This document shows, in pieces, positions 1-64,000 of a stretch of 64,000 bases of DNA. The notes under the pieces are model-generated. The model did not search any database. It was not told the DNA's origin and worked only from the letters and a program-made list of their open reading frames with translations. The translations under genes and the position numbers were made by a program. Each line of letters opens with the position of its first letter. Position 1 is the stretch's first letter. The stretch is from Closterium sp. NIES-65 (Eukaryota > Streptophyta > Zygnematophyceae > Desmidiales > Closteriaceae), in the NCBI GenBank assembly GCA_948144175.1, contig CANXME010000511.1, positions 501,001 to 565,000 on the forward strand, read 5' to 3'.

Positions 1-87
1 ACCTTGATCTGGACTTCAGTCCAGAAGGCTTCTGGTATTCACACACCATCCTCGAAGAAGAAAGAACAAGGGCGTTAGCAACAATTC

Positions 88-213
88 AGACAACATCAGC
101 AGCAGCAGAGACAACATCGGCAGCAGCAGAGACAACATCAGCAGTAGCAGAGACAACATCGGCAGCAGCAGAGACAACATCGGCAGCAGCAGAGATAACA
201 TCGGCAGTAGCAG
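88..213 (+). repeat. 21-bp tandem repeat, six units, in the Copia-A linker
   Basis: Six head-to-tail 21-bp units of the form agacaacatcggcagcagca plus g. Read in the element's frame they give a seven-residue repeat (E-T-T-S-A-A-A) just ahead of the integrase. It looks like slippage expansion in a flexible linker and has no other evident role. Confidence 0.85.
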
Positions 214-3136
214 AACCATCAACGGCAGCAGCAGGAGCGTCAACACCAATTGCTGGTCCTTCAACGACACCGCCCCTCATCGACGACACACCACCGACAC
301 CCGCGCAACAACTACACCCAGCACCACGAGAAGTTCATCGTAGCGCCAACTTCACCGCCAACTTCAACTCCAACTTCGATATGTACCGACGATCACTCGG
401 ACATCGCGCCGACGAAAGCACCTGGCACGCAAGGATGAGACACCCAAGCAACACAGTATTAAACAATACGATAAGAGTAGGAGTACTCGACAAGGACTCA
501 CTCTTACTGACCGACGGACGAGAACTTCAACGAGTACGCGAAACGTGCCTCACCTGCCATGAAGGTGACTTACCACATCAACCGTTTGCGTCTCATCACA
601 ACCCGAGCGCTCCCGCATACGCACCACTCGAGAAGGTGTATAGCGACATCCTGTTCAATCGGGAACCAGGACAAGTCACATACAACTACACGATCACCTT
701 CATCGACGCCGCCATCCGTTACGTCTGGCACCTAAACCTCCCTAGCCGCGACATGACATTCGCAACCTTCGTTGCCTGGCTACCAGTAGCAGAGAGAGAA
801 TCGGGCGTGAAACTGAAAAGCTTCCGGTCAGACAGAGGAGGAGAATACACCTCTCAGCGATTCAAGCAGTACCTGGCGGAAAGGGGAATCAAGCGGCTCA
901 TCTCCCTTCCCTACGCCCATCAGCAGCAAGGTGTAGCAGAAAGAATGAGCAGGACCTTGCAGAACAGCATGCGCAAATTGTTACGTGGCATGCGGATACC
1001 CAACCACCAGTGGCCTGCAACAATGGACCACGCCGTCATGCTGCACAACTTGCTGTCGTCATCATCGCTTCCGAACAACGCATCACCGCATCTGCTATGG
1101 ACAGGGAAACAGGGCAGCACAAAAATGTTACGAATATTCGGATGCATGGTACAGTACCGACCCCCAACAGCACGAGCGGGCCGATTTTCTCAACGAGCAC
1201 AGTGGGGACTACACTTGGGAATCGAAAAGAACTACAACGCGTGGAAAATCTTCGACGTCCACTCCAAGGAAACAGTAGCAGCACGTGACGTAATTTTCTA
1301 CGAACGACTCACGCTCCAGACATACCTTGCCAGCCTACAAGAAGACCAGGATCCCACAGGTGGCTTTCGCGGTGACCGAGCCTTCGCCTCAGCAGCGGAC
1401 GAAGCTGACTGGGACGAGCAGAATGTGGACAACGCATCAGAAGAAGCAGGACCTCTTCCGTTCTGCTCCGTCGACGTTCCCATGGACGAAGATAACCCTC
1501 GCGAAAGTGTCAACGCCGAAACCTTCTACCATTTCGCCGACAACGGTTACGTAACACCTGCGACAGTCAACACCAACGAAGCAGAACGAGTAGGACCGAA
1601 CTTCATACCTGATCTAGAAGCGGGAGATGAAGCAGCTTATCCCGAGGACGTAAATCTTCCCCGCTACTCACAAAGTGGACTGCAGATTCTCGGACTCGTC
1701 ACCGCAGTCCACGGCACTGCCACTCCTAAAGAGTCTGCGACAGTTCAACAGGCTCTGGGGGGGGGACACAAGGAAAAATGGCGCTAAGCCATGGACAAGG
1801 AGCTGAAGGCACTGGAGGAACGCAACACGTGGAAAGTGGTTTCTATCGGCGTGGCACGGAACAAGACAGTGCTCAACGGGAAGTGGGTCTTCCGTGTGAA
1901 GACAAAGGCTAACGGCACCATTGACAAATTCAAAGCTCGCTAGGTTGTACGCGGCTTCGACCAAGAGCACGGATGAGACTTCACCGAAACTTTCGCTCCG
2001 GTTAGCCGCCACACCTCACTACGCATTCTCCTCGCAATTGCCGCCATGAAGAAGAAGCTGCGACAAATTGACGTCGCGAACGCGTTTCTCTACGCACCTG
2101 TTGATGCAGAAATCTTCGTCGAGCTACCGCACGGCTCCCACAGAGAACCCAACCAAGTCTGCCAGCTACTCAAGTCACTCTACGGCATAAAGCACGCTCC
2201 GCGACTGTGGCAACAGTACCTGCACGCTCGCCTCATCCGCATCGGCTTCAAGCAACTACCGCACGATCAAGGCATGTACCGGCTCACTAAAAACGACGAC
2301 TACATCCTACTAATCGTCTACGTGGACGACCTTTACATCAGCTCAACTGACAGCATCACTACCTAGTTTGAAGGGGAGCTGCAACGGGATTTCACGCTCA
2401 CAGTTTCATCTACCGTCACTCAGTACCTCGGCCTCAACATCCGGGAAGAGGAGGACGCGATCTACCTCAGCGCCGAGAAATATGCTGACACTATCGCCAA
2501 ACGCTTCACGCTCACACCGACAGCCATCTCCACGCCATACCGATACACGGCAGGGAACGACAAAGGAAACTCCGCTCTACTTAAGCCCGCCGGCATACGA
2601 GACTACCAGAAGAAGCTGGGATGTCTTCTCTTCGCAGCCGTCACCTGTCGCCCCGACCTCTCATACTCCGCAAGCCAGCTCGCCACCTACCTCAAGAAGC
2701 CTGAAGTAGAACTTTCAGAATCCCAACCACTAGACCATTGGGATAAAAGGGCTTGTTTCAGTAGCGGGTCAGTGTTAGAATGAGAAACGAGAATGAGGAG
2801 TGACTAGCAGGAACAACAGTACAAATATGTCAAACCCTAATCTGGTGTACCCCTTATGGTGTGACCCACTACAGCCTAGAACCACACAAACATATAATGT
2901 TTGACACACCCCCATAGGCAAAGTGGGGAGACCTAGGGGTCACAAGACCAGTCAAGGCAAAACAAGGCAAACAAGCTCAGGGTGGATCTCGAGGATTCCA
3001 CACAAATTTCGAGCACAAGCAAGCGGTCACAAGACCAGTTCACATGCAGTTTTATAATAGAGCAAGAGGTACAATGATCACAACCTAACAAGGCAAACAT
3101 GCAGGTATATATATAATGATCACAGTACAGGTAAAG

Positions 3137-6100
3137 TCAAGAAGTAAGTAAGTGAGAAACAGTCGGCACAAGGCCTAGAAGAGTGCAAAAACGCTGATGG
3201 TCAACAGGCGGAAGCGACTTGGTGAACACATCAGCAGTATTGGACTCAGTGGCCACGTAACGCAGAAGAAGCTGACCACGCTGCTGTAGCTCTCGAGCTA
3301 GAAAGTAATGCAGAGCAATGTGCTTCGTCCTGTGCTCCAGTCTGTGCTCCTCACACAAGGCAATGGTTGCCTTGTTGTCGACGTACAGCACTGGAGGAGA
3401 ACGAGGCTGCTCTCCAAGGTCAGTCAGCAGGTAGGTGAGCCAGCGAAGCTCCTGGGCAGCCATGGCCGTGGCGTAGATCTCAGCCTCACAGCTGGAGCTG
3501 AGAACAGAAGAAGAACGAGTAGAACGCCAAGAGACAGAGCCAGAGCCAAGACTGAAGGAGTAACCTTGAGACGACCGCTGAGTAGCCTGGTCGTCTGCCC
3601 AAGAAGCGTCCGAGTGCCCAGTGAGAACAGGCCGGTCTCGCCCTCCAAGCACTAGCCCCATGCCCGACGTACTGCACAAGTAGCGGAACACCCTCTTAGC
3701 TGCATCCATGTGCTCCTTCCGGTGACAGCCGGGAGCAACATAGCGTGCTAAGATGCTGAGAGGGTATGCTAGGTCAGGTCGAGTGCAGGTCATCAGGTAC
3801 ATGAGGCAGCCCACAAGCTCTGGATACGGACCACTCGACTCTACGGACTCATCCGAAGGCAGAGCTGAGAGCGAGTGACCCGTAGGCAGAGGAGTGGACT
3901 GAGGCGAGGAGTACGTGAAGCCGAAGCGCTGAAGGACCTGCTGCACCATGTGTGACTGAGTCAGGGTAATGGTGCGGCGTGCTCTGTCCCGGGTGATCCG
4001 CAAGCCAAGATAGCTTGTCAGTTCACCCAGGTCTGTGCACGTGTGTCTCTTCTGCAGCTCGGACTTCACGTGGGCGAGTGCGGCAGTGTCCGCGGTGGCA
4101 AAGACCAAGTCGTCGACGTACACGAGGATGTAGAACGGCGGCAGCGAGGTGTCGGTGCGTAGAAACAGCGACGGGTCAGCAGTAGAAGGAGCAAACCCAA
4201 GAGCCGAAAGTGTAGTCCTCAGTGTGTCGTGCCACTCACGCGGCGCCTGGCGGAGACCGTAGACTGGCCGCCGGAGGCTCCACTGGGTGCCAGGAGGGAA
4301 CGACCCAGTGAAGCCAGGTGGGCGGCGCAGCCAGATCTCCTCGTGCAGGCTGCCCTGCAAGAAAGCTGTGCTGAAGTCAAGAGAGTGGAGCTCGTAGTCA
4401 CGCTGAGCGGCGACGTGTAGCAGAACCCGAAGAGTGGTCATCTTCGGGGTCGGGGAGAAGGTCTGGAAGAAGTCAACTCCCTCTCGCTGACTGAAGCCTC
4501 GTGCAACGTAACGCGCCTTGAAGACAGGCGGAGAGCCCGGCGGCCGCTTCACCCTGAAAATCCACATGCCACTGACGATGTTCGCCCCAGGTGGGGGAAC
4601 CTCGTCGACGTAGGTGCCTGTGGACTTCCAAGAAGCCATCTCTGTGTCCATGGCTGACTGCCACTGAGAGGAGTAGGGACCGGCCATCGCCTCTGCGTAA
4701 GAGCGTGGGGTCGGGATGTCTGGTGCATCCGGGTCTCCCTCAGGGGCAACAAGCATGGACACGAGATGGGGCAAAGCAGCGGCAAGGCAACCAAACTCCT
4801 CCTGCCTGTCCTCAAGGACGTCCGTGCCAAGAGCACACTCACCCCTGACGAATGGAGGACAGGCAGACTCAGACTCAGTAATAAGACTCGCTGCGTAGTC
4901 TAGACGACACGCAGCTGCAAAGTCGACAAGCTCAGTGACTAGGGCAGACGCAGCAACAGACTCAAAGGAAGGGTCAGTGACAACCGTAGCCAGGAGACGT
5001 GTGACAGTAGGACTGGCAGCACGAAGGGAGTCTGACTCCGGGTCAGCAAGAGCAAGAAGAGAGGATGCAGGAGGCGACGGGAGAGCAACACGCTGCGGAG
5101 CAGTGGACTGACGAAGCGCCATCCGGTGTGTGCTTGGGACAGCAGGAGGACGCTCACGCGGGACACGACTACCAGTGGTAGCAGCTCGAACAGGCGACGC
5201 TTGACGAGACGCAGGTGACACAGGACGTGACGCAGGCTCACGTCTCTCAGCAAGACCGTCAGTCGGACCAGTGTAAGGAGCAGGCACAGGGAGTGGGGAG
5301 GCAGGCTGTAACTGTGGCTGTGACTGGACAGACAGCGGACACTCTAAGGCGAGAGGAGAACAAGGAGGAGGAGGCTGACCAAGAACCTGCTGAAGGAGCG
5401 GAACGAAGTACGGTCGTGGCCGTGCAGCAGCTCTCGAACCAGCAGAGACACCAGCGGCAGCACCAGCACCTCGAGAAGCAGCAGCACCTCCAGCACCAGG
5501 GTCCGCAGCACCTCCAGCAGCACCACCAGCAGCAGCAGCACCTCCAGCAGCACCGCCAGCAGCAGCAGTACCTCCAGCAGCACCGCCAGTAGCAGCTGCA
5601 CCTCCAGCACCAGGGTCCGTAGCACCCACAGCAGCTCCAACGCCCGGGTCCTCAGTACTAGTAGCACCTCCAGCAGCACCGCCAGCAGCAGCAGCACCTC
5701 CAGCAGCACCGCCAGCAGCAGCAGCACCTCCAGCACTAGGGTCCGTAGCACCCGCAGCAGCGTCAACTCCGGGGACCCCAGCACCAGCAGCTCCACTACG
5801 GAGACTGATGTGCCGAGCGTACCACTCTCGAAGCTGAGGGGAAGAGGGCGGCTCCCGCCGTGGTGGGGAAACACGAGTACTAACTCCAGCAGCACCACGA
5901 GCCCGAGACTCACCCCGCCGGAGGCTGCAGTACCGTGAGTACCACTCACGCAGCTGCTGCGAAGAGGGAGGTCCTCCAGGCGCCTCACAGTCAACTGCAA
6001 CACCACCAGGCTCAGCACCCCCAGGCTCAGCAACTCCAGGCGCAGCACCCCCAGACTCAGCAACGCCAGGCTCAGTACCCCCAGACCCACCACCCCCAAG

Positions 6101-6530
6101 CTCAGTACCCCCAGGATCAGCACCCCCAGACTCAGCACCCCCAGGCTCCGCCCGCTCAGGCTCCGCACGCTCAGGCTCCGCACGCTCAGGCTCAGCACCT
6201 CCAGCAGGACGCGAGTCGACAGCTACCTCGGCAGGCTCAACCGGGTCTACCTGAGAGACACCTGAGAGAGCGGCACCCTGAGGGGGAAAGGGGTCTACCA
6301 CTGCAGCACCTGGCGTGAGGAAGAGAGGCGGGGGAGGGAGCGGGGCAGTGCGGTAGGGGAAGAGGCGGTAGAAGGGCACGGACTTGTCAAAAGTGACGTC
6401 CTGAGAGGGGAAGACTCGGTGCGAGGCGGGGTGGTAAAACTGCCAGCCAGACGCATCCGGGACAAAGCCAAGAAAGACACAGGGAGCAGTGCGGGAGGAG
6501 AGCTTGTCCGTAGACGTGTCGCGAACAAAA
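3137..6530 (-). other. Copia-B pol region: integrase C end, linker, reverse transcriptase, RNase H
   Basis: Minus-strand open frame of about 1080 residues. It starts in the integrase C-terminal part (FYRLFPYR is shared with the other copies), then has a long low-complexity linker rich in G-A-E-P and A-A-G-G repeats that contains two QLREWY motifs (DNA about 5935-5975 and 5815-5850). Reverse transcriptase follows with YVDDLVFA, and RNase H with SCEAEIYA and DVFTKSLPP near the C end. It is part of the fossil Copia-B. The linker is far longer than in typical plant Copia elements, and equivalents are present in Copia-E and Copia-G. Confidence 0.88.
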
Positions 6531-8068
6531 GCTCGGGATCCCCATGTCAGAATGTAATTGTATACATTAATCTATAACTGCCTATAGTGTAGACTTTGTG
6601 TAGTTATCTTGCTTGTTAGGTGGTACACCTTTCTTGAACTATAACTTGTACTTGTTTCTCATATTGAATCATTTCATTCCCTCGACTTTTCTCCTTGGCA
6701 CAAACCTCTCGATCTCCTTGGCCTAGGCTACTAAGCCTAGGCCCGTCCTAAACATACTTACCTCGTGCTTAGTATCTTGACATGGTATTAGAGCGTTTTC
6801 CTTCCTGGCCTGTGGGCCCGCCTCACGTTTCCGCTGCTATTTTCCCAATCGAGCGCCTCAGACGCATGGCGATCTTCGATCAGTCCTGCGCCCAGGTGGC
6901 GCGTGACATTTTTTTTCCTGCCCTGAGCCGCCGTGGACCCACTTATGTCGCCTGCGACGGTGCCCTGCCCGTCGCGTGCCACGTGGTGCGCGACGTTGCC
7001 CTGAATCCTGCCCGTCGCGTGCCCCGTGGTGCGCGACGGTGCCCTGAATCTGCCCGTCGTGCGCCCCGTGGCACGCGACGGTGCCCTGCCCGTCGTGCGC
7101 CCTGTGGCACGCGACGGTGCCCTGAACTGCCCGTCGCGTGCCCCGTGGTGCGCGACGGTGCTCTGAGCCGCCGCAGACCCGCCTCTGGCGCCCGCGGCGG
7201 TGCCCTGAGCCGCCGCAGACCCGCCCCTGGCGCCCGCGGCGGTGCCCTTGCGGAGATAACTACTACAACGGGAGCTAGGCTACTGGCTAGGCACGTGTGC
7301 TCGTGTAATCTCTGCGTTCGTTGGTCCTTAGACGTTTTCCTAGTGCTCACACTACTTGCTAGTTCATGGGGCAATTTGGCAAGAGTTTCACTAGAGAACG
7401 TTGTCAATAATGGTACAATCAAGTTGGCATGGCCAGACTACATCAGAGCTAGCATTCAGGTTGGTCGACTGCCAGCACAGCATGGTCGACCGCGTTCCAG
7501 CACGACTTGGTCGACCGCGCTCCAGCAGTGCAAAGTCGACAGCTTGCCAACGCTGCAGGTTGACGGTGTGCCAGCATTGCTCACGCAGGACAGCAGTGCA
7601 CCCGCTTTGCAGGTGCGCGCAGATGATTGGCATGCAAAGTCTCGTCATCTGCACAGCGCACACACCAGGTCAACCTCGGGCTAGCGACTGCCTCTGATCC
7701 GCCACGACGACCTCGGGATACCACCATGGAGGTCGGTCTCGCCAACTTCGCCTGGGTGACCGTCGCACTCCTTCGCAGAACCTCGTCACCCAGGTATCCT
7801 GGTCGACTATGTCGACCAGCTGCTCCTGTATGTGCTCGTCGACCTCCCAAGTCGACAACCACACCAAGTCGACCTCACCAGGTCGACCACTCCTCTGGTC
7901 GACCAGCTCCAGGTCAACGTCACTCCTGGTCGACCAGTGCAGTTGTCAGCCGACCACCCAAGTCGGCTACCCAAAGTCGGCGTCACCAGGTCGACGCCCC
8001 TTCTACGTCGGCGCCGACTTCCAGGCTGACCTCTCGAAGTCGGCGTCCTCCCAAGTCGGCGCCGACTT

Positions 8069-8164
8069 GCAAGTCGGTGACCTTGCAAGTCGGTGACCTT
8101 GCAAGTCGGTGACCTTGCAAGTCGGTGACCTTGCAAGTCGGTGACCTTGCAAGTCGGTGACCTT
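8069..8164 (+). repeat. 16-bp minisatellite in the Copia-C left LTR, six units
   Basis: Six perfect units of gcaagtcggtgacctt. The right LTR has the same array with five units (14447-14526), and that one-unit change accounts for the 16-bp length difference between the LTRs. Confidence 0.93.
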
Positions 8165-8363
8165 GCGTACACCCCACCACAAAGTCGGCTCCGCCCAAGC
8201 GTGGACGGGGCCAACACACAACTCCCGTTGACACTCCCCTTCCGCGTTCACGCTTGGCCCCCCCAAGTCTACTCGGCAGTACTCCTCGGAGAATAGCTCG
8301 TCGACGTGCACCCAACACACAGCACGTCGTCCACCGCACCAGCCATGCAAGAGGGCATGGCAC

Positions 8364-11300
8364 CTACTGCTGCACGTTGTCATCTTCGTCGCCCACGTCG
8401 GCCAAGCGCACCTGGCCGATGGCGACGGAGCACCGGTTGAAGGCCGGATAGTGCAGCGCCTTTGTCAGGAAGTCGGCTGGCTGCTCAGTGGTCGGGATGT
8501 ACCTCAGCGAGAACTTCCCGCGCTTCACCATGTGCTGCAGCCAGGCCTGTCGCCGCTCCATGTGCTTGAGGTTGCCCGTCAACCCCATGCCCTCGACGAC
8601 TGTGATGGCCGACTTGTTGTCCACCCGAAGGACGGTCGGCTTCCCGGCATCCAGCTGCCGGAACTCTGCAAGGAGGAAGCGAAGTCGGCGTCCTTCCTTG
8701 CCGGCCTCGGTGGCTGCCACGTACTCCGACTCAGTCGATGACAACGTCGCACACTTGATGCGCTGGCTCGACCAGGAGACTGCGGCCCCTCCATAGACGA
8801 ACACGTAGCCACCCGTGCTCGTCCTATTCTGCTTGTCACCGGCGTCGTCGGCGTCCACGTAGCCGACCAGCTCCAGCGACTCAGGTCCACCGCCGAACTC
8901 CAGTGCGGTGTCGCGCGTATTGGCGAGGTAGGCGAGGCAGCGGTCGACCTCGCGCCAGTGCTGGTCGCTCCTCACCGTGAGGCCGCTCCCCAGCTTGCTG
9001 CAGGCGAAGGCGATGTCCGGCCTCGTCGTCGTTGCCGCGAACTGCAGCGAGCCGACCTTCTGCCGGTACTCCTCTTCCTGCCGCTCCTGTGCCTCCTCGT
9101 CATCGAACGTGAGCTCGGCGTAGGCATCGACCGAGACCGGCGTCTTCGGGGTGCGCCCGGTCTGCTCCTCGTCGATGAAGCGCCTACGAAGCTTGTCGGC
9201 GTAGCCCTGCTGGTGCAGCCACAGCTTCCCCTCCGACCTGTCGCGGACGATCTCCAGCCCGAGGTACTTCTGCACCGGCGAGATCTCACGCAGCTCGAAG
9301 GCGGCTTCCAGAAGTTCCTTCAGCTCCTTCAACATCGCGGCGCTACTGCTGGCGGCAAGTAGGTCGTCGACGTAGACCAGCACCCAGCAGGCCACTTCGT
9401 CATCTCCGACCTTGCAGTAGAGAGCCTCGTCGACCTGGCTCTTCTTCCACCCGGCGCCGACCAGCACGTCGTTGAGCGCCAAGTACCACAGCAGCGGCGA
9501 CTGCTTTAGCCCGTACAGGCTCTTCAGCAACTTGCACACCCGGCCGGTCCCGTCGTTGAAGTAGTCTGGCTGGGACATGTAGAGCACCCTGTCGAGCTTG
9601 CTCTGCAAGAAGGCGTTCTTCATGTCGAGCTGCATCAGGTTGAGGTTGCGGACAGCGACGATGCTGAGGAAGATCCTCAGCGTGACGTAGCTGCCCACCG
9701 GCGCGAACGTCTCGTCGTAGTCGGCGCCGTACACCTGCGTGAAGCCCTTCACAACCAGCCTCGCCTTCTCGCGCTCGACGGTGTCGTCGACGTGGTACTT
9801 CGTCGTCAACACCCACCGGTTCTTCATGACGTTCACTCCCGGCGGACGTTCGACCAACTCCCACGTTCCCATGTTGAGGAGGCTGCGAATCTCCTCCTCC
9901 ATGGCGGCCTTCACCGCCGGGCCCTTCCAGCTCGCCAATGCCTCCTTCACCGTCATCGTCGAGATGTCCCAACGGTGCTCGGGGTCGGCTAGCATGTCGG
10001 GGTCGAGCTCCGGAAACTCCTCATCCTCCTCGGCGTCGTCGTACAGCAGGTCGTCGTCATCGTCCACGTCATACACCGTGGTGAAGGCAGCGGGGACGAA
10101 GAAGTCAGGCGGCCTCCGAAGTCGGCCGGAATGCCGTGGTCCCTGCTGGACCGCCGCGGCGTCCCCTCCATCGTCACTGTCGTCGCTGCCCTCGGCGTCC
10201 TGCTGCTCCTCAGCCGGCGTCCCAGCCGACTGCTCCACTGTGGTCGGCTTCCCAGCCGACTTCTCCCCTGTGGTCGGCTCCCCTGCCAACGTCCCGGTCG
10301 CCGACTGCTCCGTGGTCGGCTTCACGGCAGCCTGCTCCCTTGTCGGCTGCTGCTCCCCTGTCGACTGCAATCCCACGTCGATTCGCCGCTCGTCAAGTCG
10401 GCCGCCGGCGATGCACTTGGCCGGCGCCGAAGGCGGCGTCCCACTACTCCCCTCATCGCCGACGGCCGACACCGAGGTCAGCCCACGAAGTTCGGCCACG
10501 AGGGGAGGGGCAGGAGTCAGAGGGAGAGGGGTAGAGGAGCGGACGTCCTCGACGTCCTCAGTAGCAAGCTCACCGACCTCGGCAAGCAGCGGCAGCGTCG
10601 CCGACGAGGTGTCAGAGGGCAAGGTGGACGGCGAGCGGCCGGGTACCGGTCCATGCTCAGTCTTCCACTCGGCCAGCGACATCTCCTCGTAGAACACCAC
10701 GTCCGACGTGGTGACCACTCGGTCGGTGTCGACGTCGAGGAGCTCCCAGCCCTTGCTCACCGCCGACACGCCAAGGTGCAGGCCCCACCTGGCCTTCGGC
10801 TTCAGCTTCCCACCACGCTGCGGCTCAGGGACAAGGAACTGCGCCATGCAGCCCCACACCCGCGCCAGCGACAAGTCGGGCTTCTTCCATGTCAGCAGCT
10901 GGTACGGCGTCGTCCCCGGCGGCAGCGTCGACCTCTCCAGGCAGTTGCGGACCCAGACGGCCTGCCGCAGAGCGAGGTGCCACCAGTGGTGCTGCACGCC
11001 CATGTGCAGCAGCATTGTCCGCACCGACTCTACCACCGTCCTCATCTCCCGCTCTGCCATGCCGTTTTGCTGCGGGGTATATGGGCAGGTCAGGTCGTGG
11101 ACGATCCCCTTGTCGTTCACGAAGTCGGTGAACTGCTTCCCGAGGAACTCCCCTCCCCGGTCAGAGCGCAGCATTAGCACCGACTTCTTCGTCTGCCGCT
11201 CAGCCACCGCCAGCCACTGTACGAACGCCTGCAACACATCGGACTTCTTGGTGACCGGCTTCACCCACACGTAACGGGTCTTGCGGTCCTTCAGCAGCAA

Positions 11301-13619
11301 GAAGTACAGGCTGCCGTCCTTGGCAGCCACGCGAAACGGCCCGCACAGGTCGATGTGCACGACGGCCAGCACGTCGTCGGCGTCGGAGCCTTGGTCGGGG
11401 AAGGTGTGCCGCGCCAGTTTCCCACCAACGCACGAGACACACGGGGAGTCGGCGTCCGTCGCCGACTTGAGGTCCAGCCCAATGGCGACCTCGTTCTTCG
11501 ACGAGCTCCGTATGGTGTCCATGCCGACGTGCGCAAGCCTCGCATGCATTCGGTCCGGCGTCGACTTCGCCTTCGGGACGATCGCCCGCAGAGCCACCAC
11601 CTCCGTCATGGGCGGCGTCGACCTCGTCGCGCAGGGACGCAGGTCGGTGCAGAGGACTCGCCCAGAGTACGTCGCTCGCCCGAGCACCTTCCCTGCTGCC
11701 GAGACGAGCAGCATGCCGTCTCCGTCCTCCTGCAGCTTCACACCATGCTCCTTCAGCTGGCCAGCCGACAGCAGGTTGGCTCGCACAGCCGGGATGTACA
11801 ACACGTCGGGGATGAGCACCTGCTTCCCGGCCTCCCCTTGCAGGGCGACGGTGCCGCGGCCCTGGACATCCTGCAGCGCCCCATTGAAGCCGCGCACGTG
11901 CTTGATGAAGCCGCTCGGCTGCAGGTCGACGAAGACTTCCTTCGTCCCCATCAGGTGGTGGGAGCAACCGCTGTCAAGCAGGACCACCGCCGGGTTCGCC
12001 TGCACAGCCGCCGCCACCGCCTGGAAGTCCTCTCCGGCCTCCGGCGCCAGAGAGATGGTCGGCTTCACGACGCCGACCAGCGAGCACGACGCCGTCTTGT
12101 CGTCTCGCCCCTTGCCGCTTGCAACGGAGTCGGCGTCCTTCGCCGAGGTCGATGTCTTGGTCGACTGCTTCTCCTTGCGCGGCTGGTTTCCTCCTCGACA
12201 AGGACGTCGACTGCCCGACCTCCCGCGGCCGCCCTTGTCGTCGTCGTCGGAGTCACTGCGGTCGGGGCACTCGAAGGAGAGGTGGTCGGGGTCGCCGCAC
12301 AGCCAGCACTCCCGTCGTCGACCTCCTCCTCCTCGACCGCTGTTCTTGGTCGACTTCTTCTTGTCGACCTCCTTGGCCGACTTCCAGCCACCGCTCCCGC
12401 CGCCACCAGACTGTCCGCGCTCTCCTGGTCGACCTCCTTGCTTCGCCGGGGCGACGAAGTTGGCCTGCGCCAAGAGTTCCTGCGACCGCTCAGCCTCCTG
12501 CATCGCCTCGTCCTGCAGGATGTACGAGGTCAAGTTGTCCTCGTTGAGCGTCGCCCTCGTGTTCGGCGACATGGACAGTCGTTTCAGGAGGTTGTAGCTG
12601 CTCGAGAGTCCCTGCATGACATGGGTGATGTATGACGCCGTGGAGTACTGCGCGCCGGCCATCCTGATGGTGGCGAGAATTCGCCGGGCTCGGTTGCAGT
12701 AGTCGGTCGCTGTCTCATCGTCACCCATACGCAGGTGCGTCAGCTGTCCCTCCAGCTGGGCGATAAACAGGTCGTCGGTGACCTGGTACGTCGACTCGAT
12801 GAAGTGCCACGCCCGGTGGCCGGCGTCGATGTACTCTCGGCACCACTTTAAGGCAATCTGCACGCCTGGCGAGCAGCACCGCGAGATGACCGTGAAGGTC
12901 AGCAGCTGCACGGCGCGAAACTCCGCCCGCAAGTCGGGGTGGTTTTCTCCAGGCGTCGCCACAGTCCCTCGGGCGAAGCCGATCAGCCCAGCCATCTCCA
13001 GCTGGGGCTCGATAGCTTCTTTCCAGGTGAGAATGTCGGGTCGACCGACCACTCGGGGGGTGACCGAGATCCTGTCCGGCGTAAACTTGAAGTAGCCGTA
13101 GCTCGGCGCAATTCCACCTGCTGTCACCTGGGACGCCGACATCGGCGACAGCCCACTCCGTCGACCTCCGACGTCACCCTGCGAGGAGACTGCAGCCGCC
13201 GACGACTGCATCCCTCGCGCCTGAACGCCGCCGACTTCACCGGCGTGTATCACACCTCTCTGCCTCGACGTGCCTCCAGCACTGCTGCCGACCTGACCAC
13301 CACCGGCGTTGACGCCCAAGTCGACGCCGCCTTCGTTGTTCACCGGACGAGGGGAAGCAGGTCGAGACGGGTGCTCCGTCGCCCACGTGGAGCGGAGTCC
13401 AGCCTCGACGACCGCCCAGGGCAGGTCGCCATACTCATTGGCCTCATGCTTCCTCCTCGCGTTCTCCAACCGTGCCTCCAGGGTGTCCACCACCCCCGCG
13501 TCACCTACGGCTCCTACCATAGTGACTACAGCACAGTTGCCGGCCTCTAACCACGAAATAGGTAAGTGGTGTCTACGTCGACCTGACTGAAAGGTAAGTC
13601 GTGTGCCGTCCACGCTCAC
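8364..13619 (-). CDS. Copia-C gag-pol polyprotein (1751 residues)
   Basis: A single open frame in the usual Copia order. Gag comes first (about residues 170-400), then a CCHC zinc knuckle (CWLCGDPDHLSFEC, near 438-451) and an aspartic protease with LLDSGCSHH near 548. The pre-integrase motif HARLAHVG is near 690, and the integrase core runs about 755-880 with SDRGGE near 819. An acidic, P/T/E-rich linker spans about 990-1200. Reverse transcriptase has LVYVDDLLAA near 1415, and RNase H runs about 1585-1740. The frame is open to just 8 bp from the 5' LTR, so the true start is probably an internal Met, for example the one near residue 34. It shares little with Copia-B/E/G beyond family-level motifs, so it is a separate lineage. 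Confidence 0.92.
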   Translation of the reverse strand: MSVDGTRLTFQSGRRRHHLPISWLEAGNCAVVTMVGAVGDAGVVDTLEARLENARRKHEANEYGDLPWAVVEAGLRSTWATEHPSRPASPRPVNNEGGVDLGVNAGGGQVGSSAGGTSRQRGVIHAGEVGGVQARGMQSSAAAVSSQGDVGGRRSGLSPMSASQVTAGGIAPSYGYFKFTPDRISVTPRVVGRPDILTWKEAIEPQLEMAGLIGFARGTVATPGENHPDLRAEFRAVQLLTFTVISRCCSPGVQIALKWCREYIDAGHRAWHFIESTYQVTDDLFIAQLEGQLTHLRMGDDETATDYCNRARRILATIRMAGAQYSTASYITHVMQGLSSSYNLLKRLSMSPNTRATLNEDNLTSYILQDEAMQEAERSQELLAQANFVAPAKQGGRPGERGQSGGGGSGGWKSAKEVDKKKSTKNSGRGGGGRRRECWLCGDPDHLSFECPDRSDSDDDDKGGRGRSGSRRPCRGGNQPRKEKQSTKTSTSAKDADSVASGKGRDDKTASCSLVGVVKPTISLAPEAGEDFQAVAAAVQANPAVVLLDSGCSHHLMGTKEVFVDLQPSGFIKHVRGFNGALQDVQGRGTVALQGEAGKQVLIPDVLYIPAVRANLLSAGQLKEHGVKLQEDGDGMLLVSAAGKVLGRATYSGRVLCTDLRPCATRSTPPMTEVVALRAIVPKAKSTPDRMHARLAHVGMDTIRSSSKNEVAIGLDLKSATDADSPCVSCVGGKLARHTFPDQGSDADDVLAVVHIDLCGPFRVAAKDGSLYFLLLKDRKTRYVWVKPVTKKSDVLQAFVQWLAVAERQTKKSVLMLRSDRGGEFLGKQFTDFVNDKGIVHDLTCPYTPQQNGMAEREMRTVVESVRTMLLHMGVQHHWWHLALRQAVWVRNCLERSTLPPGTTPYQLLTWKKPDLSLARVWGCMAQFLVPEPQRGGKLKPKARWGLHLGVSAVSKGWELLDVDTDRVVTTSDVVFYEEMSLAEWKTEHGPVPGRSPSTLPSDTSSATLPLLAEVGELATEDVEDVRSSTPLPLTPAPPLVAELRGLTSVSAVGDEGSSGTPPSAPAKCIAGGRLDERRIDVGLQSTGEQQPTREQAAVKPTTEQSATGTLAGEPTTGEKSAGKPTTVEQSAGTPAEEQQDAEGSDDSDDGGDAAAVQQGPRHSGRLRRPPDFFVPAAFTTVYDVDDDDDLLYDDAEEDEEFPELDPDMLADPEHRWDISTMTVKEALASWKGPAVKAAMEEEIRSLLNMGTWELVERPPGVNVMKNRWVLTTKYHVDDTVEREKARLVVKGFTQVYGADYDETFAPVGSYVTLRIFLSIVAVRNLNLMQLDMKNAFLQSKLDRVLYMSQPDYFNDGTGRVCKLLKSLYGLKQSPLLWYLALNDVLVGAGWKKSQVDEALYCKVGDDEVACWVLVYVDDLLAASSSAAMLKELKELLEAAFELREISPVQKYLGLEIVRDRSEGKLWLHQQGYADKLRRRFIDEEQTGRTPKTPVSVDAYAELTFDDEEAQERQEEEYRQKVGSLQFAATTTRPDIAFACSKLGSGLTVRSDQHWREVDRCLAYLANTRDTALEFGGGPESLELVGYVDADDAGDKQNRTSTGGYVFVYGGAAVSWSSQRIKCATLSSTESEYVAATEAGKEGRRLRFLLAEFRQLDAGKPTVLRVDNKSAITVVEGMGLTGNLKHMERRQAWLQHMVKRGKFSLRYIPTTEQPADFLTKALHYPAFNRCSVAIGQVRLADVGDEDDNVQQ

Positions 13620-14446
13620 CGCACCATGCGGAGATAACTACTACAACGGGAGCTAGGCTACTGGCTAGGCACGTGTGCTCGTGTAATCTCTGCGTTCGTT
13701 GGTCCTTAGACGTATTCCTAGTGCTCACACTACTTGCTAGTTGATGGGGCAATTTGGCAAGAGTTTCACTAGAGAACGTTGTCAGTAATGGTACAATCAA
13801 GTTGGCATGGCCAGACTACATCAAAGCTAGCATTCAGGTTGGTCGACTGCCAGCACAGCATGGTCGACCGCGTTCCAGCACGACTTGGTCGACCGCGCTC
13901 CAGCAGTGCAAAGTCGACAGCTTGCCAACGCTGCAGGTTGACGGTGTGCCAGCATTGCTCACGCAGGACAGCAGTGCACCCGCTTTGCAGGTGCGCGCAG
14001 ATGATTGGCATGCAAAGTCTCGTCATCTGCACAGCGCACACACCAGGTCAACCTCGGGCTAGCGACTGCCTCTGATCCGCCACGACGACCTCGGGATACC
14101 ACCATGGAGGTCGGTCTCGCCAACTTCGCCTGGGTGACCGTCGCACTCCTTCGCAGAACCTCGTCACCCAGGTATCCTGGTCGACTATGTCGACCAGCTG
14201 CTCCTGTATGTGCTCGTCGACCTCCCAAGTCGACAACCACACCAAGTCGACCTCACCAGGTCGACCACTCCTCTGGTCGACCAGCTCCAGGTCAACGTCA
14301 CTCCTGGTCGACCAGTGCAGTTGTCAGCCGACCACCCAAGTCGGCTACCCAAAGTCGGCGTCACCAGGTCGACGCCCCTTCTACGTCGGCGCCGACTTCC
14401 AGGCTGACCTCTCGAAGTCGGCGTCCTCCCAAGTCGGCGCCGACTT

Positions 14447-14526
14447 GCAAGTCGGTGACCTTGCAAGTCGGTGACCTTGCAAGTCGGTGACCTTGCAAGT
14501 CGGTGACCTTGCAAGTCGGTGACCTT
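14447..14526 (+). repeat. 16-bp minisatellite in the Copia-C right LTR, five units
   Basis: Five units of gcaagtcggtgacctt, one fewer than in the left LTR. It lies in a stretch full of GTCGAC and AAGTCGG words. Confidence 0.92.
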
Positions 14527-16409
14527 GCGTACACCCCACCACAAAGTCGGCTCCGCCCAAGCGTGGACGGGGCCAACACACAACTCCCGTTGACAGCCCT
14601 GAGCCGCCGCGGACCCGCCCCTGGCGCCCGCGACAGTGCCACTGCCCCACCCAGCGCCTGCCCTTGGAGCAGCCGCACCCACGACTGCACTCGCTGCAGC
14701 CACCCCTACCTCACCCAGCGCCTGCCCTTGGAGCAGCCGCCTCAGCCTCACCCCGCGCCTGCACTCGCTGCAGCCGCCCCTGCCCTACCCGCGCCGACCC
14801 TCTGTAACCGCTCTGCAGCTTTCTCCCCGCCCCCCCCTCCTCCTTCGTTTCCCTGCAGCCGTGGGGGGGAGGGTAAGGGGGTGGCGGGTGTGGGGGTGAT
14901 GGGTGGTGTGCTTCCTTTCCCCTCCTCCTCCTTTCGTTCCCACTGCTGCAGCTGCCGCTGGGGGGGAGGGTGTGAGGGTGTGGGGGAGCCGGGGGAGTGG
15001 CACTGGGGTGGAGGGTGTGAGAGCAACCAGCAGCCGTCCCTCCACCTCTGCTCTCTTCCCCCTTCTGCTGCTCCTGCAGCAGTATGGGGGGGAGGGGGAG
15101 GGGGAGGGTGAGGGGGTGGCGGGGGTGACCAGCATGTGAAGGCCTGAGCAGGAACCACTGTGGGTAGGGAAGGCGTTGGAGGAAGGGTGGGGGGGAGGGC
15201 GTGAGGTTCCAGGGGGCGGTTGACAAGGGGGGTGAGGTTGAGGGGGGTGGCTGAAAGAGGGTGTGGACTTGGGGGTTCGTAAGAGGGGCTCGCCGCGCTT
15301 GGCTCCCCCCACCTCCTCTCCTCCCTCTGGCCAGTGCCAGAGCCTCCACGACCACCACCGCCGCCTCCACCACGACCACCACCGCCCCTGCCGCCGCCAC
15401 GTCCACTGCCGCCACCACCACCGCCCCCACCCCGGCCACCGCCGCCGCCGCTGCCTCCACCACCCCCACCGCTGCCACTAGCCCCTCCAGCCCCGCCACC
15501 GCCCCCGCCGCTGCCACCACCCCCACCACCGCCTCCCCCGCCGTCACCCCCACCGCCCTTGCCTCCCCTGCCCTTGCCGCTGCGGCGCCCGCTGGGAGCG
15601 GACGCAGAGCCGACCTGCTCAGCACCAAGAAGGTCGACAGCAGCAGCAGAGGCGACAGAGGGGAGGAGGGGGGAGGGGGAACACCCCTCGAAGAAAGGGG
15701 TGCGGGGGTCGCCACGAGAGGCACCTACAGCTACAATACTCTTCTCAGCTGCAATTAGTTCCTTCTCTAGGGCGGTAATGGTGAGCTCAGTAGGGCAGCG
15801 AGCTAGGAAGTGGTCCCTGACTGTACGCAGAGTGTCAGGGAGGCGGGTGACTAGGTGGTAGAGAGTGAGCCAGAGCGGGGGAGGGTTGGAGGCAAGAAAC
15901 TCAGCGGGCATGGCTGCACGGAAGCGGGCATCACTAGTACGGAGGTGAGTGATGAGGTCAGCGACTGTCTGGAAAGCGGACAGGTCGGGGAACAGGTAGG
16001 GAAGGGAGAGACGGCCTAGTGCAGCTGAGGCCGGGGAGGAGTAGCGCGCAACTACAGCAGTGTACAGGGCCTGCGCAGTCTGATGCTGGCCGAAGTGCTC
16101 ACGCTCATCTACTGGCAGGGAGTTGCGAATAGCAAAGCGGGCGTGGGCATCGCGAGTCTGCCACTGCGAGCGAGCAGTAGCGGTAGCAGTAGTAGCAGGA
16201 GCAGGGACTGTGCCTAGTGCGTGATCGTACAGCGAGATATCCTCTCTGGCAGTGAGCTGGAGGAACAGGTGCAGATCATCGAGCCAGGTATCAAACTTAA
16301 TCGGGCGGCCCTCAGAATCGAACGAGAGAACTGTAGGGCTAGCCATAGCTGAAGTGGCAGTAGCAGCAGTGGTGGTAGTAGCAGTAGCAGTAGCAGTGCT
16401 GTGCACAGG

Positions 16410-17016
16410 TAAGTAGGGCGCGGCTCGGCTAGGGCGGCGCGGCTCGGCTAGGGCGGCGCGGCTCGGCTAGGGCGGCGCGGTTCGGCTAGGGCGGCGCGGC
16501 TCGGTTGGGGCGGCGCGGCTCGGCTGGGTCGCGCGGTTCGGTTCGGGTCGCGCCGTGCGGCTCGGTCGTAGAGGGGCGAGCGCGGGAGGGCCGGTCGGGG
16601 CTAGCGCGGGGCCAAAAGGGGGGGGGGGCGTGAGAGGCTAGCGCGGGGCCTGCAGGGGACGTGGGAGGCTAGCGTGGGGCCTTAAGGGGCAGTGAGAGGC
16701 TAGCGCGGGGCCTGCAGGGGCCGTGGGAGGCTAGCGCGGGGCCGACGGGGGCCTTAGGAGGCTAGCGCGGGGCTAGCGTGGGGGCCGACGGGGGCTTAGG
16801 AGGCTAGCGCGGGGCCGATCGGGGGCCTTAGGGGGCTAGCGCGGGGCTAGCGTGGGGCCGACGGGGGCTTAGGAGGCTAGCGCGGGGCCGATCAAGGGCC
16901 TTAGAATGAGGCGCTCGAGGCGCAGGAAAAAGAACGGCGGCGCACGAGGGCGCGGCTAGCGGAAACGGTGGGCCCTATCGTTTCGGTCCTAGGTGGAACC
17001 TAGGCTCGTAATACCA
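16410..17016 (-). repeat. GC-rich tandem-repeat leader of Copia-B
   Basis: Between gag and the 5' LTR lie two kinds of tandem repeat. One is a unit close to ggcggcgcggctcggctag (16410-16560). The other is a unit close to gaggctagcgcggggcc followed by a G-rich spacer (16610-16900). It has no believable protein. Copia-E and Copia-G have equally GC-rich but different repeats in the same place. Confidence 0.8.
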
Positions 17017-17299
17017 TGTTAAAATGAGAAACGAGAATGAGGAGTGACTAGCAGGAACAACAGTACAAATATGTCAAACCCTAATCTGGTGTACCCCTTA
17101 TGGTGTGACCCACTACAGCCTAGAACCACACAAACATATAATGTTTGACAGTCAGTGCGCCCATAACCCCCCAGGCGAACGCGCCTGTAACCCTCTCCGG
17201 GATCAATCGGGCATCCACAGTGCAGATCTACTGACACCCCCCCACACTGGGAGGCTCAAGACTAAGCACAGCGGCAACGGCCTACATGTGCATACACCG

Positions 17300-17354
17300 G
17301 GAATCGAACCCGAGACCGCTCTGATACCATTTTAGAATCCCAACCACAAGACCA
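17300..17354 (-). promoter_or_regulatory. tRNA-like Pol III A and B boxes in TRIM-1
   Basis: On the minus strand an A-box-like TGGTCTTGTGG (17344-17354) lies in the LTR end and a perfect B-box GGTTCGATTCC (17300-17310) lies in the internal part. Their starts are 44 bases apart, the spacing of tRNA genes. The primer-binding site lies between them. Activity is inferred, not shown. Confidence 0.6.
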
Positions 17355-18058
17355 TTGGGATAAAAGGGCTTGTTTCAGTAGCGGGTCAGTGCGCCCATAA
17401 CCCCCTAAGCGAACGCGCCTGTAACCCTCTCCGGGATCAATCGGCCATCCACAATGCAGATCTACTGACAAGAACATCTGGCAGAGCTCGACCGCGCTCT
17501 TCACTACTTCGTCAGCACCCCAACGATCAGCCTAACTTACTACAAGAACGCAACCACACCGACTAAGCTAATTGGCTACGTCCATGCTGATCACGCTGGC
17601 GACTCCGACAATAGGCGCTCCCGCACCGGCTACATCTACCGCCTCGAACCTATCGGACCTATCTCCTGGCAATCAAGTAAGCAGGAATTAATTGCTCTCT
17701 CGTCAGCTGAAGCAGGATATATTGCACTCTGCTCAGCCAAGGAAGGACTCTACCTTCGCGAGCTGCTGGAAGAAGCAAAGTTAGCCGAGTTACCCAACTT
17801 TACCCTGTTCTGCGACAACCAATCGGCAATTCGCATCGCCAACAAGAACGACTTCGCGAACAGGACGAAACACATCGCCCTGCGATATTTCTTCGTGAAG
17901 GACGAGATCGAGAAGGGAAGGCTCGAGCTGTCATACTGTCCCACGTCCGAGATGGCAGCTGACTACATGACCAAGAAGCTCGGAAAGCAGAAGTTCGAAT
18001 ACTGCATGCTGCTGACTGGACAGAGCCACGTCAGCGACACTCCAGAAGCGAAGGGGAG

Positions 18059-18500
18059 TGTTGGAAACAATCGGTCCTAAGCGCCTCTGTTGTGTCGAAA
18101 CATTAAGGCACAAGCGAAGCAAAGCATATCGAGGCACCAGCGAGTCAACCCTCGGAGGTTGAAGTAACTGCTGGAGGTTACGCGAAAGTCAAAGGTCAAC
18201 GACCTTTGACCTCACAAGTACAGCGCGACAGCAAGGACACACAACTGACTCGCTACAGAGCAGTTGCCCGAGTCGTCACTGTATCGAACCGCAACAGCAA
18301 CAGTAAAGTAGTTATAACCGTATCTCTTCGTATCCATTGTACTCTTATATAATTCTGTATCTCTTTGCTTTAATCAACTTACTTTGCCCTCACATACTAG
18401 CGCAAGGTGGTTCACAACTCTTTATTAACGCTTCCGCTACTACACCAACTCTACCCAGAGTTCACCCCTGCAAAGATCCTAAGGGCTTCTCAGCCCAACA
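18059..18500 (+). repeat. 3' LTR of Copia-A (442 bp)
   Basis: It begins TGTTGGAAAC directly after a purine-rich tract and ends CAGCCCAACA, giving the TG...CA ends and short inverted terminal match (TGTTG/CAACA) of an LTR. The same LTR occurs in reverse at 58149-60166, which fixes both ends independently. No target duplication can be checked because the 5' end is outside the window. Confidence 0.88.
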
Positions 18501-19087
18501 CATGTTACAATACTACGTAATGATATTTATAATCCGAAAAAGGCACATGTTTGGCGGTACTGGTCATAGGCTATCGCTGGTTATGGTTAAGGGCTACTGC
18601 GGTTGGAGCGCCTGCCCCGGTGGTCATGCGTTTGGTCAGGTTGCTACGTCGTGCTCGTGTCGGTCTCTCACCCGTCCCTCCTAACACCACCGTTTTAAGT
18701 CACCTTGCGCTCCAAAGCCTCGTATACATAGCTAGGCACGGTATTGTCTCATGTCTCCCGTCGTGGCTTCATCCGCTCCCTCCTTCGCTTGCTCTACCGT
18801 ACACTCCTTGTGTCGAGGGTTGGCAGCGCCCCGCCCCTCGTTCCTTCTCACATTTGCGAGCCAATGCGCCTCTCCAGACTTGGCGCATGGACGTATGGGG
18901 CCCTAGGCATATATTTGGGCCACGCCAGGAGAGTTACTTCTTGGTGGTTGTAGACAACTTCTCCCGCTACACCACAGTGTTTCACTTGCAGCCAAAGGTT
19001 CATGTGACTAGCGAGCAAGCATTACCCACGACTATAAGCTCCTGCACTCACCACGGCAGAATGGTGTTGCTGAGCGCTACATATACT

Positions 19088-22000
19088 TGTTAAGAACTAA
19101 CGAGCAGGAATGAGTTCATTAGCAAGGAATCAAAGTACAAGTACCAAACCCTAAAAGTGTTGTACTCTATACAAGCTACCCCACTACAGCCTACAAACAT
19201 ATAAATCAGTTTTGACACACCTTCATTGGCAAAGTGGGGGAGAACCAGCCGTCACAAGACCAGTCAAGAAAATAAAGAAAGCTCAGGGTGGATCACGAAA
19301 TCACCACACACTTTGAGCACAAGGAAATGGCCATGAGGCCGGTCCACCTTCAGAGTTATATAAAAGATAGCAAACAGTATATTGATCACTACCTAGCAAG
19401 AGTAAGCATGCAGGTATAAGCATATAGATCACAGTACAAGCAAAGACAAGAAGTGAGCAAGTGAGGCCAAGTAGGCACAAGCCCTAAAACAGTACAGAAA
19501 CGCTGATGATCACTAGGCTGAAGTGCCTTGGTGAAGATATCAGCAGTATTGGCCCGAGAGGCCATGTAAGCAAGACGAAGCTGACCACGCCGCTGCAACT
19601 CTCGAGCAAGGAAGTAACGTAGAGCGATGTGCTTCATCCTGTGCTCCAGCCTGTTCTCCTGACACCTGGCAATTATGGCCTTGCTGTCTACGTACAGAAC
19701 TGGAAGAGAACTAGGCTGCTCTCCCAAGTCGGTCAGCAAGTAGGTGAGCCAGCGTAACTCCTGTGCAGCCATGGCCCCTGCGTAGATCTCAGCCTCACAA
19801 CTGAAACTGAGAACAGAAGACGAGCAGGTAGAACGCCAAGAAAGAGAACTGGAGCCAAGGCTGAAAGTGTAAACCTGTGACGACCGCTGCGTAGCCAAGT
19901 CGTCAACACAAGACGCGTCAGCGTGGCCAGTGAGAACAACTCGACTCCGACCTCCAAGCACGAGCCCCATGCCCGACGTACTGCACAAGTAGCGTAACAC
20001 CCTCTTAACGGCCTCCCAGTGCTCTCGTCTATGTCTCCCGGGCGCAACGTAGCGTTCCAGGATGCTAAGAGGGTAAGCAAGGTCGGGTCGAGTGCAGGTC
20101 ATCAGGTACATGAGGCAGCCCACAAGCTCTGGATATGGGCCACTCGGCTCTACGGACTCATCTGAAGGTGGAGGAGCTGAGAGCGAGTGGCCGTTAGGCA
20201 GAGGAGTGGACTGTGGCGAGGACCAAGCGAAGCCGAAGCACTGAAGGACCTGCCGCACCATGTGTGACTGAGTTAGGGTGATGGTGCGGCGTGCTCTGTC
20301 CTGGGTGATCTACAAGCCAAGATAGCTGCGCAGCTCACCCAGGTCTGTGCACGTGTGTCTCTTCTGTAGCTCCGACTTCACTAGAGCCAGTGCCTCAGTG
20401 TCAGCAGTAGCAAAATCAAGTCGTCAACGTACACGAGGATGTAGAACGGCGGCAGCGAAGCGTCGGTGCGCAGGAACAGCGACGGGTCAGCAGTCAAAGG
20501 AGCAAACCCAAGAGCCGTAAGGGGTCGTCCTCAGTGTGTCGTGCCACTCACAAGGCGTCTGGCGGGGACAGTAAACTGGCCGCCGGAGGCTCCACTGGGT
20601 ACCTGCAGGAAAGGACCCAGTGAAGCCAGGTGGGCGGCGCAACCAGATCTCCTCATGTAGAATGCCCTGTAAGAAGCTGTGTTGAAGTCAAGAGAGTGAA
20701 GCTCGTAGTCACGCTAAGCAGCGACGTGCAGCAGCACCCGAAGAGTGGTCATCTTTGGGGTGGGAGAGAAGGTCTGGAAGAAGTCAACTCCCGGTCGCTG
20801 ACTAAAGCCTCTAGCAACGTAACAAGTCTTGAAGGCAGGCGGAGAACCTGGCGGCCACTTCACCCTGAAAATCCACATGCCATCGACTATGTTCGCCCCA
20901 GGAGAGGGAACTGCGTCGACGAAAGTGCTTGTGGACTTCCAGAATGCCATCTCTGCGTCCATGGCTGTCTGCCATTGAGAGGAATAGGGACCCAAAATCG
21001 CCTCTGCGTAAGAGCGCGGGGTCGGGATGTCTGGTGCATCCGGGTCTCCCTCAGGTGCAATTAGCATGGACACGAGATGAGGTACAGCAGCTGCAAAACA
21101 CTCAAAGTCTTCCTGCCTATCCTCAAGGACGTCCGTGCCAAGAGCACACTCACCCCCAACGGACGGAGGACAGTCAGACCCAGACTCAGCAACAAGACTA
21201 GCGGCGTAGTCGAGACGACAGCGAGCAGCAAAGTCAACAAGCTCAGCAACTAGGGCAGACATGGAAGTGGACTCAAAGGAAAGGGTCAATGACAACAGTG
21301 GCTATGAGACGTGTGACAGTGGGGCTGGCAGCACGAACTAAGTCAGACTCAAGGTCCAAACCGTCAGCAAGAGAGGACGCATGAGGAGACGGTAGAGGGA
21401 GACGCAATGGAACAGAGGAAGGTCGAAGTGCCATAGTATGCGTGCTGGGGAAAAGAGGAGGATGCTCACGAGGAACACGACAACTTGTGCAAACAGCGGG
21501 AACAGGCGAGGCAGGACGAGACGCAGGCTCACGACGCTCTGTAAGCGAGTCTGTCTACTTAGGGTAAGGAGAAGGAGCAGGTAGTGGAGAGCGTGGCTGT
21601 AACGGGAGGCCAGTAGAAGATGGGAGGCTAAGAACCTGGCAAAGCACCGAGTCAGGCGGTGGCAGAGACGACGGGGATGGCGGAGCAAAGAATAGTCGCC
21701 GCTGTGTAGTACCACCAGCACTAGGACCACCAGCTCTAGCACCTCCAGTATGAGTACCAGCAGCCCTAGCGCCTCTAATAGCTCCAAAACCTCCAGCTCC
21801 AACGCCTCTAGCTCCAGCGCCTCCATCCCCAGCGCTTCCAGCTCCAGTGGCTCCAGCAATAGAGCCCATAGCTCTAGCAGCTCCAGTACCTCCAGCACCA
21901 GCAGCACCACCAACTTCAGCAGCTCCAGTGCCTCCAGTACGAGCACCTCCGGGACAAGCAGCTCCAGCACCAGCAGCACCACCAGTGTTAGCACCTCCAG

Positions 22001-25000
22001 GACCAGCGGCTCCAGCTCCAGGGCCGCTAACCCCAGGGCCTCCAGCTCCAGGGTCTCTAGACTAGTAGCTCTAGCACCCCCAGTACGAGCACCTCTGGGA
22101 CTGGCAGTGCGAGCACCACCAGCACCTCCAGCACCAACAGCACCACCAGCCCCGGCAGCTCCAGTACCTCCAATACGACCACCTCCAGGACAAGCAGTGC
22201 CTACTCCTCCAGTACCTCCAGCTCCAGCAGCTCCAGCCGTAGTGCCTCCAGCTCCAGTAGTGCCACTCTAAAGGCGGCAGCGCTAAGCGTACCACTCGCG
22301 TAGCTGTTGCGGTGAGAGAGTACCTCCAGAACCTCCCGTACGAGCACCTTCAGGACTAGTAGTGGCAGCACCACTAGCACCAACAGCACCAACGGCTCCG
22401 GCAGCTCTAGTACCTCCAATACGAGCAACTCCAAGGCCTCCCTCTCCAGCAGCGACACTCCAAAGGCGAAGCTGCTGAGCGTACCACTCGTGCGGCTGCT
22501 GCGGTGAGAGAGGCTCCCGTAGTGGAGAAGCAGTACCCCTATGCGCAGCACCCCCAGACTCAGCAACACCAGGCTCCACACCCGCAAGCTCAGCTCCCCT
22601 AGGCTCCGCACGTCCAGGCTCAGCACCCCGAGGCTCCACACGCTCAGGCTCAGCACCCGCAGGCTCAGCACCCCCAGGCTCCGCACGCTCACGCTCAGCA
22701 CCCCCAGGCTCCGCACGCTCACGTTCAGCATCCCCAGGCTCCGAACCCGCAGGCTCAGCACCCCCAGCAGCACTTGAGTCACCAATGACTTCGACAGGCT
22801 CAACCAAGGGGAGTGAGTCTACATGAGACACACCTGAGGGAGCAGGACCCTGAGGGGGGAGGGGGTCTACCGGAGGGAGACCTGGAGCGAGGAAGAGCGG
22901 CGGGGGGGGGGCGAGGGGCAATGCGGTAGGGGAAGAGACGGTAAAAGAGGACCGACTTGTCAAACGTGACGTCTTGAGAGGGGAAGATACGGCGCGTGGT
23001 GGGGTGGTAAAACTGCCAGCCAGACGCGTCAGGGGGAAAGCCAAGGAAGACACAGGGAACAGCGCAGGAGGAGAGCTTGTCCGCGGAAGCATCGCGGACA
23101 AAGGCACGACATCCCAGACTCGGAACACCGACGCATCGCCAACGCAGTGTGGGCAAGGTCTCCGGCAAGGAGACACAGGGCCAGAGGTTGAGCTGATGCG
23201 CAGCGTACTGGACTGCAAACGACCACAGAAAATGGGGGGCAGCCGCATGGATCATGGAGGTACGAGAGACCTCCATGACTTAGCCAATGCGGCGCTCAGC
23301 AACCCCATTTTGCTGCGGAGAGGCCGGAAGCGTGAACGTCTGGCGGATGCCATCCCTACAACAAAAGTCTTGCAAGAGGTCGGAGGCAAACTCACCACCT
23401 TTGTCATAGTGCTGACGCAGGACAGGAAAGTCTGAGTGGAACCGCTCGCGAAGCTGGAGACGGACAGCGCGGATCCAAGGGATCAAGACATCAGGGACCT
23501 GGGCCCCACACGTCCATGTGGAGAGTCTGCATGGGAGCCTCTATTGGGGGAAACGAGGAGGAGTGAGGAGTGGCGCGCTGCTCCCCCTCGATGCAAAGAA
23601 GACAGAGCGGAGCATAAGAGCGGGGGAGGGCAGGCAGAGACCTGGGAAGACCAGAGACAAGGTAGCAGGAGTGCATGCCACGGAGGCGTGGCAAGGAGGG
23701 GTGACCAAGGTGGTGGTGCCAAAGGAGATTCTAGTGCGACAGGGTGCGACACGAGCAGGGTGCCTGTAGGGCAGCGGTACTCACCAAGTTTGTAGAGAAC
23801 GAGGGTGGGTGATGACCTGAGAGTGAGCTAGACGGAACTTCCGGACACTTGAGAACAGTGGTAGAACGGGCAAGAACAGGGCCCCCTGAGGGGTCAGCCA
23901 GTCTGACAGCAACAGGTGCAGGGAGTGGTGTGTCTGTGGTATTGTCGCGAAAGAAACAGCGGGAAGCACATGAGTCAAGTCTGAAAGTGTGCAAGGCCTC
24001 AACAGGCGCAGTTTCAGAGAGAGCAGACTCACCAGCACCTAGAGCAGCAGCCTCTGTACCTGGGTCGGGCGGCACACACAAGTAACATTCACCCTCAGCA
24101 CTAACAGTCAATGCATACATGGCAGTAAGGATGGCGTCATAGTCTAGCGCAAAGACATCGACGCCCTGCCTCAGCAGCTCAGCCGCGTCGCCAAACTCTG
24201 CACGCCAGGTGTCGCTCAAACAAGAAAAGCAGTGGGACTGTGTGTGGCCAGGTGTTCCGCATGTCTGACCAGCTCGGTCACATGTGCGAATGACGTACTG
24301 GCAGCGAGCAATAAAAAATCCTTGAAACTATTCTTCTTCATATAAATTGTATGAAAGACCCCCCATACTGAGCCAACCACTTAAGAAGCTGCTGGGGCGT
24401 AAGGGTCTCGCGCGGACGCGGCTGCAGCTGCACCAGGCCACCGCCAGAAACTCCCAACCGGCTAGCTGCACTGCGACTGCCACTAATGCCGCCGCCACGA
24501 CACCTACGGGCGTACCACTCACAAAGCTGCTGGGGCGTAAGGGTCTCGCTCAAACGTCGCTCCAGCTGCATCTGGCCACCGCCAGAAACTCCCCACCGAA
24601 CAGCTCCAAAGCGAATGGTACTGAGGCCGCCACCACTCCCACTGCTGCCGCCACCGCCGCCACCACTCCCACCGCTGCCGTGAAGGGAAGTCATGCGACC
24701 AGCAGGGCAGCACGCAGGGCACGAAGGGCGGCGAGGAGGCACTAGGGTAGGTCGGGGCGGTGCACGGTGAGGGAAGGGCGGCGCGCAGCCAGAGAAGGGC
24801 AGCGCGAGGCCAGAGCAGGGCGGCGCGCGGTCAGAGCAGGGCGGCGTGCGGCCAGAGCAGGGCGGCGCGCGGTCAGAGCAGGGCGGCGCGCGGCCAAAGC
24901 ATGGCGGCGTTTAGCCAGAGCAGGGCGGCGCACGGCCAGAGCAGGGCGGCGCGCGGCCAGAGCAGGGCATTAGCAGGCAGCAGCAGACAGTAGCTCCTAG

Positions 25001-25502
25001 GGAAGAAGCACCTAGGGCCTTTTCTTTTTTCTAATAATTTTATTTAGGGTTCAGCAGGGCATTGGCGTAGAGCAGGGCAGGGCGTGCGCGAGGGTTCAGC
25101 AGGGCGTTGGCGCAGAGCAGGGCAGGGCGTGCGCGAGGCAGCGCAATGCGGGGCAGGTCAGGGCGTGCGCGAGGCAGCGCGACGCGGGGCAGGGCAGGGC
25201 GTGCGTGGGGCAATGTGACGCAGGGCAGGGCGTACACGGGTAGTGTGACAGAAGGCAGGGCAAAGCAGGCCGCGCGCGGCAAGGCGTGGGGTAACGCAGT
25301 AACTGTAGTCGATCACTAGGTAATGGTGGGCCCGAAAAAAAACGGTCCTACGGACCTACTGCTCTGATTTCATGTCAAGAACTAACGAGCAGGAATGAGT
25401 TCACTAGCAAGGAATCAAAGTACAAGTACCAAACCCTAAAAGTGTTGTACTTTATACAGGCCACCCCACTACAGCCTACAAACATATAAATAGGTTTTGA
25501 CA
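19088..25502 (-). mobile_element. Copia LTR retrotransposon E, minus strand, broken
   Basis: LTRs 19088-19217 and 25373-25502 (130 bp each) differ at roughly seven positions, about 5 percent. The target duplication is perfect (atact at 19083-19087 and 25503-25507). The primer-binding site beside the right LTR resembles TGAAATCAGAGC. From right to left it has a GC-rich leader (24740-25290), the gag remnant (about 23750-24740, including the Cys-rich segment and protease), integrase (about 22800-23750), a linker with repeats (21550-22800), reverse transcriptase (about 20250-21300) and RNase H (19440-20250). It has around ten breaks and a shortened gag. It is the same lineage as Copia-B and Copia-G but older than Copia-B by LTR divergence. 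Confidence 0.9.
24740..25290 (-). repeat. GC-rich tandem-repeat leader of Copia-E
   Basis: The main unit is about 21 bp and close to cggtcagagcagggcggcgcg, repeated about ten times (24780-24970). After an AT-rich spacer come repeats built on gggcagggcgtgcgcgaggc (25070-25260). It corresponds in position to the leaders of Copia-B and Copia-G. Confidence 0.82.
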
Positions 25503-25555
25503 ATACTTGGTCATGGAGATCACCCTTACCCTCATGGTCCATGCCTGCCTACGCA

Positions 25556-28160
25556 TGTCATGAAAAACTGTTCACTTCATGAGAAAAGTTGGATACAAAT
25601 ACAAACCCTCATCTAAGCTAACAAGCCATAACACTTATAATATAAAATAAACAGCTATATCAAGGACGCAGTATGCACTACAAGCAAGAAGCAAGTCAGG
25701 GCGACATTATAAGTTAATTCAAGCGTGCATGGATGCATCGCTGCAACTCATGCAAAAGAAAGTACCGCAGATTAATATTCTTCACTCTACTCTCCAATCT
25801 AGGCTCCTAAAACAAGAGGATCATATCCTTGTTGTCAGCGAGCAAGACTGGAGCAGAGCTGGGTCGCTCATCCAGGTCAGTGAGCAAGCACGTCAACCAG
25901 CGGCTCTTCAACAACTATGGCAACATCGTAATTCTCTGCCTCATCGCTCGATGGACCAATAGTCAACGCCGGATTCGACATTCTACGATCCAACATAGGG
26001 CCCAGGCTAAAGCAATAGCCATAAGTTGACCTGCGAGTCTCATTGTCGTCCGGCCACAATGTGTCAGTGTGCCTTGTAAGTCGAACTAGCTCACGTCCAC
26101 CAGGCACAAGTTTCATGCTAGATGTATTCGCCAAGTAGCGCGCTACTTTCTTAGCGGACGTCCAGTGAATGGGACGGTGTCTCCAAGTCGCAACAAAGAG
26201 AACCAGGATGGTGAGAGGGAAGGCAAGGTATGGGCGAGTGCAAGTCATCATATGCACGAGACACTCCACCAGCTCTGCGTACATACCACCAAACTCAGCC
26301 GGCTCATTGGGACAGGAGCCGCCCCACCAGCTCTGCGTACTAATTTTGGTCGATAACAGAGACCAAGTCGCCGACGTAAACAAGGATAAAGAACATCATT
26401 TGCCCTGTGTGAACGAAGAGAGCAGGGCCAGCCGGGGACGAGAAGAAGCCGAGGTCATCGAGAGTAGTACGCAACGTGTTGTGCCACTATCGGGGAACCT
26501 AACGCAGACCGTAGACTGGCTGTTGCAGGCTCCAGTTATTACCAGGAGAGAAAGAGCCAGTGAAGGCAGTAGGAAGACAAAGCAAGATCTGCTCATGCTA
26601 ACTGCCTTGTAGAAAGGTATTGGAGAAGGCAAACGAGTGCGACTTGTAGTCACGCTAAATTAAGATGTGCAGCAGTACCCAAAGATTGGCCTTCTTCGGG
26701 GTGGGGACGAAAGTCTCGAAGAAGTGTGCTCACTCACGCTGTGGAAATCCTCTCGCCACGTGGAGCATCTTGAAGACAGGCGGCGAACCATGTGGTTGCT
26801 TCACCTTGAAGATCCACAAATAATCAACGACAGTCGCGCCAATAAGGGGGCACCGACATAGGTGCCTTTGGACCTCGAAGATGCCATTTCTGCGTCCATA
26901 GCTGCTATCCGCTGAGAGAACCGCTTACCCGAAATTGCCTAAGCATAAGTGCGAAGAGTTGGGATGTCAACATGGTCAGGGTCACTCTTAGGAGCTTGTA
27001 GCATGGCAAAGGAGGCGGGTAGAGGCAAAGTCAGTGACGGCGGCAACAAGAGCCGAGATAGACGAAGGCGAAGTCGTAGGGCCAACCATAATAAAGGAGA
27101 AGACACGGGAGACAATAGGGTGAGGATCAGAGAAAGGTGGACGAGGGACAGTGAAAGACAACGCAGGATGGAGCGGAAGAACTGAGGGAGCCGGAACACG
27201 AGGAAGGAGAGTACTGGGGTACATTTATTGGAGGTGGGGAAATATGACGAGGCACGAGCACCGAGGGGATAATGGTGCTAGGGAGTGGAGCCAAGAAACG
27301 GAGAAGGGAGCAAAGGAGGAGACAGATGTGACCGAGGAGGAGAACGAGCTGGAGGTGAGTTCAGGGGGGGATATATGAGACTGTAAACAGGGAGAGACGT
27401 AAGCGATCTGTTGAATGAGAAGGAAAACCAAGGCGATTAAGCGCAGCCACCTGCGGTGACGACTTCTGCTGCTGCTGCTGCTGGTAGATTTGCGACCCTT
27501 CGCCGAATGCTGCAGGTGTACAGAGGCAAAATCTTCTACAGCAGCACCCATACAACCAGAACATCCAACGCCAGCACCATGGCCCAAAATTGGTTTTAGG
27601 GCACCCTGGCTAATCAGAGTTTCACCCTGTCCCACTATGAAGGCCTAGGGTAAAAAATTTCATGCGTTGAAAAAAATAGGCTAAACAAAAATTCTAGCCT
27701 GACTGAATTACTGTAAAAGACGCAAAACAACTGTTACCGACAGAGATAATTTGAGCTGGTGATTTAGTCAGTTAGAAGATTCCGTCGAATAGCAAGATTG
27801 GGGGTCCGAATTCTGATGTCAGCCCCTGCCACCGAAGGTTATGCGCATTTGGCCTAATTGCATTATATGTATGATTCACATGTTACACTCCTTGGTCAGG
27901 GAAGTAAAACTCGTACATTGTCTTTGAAAGGGTAAAAAAAACCACTAATTTGAAGGAAGGGTAACTGTACGGATAGCCTGCGCTGATCAGGGTAACTGAA
28001 AAAAGCGGCCTACAGAAATGGCAAAACGGGTATTTTACCCTAATATTTTGGGCCCTGGCCAGCACCCCCAGAGGTAGTACCTCCAAAACATGTACTACCA
28101 GATTCAGCATCCCAATACGAGCAGCTCTAGTAGCAACACCCTCTGAACAGTTATCAAGCT
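25556..28160 (-). mobile_element. Copia-F: old, decayed Copia remnant
   Basis: Minus-strand text matches RNase H and reverse transcriptase of the Copia-B/E/G lineage (for example ELVECLVHMMTCTRP, about 25780-26400) and the region upstream in pol (about 26400-27200), with a low-complexity linker to about 28150. A weak LTR-like start (TGTCATGAAAAACTG) lies near 25556. It is heavily broken, lacks integrase and gag, and is interrupted by a Mutator-like miniature element. Clearly one of the oldest copies here. Confidence 0.72.
27579..28057. mobile_element. Mutator-like miniature DNA transposon (479 bp)
   Basis: The ends carry an inverted GGCCCAAAAT / ATTTTGGGCC pair (27581-27590 and 28045-28054) that extends imperfectly inward (TTTTAGGGCACCC against TAAAATACCC). 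A perfect 9-bp direct repeat gccagcacc (27570-27578 and 28058-28066) flanks it. A 9-bp duplication is the Mutator (MULE) signature. The interior is AT-rich, unlike its surroundings, and codes for nothing I recognise. It sits within the low-complexity linker of Copia-F, so it is younger than Copia-F. Confidence 0.75.
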
Positions 28161-28545
28161 TCGCAAACCATTAGAAAAACTAAACTGTGTGTCTCGTTTT
28201 AGTAACATCAACACACCAACAGTGGGGTTCAAAGTAGAGGGTTATGAGAAAGCTCAACTTAAAATCGGACCATGTTATATTTAGCGAAGCAGATCGTATA
28301 CTGGATCGGTTGTTGCCTAGAATCACGAAACCCCTGCATGTTCGCTTGGACGTTACGTACGTCGCACATAAGCAGATGTGGGCCGTCAGCATGTCGCTCT
28401 GGCGTTACATTGCACACGAGCAGTTCATTCAGAGACCCAACAACCAACCAACTGACCATGTCTGTTCTGGTAGCAGTGTCGATTTCTTCGCAGAAGTCGC
28501 AGCTGCTGGACGAAACTCATTCGCGAGGCCACTAAGGACGCGGTA
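28161..28545. other. Unassigned stretch
   Basis: It has open frames of about 105 (plus) and 70 (minus) residues with no motif I know. It may be old transposon sequence or host spacer. Confidence 0.4.
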
Positions 28546-29095
28546 CAGATCGGGCGATTGATCGCCTCAGATCGTCCGATCAGGTCGGGTCGGATCAGAT
28601 TGCATGAGATTGCCCCAATCTTAGGCAATCTGTTAATTGCGTCCCGAGCCGCGCGATCAGACGATGATTTTTGTAGAAGTAAATGAGAACAGCCGCGATG
28701 GCTCTCTGCAATTCACTCCTTCCTTCCCTGCAGAGTTGGCGACACCTGGCTAAATTTTGAATCGCGCAATTACAACGTAGCCCCTTTTGGGGGGCAGGCG
28801 CGTCTGGAAAGTCTCAAAACGCGATATCCAATGGTGCTGCAAAAATTTTCGGCAGGGAGGGTTATCTTTCGCAACTGTCGCCAAACCCCGCGATCTGAGG
28901 CAATCTGTCGATTGCAATCGATCGCAAGAGATTGCGACAGATCGAGACGATCGATCACGATCAATCGAATTTCTGATCGCAATCGGCAGATTGCCCCCGA
29001 CTGAATGCGATTGCCTCAAAATAACCTTGTGGCTTCTTGGAAATGATGGATTGCCCCAATCTGACGCAATCGCACTCATATAGGGCCAATATGTA
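28546..29095. repeat. Interspersed repeat rich in GATTGCC/GGCAATC words, copy 1
   Basis: Dense in gattgcc, ggcaatc, gcgatc and cagatcg words. The two ends look like imperfect inverted repeats (GCGATTGATCGCCTCAGAT near 28553 against GCGATTGCGTCAGAT read inward from about 29075). Related text lies at 40195-40769 and, inverted, at 48033-48350. A non-autonomous DNA transposon with subterminal repeats is one reading. No target duplication was established. Confidence 0.55.
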
Positions 29096-30253
29096 CCGCT
29101 TCCTAACATCCTCTTGTTTGTCGTGAGCCGGGAGTACCCACCAGCTCCAGCTGTTCACAGTTGGTTTTCGATGGAGTTGATATTTTGTTTCTGCCTTCAG
29201 AAATCCCATAGAACAAAATGTATAGTTCCCGCCATACGTACAAATGATGCTCACCTCCTGCATGCAAATTTGCCTATTACCGGATGAAAATCTTGCACCC
29301 GGTTGGTTTTGTTCCGTGAAGTTGCACCCTATTTACAAGCACCTCAAACAAGTTGCCACCTAAATCAGCCAATACTAACAACAGAAACCGAGGTTTGACT
29401 AAAAATACTGAAGTCAAACAGTCAAGAGAGGGTTACAATTGCTTTATATGATCCTTTGTTGCTTGGTGCGAATTGACGAAACTATCGCGAAGTTTAAAAA
29501 CCATTTATTAGCTCAGCGCACAAGGCAAAGTTGGGTGCGCCAAACGAGCATTATTTGTACTCAGAAGCTGTTATTTCAGAGAACCGATTGAATTTGGAGT
29601 AGGTAGTTCGGGCTCTATTTCGATAACACTCTGTATGCCTGTCGGAACGAAGATGGATTTAGAAGTCACTCTCAGAAATAAGGGCTTCTCAGATCTGTAG
29701 CTCAGCCAGGTAGGGAAAAATAATATGAAATGCTTGCCCCTCATGGCCCAGCTGGCGCTTGACTGTCGCCCTGCTTTCTCGGGCCTCCTCTGCCTTGTCG
29801 TGAGGTGACCTCTCTGGCATTCGTTTGCAGCAGACAAACTGCTAGGGAGTCAGGCGATCCCCCTGGCACAAACTTCCAGCCACGTCAGACTACACACTTC
29901 ACCTCCCCTCCCGTCACCACCACCTGCGCCTTCCCCTTCGAGATTCATCTTCCCTGCCCACCAACTCCTCTTCCGCGCCCCTGTCCCCTCTTGTTCCCCT
30001 GTCCCCACGCCTCCTCCGCGCACACCCCCTGTCTCCCCCTCAACCCCTTCTGCCTATCCTCCTGTCCCCTTCATATTCACTTGCTTCTCCATTTCCTCCA
30101 TCCCGCTTATCTCTCCGCTCCAACTCTCCAGTTTATCGCCCAGCACAGCTAAATCGCCAAGACGCCTTGAAAGCTTCAGTAACCGCTCCAACCGTTATCT
30201 GAACGTGTCAACGAACTACGTTTCATAGGTCGTTTTCATTCCCACGTCGCACC
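29096..30253 (+). promoter_or_regulatory. Upstream region of FAS1-1
   Basis: No gene is seen in most of this stretch. From about 29880 to 30130 it is strongly pyrimidine-rich (runs of cctc, ccct and tcc on the plus strand). The last 27 bases hold the conserved leader word aggtcgttttcattcc (30227-30242), 11 bases before the ATG. The same word is found in the same place before FAS1-2 (32719-32734) and FAS1-3 (61617-61632). The 32-bp minisatellite found before the other two genes is absent here. Confidence 0.55.
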
Positions 30254-30969
30254 ATGGCGCAAATCGTCAGAGTCATCACGCTTCTCGCTCTCGTCTCGTT
30301 CTGCGCCGCTGTAGTGGTGGACGGTAATGCCGATTTGATCAAGGCTAAGGAGGCGCTCAAGAAGTGGGGCGAGTACAACACGTACATGACCCTCCTCCAA
30401 TCATCTGGTAACCTCTCGACCCTCTTATCCCCCCCAAGTCCTGTGTAAAAGCCGTCTCTTGTTGTGCTGCATTACCTAGCTTGTCCAGAGTTCTCTTTTT
30501 TCTTTTATTTTCTTTTTCCTCGTTGAACTTAAGGAACTCATTTTTTCCGTATCTTCCCTTTTTCTATTCAGGTTTCGAGCCCATCCTCGCGCGGTACATT
30601 CAGACGCAGCCCGTAACCCTCCTGGTCCCCAACGACAAGGCCTTCGCCACCCTCCCCATGCGCGTCAAGGCACAGCTTTCCGGCTCCAAGCTCATCAAGC
30701 TTCTCGAGTTTCAGATGATTCTCCAAAAGCTTCCCTCCGGATTCCTCAAGATGGCCCAGCCCGGCTCGAAGTTCCGTACCGTGTACGGCGTAACGCTCGT
30801 GAAGCAAAAAGCCGCGCTCAAGAACACCGTGATTCTCGGCGCTCCTGGCGCGACGATGCCGTCGCAGATGGCAGTGGTAACCCGAGGCGACATGGCGGCG
30901 GCGAAGCTGATGCTGCTGTGCCTACACGGCACCAACAACGTCATTCTCCCTCCCAACGTCTTCTTCTAG
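30254..30969 (+). CDS. FAS1-1: small secreted fasciclin-domain protein, two exons
   Basis: Exon 1 is 30254-30407 and exon 2 is 30572-30969. The intron (30408-30571) runs GTAACC...TTCAG and splits a Gly codon in phase 1. The product is 183 residues. Residues 1 to about 20 form a signal peptide (basic start, then a hydrophobic core ending near CAAVVV). A single FAS1 domain fills the rest, with an H1-like box (VTLLVPNDKAFATLP) and an H2-like box at the C end (LHGTNNVILPP). The usual Tyr-His of FAS1 is replaced here (LLEFQM), while both paralogues keep LLNYH. There is no GPI signal or second domain. FAS1 proteins act in cell adhesion and the extracellular matrix, and the role here is inferred from the fold only. 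The start is fixed by the conserved leader word and by FAS1-3. Confidence 0.88.
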
Positions 30970-31539
30970 ACACCGCCCTGGTTTTGGCGTAGTGGGAGTT
31001 CCATCAAGAGTGTCCATCGTATCTCCGTTCTCGACCTTCATGAGATAGTGATCCTGTCTTTTCAACCACGCCCGTTGATTCTTTTCAACCCGCCCATACT
31101 GACCAACAACGCCAGCCGCGCTGTCTCATCCGTCTCTTCTCGGGATATGGAGATTCTTAATGTCACAATTATCATCCCTCTGTCCATGGCTCCTCCGGAT
31201 ATTCATGAACCCCTCGCTCCGTCCGTCCTACCTCGTCCGTCACGCATCCGCGGTTGTGCGATTCCTCGCTCATGTCAGCACTCGAGCTAGACTTACCCAA
31301 GGGGTTTCTTTTGAGAAAACTAGATCTGCCATTATTTATTCATTCGTTTGCCATTAACAGCCACAGGGGTTTGTTCAAAACTCGTTCTATTATTTTATTT
31401 ATAGTATTTGTTTATATTTCAAATGTTATCAAGTGCACGATTCTAATGCTCCTCACCAGTCGTCCTCTAATAATTTGCTGGGCTGAATGCCAGCAGGCAT
31501 GCTTAACTTCTGGCTTTCAATTGGTGTGGTGGATGGATA
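30970..31539. other. 3' flank of FAS1-1
   Basis: It shares short blocks with the flanks of FAS1-2 and FAS1-3 (for example cgccagccgcgctgtctcat against tgccagccgcctcacgccgt), so it belongs to the duplicated unit. It becomes AT-rich after about 31300. No other gene is seen. Confidence 0.6.
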
Positions 31540-32086
31540 CCGTCATACCCCGGATATACCCCCATGGGAGGCACTAATAAAGCGTGTTTTTTTTAGGGGG
31601 TGGGCTTAAAATATAGTAATTTTATAAGCGCCGGGGCTTATACAATGACATATATGAAATCTAGTTGTTTTCACTTCAGAATGTTCATCTTGTCATTGCG
31701 ATTTCAATCGAGTCAAGATCATAGTGGGTGTGAAGAAGAATCTCGCGTAAGTTAGCAAACTGCCAACACACACAGTCAGAATGAGTCATTTCGCCCCATG
31801 ACAGCTCATTCTGACTGGACGCGCAGTCAAATGAGTCGCGCGAGGGTGGGGCAGTGAGTCGCGCGAGGGTGAAGGGTCGAAATTTTATCAAGTGAGGATG
31901 CAAATAGTGTGTTTCGCTACAGAGATTCCAGTAACTTTATAAAAAACTAATACAAATGGTGGCTCTTATAATACGTAAGCCTTCAGGGGGTGCGCTTATA
32001 ATCGAGCACCGGATATAAGCGCCACACATCTATTAAAAGCGCCAGGCGCTTATCCGCGGGTGGCGCTTATATCCGGGGTATGACGG
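31540..32086. mobile_element. Tc1/mariner-like miniature element 1 (547 bp)
   Basis: A perfect terminal inverted repeat starts CCGTCATACCCCGGATATA at the left and is mirrored at the right end, with a TA dinucleotide on each side (31538-31539 and 32087-32088). This is the Tc1/mariner (pogo-like) pattern. Words such as ataagcgcc recur inside both ends. The interior has no transposase. Copy 2 at 62824-63338 lies downstream of FAS1-3. Confidence 0.82.
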
Positions 32087-32088
32087 TA

Positions 32089-32511
32089 TCTTGGGTGGAC
32101 ACTTGGCTTGCCCATAGCCTTGAGAAACACTCCAGGCAGTCAGACATAAAGATGGTAGGTGGATTAGTAAAATATGGGATTGGTGTAAGAAACAGAACCC
32201 TAACAAAAACACGTGTGAAAAAAGAATACGGTAAACATCTACAGTGCCTGTGGAAACCTTGGTGAATTCACTCGTCCACTCAGCCGACCGCCAAACCCGG
32301 ATTTAGCGGCCAGGTCGAATTCCTCCAAAACACCCTGAAAAAGAGCAGCCTTGTTTCTGTGGGCGCGCTTCGCGGGAGCTTATGAAGGTCCCCCTAGTGT
32401 CCAGCTCGACAATATCAGCCTGTTGAGTCGACTCGACAAAGGTGAAACGCCTTATCCCTGTGCTTCAACACTTGGGTTGTGTGCCTGCCTGGATATGACT
32501 CACACCCTGGC
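32089..32511. other. Spacer between FAS1-1 and FAS1-2
   Basis: No gene or RNA is recognised. The first part has weak similarity to text downstream of FAS1-3 (gaaacactccaggcagtcag against gaaacacttccaggtagtag), which suggests the duplicated unit extends this far. Confidence 0.5.
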
Positions 32512-32625
32512 GGCACAGCAAGAATGACGGCGTGAATAATCACCCGCACCAGCACAGCAAAAATGGCACGATGGAAATCACCCACACTAGCACAGCAAGA
32601 ATGGCGCATATATACCACCCGCTCC
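32512..32625 (+). repeat. Degenerate minisatellite upstream of FAS1-2
   Basis: About three degenerate units containing atcacccgcaccagcacagc followed by a short A-rich stretch (aagaatgg or aaaaatgg). The unit is the same as in the ten-unit array before FAS1-3. It lies 120-230 bases before the ATG. Confidence 0.7.
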
Positions 32626-32718
32626 AACACAACGAGATTCGACAGTACGTTATAGAAATTCAGTTTTCGAGTTATCTCTACTTCCGCTACCAAAACGCGT
32701 CAAAGGCCCACGTTGCTC

Positions 32719-32734
32719 AGGTCGTCTTCATTCC
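32719..32734 (+). promoter_or_regulatory. Conserved leader word before FAS1-2
   Basis: The word aggtcgtcttcattcc lies 11 bases before the ATG at 32746, exactly as before FAS1-1 and FAS1-3. This spacing is why 32746 is preferred over the ATG at 32743. Confidence 0.6.
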
Positions 32735-33262
32735 TACGCCGCATGATGACGCACGTCGTACTAAGGCTCCTCACGCTTCTCGCTCTCGTCTCAGTAGCCT
32801 GCGCCGCTACATCGGTGGACGGAAAAGCCGATTTAAATAAGGCTTTAGCGGCGTTTGACGGCGACGGGCAAGTACAACACGTACTTGTCGTTCTTCCGAT
32901 CATCTGGTAACCTTTAAATCCTAACGTCCCAGCACATCCTCTCTTACAATCCGTCAGACCGTCTGCCTCATCACCCGTCTCGTTAATTTTCTCTTTATAC
33001 CTCCAGTTTCCTCTTTCGTCTACTTTGTTTAACCCCTTTCGGCAACCTCATTATTTTCTTCGCTATTTTCTCCCTTGCTATTCAGGTTTACAGCCCGTCC
33101 TCGCGCGGTACATCCAGACGCAGCCCGTAACCATGCTCGTCCCCAGCGACAATGCCTTCACCACCCTCCCCGTACGCGTCAAGGCGCAGCTCTCTGGTTC
33201 CAAGCTCGTCCGGCTCCTCAACTACCACATGATTATTCAGCAGCTTCCCTTCAGCTCCCTCA

Positions 33263-33874
33263 TGGAACAGCTCTAAGCTGTTAGTAGTTCTGAATGCTAA
33301 GTTTCAAGAGTCTAAATTAGCAAGGCAGATTTGGTAGCATGAATTCTGTAAATTTCAGAAAGCAAGAATGGCATACAAGGGACGAAAGACTACTGTTATA
33401 CACATTCCTATGACTATGGCGCCTTGAGAAGTTCGTTCAGGCCGCCATATCACCTTTCTCTGCTGTCTCCAGCTAGGAACAGAATATGTACAAGCAATGA
33501 TAGCAACCCTATGCTGGATCCTAGCTGTTTATATAGAAATATGCAAAGTACAATCATGAGATGGTTCTAGAAGAGCACTAGCTGACTTGGTCTTCTACTT
33601 CATGATGATGGTACTTGGGTCTTGTGGTGCTGGAACGTATTTACAGCTGTATGGCATGGCTAGTTGCTCTGCTGTCGTAAAGATGCTCAGATACTCTCTT
33701 CTCTGCTGCTTTGCTGGTTGGGAATTCACGTGTGCTTTGAGAAATCCCGAAGCGCACATTTCAGGTTGGGATTTCCAACCTCGAATTTGACATTTCAGAT
33801 TGGGTTTTGGCGAAAGTTACAAGTTCGCTAGTGAGCGAACTTTCCTGTGACGAGTTCGCCTTCGCCCTGTAACA
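33263..33874 (-). repeat. Gypsy left LTR (3' LTR)
   Basis: 612 bp, TGGAACAG...CTGTAACA, near-identical to the right LTR. Confidence 0.95.
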
Positions 33875-36800
33875 TTACTCCCCCCTCCAAGGGGCACCGT
33901 CCTCGGTGCACCAGCAGATGCAAAGTAGGCAGAGATAGCTCGTTGTGCATGCTCTAAGTCCTTCTCTGGAATCCAGAGATTTTCTGCATCATCATGCTCA
34001 CGCCACTTAACCAGGAAATATCTGCCACTAGGTGTTGTTTGATGAGCAAGGATCTTCTCAACTTCGAACAAATCAGGGCTTGGAGTGAACATGGGAGGAC
34101 GAGATGGCTGAGAAGTAGGGAGAAAACGAGCTGGAGGGTCATGATATGGGCGTAGTAGCTGGACATGGAAGACTGGATGGATGTTGATGTGAGGAGGAAG
34201 TTTCAGACGGTATGTGAGTGGAGAGAGGACCTGTGTGATTGTGAAGGGACCAATGAAGCGAGGTGCGAGCTTGCGGGTGAGGCCTTGAGTGAGTAGGGGC
34301 AGATTTGTGGTTGAGAGAAGTACTCTGTCTCCTACATGAAAGCGGATGTCACGTCGGTGCTGGTCTGCATAGTGAATCATGCGCTGCTGTGCCCTGGAGA
34401 GTGAGGTGCGTGCTGCTGCTATGGCTTTCTCTTTGTCCTTCAGAAACGCCGTTGCTGCAGTATCACGCTTGGGGCTGTGAACCAGTGAGGTAGGAGTGCG
34501 AGGGTTCTGTCCAGTAGCTAGGTAGAACGGGGTCTGTCCAGTAGCAAGGTTAACGGTGCTGTTGTAGGAGAACTCGATTTCTGGCAGGTGGGTGTCCCAA
34601 TCGTTCTGGCGAGCGTTGACACATGCACGCAAGCCATCTTCCAGAGTTCGATTCATTCTCTCGGTCTGCCCATCAGACTGAGGGTGGTAGGCAGTTGAGA
34701 GGCGAATCTTGGTACCCATCCTGTTGAAAAGGGCCTGCCAGAATCTGCCAACGAAACGGGAGTCACGGTCGGAGATAAGGACAGAGGGAATACCGTGAAG
34801 ACGTACTATTTCTGTGAAGAAACGTTCAGCAACGTCTTCGGCAGTGGCAGTGGTGGAAGTGGGAATGAAATGGGCCATCTTTGTGAGTTTGTCAACCACA
34901 GTGAGAATGGCGTTGTGATGGGTAGCAGTGAGAGGTAAATCAGTGATGAAATCAAGGGTGACATGGCTCCATGGTGTCTCTGGAATTTCCAGGGGATGTA
35001 GGAGGCCATAGGGAGGGGAATTGCGAGCTTTGTTGCACTGACAGGTATGGCAGCTGCGCACGTAGGAGCGGACATCACAGTAGATGTTAGGCCAGAAAAA
35101 GTTTGATGTGATTGCAGCCACTGTTTTGTCCACTCCGAAGTGTGAATTCTGATCGTGATGCTCGCGTAGGAGGAGGAGACGGAGTTTACGGTCAGAGGGG
35201 ACACAGATAGTGTGAGAATCTGCTTTGTACCAGAAGGGAGGGTCAAAGTAGTATGCTTTGTCGGAAGGGGCAGAATGGAGGTAAAAGTTATCATGACGGT
35301 ATCCCTTGGAAAATTTCTTGGTGAAGTCTGGGTCCCATGTCACGCTGCCGATCACAGCAAGCTGAGAGGTTGGGGGACGAGAGAGAACATCGGCAGGGTT
35401 TGTACGGCCAGCACGATACTCAATTTTCAGCTCTGGAACGTACTGCTCAAGAAATTCCATCCATCTTGCCTGCCGTGGTGTGAGATGAGGTTGCGTCTTC
35501 AAGTGCTGCAGAGTGCAATGGTCCGTCAAGACCGTTACCGGCTGCATGTGAACGTAGCAACGCCACTTCTTGATAGCGTTGACTATGGCCAGCGCTTCGC
35601 GGTCATGAGTAGCGTAGTTGCACTCGGCTGGTTTCAGCTTCCGTGAGTCAAACGCGATGGGCTGAAGGCCATGTCCTTGGTCTTGACACAAGATTGCACC
35701 TGTAGCAACTTGAGATGCATCTGTCCAGATGACATAAGGAAGGGAGGGGTCGGGTAGGACTAGGGTGGGAGAAGAGGTAAGAGCATGTTTGATGGTGGTG
35801 AAGGCTTCTTCCTGTTCAGGTCCCCAATGAAAAGGCTGCTGCTTGCGAAGAAGGTTAGAGAGGGGTGAGGTGATGGCTGCAAAATGGTTGATGAATTTTC
35901 TGTAGTAGTTGGCAAGGCCAAGGAAGGCTTGAAGGTCCTTGATGGAAGTGGGCTGGTTCCAGTTTTTAATGACCTGAATCTTGGTGGGGTCCATAGCAAG
36001 CTGATTATGAGAGATGATATGACCCAGGAAAGGGATGGAGGATTTTGCGAACTCACACTTGCTCTCTTTTGCAAAAAGCCGGTGTTCGCAAAGCTTCGTG
36101 AGTACCTGGCGTAGGTGCTCAGAGTGTTCTTTCAATGACTTGCTGAAAATCAGAATGTCATCAATGAAAACAATGACAAACCGATCAAGGAAGTCACGAA
36201 AGATGTTGTGCATCAAGCACATGAAGGTGGCAGGGGCATTTGTGAGTCCAAAGGGAAGTACAAGGAATTCAAAATGCCCATACCGGGTTCGGAATGCTGT
36301 TTTCTCGATGTCTTCTTCAGCGACGCGAACCTGATGGTAACCGCTTCGAAGGTCAAGCTTGCTGAAAATTTTGGCCTCGCCGAGTTGCTCGAAGAGTTCC
36401 TCCACTCGCGGGAGCGGGTATCGGTTCTTGATGGTGAGTTTGTTGAGGGCACGGTAGTCTATACACATGCGAAGGGAGCCATCCTTCTTTTTCACAAAAA
36501 AGGATGGGGGCTGCGTAGGGGGAAGAGCTGACACGAATGAAGCCCTTTTCAAGGAGTTCCTCCAGTTGAGCTTGGACTTCCTTCAGTTCAGCAGCGCTCA
36601 TGCGGTAGGTAGCACGAACAGGAGGTTCAGATCCAGGTTTTAGCACGATCCGGTGATCCACTGAGCGCTTGGGAGGAAGTCCTGTTGGGAGGTCTGAAGG
36701 AAACACATCTTGAAAATCAGTGAGGACTTTCTGAATTTCGGCAGGAGGAGTAGGATTTGGAGAAGAAAGGGCTGAAGGGGCTTTTAAGGTTTGTTGCAGC

Positions 36801-38288
36801 AAGCAAACGAAGAATTGAGCCTGAGGGTCTTTGGAAAGCTTCTTCAGCTGTCTCACAGAGATCACACTGCAGCTGGGTGAGGAAGAGGAGGAAGGGATGG
36901 TAGGAAGGGTGATTTCAGCTCCACTGTGCACGATGGTTACTGTTCCAGCAGTCCAATCAATCCGTGGGTTCTTGGATGAAAGCCAATCACGCCCGAGGAT
37001 TAGATGATGCTCTCCCAAAGGTACTTGCTGGAACTGGAGCTTGTCTTTGTATGAGCCCATGGTGCAGCTGATTGGGAAAGGAGTTGGGCCACACGTGATA
37101 GAAGCTCCGTTCGCTATCTGCACTGTTTGGGAATGGGAATCTTGCTGGATAGGAAGAGATAGTTCAGAGACAAGATTTGAAGAGATGAAGTTGGAAGAAG
37201 CTCCACTATCAATCAGGGCCTTGAAGGTACGGTTTCGTATGCTTATGGAAATGAGAAGAGGGTTGGATGGGATGGTGTTTTCAAGAGAGATGATGGAAGG
37301 GCTCTGCAGGTTGCCAGAAAGTCGCCCCAAGCTTACTGGCGGTGACTGTTTTTTGGTGTTGGAAGTAACGGAGGTCGGCTGGAGCGTTCGCGGCAGAACC
37401 TCCATACATGGCCTTTCTTGCCACACTTGAAGCAGACGACATCGTTCTTCACAGGTTTCTTGCCCTTCTCCATCACGTCCAGGTCCATAGGAGTAGGTTC
37501 TTGCTGGTTGAATGTTGCTGAGGATGATGGCTGATGGGAGGGAGCAAAAGGGAGAAACGGGCTGCGAGGAAATTGTGCCTTGTATGCGAAATGAACAGCG
37601 TTATACCGTTCAGCGACACGTATCATTTCCTCGAGCGTAGTGCAGTCCCTTAGCTCGACCTCCATGCGGACGTTGGATTTCAGGCCGCGCTTGAAGCGAT
37701 CCATTTTTTCAGCACTGGACAGGTCAGGTATCTCTTGTGCAACATCACGGAAGCGCGCCGCGTACTCCTGGACGGACTTGAGTTGCTTGAGGGCAGCCAA
37801 GCGATCACGAGCTTTGAGTTCCGGGTTCACTGGTTGAAAAGCAGCCGTGAAGAGTTGCTTAAACTGCTCCCATGACTGAACAGAGGTGTGGATGGACTGC
37901 CACCAAGTGATCGCAGAACCTCGAAGAAGCGTTCCCGTGAATGATGCCCACTCAGCAGGTGCAACGTGGCTCAACAGCAAGTACTGCTCGACAAGGAATA
38001 GCCATCGGCCCACGACTGGCTGAAACTTTCCTGGCGTGAAGAGATCTGGCATAGCGGGTCTAGCGCGCTGATTTCCATCTGAGGGTGCAGCAGTGTTCAC
38101 ACTTGCTGCCACCGAACCGGCTGCAGCTATACTGGCTCGAATTTCAGCTTGCAAGCTCTCTCGAAGTTCAGAAACGATTTGGGCTCGGTAGTTCTGCAAA
38201 AAATTAGCCCAATCCTCAGAGGACGGAGGTCCTAAGTCAGACGTCATGACGTAGTCCTAGCAGGTCGTAATCTAGCTCGGATACCAAA

Positions 38289-38900
38289 TGGAACAGCTCT
38301 AAGCTGTTAGTAGTTATGAATGCTAAGTTTCAAGAGTCTAAATTAGCAAGGCAGATTTGGTAGCATGAATTCTGTAAATTTCAGAAAGCAAGAATGGCAT
38401 ACAAGGGACGAAAGACTACTGTTATACACATTCCTATGACTATGGCGCCTTGAGAAGTTCGTTCAGGCCGCCATATCACCTTTCTCTGCTGTCTCCAGCT
38501 AGGAACAGAATATGTACAAGCAATGATAGCAACCCTATGCTGGATCCTAGCTGTTTATATAGAAATATGCAAAGTACAATCATGAGATGGTTCTAGAAGA
38601 GCACTAGCTGACTTGGTCTTCTACTTCATGATGATGGTACTTGGGTCTTGTGGTGCTGGAACGTATTTACAGCTGTATGGCATGGCTAGTTGCTCTGCTG
38701 TCGTAAAGATGCTCAGATACTCTCTTCTCTGCTGCTTTGCTGGTTGGGAATTCACGTGTGCTTTGAGAAATCCCGAAGCGCACATTTCAGGTTGGGATTT
38801 CCAACCTCGAATTTGACATTTCAGATTGGGTTTTGGCGAAAGTTACAAGTTCGCTAGTGAGCGAACTTTCCTGTGACGAGTTCGCCTTCGCCCTGTAACA
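38289..38900 (-). repeat. Gypsy right LTR (5' LTR)
   Basis: 612 bp, bordered on its inner side by the primer-binding site and on its outer side by the duplicated target cctca. Confidence 0.95.
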
Positions 38901-39120
38901 CCTCAAGAAGTTACCGCCCGATTCGAAGCTCCCCACCATATACGGTGTAAAGATCGTGAAGCAGAAAAAAGAGCTCAACAGCACCGTGACGCTCGGGCCT
39001 CCTGGCGCAACGACGTCGCAGATGGGAGTGGTAACCCGAAGCGACATCGCGGCGTCGTCGCTCACGCTGATTTGGGTCCACGGCATTAACAACGTCATCA
39101 TCCCTCCCGACTTGTTCTAA

Positions 39121-39420
39121 AAACGCTCTCGGCGACCGAACACGACTGACAGATTCGCATCCCGCTAGGGTATTGACCATCTTGGGTTTGTCTGCTGTCT
39201 GTCACTGGCTGGTCCTTCATTACCCGATGAGCTTGACCACCCGTGCCAGCCGCGTCACGCCATCTCCTCCGCTCCGTCTCTCCTTGGACAGGGAGTTTCT
39301 AAACACTGAATTTCAACCATCCATCCACCTAAAGGTCCGCTCCAACAAAAGTTCAGGTCATCACTGCACTTGTGTGATTCTGCACGACCGTGTAATTACT
39401 CAAGCTCGTAGTAGGTACTA
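39121..39420. other. 3' flank of FAS1-2
   Basis: It aligns with 62374-62650 behind FAS1-3 (shared gggtttgtctgctgtctgtc, ccgtgccagccgc, cttggacagggag). It ends at the target site of the LARD-like element, and the alignment continues beyond it at 57472. Confidence 0.75.
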
Positions 39421-39704
39421 TGTTATGCGTTGTACTAAACAGAGTGCGCGGAAGACTTCTAAAAAGAGATTGATTACAGAATCACTGAATCAGCATTGAA
39501 TGAACAAGAGAAGCATTTATAGAGCGAATACGTGCTAGGCGCGGACCTCGGGACGTACGAGGGTTGGATGTGTCGCGATTGGTGCGGGGCGACTCAGAAC
39601 TGGTTCAGTGCGAAAGTGGAGGCCGAACCTGAAATTGACGTGCAGTGTTCGGGGCTGTCCTCGCTAGGAGCAGCCTCTACAGTAATGAATTGTAATTCGT
39701 TACA

Positions 39705-40194
39705 CTCTCCCACCTTCTAGATAAGGCCCCCTTATCGGTAGACGAGTCTCGCAGAACTCGGTCGAAACTAATCTGACGGTGCATAAGCACGTTGACCTTC
39801 GAGTTTACGCGAGACTGACAAGCTGACTAGGGGAAATTGAATAATGTTGGAATGTCAGCCGTCGAATTTCCCAGATGTCGATCTGACGATCGCGATCGAA
39901 GTGCCGAACTGAATACGCGATTGAATGATAGTCGTTGATGTAGTGGTTTCGAATCGGACAATGACGATTAGCGCGATGCTGAGCGGAGTCCGACACGTTG
40001 TCAGAGGTCGATCAGTGGATGCTCGTCGATGTCGGTGAAATTGATAACGACCGTTCATCATGCTGTCAGGGTCTGACGAGGCTGTCAAGAAATTGCCAAG
40101 TGCTCTTTCTCCCCCCCCCCCCCCCCCCCCCTTCGAAAATGGTCTGCCATGCCAAGCCAAGATCTCCGCGTGGCAGTATCATCACTCTCCTGCT
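39705..40194 (-). other. LARD-like element, 3' internal part
   Basis: No coding signal. It starts with the polypurine tract (minus strand) and later has a run of about 20 C at 40111-40130. Confidence 0.6.
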
Positions 40195-40769
40195 GCAGTA
40201 CACCTAAGGACGTGGCCCAGACTGCCTCTGATCGGAACTGATCTGATCGGGTTGCTTGTGATTGCATTGCTCGCGCAGCTGGATCAGTGATGATATTCCT
40301 CGGAAATTCCATGCGCTTGCCCTGCAAGCGCGACAGCAATTCGTTATACTTTCGTCCCATTTTTGGCGAGAACGAAGATGTAGCGAAATCTTTGTTTCCA
40401 TGTAATCTCGCAAATTACACTTCAAAATATGCATGCACGACGGATTGACGAGCTTAACTATACACTGTAACTTGATCACGGGCGTCGCCAAGATCCCCAA
40501 TCCCACGCAATCAAGTGATCGTGGCTGATTGTGTGTGATTGTGATTGATTGGGGTGTTTGAGGCAGTTGATTGCCCCTGATTGCCTGAAACTGGCCTGGG
40601 GCTTCCAGGGCAATCAGATGCGGTCTGGGCCAGGTCCTAAGGATGTGTCTCGGTTCGCCTCGGGTTGCCTAGATCAGACACGATCAATAACTTCCAGGAA
40701 GGTAAGGCGGCGATTTCATGCAATTAGAGGCAATCACTTGATCGCGATCGGCTTATCGCCCCAACTCGA
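40195..40769. repeat. GATTGCC-rich repeat, copy 2
   Basis: Dense in gattgcc, gtgattg and gatcggg words. Its left two thirds (40195-40560) align with the reverse complement of 48033-48350, for example ctgatctgatcgggttgc against ctgatctaatcgggttac, and ccccaatc...gcaatcaagtgatcg in both. Copia-G lies between the two copies. Confidence 0.6.
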
Positions 40770-43700
40770 TCTCAAAAGAAACGAGGAATGAATGCATTGA
40801 GCACAATGAGGAGTACAAGTAGTAAACCCTAAAGTGTTGTACCCCATATGAACTGCCCCACTACAGCCTACACAGACTATAGCATATATGCATGACACAC
40901 CCCCATAGGCAAAGTGGGGGAGAACAAGGGGTCACAAGACCAGTCAAGCAAAGCAAGGCAAGATCAGGGTGGATCACAACGTCACCACACAGTCCAAGCA
41001 CAAGAGCAAGGCCACAAGGCCAGTTCATATGCAAGATCATATATATAAAGGTAAACAAGCAAGTGCAGGTATAGAAAGAGTACAATACAAACAAGGTCAA
41101 GAAGTGAGCAAGTGAGGCGAAGTAGACACAAGACCTAGCATAGCACAGAAGCGCAGATGATCACAAGGCGGAAGGGCCTTGGTAAAGATATCAGCGGTGT
41201 TGGCCTCAGAGGCCACGTAGGTGAGGCGGAGCTGACCACGCTGCTGCAACTCACAAGCCAACAAGTAGCGAAGAGCCATGTGCTTCGTTCTGTGCTCCAG
41301 TCTGTGCTCCCGACACAAGGCCAGCATGGCCTTGTTGTCTACGTACAGAACTGGAGGAGAACGAGGTGGCTCTCCTAGGTCAGTCAGCAGGTAAGTGAGC
41401 CAGCGTAGCTCCTGTGCAGCCATGGCCCCCGCGTAGATCTCAGCCTCACAAGTGGAGGTGAGAACAGAAGACGAGCGGGTAGACCGCCATAAAACAGAGC
41501 CGGGGCCAAGGCTGAAGGTGTAACCCTGTAACGACCGCTATGCCAGCTGGTCGTCAGCCCAAGAAGCGTCTGCGTGACCTGTGAGGACCACTCGACGTCG
41601 CCCTCCAAGCACAAGCCCTATGCCAGACGTACTGCACACGTAGCGCAACACCCTCTTCGCTGCAGCCATGTGCTCTGGTCGGTGTCTGCCGGGAGCAACA
41701 TAGCGTGCCAAGATGCTAAGAGGGTATGCAAGGTCAGGTCGTATGCAGGTCATCAGGTACATGAGGCACCCAACAAGCTCTGGGTACGGGCCACTCGACT
41801 CTACGGACTCATCCGAAGGCAGAGCTGAGAGCGAGTGGCGAGTAGACAGAGGAGTGGCCTGAGGCGAGGAGTACGTGAAGCCGAAGTGCTGAAGGACCTG
41901 CTGCACCATGTGTGACTGAGTCAGGGTAATGGTGCGCTGTGCTCTGTCCCGGGTGATCTCCAAGCCAAGGTAGCTGCGCAGTTCACCCAGGTCTGTGCAC
42001 GTGTGTCTCTTCTGCAGCTCGGACTTCACGTGGGCGAGTCCAGCAGTGTCAGCAGTGGCAAAGACCAAGTCGTCGACGTACACGAGGATGTAGAACGGCG
42101 GCAGCGAGGTGTCGGTGCGCAGAAACAGCGACGGGTCGGCTGTAGAAGGAGCAAACCCAAGAGCCGCAAGTGTAGTCCTCATTGTGTCGTGCCACTCACG
42201 GGGCGCCTGGCGGAGACCGTAGACTGGCCGCCGGAGGCTTCACTGGGTACCAGGAGGAAACAACCCAGTGAAGCCAGGTGGGCGGCGTAGCCAGATCTCC
42301 TCGTGCAGGCTGCCCTGCAAGAAAGCAGTGCTGAAGTGAAGAGAGTGAAGCTCTTCGTCGCGCTGAGCGGCTATGTGCAGCAGCACCCGAAGAGTGGTCA
42401 TCTTCGCGGTGGGAGAGAAGGTCTGAAAGTAGTCAACTCCCTTCCGCTGACTGAAGCCTCGAGCCACGTAACGCGCCTTGAAGACAGGCAGAGAACCCGG
42501 CGGCCGCTTCACCCTGAAAATCCACATGCCACTGACGATGTTCGCCCCAGGTGGGGGAACCTCGTCGACGTAGGTGCCTGTGGATTTCTAGGAAGCCATC
42601 TCTGCGTCCATGGCTGACTGCCATTGAGAGGAGTAGGGACCCTTGATCGCCTCAGCGTACGATCGAGTAGACTGGATGTGTAGTGCATCCGGGTCTCCCT
42701 CAGGGGCAATCTGCGTGGACACAAGATGAGGCAAAGCAGCAGCAAAACACTGGAACTCCTCTTGCCTGTCCTCAAGGACGTCTCTGCTAAGAGCACACTC
42801 ACCCACGACGGACGGAGGACAGACAGACTCGGACTCAACAAAAAGACTAGTGGCGTAGTCTAGACGACAGCGAGCAGGGAAGTCGACAAGCTCAGCCACT
42901 AAGGCAGACGCAGCAGTGGACTCAAAGGAAGGGTCAGTGACAACAGTGGCCAGGAGACGCGTGACAGTAGGACTGGCAGCACGAAGAGAGTCAGACTCAG
43001 GGTCACGAAGTACAGGAAGAGAGGACTCTGAGGAGACGGCAACGAGACACGAAGGGGAGCAGTTGAAGGACGCAGTGCCATCTGGTGTGTGCTCAGAGCC
43101 GCAGGAGGATGCGGACGCGGAACACGACGACTAGTGCGAGTAGTGCGAACAGGCAACACAGGACGAGACGAAGGCTCATGACGCTCAGCAAGACCTCCAG
43201 TAGGACCAGTGTAGGGAGAAGGAGCAGCTAGAGGGGAGGCGGGCTGTAACTATGACTGCGACTGGACATGCTGTGGACACTCTAAGGGAGGAGCAGGACC
43301 AGTAGAAGGCGGGAGACCAAGAACCTCCTCAAGGAGCGGAACGAAGTACGGCCGCGGCCGCGCAGCGCCTCTAGAACCAGCAGGGACATTACCAGTACCC
43401 CCAGCGGCAACACCTGCGCCAGCAGCACCTCCAGCTCCAACAGCGCCAACTCCAGCACCCTCACACGCACCAGCGCCAGCAGAAACACCAGCGCCAATAC
43501 CCCCAGCAGCTCCAGTTCTAGCAGCTCCAGCAGCACCAACTCCAGCAGGACCGGCAGCTCCAGTACCGCCAGCAGCTCCAGCAAGACCATTTCCAGCAGC
43601 CCCAGCAGCACCCCCAGGCCTAGCAGCTCCAGCACCGCCACTACGAGCACCCCCGGGACCAGGAGCAACATTAGTACCTCCAGCTCCAGCAGCACGGCTC

Positions 43701-46700
43701 CAGCGCTGGGCAAATTACTCGTGCAGCTCCTGTGGAGAGAGAGGCTCCCGCCTCGACGAAGCACCGCCGGCGGCCAAACGAGCAGACCCAGCGCCCCTTG
43801 GCTCCGCACCCCCAGGCTCTTCACCCCCTGGCTCCGCACCACCAGGCTCAGCACCTCCAGACTCAGCACCCCCAGACCCAGCCAACCCAGTCTCAGCACC
43901 CCCAGGCTCAGCACCCCCAGATCCGACACCCGCAGGCTCATCACCTCTAGCAGGTGCAGAGTCAACAGCTACCTCGACAGGCTTGACTGCGTCTACCTGG
44001 GACACACCTGACGGGGCAGGACCTTGAGGGGGGAGGGGGTCTACCGGGGGAGGACCTGGTGCAAGGAAGAGCGGCGGCGGGTGAAGGGGCGCGGTGCGGT
44101 AGGGGAAGAGACAGTAGTAAGGCACCGACTCATCAAAGGTGACGTCTTGGGAGGACAGAACACGGCGCGAGGTGGGGTGGTAAAACTGCCAACTAGGCGC
44201 GTTAGGGGGGAAGCCAAGGAAGACGCAGGGAACAGCACGGGGGGACAGCTTGTCCGCAGACAAGTCGCGGACAAACGCCCGAGATCCCCAGACCCGAAAC
44301 GCAGACATATCGCCAACCTTCCCCGTCCACCGCAAGGTGGCGAAGGTTTCTGGCAAGGAGACTTGGGGCTGAAGGTTGAGCTGATGCGCCACGTAGTGAA
44401 CCGCAAATGGTCACAGAAAATGGGGGGCAGCCGCATGGATCATGGACGTACGAGCGACGTCCATGACCATGCCAATGCGGCGCTCAGCAATCCCATTTTG
44501 CTGCGGAGAGGTCGGAAGCGTGAAGGTCTGGCGGATGCCCTGTGCACGACAGAAGGCTCCCAGACGGGCAGAAGAAAACTCCCCGCCTCTGTCAGAGTGC
44601 AGACACAGAACAGGAAAGTCGGAGCCGAAACTCTCTCTGAGCTGGAGACGAGCTGCGCGGATCCAGTCGATAAACACCTCAGTGACGTCACCCTTGCTGC
44701 GCAAGGGGAAGACCGTGGTGTAACGCGAGTAGTCGTCAACCACCAACAGGAAGTAACCCTCGTGCCCCTGGCCACGGACGCGGGCGGGGCCCCACACGTC
44801 CATGTGAAGAGTCTGCAACGGAGCCTCTGTTGGAGGAAACTCGGAGGAGTGAGGGGCGGCGCGCTGTCGCCCCTCGACGCAGGGGACGCAGATAGGGGCA
44901 GGCCCCGGAGGTAGAGGAGGGAGAGACCGGGGGAGACCAGAGACAAGGACACAGGAGGCCATGCCTCGGAGACGAGGCAGGGAGGGGTGACCAAGGCGGT
45001 GGTGCCAAAGGAGAGTCTGGTGAGACAGGAGACGACACGAGCAGGGAGCAGACGCAGGACTAGACCTGGACGCTGCAGCAAACACCTAACTCGACGCAGC
45101 GACCTGACCAGGCTCAGCAGCCGGAGGAGACTCAGTAATGAGGGTGTATAGGCTAGACCCCGGCCGACGGGTGAACGTGGCCATGTGTCGGCCTGTCCGA
45201 GCACACGTGCAGTGGGTCACCCGCTAACTTGCAGGAGTGAACTGGTCAACCCCCCCTATCCTGTAGATCACCGCCACTCACCAAGTTCGTAGAGAACGAG
45301 GGGAGGTAGAGACCTGATAGGGTGCCAGAGGGAGCTGCCCAACACGGTAAGACAGTGGAGAAGCGAGCAAGGACAGGACCCCCAGAGGGGTCCGCCAGGG
45401 AGACCGCAACCGGCCGACTAAGCGGCGTAAGTGTGGTGCGGTCCCGAAAGAAGGAGCGGGAAGCACCCGAGTCAAGGGTGAAGGTGTGTAAGGCCTGAGC
45501 CAACGTGGTAATTGAGAGGGCAGACTCACCAGCACCTGAGGCAGCACACGCGCTAGCACCTAGAGCAGCAGCCTCACCAGCACCTAGAGCAGCAGGCTCA
45601 ACGCCCGGGTCAGGCGGAACACACAGGTTACAGTCACCCTCAACACTATCAGCAACAGCATACATGGCAGCAAGAATAGCATCAAAACCATGATCAAAGA
45701 TAGCAACCCCCACCCTAGACAGCTCTCCCCAGCGAGGGATCTCAGAGGCCTCAGGGAACTGGAGACGCCACGCGTCCGTCAGGCGGCCGAAGCAGCGCTG
45801 GGTGGAGGGCGGGCCCCCGCACTGCTCACCAGCTCGATCGCCGGTGCGGAGAACGTAGGTGCATGTACCCGTACCCCCACCGCGCTGACGTGCAGCGTAC
45901 CACTCACGAAGCTGCTGAGGGGACAGGGTTTCACGACTGCGTTGCTGCTGCTGGCGCGTACCACCACCGGAGCCACTCCTCTGCGCAGAGCTGCGACCAG
46001 GTCCACTGCTGCAGCCGCCGCCTCCGCCACCTCCGCCGCCTCCGCCGCCTCCACCACCTCCACCGCCTCCGCTCCTTCCGCCACCGCCGCTGCCTCCTCC
46101 GCCTCCACTGTTGCCACTGACACCTCCACCCCCGCCACCACTCCCACCACCACCCCCACCCCCTCCACTGCCTCCACCACCACCTCCACCGCCCCCACCA
46201 GCCCCTCCAGCGCCCTTGCCCCCCTTGCCCTTGCTGGTGCGGCGTCTCCCTCTCGGGGCAGACGCAGCGCCGACCGAATCAAAACCAACGAGGTCGGCCG
46301 CAGCAGCAGAGGCAACTGAGGGTAAGAGGAGGGAGGGGGAACACCCCTCAAAGACGGGGGTGCGAGGGTCACCACGAGAGGCTCCTACAGCGACTATGCT
46401 CTTCTCTGCTGCTAGGAGGCCCTTCTCGAGGAGGTCAACGGTGAGAGTGGTGGGGCAAACTGAGAGGAAGTGGTCCCTGACTACGAGGAGAGAGTCACGG
46501 AGTCGGGTGGCTATGTAGTAGAGGGTGATGTACATGGGGGGGGGGGTTCTTGGCGCAGAACTCAGCAGGAAGTGCAGCGCGGTAGCGAGTGTCACTAGTG
46601 CGGAGGTGCGTAATGAGGTCAGCGAGTGTGGGAAAGGCAGCAAGGTCAGGGAAGAGGTACGGTAGCATGAGGCGGCTCAGTGCAGCAGTGGCATGGGAAG

Positions 46701-48032
46701 AGTAGCGTGCAACTACAGCGTCGTACAAGGTCTGAGCACTCTTGTACTGGCTAAAGTGTGCACGCTCAGTGGTCGGTAAGTGGCGACGCACGGCAAGGCG
46801 AGCAGCCGCATCGCGTGTGGCCCACTGTGAGCGAACAGTGCTGTCAGCAATAGCAGGCGGGGCAGGAGAGGCACCAGAGGTGAGATCGAACAGAGAGAGT
46901 CCGTCTGCCCTATCGCACTGGAGAAACAGCTGGAGGTCATCGACCCAGACCTCAAAGTCAACGGCACGGCCCTCAGCATCAAAAGTAAGGACACTGGGGG
47001 TAGCCATGACTGCAGTGGCCTAGTAGGGAGTGAGCTCACCAGTCCGAGGAAGGAGGGCCGCGGCGCACCGGTAGGAACAGATGCGGCTCAACAGTAGGGC
47101 GGCTCGGCAGCTCGGCGGCTCGGCGGCAGGGCGGCTCGGCTGTTGGGCGGCTCGGCTGCTGGGCGGCTCGGCGGCTGGGCGGCTTGACTGCTGGGCGGCT
47201 TGGCTACTCGGCGTCTCGGCTGTTGGGCGGCTCGGCTCCTGGGCGGCTCGGCTGCTGGGCGGTTCGGCTGGTGGGCGGCTCGGCTGCTGGGCGGCTCGGC
47301 TGCTCGGCAGGTGGGCGGCTCGGCTGCTGGGCTGCTCGGCGGCTCGGTCGCTGGGCGGCTGAGCGGTGACAGGGCCGCTAGGGGAGGGCGACGGGGCCGC
47401 AGGTGACGGCGACGGGGTCACAGGTGGCGGCGACGGGGCCGCAGGTGGCGGCGACGGGGCCGCAGATGGCGGCGACGGGGCCGCAGGTGGCGGCTGCGTG
47501 GCCGTAGGTGGCGGCGACGGGGCCGCAAGGGGCCTAGACGGGGCCATAGAGAGGGCCGCAAGGGGCCTAGACGGGGCCGAAGAGGGGCCGCAAGGGGCCT
47601 AAACGGTGCGGTGACGGGGCCGTAAGGGGCCGGAAAGGGCGCCGCGAGGGGCCGAAAGGGGGCCGCGTGAGGGCCGTAAGGGCGGCGCGAGGGGCCGTAC
47701 GGGGCCGTAAGGGCGGCGCAAGGGGCCATAGAGGGCGGCGCGAGGGGCCGTAAGGGCGGCGTAAGGGGCCGTGAGAGGGGCCACTAAGGGTGGCGCGAAG
47801 GTAGGGAGGGCACACAGAGCGCGACTCGGGCAGGAGTGAATCGCGCTCCGGGCAGGAAAAAAAAATATCGTGGTGGGCCCTAGGTAGCGTTCCCACTAGG
47901 GAACCTGCTCGATACCATGATAAGAAACGAGGAATGAATGCATTGAGCAGAATGAGGAGTACAAGTAGTAAACCCTAAGTGTTGTACCCCATATGAACTG
48001 CCCCACTACAGCCTACACAGACTATATATATG
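40770..48032 (-). mobile_element. Copia LTR retrotransposon G, minus strand, full-length layout but broken
   Basis: LTRs about 40770-40897 and 47918-48032 share agaaacgaggaatgaatgc and the rest of their length, but their outer ends are eroded and I found no clean target duplication. The primer-binding site beside the right LTR reads TGGTATCGAGC. From right to left: GC-rich leader (47030-47900), gag (about 45900-47007, with a long glycine-rich stretch), an atypical Cys-rich segment and protease (LDSGASRSFF, about 45300-45880), integrase (about 44050-45085, HSDRGGEF), a linker of G-A-E-P repeats (about 43280-44050), reverse transcriptase (YVDDLVFA, about 41700-42900) and RNase H (41097-41700). 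About six to eight breaks. It is the best template here for the order of parts in the Copia-B/E/G lineage. Confidence 0.88.
47030..47900 (-). repeat. GC-rich tandem-repeat leader of Copia-G
   Basis: Two repeat fields. In 47095-47370 the units are about 21 bp around cggctgctgggcggctcgg. In 47370-47540 they are about 21 bp around ggtggcggcgacggggccgc. Then looser ggggccgtaagggcggcgcg repeats run to about 47790. The gcggcgacggggccgc word is shared with NA-2 and, in reverse, with NA-3. Confidence 0.83.
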
Positions 48033-48350
48033 CCGGCGAAAACAGCCCAATCATACACAATCGCCGACGATCACTTGATTGCATTTGATTGGGGTTCTAC
48101 GCAACGCTGGCGAACAGTTACAGGGAAACAATCAAATTCGCATGTTCCATGCCGAGGGTTTCGCAGTCGCCAAAGTGGGCCCAAAAGTGGCAGGAAATGT
48201 TTGTACGCCTGCTATGTAACCTCGTGAAGTGTTCGAGGAAAATATTCTCTAATCGGGCGGCGCGAGCTGTCCAAACAAAGGTAACCCGATTAGATCAGCC
48301 CCGACAAGATCACAGCCAACCAGAGGCGAACCGAGACACGTCCTAACCAC
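48033..48350. repeat. GATTGCC-rich repeat, copy 3, inverted relative to copy 2
   Basis: The reverse complement aligns along its length with 40195-40560. Shared text includes caatcaagtgatcgt and gtctcggttcgcct (the latter also at 40649). Confidence 0.6.
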
Positions 48351-48696
48351 CGCTATTTTCAACTCCGAACCCTTGCACTGTTCCCGCGTTTTGAAGATAC
48401 CCTGCACGCATTCGACTATTTCAGTTGGGCACTTGGGGAAGTTGGGCTACGAAGCACCCTGATATGTAATGTTAAGAAACTCATGAAAGCGAATCTGAGA
48501 AGGGGCACTTTTGCTGTTGCGAGTTCCCTTGTGCCACTTCTACTCTTTTTGGGGGTGTGGAACCAGCTCACTGTGAGATCAGTGTGAAATTTCTGACGCT
48601 CACACAACCCTCGGTCAAAGATTCTAGAAAGGGTGCATACCCACTTGCGCGAGTGGGGTTGAAAATAGACGGAAAGAAAATAGCGGTGGTTAGGTG
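48351..48696. other. LARD-like element, internal part
   Basis: No gene, RNA or repeat is recognised. Moderate GC content with several short frames only. Confidence 0.5.
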
Positions 48697-48967
48697 TGTC
48701 AGAATCCCAACCACTAGACCATTGGGATAAAAGGGCTTGTTAACTAGCGGGTCAGTGCGCCCATAACCCCCCAGGACAACGAGTCTGTAACCCTTCCCCT
48801 AGGATCAATCGGGGATCACAAGTGGACCTCTGACACCCCCCCGCACTGGGATGCCCGAAGTGCACACACTGGGATTCAAACCCGAGACCTTCGCTGTGAT
48901 ACCATGTCAGAATCCCAACCACTAGACCATTGGGATAAAAGGGCTTGTTTGTGTAGCGAGTAAGTGC

Positions 48968-50452
48968 TGTCAAGAATCTAGCGTGATATTGGCTTAGGAG
49001 CCATAGTTAGGAGTGACTTAGTTCGAGTTGAAGGGTTGAAGGAAAAGTGTGGAGAGATTTTGGAAGGAGAAAAGTGTTTCAATAATAGAAGGCATACAAG
49101 ATATAGTCAAGGAAATGGGCAAATGGTGCACCACCAAGCAGGAAACTATATAACTACACTAAACTCTACTGTAGGCATTTATAAATGTGTACGAATACAT
49201 TTCAAAACACCCCCTAAATGCCTACAGCTAGAATCGTGTGCAGTACACCTCCTGCAGAGGTACACCAAGTGCAAAGAAAGCAGCAACAACAGACAAGGTA
49301 ATAGAGCAGGTACAATAGCAAAGGGGCAGGCAATCCTGCCACCCCTTTACTCTCCTCCCCCCCCCCCACGAGGGATGGGGGGTGGTTGGTCTCACACCCG
49401 CCACCCCAATCCCAATGCCACTCCCCTGGCTCCCCCACACCCTCACACCCTCCCCCCCAGCGGCAGCTGCAGCAGTGGGAACGAAAGGAGGAGGGGAAGG
49501 GAAACACACCACCCATCACCCCCACACCCGCCACCCCCAGACCCTCCCCCCCGCAGCTGCAGGGAGACGAAGGAGAAGGGGGGGGGGAGGGGGCGACGCA
49601 CGGCCTCCCAGGGCGCCAAAGCAGGCAGCAGAGGGGGCGACGCTTGCCCCCCCCTTCCAGGTCGCGGCCCCTGAAGGAGCCGCGACGGGCGACGGGAAAA
49701 GGGGGGGGTGCGGTGCACGTGCCCCCGGTGTGCTGCGGCTGGCGACGGGGCATGGCCGGGGCGGGGTCGGGGCCGCAAGTGGCGGCGACGGGGCCGCTGG
49801 CGGCGGCGACGAGGCCGCTGGCGGCGGCGACGGGGCCGATGGAGGCGGCGACGGGGCCGCTGGCGGCGACGACGGGGCCGTTGAAAGGGCGGGCGGCGAC
49901 GGGGCCGCTGAAAGGGCGGCGACGGGGCCGCTGAAAGGGCGGAGACGGGGCCGATGAAGAGCGGCGACGGGGCCGCTGAAAGGGCGGCGACGGGGCCGCT
50001 GAAAGGGCGGAGACGGGGCCGATGAAGAGCGGCGACGGGGCCGCGGAAGGGCGGCGACGGGGCCGCGAAGGGGTCGCGAGGGGCCTGAAAGGGTGGCAAC
50101 GGGGCCGCTAAGAGAAAGTTAAGGGGCACGCCACGGGGCGTGCCGAACACAGAGTAGCAGCGGAAGCAGTAAGGCGGGCCCACACGCCATGACCGTAATC
50201 ACTCTGATAGCATGTCAAGAATCTAGCGTGAGTTTGGCTTAGGAGCCATAGTTAGGAGTGACTTAGTTCGAGTTGAAGGGTTGAAGGAAAAGTGTCGAGA
50301 GATTTTGGAAGGAGAAAAGTGTTTCAATAATAGAAGGCATACAGGATATAGTCAAGGAAATGGGCAAATGGTCCACCACCAAGCAGGAAACTATATAACT
50401 ACACTAAACTCTACTGTAGGCATTTATAAATGTATACGAATACATTTCAACA
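48968..50452 (-). mobile_element. NA-2: non-coding LTR element inside TRIM-2
   Basis: LTRs 48968-49209 and about 50214-50452 (about 240 bp each) are nearly the same, and the target duplication is perfect (agtgc at 48963-48967 and 50453-50457). The interior has a C-rich part (about 49320-49650), matching NA-1 in reverse, and a tandem field of gcggcgacggggccgctgaaag units (49760-50090). The primer-binding site at the inner edge of the right LTR (gataccat words near 50195-50213) is only loosely like the initiator-Met motif. Long frames through the repeats are compositional. It inserted after TRIM-2. Confidence 0.85.
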
Positions 50453-50569
50453 AGTGCGCCCATAACCCCCCAGGCCAACATGCCTGTAACCCTTCCCTAG
50501 GATCAATCGGGGATCACCAGTGGACCTCTGACACCCCCCCGCACTGGGATGCCCGAAGTGCACTCACCG

Positions 50570-50627
50570 AGATTCGAACCCGAGACCTTCGTTCTGATAC
50601 CATGTCAGAATCCCAACCACTAGACCA
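50570..50627 (-). promoter_or_regulatory. tRNA-like Pol III A and B boxes in TRIM-2
   Basis: A-box TGGTCTAGTGG at 50617-50627 and B-box GGTTCGAATCT at 50570-50580 (one change from consensus), 47 bases apart. The other unit has the same pair at 48919-48929 and 48872-48882. The A-box text continues TGGTCTAGTGGTTGGGATTC, very like the D-arm region of tRNA-Glu as I remember it. Confidence 0.62.
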
Positions 50628-50741
50628 TTGGGATAAAAGGGCTTGTTAAGTAGCGGGTCAGTGCGCTCATAACCCCCTGGGACAACGAGCCTGTAACCCT
50701 TCCCCTAGGATCAATCGGGGATCACCAGTGGACCTCTGACA

Positions 50742-51497
50742 AGGTGTATCTCCAGTTGTCAGCAACTGCAAGCCGAATTGCTGTCTTTTTGTCTTGCTGC
50801 TGTGGCGAAATCCTCGCTGCCACTGCTCCAGCTATTAGCACCTCGGGCGGTCCTGTCGTCACTCGCCGAGGCCTTTGTCGCGTTGCTCCGAAAACTCCCG
50901 GGCAGAGGCGAAAACAACTGCTGCTTTCCCCCCTTATATCGCAAATATTTTTTCGAAGTTGAACTCAAACTGACGATGACGTCAGCTGCACTGTCGGCGT
51001 TGTCCTGATTCGCCGAACTCTCCCGGGCAGGGGCGAAAAACAGCTGTCGCCTCTCCCCCCAATTTATGTAGCAAAATTCTTCCTCGTGTTGTCGCTAGTA
51101 CCCCTGAGCAACTTCCAATTTGTACAGCTACTTCATTTGACGACGAGTGCCTTCGCACGCTTAATCAAGGAACGCTGCAATTCCGTCATCTGCATGGATG
51201 CTGTCCGCGGCCCCGCTGACTCCGTTAGGACTCATTCTCGTAACTGCTCATTGCCCCCGCAAATGTCGCAAATTAACAGACCCCGAAAATCTAGGTCGCC
51301 CGCAGGTTGTCCTCCGAAAGAACCGGTGTTTCTAGCACACCCACCCGGTCACCATTTTTATCGTGCGGTTAACCACCCAAGCAACCCATCAACAGGAGGT
51401 GCTTTTTTCAGCGTGGAACCCAGTACTTATGGGTCTTCCGAGACCGATTTTCACGGACCCTAGCGCGCATCAACGCCGCAGATCTCACCGTTGAACT
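50742..51497. other. LARD-like element, internal part with degenerate repeats
   Basis: Contains a partly repeated phrase (ctcccgggcagaggcgaaaa near 50905 and ctcccgggcaggggcgaaaa near 51021) about 116 bases apart. No protein is recognised. Confidence 0.5.
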
Positions 51498-51812
51498 TGT
51501 CAGAGGTCCACTGGTGATCCCCGATTGATCCTGGGGGGTTATGGGCGCACTCACCCGCTACTTAACAAGCCTTTTATCCCAATGGTTAGTGGTTGGGATT
51601 CTGACATGGTATCAGAGCAAAGGTCTTGAGCTCGAATCCCGGTGTTTGCACTTCGGGCACCCCAGTGCGGGGGGGTGTCAGAGGTCCACTGGTGATCCCC
51701 GATTGATCCTAGGGAAGGGTTACAGGCTCGTTGTCCTGGGGGGTTATGGGCGCACTAACCCGCTACTTTACAAGCCCTTTTATCCTAGTGGTTAGTGGCT
51801 GGGATTCTGACA
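51498..51812 (+). mobile_element. TRIM-3: complete miniature LTR element (315 bp)
   Basis: LTRs 51498-51606 (109 bp) and 51676-51812 (137 bp), TGTCAGAGGTCC...GATTCTGACA, flank only 69 bp. The left LTR lacks about 28 bases that the right one has. The target duplication is perfect (gaact at 51493-51497 and 51813-51817). The primer-binding site TGGTATCAGAGC (51607-51618) directly follows the left LTR, and a G-run (about 51669-51675) directly precedes the right one. This is the clearest example of the family. The tRNA-like boxes are weaker here (TGGTTAGTGG at 51583-51592, AGCTCGAATCC at 51629-51639). Confidence 0.9.
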
Positions 51813-52106
51813 GAACTCCCCCAGGTAAACTCCTGAAGTACCGTGAAGCTTAAAACAAGTGGCGAGCAGACGTTTACCCGTCTCCCACCGTCGAAATGTC
51901 ACCCGAAAATCATGGTTGCGGAATCAAGCTCCGAAGTATTTTCTGCCTTGTAGCCCCGACGTTTCCAGCGTTGACCTTGGTACTCCGACGTTCACCCATC
52001 TTCGTACCCGTCAAAATTACTTAGCAAATCCCAAGCATCCTTGGCAATACACCCCTCGCCGCGCCTCCATGTAACAATATCAAACCCTTTCGGATGTCTA
52101 CTGAAT
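51813..52106. other. LARD-like element, short internal part
   Basis: Lies between TRIM-3 and NA-3. No gene is seen. Confidence 0.5.
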
Positions 52107-53924
52107 TGTCAGAATGTTATGTTTGTCTAGCCTGCAGTGGGGTACTCAATAGTGAGTACAGCCCAACTTAGGGTTTCCTATATGTACTCAGCTGCTTGCT
52201 AGTGAACCCCTCCTCTCTTCTTCATTCTCGTTACTTTACATGCTCTCAGAGCGACTACGCTCCTGGCCTATGGGCCCCACCTAACTGCTTCCGCTGCTAC
52301 TCTGTGTACTACACGCCCCGTGACGTGCCCCTCGCGCGACCCTTAGTGGCCCCGTCGCCACCCCCCGCGGCCCCGTCGCCGCTCTTCTCGGCCCCTCACG
52401 GCCCCTTTGCGGCCCCGTTGCCGCCCCTTTCAGGCCCCTCGCGGCCCCTTCGCGGCCCGTCGCCGCCCTTCCAGGCCCCTCGCGGCCCCTTCGCGGCCCC
52501 GTCGCCGCCCCTATCGGCCCCGTCGCCGCCGCCAGCGGCCCCGTCGCCGACCTCTCAGGCCCCTCGCGGCCCCTTCGCGGCCCCGTCGCCGCCCCTATCG
52601 GCCCCGTCGCTGCCGCCAGCGGCCCCGTCGCCGCCCCTAACAGCCCCGTCGCCGCCCCTATCGGCCCCGTCGCCGCCACCAGCGGCACCGTCGCCGCCCC
52701 TAACGGCCCCGTCGCCGCCCCTATTCGCCCCGTCGCCGCCGCCAGCGGCCCCGTCCCCGACCCTAGCGGCCCCGTCGCCGCCAGCGGCCCCGTCGCCGAC
52801 CCTAGCGGCCCCGTCGCCGCCCCTATCGGCCCCGTCGCCGCCTCCAGCGGCCCCGTCGCCGCCACTTGCGGCCCCGTTGCCGCCCCTTTCGGCCCTGCCT
52901 CGACCCTGCCCCGGCCCCGCCCCGACCATGCTCCGTCGCCTGTCGCGGCGCACTGGGGGCCCGTGCACCGCCCCCCCCCTCTTTTCCCATCGCCTGTCGA
53001 GGCGACCTGAGGGGGCCGCCTGGGGGAGGGGGGCGAGCATCGCCCCTTCTGCCGCCTGTTTTGGCGCCCTGGGAGACCGCGCGTCGCCCCTCCCCCCCCT
53101 AACCTCCCTACCCGCCGTCCCGCCCTGCCCTGTGTTAGGGTCTGGGGGTGGCGAGTAGGGGGTGACGGGTGTGTGGTCTCCCCTGCTCCTCCTCCTCCTT
53201 CGTCTCCCACTGCTGCAGCTGTCGCTGAGGGGGGTGGATGTGTGGGAGCTTGGGGTTTAGGGTTTAAGGGGGGTGCTGTGGGAGTGGAGCTAGGGTTTTG
53301 AGGGAGGTGGATGTGTGTGAGCCTGCGGTTTAGGGTGTAAGGGGAGTGCTATGGGAGTGGAGCTAGGGTTTGAGCAGGGGGTGTGTGTCGAGAAGTGTGG
53401 GGCAGCTGGAGGAGGTTGGTTGAACAGAGGTTGTCGTCGTGTCGTCAGCAGCACCAGTAGTCCGGGGTGCTGCTCCGGTAGCCCAGTCGTAGCCAGCTGT
53501 GCCAGTCGCCCGTCGGTCCGTTGCTCGTCTGCCGCTAGTCTTAGCCGCGGAGCCAGTTACTCCAGTAGTCCGGAGCGCTGTTCCGGTAGCCGCTGTGCCA
53601 GTGTGACTCTTGTTGCCCGTGTGTCTGCAGCTTCAGCCGTCGCCTCCTATCTCCTCTCCTCTTACAGTCTCGCCTCCTCCTCCTCACTTGCCCTTTGTGA
53701 ATGACTCTAGCTTTGCTCGCTATTGTGAACTCCTGCTTTATGCCTGCTTGCTCATTGTGCTGATTACACCCCACTTTGGCTATGGGGGTGTGTCAGAATG
53801 TTATGTTTGTCTAGCCTGCAGTGGGGTACTCAATAGTGAGTACAACCCAACTTAAGGTTTCCTATATGTTCTCAACTGCTTGCTAGTGAACCCCTCCTCT
53901 CTTCTTCATTCTCGTTTCTTCACA
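52107..53924 (+). mobile_element. NA-3: non-coding LTR element (1.8 kb)
   Basis: LTRs 52107-52240 and 53791-53924 (134 bp each) are about 5 percent different. The target duplication is perfect (tgaat at 52102-52106 and 53925-53929). The primer-binding site after the left LTR reads TGCTCTCAGAGC. The interior starts with a tandem field of ggccccgtcgccgcc units with agc spacers (52340-52890). It ends with a moderately conserved tail (accccactttggctatgggg directly before the right LTR) that is the reverse complement of the 3' tail of Copia-B and Copia-G. The proline-alanine frames through the repeats are not believable genes. Confidence 0.88.
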
Positions 53925-55513
53925 TGAATAGACTCCAAAATTTGCGGTGGAGTGGTGTACGGGCTCAACCTATCACTCAAGTAGCTTGAAGCGGCACCCG
54001 CAACTTTCCCTCCTTTTTTTTTTTTGCTTTCGCCCCCCTACAATTTCGCATGCCGCCGTTCACCCAGCGTCCGCTTTTGTCGGATGTGGCATTCTTCGTG
54101 TTGACCCGTGATTTTTCTGGCGTTCAATGAAGGCTCAAACGCAATCGTAGTCGGAGCGAGTTTACCATATCAAACTCTCAGCCGGCCGCTTCGCTGCCCA
54201 CCGTGCCTATCACATTTAAAACTCCGCAGCTTCGAGAACTCCGTCTTCGCTGCTACACCGCCGTTGGGTAGACCGTTGAAACAGGAGAAACACCGCCAGC
54301 TGACACAATTTCTTCAGTCCCGACTTTTTCGGCAGGGTAAACGTTGCCGATGGTCCGTTTTTGTCGGGGCCGAATAGTGTCGCACCACGAAATGTTTTCT
54401 TGTATTCCCTGCCATCGAACCAGCGCCACCCACACCTTTTAACCAACACATGGCTAAAACACAGGGCCCCACATTTTTATACAGTGGCCAACAGGACTTA
54501 CGAATTGCCTTCGAGGCCTTTCTGGTGTGAGGTACATGAAACGTCGGTAGACTTTGGCCGGTAGGGAGCTCCTTCTGCTACCGCCGCTTAGCCGCGAAAC
54601 TCGGCCTCCGCAAAAAGTCGTCGCAGTAGGTCATTTTCTCCCCTCCTGAAGCTCGGAATCCGTTTCTCTCGCCAGACCCGTATTTGTCAGAATTCCGTTT
54701 ACTGTAGCCGGTAGACCACGCGAAATACGCGAGTCTAGATGCTGCGCTAAACCGTTGTCCCGTTGGTGTACTGCCCTGTCTGCGGCACAACTTCCCTTAA
54801 TCAGGGGAATCTGTGTCGCCTGAAGCACAGTGTCGGCTTGCTGCTGTTGCTCCGAAAATTTCGGCCGACTTTGTTGCAGGCGCAGAAGTGACCCTAACGC
54901 GACCAGTGTACTCGTAGGCGGCCTTTTCCGAACTTTTCAGTGGTTCAAAAATAACTTCCGTCCCACACTGTGCCGCTCCTGCAAAAAAACGCCCATGACG
55001 CATTTTCCTGCAGCAACACCTGCCGCACCCGGGCGGGACGACGGTAGACCCCCGCTTTCTTCGGGCAGTCGCCACGACGCCTCTCCTCGCCGTCGGTTTT
55101 TCTGACGCAAATCACATATTGCGCCTGGCTGCTCGCACAGCAGTCGTTTTCCACGTGCTGCTACCTGAAATCTTCGCGCGCAGTGACGCCGCGCCACTTG
55201 CCGAAGACCTCCACCGGGCTCATGCGCAACGTGACGAAGATGCCCGATGTCACATGCTGCATGCAGTCCACTCCGAAAATATCGTGCGCAGTTGACGACC
55301 ACGTGCCGACGCAACTCGCACCACGTCTTGCCTCCGAAATCTTCGGACGTGCACTGACGGAGATCTTGTCGACGTTAGTTGCCACACAAATTAACTCTGG
55401 AAATGCCGAAACGAATATTGTTAACTCACACATTAATTGCGACGACAGCGAAAGTTGTCCGCCACCCGGGGGGGGGGGGGGGGGCACGGTCGATCTTTAC
55501 CGTCGAGGGCAAG
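53925..55513. other. LARD-like element, large internal part
   Basis: About 1.6 kb without recognisable protein. A loose motif of the type ctccgaaa(a/t)(a/t)tcg...gcgcagtgacg recurs several times between 54850 and 55370 (ctccgaaaatttcgg, ctccgaaaatatcg, ctccgaaatcttcgg), which suggests a decayed tandem repeat. A G-run lies at about 55469-55484. Confidence 0.5.
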
Positions 55514-57000
55514 TGTCAGAATGTTATCTTATGCTCTAGCCTGTAGTGGGGTGCTCTATAGCGAGTACAACCCTTCTAGGGTTTGCTATTTGTATCCTCA
55601 TTCTTGCTAGTGCAGTCCTCTTCTCTCTTCTAACTTTCACATGCTATCAGAGCAGGTCGATCCCCTTGGATCGATCCTGTGGGTGGGCTTACCACCTCCT
55701 TGCTTCCGCTGCAACTACTTCCACTACTCTCTGAGCCGCACGCCCCGTGGCGTGCGGCAGTTTTTCTTCCCGCCGTGCGCCCCGAGGGGCGCGGCGGTTT
55801 TCTGCTCGCCGTGCGCCCCGAGGCGCGCGGCGGTTCTCTGCCCGCTGTGCGCCCCGAGGCGCGCGGCGGGCTTCTGCCCCGTCGTTTGGCGCGTCGCCCT
55901 CTGGAGGCGCCACGACGGGCGACGGGGACCCCCGCATCGCCCCCCGTTGCCCGTCGTGGCCTACGCGCGGCCCGTACAGGCAGCGCGCAGCCCGTACGGG
56001 CTGCGCCAGGCCCGCGCGCGGCCCGTACGGGCTGCGCCAGGCCCGTGCACGGCCTGTACGGGCTGCGCCAAGCCCGCGCGCGACCCGTACGGGCGGCGCC
56101 AGGCCCGCGCGCGGCCCGTACGGACGGCGCCAGGCCCGCGCGCGGCTCGGGCCGCCTGCGCGCGGCTCGGGCGTCTGTACCAGGCCCGTGGTGGGCCCGT
56201 TCCTCGCTGCCCCTGCCCTCCCCGCTGTCCCCCAGTGCTTCTACTGGCGCCCCACCCCTCCTACTCCCCATTCTCCTGAATTAGGGTTTGGGGGTGAGGG
56301 GTATGGGGGTGACTTCACTCTATACTGTTCCCTGCTCCTCCTCCTCCTCCGTCTCCTTGTGCTGCAGCTGCCGCTGAGGGGGGGTGGACGTGTTGGAGCC
56401 GGTGGAGTGGTACTAAGGGGGGGTGAAGGGGGAGTGGAGCTAGCGGTGTAGCAGCGGGTGTGTGCCAGGGGGAGTGGGATAGTTTGGGGGAAGCTGAATG
56501 GAGGTTGTCGTCGTGTCGCCAGCAGCACCTGTAGTCCGGGGAGTTGCTCCGGTAGCCCAGTCGTAGCCAGCTGTGCCAGCCGCCCGTGGGTCCGTTGCTC
56601 GTCTGCCGCTGCTTTAGCGGCGGGGCTAGTTACTCTAGTATTCCGGAGCGTTGTTCCGGTAGCCGCTGTGCCAGTGTGCCTCCTGTTGCCCGTGTGTCTG
56701 CAGCTTCAGCCGTCGCCTCCTATCTCCTCTCCTCTCACTCTCTCTCCTCCTCCTCACTTGCCCGTTGTGACTACCACTAGCTTTGCTCATAATTGTGAAC
56801 TTTAAACTATTGCTTCTTGAACTTGTGCTCAGAATGTGTGGTGACATTGTGATCCACCTTGAGCTTGTACTGCTTTGCTTGCTCTGCTGATTACACCCCA
56901 CTTTGGCTATGGGGGTGTGTCAGAATGTTATCTTATGCTCTAGCCTGTAGTGGGGTGCTCTATAGCGAGTACAACCCTTCTAGGGTTTGCTATTTGTATG
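55514..57000 (+). mobile_element. NA-4: non-coding LTR element, right LTR cut short
   Basis: Left LTR 55514-55641 (128 bp), primer-binding site TGCTATCAGAGC (55642-55653), GC-rich interior with gcgccccgaggcgcgcggcg and ggcccgtacgggctgcgcca tandem units (55740-56170). The same 3' tail as NA-3 and NA-5 (ccccactttggctatggggg) lies before a partial right LTR (56918-56999). The left flank is gcaag, but the right end is truncated so no duplication can be checked. No coding capacity is supported. Confidence 0.82.
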
Positions 57001-57185
57001 GATCCGTCGGTGCAACAGGAGCGCCCGTAAAAACATGGCCGCTAGGAGCAAATATCCGTTCTCCTGGCCGGCTACATCGCTGCTCCTTTCACCACGGCAT
57101 CCTTCCCTATTCCCCCCCTCCCCCCCCAAAGGGATATACACTAAAAAAAAAACGGGGAAGCTAGGAAAGTAGCTCTGATACCAAG
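57001..57185 (-). other. LARD-like element, 5' leader with primer-binding site
   Basis: The segment next to the right LTR. On the minus strand TGGTATCAGAGC (57172-57183) starts two bases inside the LTR, a perfect initiator-Met match. Confidence 0.75.
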
Positions 57186-57471
57186 TGTTATGAGTTGTAC
57201 TAAACAGAGTGCGCGCAAGACTTCTATAAAGAGACTGTGATTACAGAATCACTGAATCAGCATTGAATGAACAAGAGAAGCATTTATAGGGCGAATACGT
57301 GCTAGGCGCGGACCTCGGGACGTGCGAGGGTTGGATGTGTCGCGATTGGTGCGGGGCGACTCGGAATTAGTTCGGTGCGAAAGTGTAGGCCGAACCTGAA
57401 ATTGACGCGCAGTGTGCGGGGCTGTCCTCGCTAGGAGCAGCCTCTATAGTAATGAATTGTAATTCATTACA

Positions 57472-58148
57472 TACTACCTAGTATGGACTAGATCTGTCTT
57501 CACAGCTTTTGTCAAAGCTAGCGGTATATTGTAACGAAACGTTCCAGCCATTGCTTTCTGAAAAAGCGGCCTCCTGCTAACGATAAATGCACAGCACAAT
57601 AAATGCAGAAACACTTTAAGTAGGTAAACACTGTACAAGAGGCAAAGGAATAATAATGTCAATCATGGACTTGCATCAACGATCAGGAAAAGAAGGCAAT
57701 GGCAGTGCATCAATTCTGCACTGCAAAGCATGCCAGCCAAAGCCCTCCATCACTACCTTCAAGTTTGGGTACATACCGCCCAGGACACTTTCTCAAAGAA
57801 AGTGTCCAAATCACTTGTGACGTGTACTTACAGCATATGCTGCCAGGTGTCCGAATGTCGGACTGCACGTGAATGTCGCCAAACGTATTTATCATTGGAT
57901 GACATGAAATACGGAACAGTTACGAGCTTTTGCACGCCAACGCAACACATTTCAGCCATCGTATCCGGTGCCGAATGTCAATCCATGCTGCATGTATCTG
58001 GCCATCATTCTTCATACACGGCTATCCCCATCAACGCGTACAATGCAGCGCCCCTCATCGCTAGCACTACCTGCCTATGGCATTGGCGGAGTGAAAGGCC
58101 CCGCTCTCGCTTGGGCGTAGGCATTCTCTGCGACGACGTGGTGAATTA
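57472..58148. other. Host spacer downstream of FAS1-2 (continues after the LARD-like element)
   Basis: It continues the alignment with the FAS1-3 flank (ggactagatctgtcttcaca against ggactaaatccgtctgcaca). From about 57600 to 57775 it matches 63430-63620 (gcagaaacactt, catgccagccaaagccct, cactaccttcaagtt). An open frame of 156 codons on the plus strand starts at 57730 and runs to 58200, into the solo LTR. I recognise no motif and do not call it a gene. Confidence 0.6.
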
Positions 58149-60166
58149 TGTAGGGCTGAGAAAAGCTCTTAGGATCTTTACAAGGCTAAACTCTGGGTAG
58201 GAATGTTGTAGTTGCGGAAGTGTTTTAATAACGAGTGTTGAGCCACCTTGCGCTAGTATGTGAGGGCAACATAGATTAACTATAAGGTGTTAGAATGTTG
58301 TATTTATCTAGCCTGCAGTGGGGTACTCTATAGCGAGTACAACCCAATTAGGGTTTCCTATATGTATCTCAACTGCTACTAGTGGAAACCCCTCCTTTCT
58401 GTTTCTGCCTACTGATTCTAAAATGCTATCAGAGTGGTCACGCTCCTAGCCTGTGGGCCCACCGTTAGCTTCCGCTGCTGTCCTGTCTGCCGCGCGCCCC
58501 GTGGCGCGCGACGTTTTTTCTTCCCGCTACGCGCTCCTGGCGCATGGCGGTTTGTTTCCTGCCCCGTCGACCAGCGCGTCGCCCCGCGTCGTCCGTCGAG
58601 GCGCCCCCGAGGGGCCTGCGCGCTGTCCCCTCCCGTCGCCTTGTCGCGGCGCCCTGGGGGCCCGCGCGTCCCCCCCTCTCCCGCCGCCTCGCCGCAGCGC
58701 CCTAGGGGCCCGCGCGCCGTCCCCTCCCGTCGCCTCGTCGCGGCGCCCTAGGGGCCCGCGCGCCGTCCCCTCCCGTCGCCTCGTCGTGGCACCTTGGGGG
58801 CCCGCGCGCCGCCCTCTCCCGTCGCCTCGTCGCGGCGCCTTGGGGGCCCGCGCGTCGCCCCCTTCCCGTCGCCTCGTCACGGCGCCCTGGGGGCCCGTGC
58901 GTCGCCCCCCTCCTGTCGCCTGTCAAGGCACCCTGGGGGCCCGCGCGCGGCCCTCCTCCCATCACTCGCTGTGGCGCCCTCGGGGGGCCCGCGCGCTGCC
59001 CCTCCTGCACCTCGCGAACCGCCCCTGCAGCCCGCGAACCGCCCCTGCAGCCCACGCGAGCCGCCCCTACAGCCCGCGAGCCGCCCCTGCCCCCCTCTTG
59101 CCCTCGTGCAACTGCGGGGTGGCGGGTATGGGGGTGGCGGGTGTGTGAGCCGTCCCCTGCTCCTCCTCCTCCTCCGTCTCCCACTGCTGCAGCTGCCGCT
59201 GAGGGGGGTGGGTGTGTGGGAGCCGAGGGAGTGGTGCTAGGGGGGTGACGTTGGGGTGGAGCTAAGGGTGCAGTAAGGGGTGTGTGAACGGGAATTTTGG
59301 GCCGATGGGGGAGGTCGAAGGGGGGTGGCCGCCGTGAAGCCAGCAGCTCCAGTCGCTCGTGAGACCGTTGCGCCAGTCGCCCGTGAGCCCGTTGCTCCAG
59401 TCGCCCGTGAGTCAGTTGCTCCTGCCGCTCGTCTAGCCGCGGAGCCAGTTACTTTAGTTGCCCGTGTGCCAGTTGCTCTAGTTGCCAGTGTGCCAGTTGC
59501 TCCAGTTGCCCGTGTGCTAGTTGCTCCAGTTGCGCCGTGTGCCAGCAGCTTCAGTTGCCGCCCACCACCTCCTCTCCTCTCATAGTCCCTCCTCCTCCTC
59601 ACTTGCCCTCTGTGATTGCCTTTAGCTTTGCTTATCATTGTGAACTGCTGCTTTGCATGCTTGTTGTGCTGATTACACCCCACTTTGGCTATGGGTGTGT
59701 ATCAGAATGTTGTATTTGTCTTAGCCTGCAGTGGGGTACTCTATAGCGAGTACAACCCAATTAGGGTTTCCTATATGTATCTCAACTGCTGCTAGTGCAA
59801 ACCCCTCCATTCTGTTACTAGTTTCTGCCTACTGATTCTGAAATAAGAAAGTAATACAAGCCTTTTATAAGATTACAAGGAATATGAAAGGGTGTAACTA
59901 ATAACTGTTTTATTGTTGCTGTTGTGGTTCGATACAGTGACGACTCGGGCAACTACTCAGTATCGAGTCAGTTGTTTGTCCTTGCTGTCGCGCTGTGTTT
60001 GTCAAGTCAAAGTTCAGCGACCTTTGACATTCGCGTAACCTCCAGCAGTTACGTTTTCTTGTCAACCTCCGATGGTTGACTCGCCGTTGCTTCGTTGTAG
60101 TTCCGCTTCGGTTGCAGTTTAGTGTTTCTACACATCAGAAGCGTTTAAGTCACTGTGTTTCCAACA
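58149..60166 (-). mobile_element. Solo LTR of the Copia-A family, interrupted by NA-5
   Basis: Reverse-complement match to the Copia-A 3' LTR. Its start TGTTGGAAAC is at 60166 reading leftward and its end lies at 58149. NA-5 splits it. The flanks aatta (58144-58148) and aattc (60167-60171) form a target duplication with one mismatch. There is no internal Copia-A DNA on either side, so it is a solo LTR left by LTR-LTR recombination. Confidence 0.82.
58288..59843 (+). mobile_element. NA-5: non-coding LTR element (1.6 kb)
   Basis: LTRs 58288-58423 and about 59700-59843. The flanks taagg and taaga give a duplication with one mismatch. The primer-binding site after the left LTR is TGCTATCAGAG. 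The interior has a tandem field close to cgccctgggggcccgcgcgt (58600-59000) and the shared 3' tail (ccccactttggctatggg) before the right LTR. No protein is supported. Confidence 0.83.
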
Positions 60167-60636
60167 AATTCAACCAAGTGATCGTCGCATTGGATCAGCT
60201 CGTCCTTTGAACCAGCATGTGGTTTTCGAGGAGGTGGTCCTCTGATTCACCAGCCCATCAATGAGCTCTGGTCGACGAGGTGTTGTTCGACGAGCTCGTC
60301 TTCTAATCTGCTTCTGGGTCGCGCGAACTTTGACGGTTGGGGTGCTTCCCGAGGAGCTCCGTTCTCTGATCGAATGGTATTATTCGGCGAGTCTCATCTT
60401 GGCGAACTAGCTGGCCGAATTCGCGCGACTGCGAAACTCTTAGAATGTGAAATTCGCTCAGGCGACTCTTAGCGAAATTCGACCTGCGAAATGGCATCAC
60501 GTGCTCGACGGTGGACATATGACGAAACCGTCGGAACGTTTTCTACCTAGCACCTTGCGCAATGTCTCTGACGGTGCAACCGTCTACCTGCACCTACTCG
60601 GCAGATGCACACCTGCGCAGATATTCATCTGCAAAT
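60167..60636. other. Spacer upstream of FAS1-3
   Basis: No gene is recognised. Words such as gcgaactagctgg, gcgaaattcg and gcgaaactc recur irregularly at 60330-60500. Confidence 0.45.
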
Positions 60637-60756
60637 GCAGCACTGGCAGGCCGCCCTGTTGCAGCGCTGGCACGTCGCTCTTCTGCCACGCTGGCAAGCC
60701 ACCCTATTGCAGCGTTGGCGAGCCGCTCTGATGCAGTGCTGGCAATTCGCCTTGCA
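60637..60756 (+). repeat. 24-bp tandem repeat, five units
   Basis: Five diverged units of the form gcagcgctggcacgccgctc plus four bases. In one frame they read as an eight-residue repeat (A-A-L-A-x-R-x-x), but the surrounding frame is short (about 75 codons) and has no other support. The drift between units suggests an old array. Confidence 0.8.
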
Positions 60757-60879
60757 AAATGCTTGCTAGGGATTCCAATGCCACTCTAGTCATATGAATT
60801 TTGCATGCTCTTCTTTGTACTCTAATATTCTCAATTTCTCAACGCTCTTTTCAATTTCCTTCGTGGAAACTCTGGCAAA

Positions 60880-61210
60880 ACAGCAAGTAGTAAGAACCGG
60901 CACAACCCCGTGCCCTCCTCCGTAGTCCACTCCCGTTGTAGGGTGACTCTCCGCATGGTGCGGTAAGCGTGAAACGGCCTCGCGTTAGGACCTTCAGATT
61001 AGCCGACTTTTCCGCGCAATACCTAAGTCGTTGTAGGCCGACAACTGTCTAAACCGCCATGGACGACCAAGGAGTCGATGTAGGAGTAGAGGATGCAGGC
61101 GCGACTGGATGCTGTTCGGGCACGCTACGAGGCTGGGGGGTAAGGCGAGGCAGACTTGGAGATCTTTTCTCGGTGACTTTCCTAGAGCTCTGGGGCCCCA
61201 ATCTGATCAT
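60880..61210 (+). mobile_element. Remnant related to Copia-C: LTR end, primer-binding site and gag start
   Basis: The text ctccgcatggtgcggtaagc (60950-60969) matches the Copia-C junction of LTR end (CTCCGCA) and primer-binding site (TGGTGCGGTGAGC) with one change. The following text could encode a start resembling Copia-C gag (LDAVRARYEAG against LEARLENARRKHEAN). It is truncated near 61200. The extent of its LTR to the left is unknown. Confidence 0.5.
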
Positions 61211-61214
61211 TTCC

Positions 61215-61541
61215 CAAGAAATATCACCCGCACCACACCAGCACAGCAAGAAATATCACCCGCACCACACCAGCACAGCAAGAAATATCACCCGCACCAC
61301 ACCGGCACAGCAAGAAATATCACCCGCACCACACCAGCATAGCAAGAAATACCGTATCACCCGCACCACACCAGCACAGCAATAAATATCACCCGCAGCA
61401 AGAAATATCACCCGCACCATACCAGCACAGAAAGCAATATCACCCACGCCACACCAGCACAGCAAGAATATCACCCGCACCACACCAGCACAGCAAGAAA
61501 GGCCATGTGTATCACCCGCGCCAGCACAGCAAAAATCGCCA
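61215..61541 (+). repeat. About 32-bp minisatellite upstream of FAS1-3, about ten units
   Basis: The unit is aagaaatatcacccgcacca followed by caccagcacagc. Ten copies or part-copies stand head to tail and end about 100 bases before the FAS1-3 ATG. About three degenerate copies stand before FAS1-2 at a similar place. Confidence 0.88.
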
Positions 61542-61616
61542 AGGTTTCTAAACTTTCATGTTTGAGATACTATCGTTCCTTCCACTACCAAAACGCGTCA
61601 AAGACCCACGCTGCTT

Positions 61617-61632
61617 AGGTCGTCTTCATTCC
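61617..61632 (+). promoter_or_regulatory. Conserved leader word before FAS1-3
   Basis: The word aggtcgtcttcattcc lies 11 bases before the ATG, identical to FAS1-2 and one base different from FAS1-1. The upstream block ccaaaacgcgtcaaagaccc is also shared with FAS1-2. Confidence 0.6.
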
Positions 61633-61643
61633 TACTTCGCACA

Positions 61644-62373
61644 ATGGCGCACATTGTAAGAGTCCTCGTCGGGTTTCTCGCTCTCGTCTTTGTGGCCTGC
61701 GCCGTTGCAACGGGAGACCGAATGGCCGAAATGAATATGGCTAAACAGGCGCTGACGGAGGCGGGCGAGTACAGCACGTACATGACGTACCTCCAATCAT
61801 CTGGTAACTTCTCAACCCTACAAAGATCCCAGCACATTCTCTCTAGCAATCCGTCAGTCCCATCTGCCGCATTGCCTGTCTCGTTGGGTTTCCGTTTAGG
61901 TTCCCTGTTTCTTTCTTTCTTCTTCTTCTCTTTCATTCATGAATCCAGCAAACTCATTATTTCTCCCTTCCCATCCAGGTTTAGAGGACTTCGTCTCGTG
62001 GTATGTTCAGAGGGAGCCCTTAACCCTGCTTGCTCCCAGCGACAAAGCCTTCGCGACCCTTCCCACGTGCGTCCGAGAGCAGCTCTCCGGGCCCAAGTTG
62101 GTCAAACTCCTCAACTATCACGTGTTGCTTTATAGGTGTCAATGCTTCGTCCTTCGAATGTTTCCTTTCGGTACGAGGTTCCCCACCTTGTACGTTGTAT
62201 GGCTCTTGAGGCAAAGAGCACCGCTCAGGAGCACCCTGATTTTCGGGCCTCCTGGCGCAAAGAAGCCGTCGCAGAGGGCAGTGGTAACCCGATGTGACAT
62301 AGCAGCAGATAAGATCCACCTGTTTTGTCTCCACGGTATCGACAATGTCATTCTGCCTCCCAAATTGTTCTAA
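61644..62373 (+). CDS. FAS1-3: small secreted fasciclin-domain protein, two exons
   Basis: Exon 1 is 61644-61803 and exon 2 is 61979-62373. The intron (61804-61978) runs GTAACT...CCAG, phase 1, at the same Gly codon as in FAS1-1. The product is 184 residues. It has a signal peptide (MAHIVRVLVGFLALVFVACA), then one FAS1 domain with an H1-like box (LTLLAPSDKAFATLP), the FAS1 Tyr-His (LLNYHV) and an H2-like box (LHGIDNVILPP). It has more Cys than its paralogues (for example YRCQCF and TRCD), so disulfide bonding may differ. No GPI signal. It is predicted to be extracellular or wall-associated by family. The start is fixed by paralogue alignment. Confidence 0.88.
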
Positions 62374-62823
62374 ATACCCTCAGGGGTATACTGGCGACCG
62401 ATCATGCCAGATTTCACATCCCGCAACTGATCTTTATGGGTTTGTCTGCTGTCTGTCACTTGCTCGTTCCCTGACGATGCCGACCAACCGTGCCAGCCGC
62501 CTCACGCCGTCTCCTCCGCCTCTCCTTGGACAGGGAGATGCCAAACGTTGTGAATTCCAACCCTCCATCCGCCTAGCCCCACTCCTTCAACAAAAGTTCT
62601 CAGTTCATCGCCCCCCGCCCTTGTGCGATTGCACAACGCTCGTCATACTACCCATAGTAAGGACTAAATCCGTCTGCACAGGTTTCGGGTTTCTTCAAAG
62701 CTCGCTCGACGCTTGTGCTGCGCTGTAGATATTCCAGATACTGGTGCCTCGGTCAAATGTTTTTGTTGGTGCAGGGCATGAGACGCACGCAGGCCACCAA
62801 GCTTCCAGGCTGAAGTATTACTA
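62374..62823. other. 3' flank of FAS1-3
   Basis: Aligns with the flank of FAS1-2 (39121-39420 and 57472 onward), including both sides of the LARD-like element's target site. No other gene is seen. Confidence 0.65.
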
Positions 62824-63338
62824 CCGTCTCCCCCCGGATATAAGCGCCACCCTAGGATAAGCGCCTAGCGCTTCTAATTGGCATATGGCGCTTATATCCC
62901 CTCCTCGATTATAAGCGCACCCCTTGAAAAAACTTGTTTTATTATAAGCGCACGTAAACTTTAAAATTTGAAATGTGTTCAAAAAGCTGTAACGATTTTT
63001 ACTTTAGCAGGCGGATATGTTGCAGATTCGGTTCCCTTCACATTCGGACCCTGCACTGGATGCGGGTCCAGTCAGCAGGACCTATCAGGAGCTGGATGTG
63101 AGTCAGATTGGGTGTATCTCCCAGCGCGCGCGAGAATTTCACAGACGATCCCATGTAACTTCGACTCGATTGAAAAGGCAAGCACGAGACCTACAGTTTG
63201 GTGTTAAAAGATATAACAAAATATGTATGTCATTTTATAAACGCCGGCGCTTATAAATTTACTCGATTATAAGCCCACCCCCATGAAAAAACCTGTTTTA
63301 TTATTGCCCCCCATGGGGGTATATCCGGGGGGATACGG
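62824..63338. mobile_element. Tc1/mariner-like miniature element 2 (515 bp)
   Basis: Terminal inverted repeats CCGTCTCCCCCCGGATATA and CCGTATCCCCCCGGATATA (one mismatch), with TA on both sides (62822-62823 and 63339-63340). Inner words ataagcgcc and gcgcttata match copy 1 at 31540-32086. No transposase. Confidence 0.8.
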
Positions 63339-63429
63339 TATGATTTGCTTCTTGTGTTGGTTGGCTTGGTGTACATTAAAGGATACCATAAGTGGAACTT
63401 GAAGACATTATGTGGCCTTCTCAGGATTC

Positions 63430-63625
63430 TCAAGTGGAGAAGGCATGCAGAAACACTTCCAGGTAGTAGGTAAACGCCCCTGTACAAGGGATACAATGAT
63501 TATTAGACTCCAATGTCTGAATTGCTCAACCAACCATCAGGCAACGTAGACATGGCAGCACACTCAATCCTGCCCTTCTAAACATGCCAGTCAAAGCCCT
63601 CTTTCACTACCTTCAAGTTACGGTA
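63430..63625. repeat. Second copy of the block at 57600-57775
   Basis: Shares gcagaaacactt...gtaggtaaac, catgccag.caaagccct and cactaccttcaagtt in the same order. It is probably the distal part of the tandem FAS1 duplication unit. Confidence 0.65.
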
Positions 63626-63991
63626 TGCTAGAAAGGCATAGTGCCAGCGTAGAGGAAACGTGTTTGTAGAAAGAACAAGATAGAACTCTTGCACTGGAAC
63701 GGATTGAGAATTTGATGGATTTTAGGCAATACAAGCAAGCTTGATATAGCATGCATGATCTAATGATGGAAAGTGCTTCGTGAGAGACCAAAAGTAGAAG
63801 CAAGAGAAGTAGAGTGCCAGATGGCACAAGGAAATCAAGGAGGATAAGGATAAGGGTGAGTTGGAATGTACTGTTCAAAAGGGAACAGTAAATCCCCCCC
63901 CTTATCATGGAGGCTTATAGAGGGGACTACACTAAAACCAAACAGCACACTGGTATACAGTATTCGTTATACTGTATTCGGATTTCCAACA
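63626..63991 (-). repeat. Left LTR of an element running off the window
   Basis: TGCTAGAAAGG...TTTCCAACA, about 366 bp. It starts where the match with 57600-57775 breaks off. The next bases (ctccccctt, 63992-64000) read as a purine tract on the minus strand, so this is the 3' LTR of a minus-strand element whose body lies beyond 64000. Confidence 0.65.
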
Positions 63992-64000
63992 CTCCCCCTT

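Follow-up and report, generated by a model that had tools for sequence, protein, structure and literature searches.

The 64-kb window (the whole stretch of Closterium DNA that was analysed) contains a non-coding, multicopy TRIM in which a tRNA-type Pol III promoter is probably assembled across the junction of the 5′ LTR and the internal part; the probability of this reading is put at roughly 0.7. An A box at the 3′ end of the LTR is followed by an initiator-Met primer-binding site (PBS) and then by a B box in the internal part. This run across the LTR end and internal part, proposed earlier in a sequence-only reading, was confirmed at 4/4 junctions in the window, with imperfect boxes.

Structure of the three insertions

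Three TRIM insertions were found, with 7 LTRs of 109–141 bp and 4 internal parts (A, Ba, Bb, and C) of 69 or 93 bp. Each insertion was flanked by a perfect 5-bp duplication (TSD; A, GTTCT; B, CACCT in element orientation; C, GAACT), as had been described for three loci in the sequence-only reading. A G7 polypurine stretch precedes the 3′ LTR. The characters of a TRIM were all observed, namely two short LTRs, a PBS, a polypurine tract, non-coding sequence, a size below 1000 bp, and a short TSD. The interval 48697–51812, to which that reading had assigned the loci, holds insertions B and C; insertion A lies at 17470–17151 plus 2767–2713 on the minus strand. The TG...CA termini did not hold for insertion A, whose LTRs end in AA.

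Insertion B (48697..50741, minus strand, TSD CACCT on both sides) is one tandem insertion of the form LTR-int-LTR-int-LTR (L3I2), with 3 LTRs and 2 internal parts, the middle LTR being interrupted by a nested element. All its parts are on the minus strand. LTR B1 (139 bp, 50603..50741) contains CAA (50643–50645), TTTT as its sole T4 run (50635..50638, 7 nt upstream of the A box), and the A box TGGTCTAGTGG (50617..50627). Internal part Ba (69 bp, 50534..50602) starts with the PBS TGGTATCAGAAC (50591..50602, 1 mismatch to TGGTATCAGAGC), carries the B box GGTTCGAATCT (50570..50580, 1 mismatch), and ends with the G7 stretch. LTR B2 is split by the nested element (48968–50452) into a first (5′) part at 50453..50533 and a second (3′) part at 48905..48967, the latter with an A box (48919–48929) and TTTT (48937–48940). 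Internal part Bb (69 bp, 48836..48904) has its PBS at 48893–48904 (1 mismatch) and its B box GGTTTGAATCC at 48872–48882, and LTR B3 (139 bp, 48697..48835) has a predicted Pol III terminator, TTTT, at 48729–48732.

Insertion C (51498..51812, plus strand, TSD GAACT) is a complete TRIM consisting of an LTR (51498–51606), an internal part (51607–51675), and a second LTR (51676–51812), with the A box TGGTTAGTGG at 51583..51592, an exact PBS, TGGTATCAGAGC, at 51607..51618, and the B box AGCTCGAATCC at 51629..51639. Insertion A (minus strand) has its 5′ LTR at 17330–17470 and its internal part at 17237–17329 (together 17237..17470), with the A box at 17344–17354, an exact PBS at 17318–17329, and the B box GGTTCGATTCC at 17300–17310. 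The two parts of its 3′ LTR (17151..17236 and 2713..2767) are held apart by a 14.4-kb insertion; the second part has an intact A box and TTTT at 2745–2748, and the TSD GTTCT is at 2708–2712 and 17471–17475. The window also contains Copia pol ORFs (3137–6571 and 8364–13637) as well as a chromodomain-bearing Gypsy pol (33817–36582), none of which showed a link to the TRIM.

Conservation of the boxes and their spacing

The initiator-Met PBS opened 4/4 internal parts, with no mismatch in A and C and 1 in Ba and Bb. The boxes of the majority sequence, TGGTCTAGTGG and GGTTCGAATCC, were both perfect, which was the case at 0/4 of the window junctions: junction A has one core change in the A box and a perfect B box, Ba and Bb have a perfect A box and one B-box change each, and C has an A box short by one base and two changes in the B box. 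Starts of homologous A and B boxes were separated by 44 (A), 47 (Ba and Bb), and 46 nt (C, with one base missing), in agreement with the 44–47 bases given previously.

The A+B mismatches of the majority sequence were equalled by 1/5000 dinucleotide shuffles, and those of single copies by 6 (A), 4 (Ba), 6 (Bb), and 685 (C) of 5000. When the T stem was added, the numbers per 5000 were 0 for the majority sequence, 0 for A, 0 for Ba, 3 for Bb, and 228 for C; with a more rigid A-box pattern, 48 (A), 41 (Ba), 38 (Bb), and 1366 (C) of 3000 shuffles matched. Copy C by itself was no better than chance (685/5000). Eight other PBS-like junctions in the window had 4–6 mismatches versus 1, 1, 1, and 3 for A, Ba, Bb, and C, the A box scored for A and C in this comparison being a neighbouring A-box match. 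No A+B pair was found inside the LTR alone, where the best pairs had 4–5 mismatches in 7/7 LTRs and were shuffle-like, being equalled by 111–250/300 shuffles in the sense and 52–221/300 in the antisense orientation.

Further copies were sampled as translated TRIM pieces in predicted proteins, not as DNA; such copies are visible only where an open frame survives, so that most indels are hidden, and they cannot reveal the TTTT bases. A query with one translated copy gave 31 matches, all named Closterium NIES-53 or NIES-54, and a profile search, in which the 7996 candidates with most shared words were scored, gave at least 94 predicted Closterium proteins (NIES-53/NIES-54), the first 31 included. 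Boxes and spacing, whose absence from other copies the sequence-only reading had named as the outcome that would count against it, recurred: 22 of the 94 proteins carried A-to-B junctions, 25 in all, 11 spaced 47 and 14 spaced 44, with no other spacings. B-box codons (G 94%, F 99%, E 95%, and S 97%) were among the best-kept of the unit; A-box codons were 89–92% kept, no better than the codons next to them. The codon completing the A-box GG reads T or I in 17/69 translated LTR ends, so the last G is probably A there. This reading occurred at 11/14 of the 44-spaced junctions versus 0/11 of the 47-spaced, and the second PBS codon was C instead of Y in 10/14 of the 44-spaced junctions.

Comparison of LTRs A3 and B3 showed 0/42 differences in columns 99–140 (from AACAAG on) and 20/63 in columns 1–63. 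In the last 45 columns, A3 was more identical than expected to B1 and B3 (P = 4e-4) and to B2 (1.5e-3), for a column boundary picked after the alignment had been viewed; between A3 and C3 no such excess was seen (P 0.18).

The junction was not found to be a functional tRNA gene: ARAGORN detected 0 tRNA genes in the window, Rfam matched tRNA at 1/4 junctions (50559–50642) with 20 bits, under the gathering score of 29, and stems were broken in some copies. A retained cloverleaf was also rejected, with the anticodon-like stem broken in 2/4 copies and the T stem in 2/4, folding z-scores of the four junctions of −0.8 to +0.6, no better than those of shuffles, and no covariation in the four-junction alignment. 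The earlier idea that the PBS takes the place of the anticodon region thus stands for its position and not for a kept cloverleaf. The tRNA-Glu-like character given in the sequence-only reading is putative; the likeness would be to animal tRNA-Glu. Bases around the A box can form a 7-bp hairpin in 5/5 distinct LTR ends, C3 showing one two-sided change; this conservation was equalled by 105/500 shuffles. In 12/69 translated LTR ends N is combined with T, by which the last pair of the hairpin would be broken. A single 25-nt hairpin (LTR B1) alone folds better than 195/200 shuffles.

Proposed transcription and alternative explanations

A T4 run was located at the same place in 7/7 LTRs and in 0/4 internal parts. 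The sole T4 of each LTR is 7 nt upstream of the A box and CAA is about 17 nt upstream; one T4 per unit is frequent in shuffles (36–40%). CAA and poly(T) signals are both covered by the plant tDNA rules in the sections of PMC11700998 on this subject. By these positions, a Pol III RNA with repeated ends of about 10 nt is predicted, following the Cassandra scheme. TFIIIC would bind both boxes, which flank the PBS, the A box at the 3′ end of the LTR and the B box internally; Pol III would initiate inside the LTR, close to the CAA that precedes the A box by about 17 nt, proceed from U5 through the PBS and the internal part into U3, and terminate on reaching TTTT in the 3′ LTR. The predicted RNA would be 215–244 nt long with about 10 nt (AAGCCCTTTT) at both ends, a length that would suffice for the first strand transfer. 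In the 5′ LTR, the T4 is 7–10 nt past the predicted start and is a minimal terminator, so that an early stop is possible. Initiator tRNA-Met would serve as the primer at the PBS, and a Copia-type helper would provide reverse transcriptase and integrase, giving the 5-bp duplications. Since the B box is outside the LTR, the full promoter would exist only at the 5′ junction, and 3′ and solo LTRs are predicted to be Pol III-silent.

A second tRNA contact in U3 is possible and is offered as a lead. The stretch GGGTTATGGGCGCAC in LTR C3 (51741..51755, plus strand) is complementary at 14/15 positions to the anticodon arm of plant tRNA-iMet and is present in 7/7 LTRs, with one further change in B1. 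Complementarity to this plant tRNA, which is not that of Closterium, was equalled by 0–4/2000 shuffled LTRs for six LTRs and 43/2000 for B1, and with shuffled tRNA by 0–5/2000 and 45/2000, respectively. Complementarity to initiator tRNA-Met in U3 also occurs in the bipartite PBS of Ty3, as outlined in part of PMC5371799, where, however, the U3 part pairs with other tRNA arms, whereas the present case is a computed complementarity to a general plant tRNA sequence. An anticodon-arm match is likewise seen in the half-tRNA PBS of copia/Ty5 (PMC10886601). A fuller scheme, tentative and on balance doubtful, would combine a promoter that is complete only where an LTR is followed by an internal part (solo and 3′ LTRs silent), a 10-nt R delimited by a CAA start and a T4 stop, both shortly upstream of the A box, and an RNA ring closed by one initiator tRNA that pairs 5′ with the PBS and 3′, through its anticodon arm, with U3.

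An ordinary Pol II TRIM is the strongest of the other explanations, and we consider it unlikely. TTTTATCC, about 35 nt upstream of the LTR end, would then be TATA-like, and the B-box-like sequence would be a remnant of a helper leader 3′ of the PBS; PMC10853983 describes known TRIMs, Cassandra excepted, as Pol II elements, and gene predictions in NIES-53/54 run through TRIM pieces. However, an AATAAA-like or TATAWA motif was absent from 7/7 LTRs, and the combination of both boxes with a 5-bp T stem, spaced as in a tRNA, would be unexpected, the 8 other PBS-like window junctions being without boxes and T stem. Nor was a helper leader seen in the window, because copy C, TRIM copies aside, shares with it only PBS junctions and matches of 13–17 nt.

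Somewhat less likely again is a dead relic, in which the LTR/internal border captured a tRNA-derived SINE or a piece of a tRNA that is carried along there, unused as a promoter. The lack of any window junction with both boxes perfect, the weakened A box of one subfamily (17/69 ends), and the loss of the cloverleaf would fit such a relic, but between subfamilies and copies few parts are as well preserved as the last 42 LTR columns and the B-box codons, and the spacing is held at two values (44 and 47). Accidental matches of both boxes within a conserved TRIM end are very improbable: the A boxes are loose, A, Ba, and Bb being equalled by about 0.1% of shuffles (flexible pattern) or 1.3–1.6% (rigid), and copy C is not outstanding, but the majority sequence with the T stem was equalled by 0/5000 shuffles and 25 further A-to-B junctions were found.

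Relation to known elements and implications

The sequence-only reading knew of no TRIM with a split tRNA-Glu-like promoter. The novelty of such TRIMs was not supported: in 2024, PMC10886601 (Kojima 2024) described both Helenus, whose TRIMs carry tRNA-derived sequence in the LTR, and the class TRIMp3, defined by a Pol III promoter taken from a small RNA gene. The Closterium TRIM appears to be of this kind, and its PBS-split layout appears new, none having been found in those portions of the open-licence PMC literature that were covered. Like the Closterium TRIM, Helenus is SINE-sized, with tRNA-type A/B boxes, a PBS, a polypurine stretch, and, in plants and fungi, a 5-bp TSD (PMC10886601). Helenus-1_SMo of Selaginella, compared by description, has a 120-bp LTR and an 85-bp internal part (PMC10886601), near the 109–141 and 69–93 bp of the Closterium TRIM, and tandem arrays are reported for one Helenus family, LTR-11_DR (PMC10886601). 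In Helenus both boxes are in the LTR, whereas in the Closterium TRIM the A box alone is in the LTR and the B box is internal, with the PBS between them. The element was thus not assigned to Helenus, its best A+B pair within the LTR alone having 4–5 mismatches. The Helenus host table (table 1, PMC10886601) is without the zygnematophyte alga; the host of the Closterium TRIM is a zygnematophyte.

Cassandra, as described in parts of PMC7215508, PMC10853983, and PMC10886601, has a Pol III promoter in a TRIM, as is predicted here, and shares the PBS TGGTATCAGAGC and tandem LTR-int arrays. As is also predicted for the Closterium TRIM, it starts in the 5′ LTR, stops in the 3′ LTR, and has a short terminal repeat, 18 nt versus about 10 predicted here. 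Unlike the probable tRNA-type, PBS-split promoter of the Closterium TRIM, its promoter in these accounts is of the 5S type (box A and box C) and is inside the LTR. Rfam detected no 5S rRNA at gathering in the window and none up to E 10 in 48600–51900 and 17200–17500, and membership in Cassandra was rejected for this absence. TA-TRIM (tandemly arrayed TRIMs; Gao et al. 2016, PMC4717578) has the same L3I2 form as insertion B; the main text of PMC4717578 mentions neither tRNA nor polymerase III. Internal A/B boxes are shared with tRNA-derived SINEs, and the predicted RNA of the Closterium TRIM is 215–244 nt; unlike SINEs, this element has LTRs, a PBS, a polypurine stretch, and a fixed 5-bp TSD at 3/3 insertions, was not classed with them, and would be integrated by the LTR pathway.

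Strings of 26 and 21 bases from the TRIM gave 0 matches in public viral contigs. The PBS + B box pattern gave 0 matches in public genome contigs and 1 in public viral contigs, which, from the part read, was judged not to be an LTR element. A TGACA + PBS pattern gave 5 public-contig matches, about the chance expectation by a rough estimate. Best A+B pairs had 4–5 mismatches in these five and 3 in the PBS + B box match.

For annotation, the finding means that pieces of a non-coding TRIM are included in at least 94 predicted Closterium proteins. If the promoter is split as proposed, the TRIM would avoid transcription of flanking DNA from its 3′ LTR, and promoter activity would be tied to the PBS region. 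For Pol III TRIMs in general, the prediction is that the start and the T4 stop must overlap to form R.

Structure and surroundings of the TRIM insertions

Three TRIM insertions (A, B, and C) were analyzed. A is a minus-strand insertion that spans 17470 to 17151, continues at 2767-2713, and is flanked by the target-site duplication (TSD) GTTCT; B, also on the minus strand, occupies 50741-48697 with the TSD CACCT; C is complete and lies on the plus strand at 51498-51812 with the TSD GAACT. B has the order LTR-internal-LTR-internal-LTR (LTRs B1, B2, and B3 and internal parts Ba and Bb); such L3I2 arrays are common among plant TRIMs (PMC4717578). Together the insertions contain 7 LTRs, which range from 109 to 141 bp, and 4 internal parts, of which three measure 69 bp and one 93 bp. 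Every internal part opens with TGGTATCAGAGC, either exact or with one base changed, and closes with G7. The three loci, their LTR and internal lengths of 109-141 and 69-93 bp, and the 5-bp TSDs described in the sequence-only reading were thus borne out; the TG...CA ends also claimed there do not hold for A, both LTRs of which have AA as terminal bases. The U3 of C5, the 5' LTR of C, is short by approximately 30 bp.

The middle LTR of B is split by a nested LTR element of approximately 1.5 kb (48968-50452) with 238-bp repeated ends and the TSD AGTGC. A PBS-like TGCTATCAGAGT was observed in it, and its internal part contains G+C-rich 21-23-bp repeats. The 3' LTR of A (A3) is split by a 14.4-kb insertion (2773-17150) with its own TSD, CTGAC, which probably consists of nested elements, because it contains two minus-strand pol ORFs of Copia type (3137-6571 and 8364-13637). 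A Gypsy-type pol ORF with a chromodomain was found at 33817-36582 (minus strand). A FAS1-type ORF at 30412-30969 showed 100% identity to a Closterium sp. NIES-65 protein across 72% of the ORF, and 91% identity across 81% to a Closterium sp. Naga37s-1 protein. NIES-65 is included in the C. peracerosum-strigosum-littorale complex (PMC10407611), and the window is accordingly assigned to this complex or a very close neighbor of it.

A and B boxes across the LTR/internal junction

The consensus of the four junctions, in LTR-to-internal direction, was CAAGCCC TTTT ATCCCAA TGGTCTAGTGG TTGGGATTCTGACA / TGGTATCAGAGC GAAGGTCTCG GGTTCGAATCC CGG, with the slash marking the border. A flexible tRNA A box and the B box GGTTCRANNCC, both general patterns, were searched for and compared with 5000 dinucleotide shuffles. 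The majority sequence had 0 mismatches to both patterns and a T stem of 5/5, and was equalled on the boxes by 1 of 5000 shuffles and by 0 of 5000 when the T stem was added. Copies A, Ba, and Bb were likewise above chance, being equalled on the boxes by 6, 4, and 6 shuffles, respectively, and with the T stem by 0, 0, and 3; copy C was within the chance range (685/5000 on the boxes, 228/5000 with the T stem). With a rigid pattern, shuffles as good numbered 48 (A), 41 (Ba), 38 (Bb), and 1366 (C) of 3000. For A and C, the best-scoring A box was an adjacent match and not the homologous box. Eight other PBS-like junctions in the window had 4-6 mismatches, and a rigid scan of the whole window (≤2 mismatches) yielded 8 rows, of which the TRIM junctions A, Ba, and Bb accounted for 5. 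Inside the LTR alone, on both strands, no A and B pair exceeded shuffles (4-5 mismatches, equalled by 52-250 of 300). The split-box element is real, multicopy, and above chance. In plants, A boxes have a conserved T and GG, and B boxes a conserved GG and CC (PMC11700998).

A kept tRNA cloverleaf was rejected: the anticodon-like stem, formed by the LTR end and the PBS, was broken in 2 of the 4 copies, as was the T stem, junctions folded no better than shuffles, and the Rfam tRNA model scored 20 bits at the Ba junction, under the gathering score of 29, with the other three junctions unreported. Promoter text is retained and tRNA function is not, the same argument as Kojima makes for retained promoter text in Helenus (PMC10886601).

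Recurrence in predicted Closterium proteins

The translated frame of copy C matched 31 predicted proteins (E up to 10), and a profile built from ten of these, scored on the 7996 candidates sharing most words, retrieved 94 (E up to 0.001), the 31 included. All were named Closterium sp. NIES-53 or NIES-54. The sequence-only reading had staked the promoter on further copies sharing the boxes and their spacing, and both were present in open frames: the order A box, PBS, B box was legible at 25 places in 22 of the 94 proteins (≤6 changes), spaced 47 at 11 and 44 at 14, values also found in the window. A wider pattern gave no other spacing in the 94 proteins, where only open frames are seen and indels not divisible by 3 are hidden. 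Over the unit, the B-box codons read G in 75/80, F in 77/78, E in 74/78, and S in 76/78, and the A-box codons G in 84/91, L in 77/85, and V in 77/87.

In 69 LTR ends from 59 proteins (≤5 changes), the last A-box codon was V in 50, T in 15, I in 2, and A in 2. The A-box GG is probably replaced by GA in 17 of the 69, because the codon finishing the box reads T or I there. Such junctions made up 11 of the 14 spaced 44 and 0 of the 11 spaced 47, which is evidence that the A box is not strictly conserved in the 44-spaced subfamily. The second PBS codon was C instead of Y in 10 of the 14 junctions spaced 44.

In many predicted proteins of NIES-53/54 (P0011-P0036), the TRIM-derived part begins with SEGLGFES, downstream of TATCAG inside the PBS, and in some LVVLG is joined to ERRSRVRIP. 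The PBS may be used as a 3' splice site, either by gene predictors or in real splicing. Chimeric reads such as TSPFIPM-ARSPGGLWAHSDPLL were seen in P0009, P0010, P0042, P0069, P0071, P0075, and P0094; they read as LTR cores linked at the A box in head-to-tail order, suggesting short tandem arrays of such cores.

Predicted transcript and relation to known elements

Between A3 and B3, differences by alignment column were 20/63 in 1-63, 1/32 in 64-95, 3/3 in 96-98, 0/42 in 99-140, and 1/3 in 141-143. For the last 45 columns of A3, a boundary picked after inspection of the alignment, the identity excess had P values of 4e-4 against B1 and B3, 1.5e-3 against B2, and 0.18 against C3 (the 3' LTR of C). 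AACAAG opens the fully kept block, near the expected plant Pol III start; CAA triplets in the 10 bases preceding tRNA genes are reported to serve as start sites (PMC11700998). Counted from the first A of CAA, the distance to the A box is 17 nt in copies A, Ba, and Bb, which corresponds to tRNA-gene position -10, and 16 nt in C.

A TTTT run (T4), the predicted Pol III terminator, occurs once in each of the 7 LTRs and in none of the 4 internal parts, 7 nt upstream of the A box in all four 5' LTRs measured. A Pol III transcript would start from CAA and end at the T4 of the next LTR, giving predicted RNAs of 244 (A), 218 (Ba), 218 (Bb), and 215 nt (C). AAGCCCTTTT stands at both ends of those for A, Ba, and Bb, and in C the two ends differ at one base. 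Since a single T4 per unit arose in 36-40% of shuffles, its presence carries little weight; its placement does carry weight and counts as one shared site. No AATAAA-like or TATAWA motif was present in the 7 LTRs. Both Pol III transcription and the terminal repeat (R) are predictions from sequence. Cassandra similarly starts in the 5' LTR and stops in the 3' LTR, with an 18-bp repeat (PMC10886601); we infer that it too would have to pass a terminator early and obey it late.

Every LTR contains GGGTTATGGGCGCAC (e.g., 51741-51755; one change in B1), within the kept columns 64-95. It is complementary at 14 of 15 bases to the initiator tRNA-Met anticodon arm, in a general plant version and not that of Closterium itself. 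Matches to this arm that were as good arose in 43 of 2000 shuffles of B1 and in 0-4 of 2000 for each of the other six LTRs. In translated copies, the stretch was read in three frames, as GYGRTDP (53 sites in 47 of the 94 proteins), GLWAHSDP (16 sites in 14), and GVMGALTRY (2 sites in 2). In Ty3, the primer tRNA pairs with both the PBS and U3 (PMC5371799), and in fungal Helenus the iMet anticodon loop is the commonest primer type (PMC10886601). As a lead, this U3 stretch may be a second tRNA contact, an old PBS, or chance.

The sequence-only reading knew of no TRIM with a split tRNA-Glu-like promoter; TRIMs with a tRNA-type promoter are already published as Helenus, which with Ajax and Cassandra makes up TRIMp3 (PMC10886601). 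Helenus is defined there by a tRNA-derived sequence within the LTR, a feature absent from the Closterium TRIM because its B box lies outside the LTR. No description of a promoter split between LTR and internal part was found in a search of open-licence PMC papers. The Closterium TRIM would be a variant that works like Helenus with a split promoter, and such a TRIMp3 variant in a streptophyte alga appears to be new.
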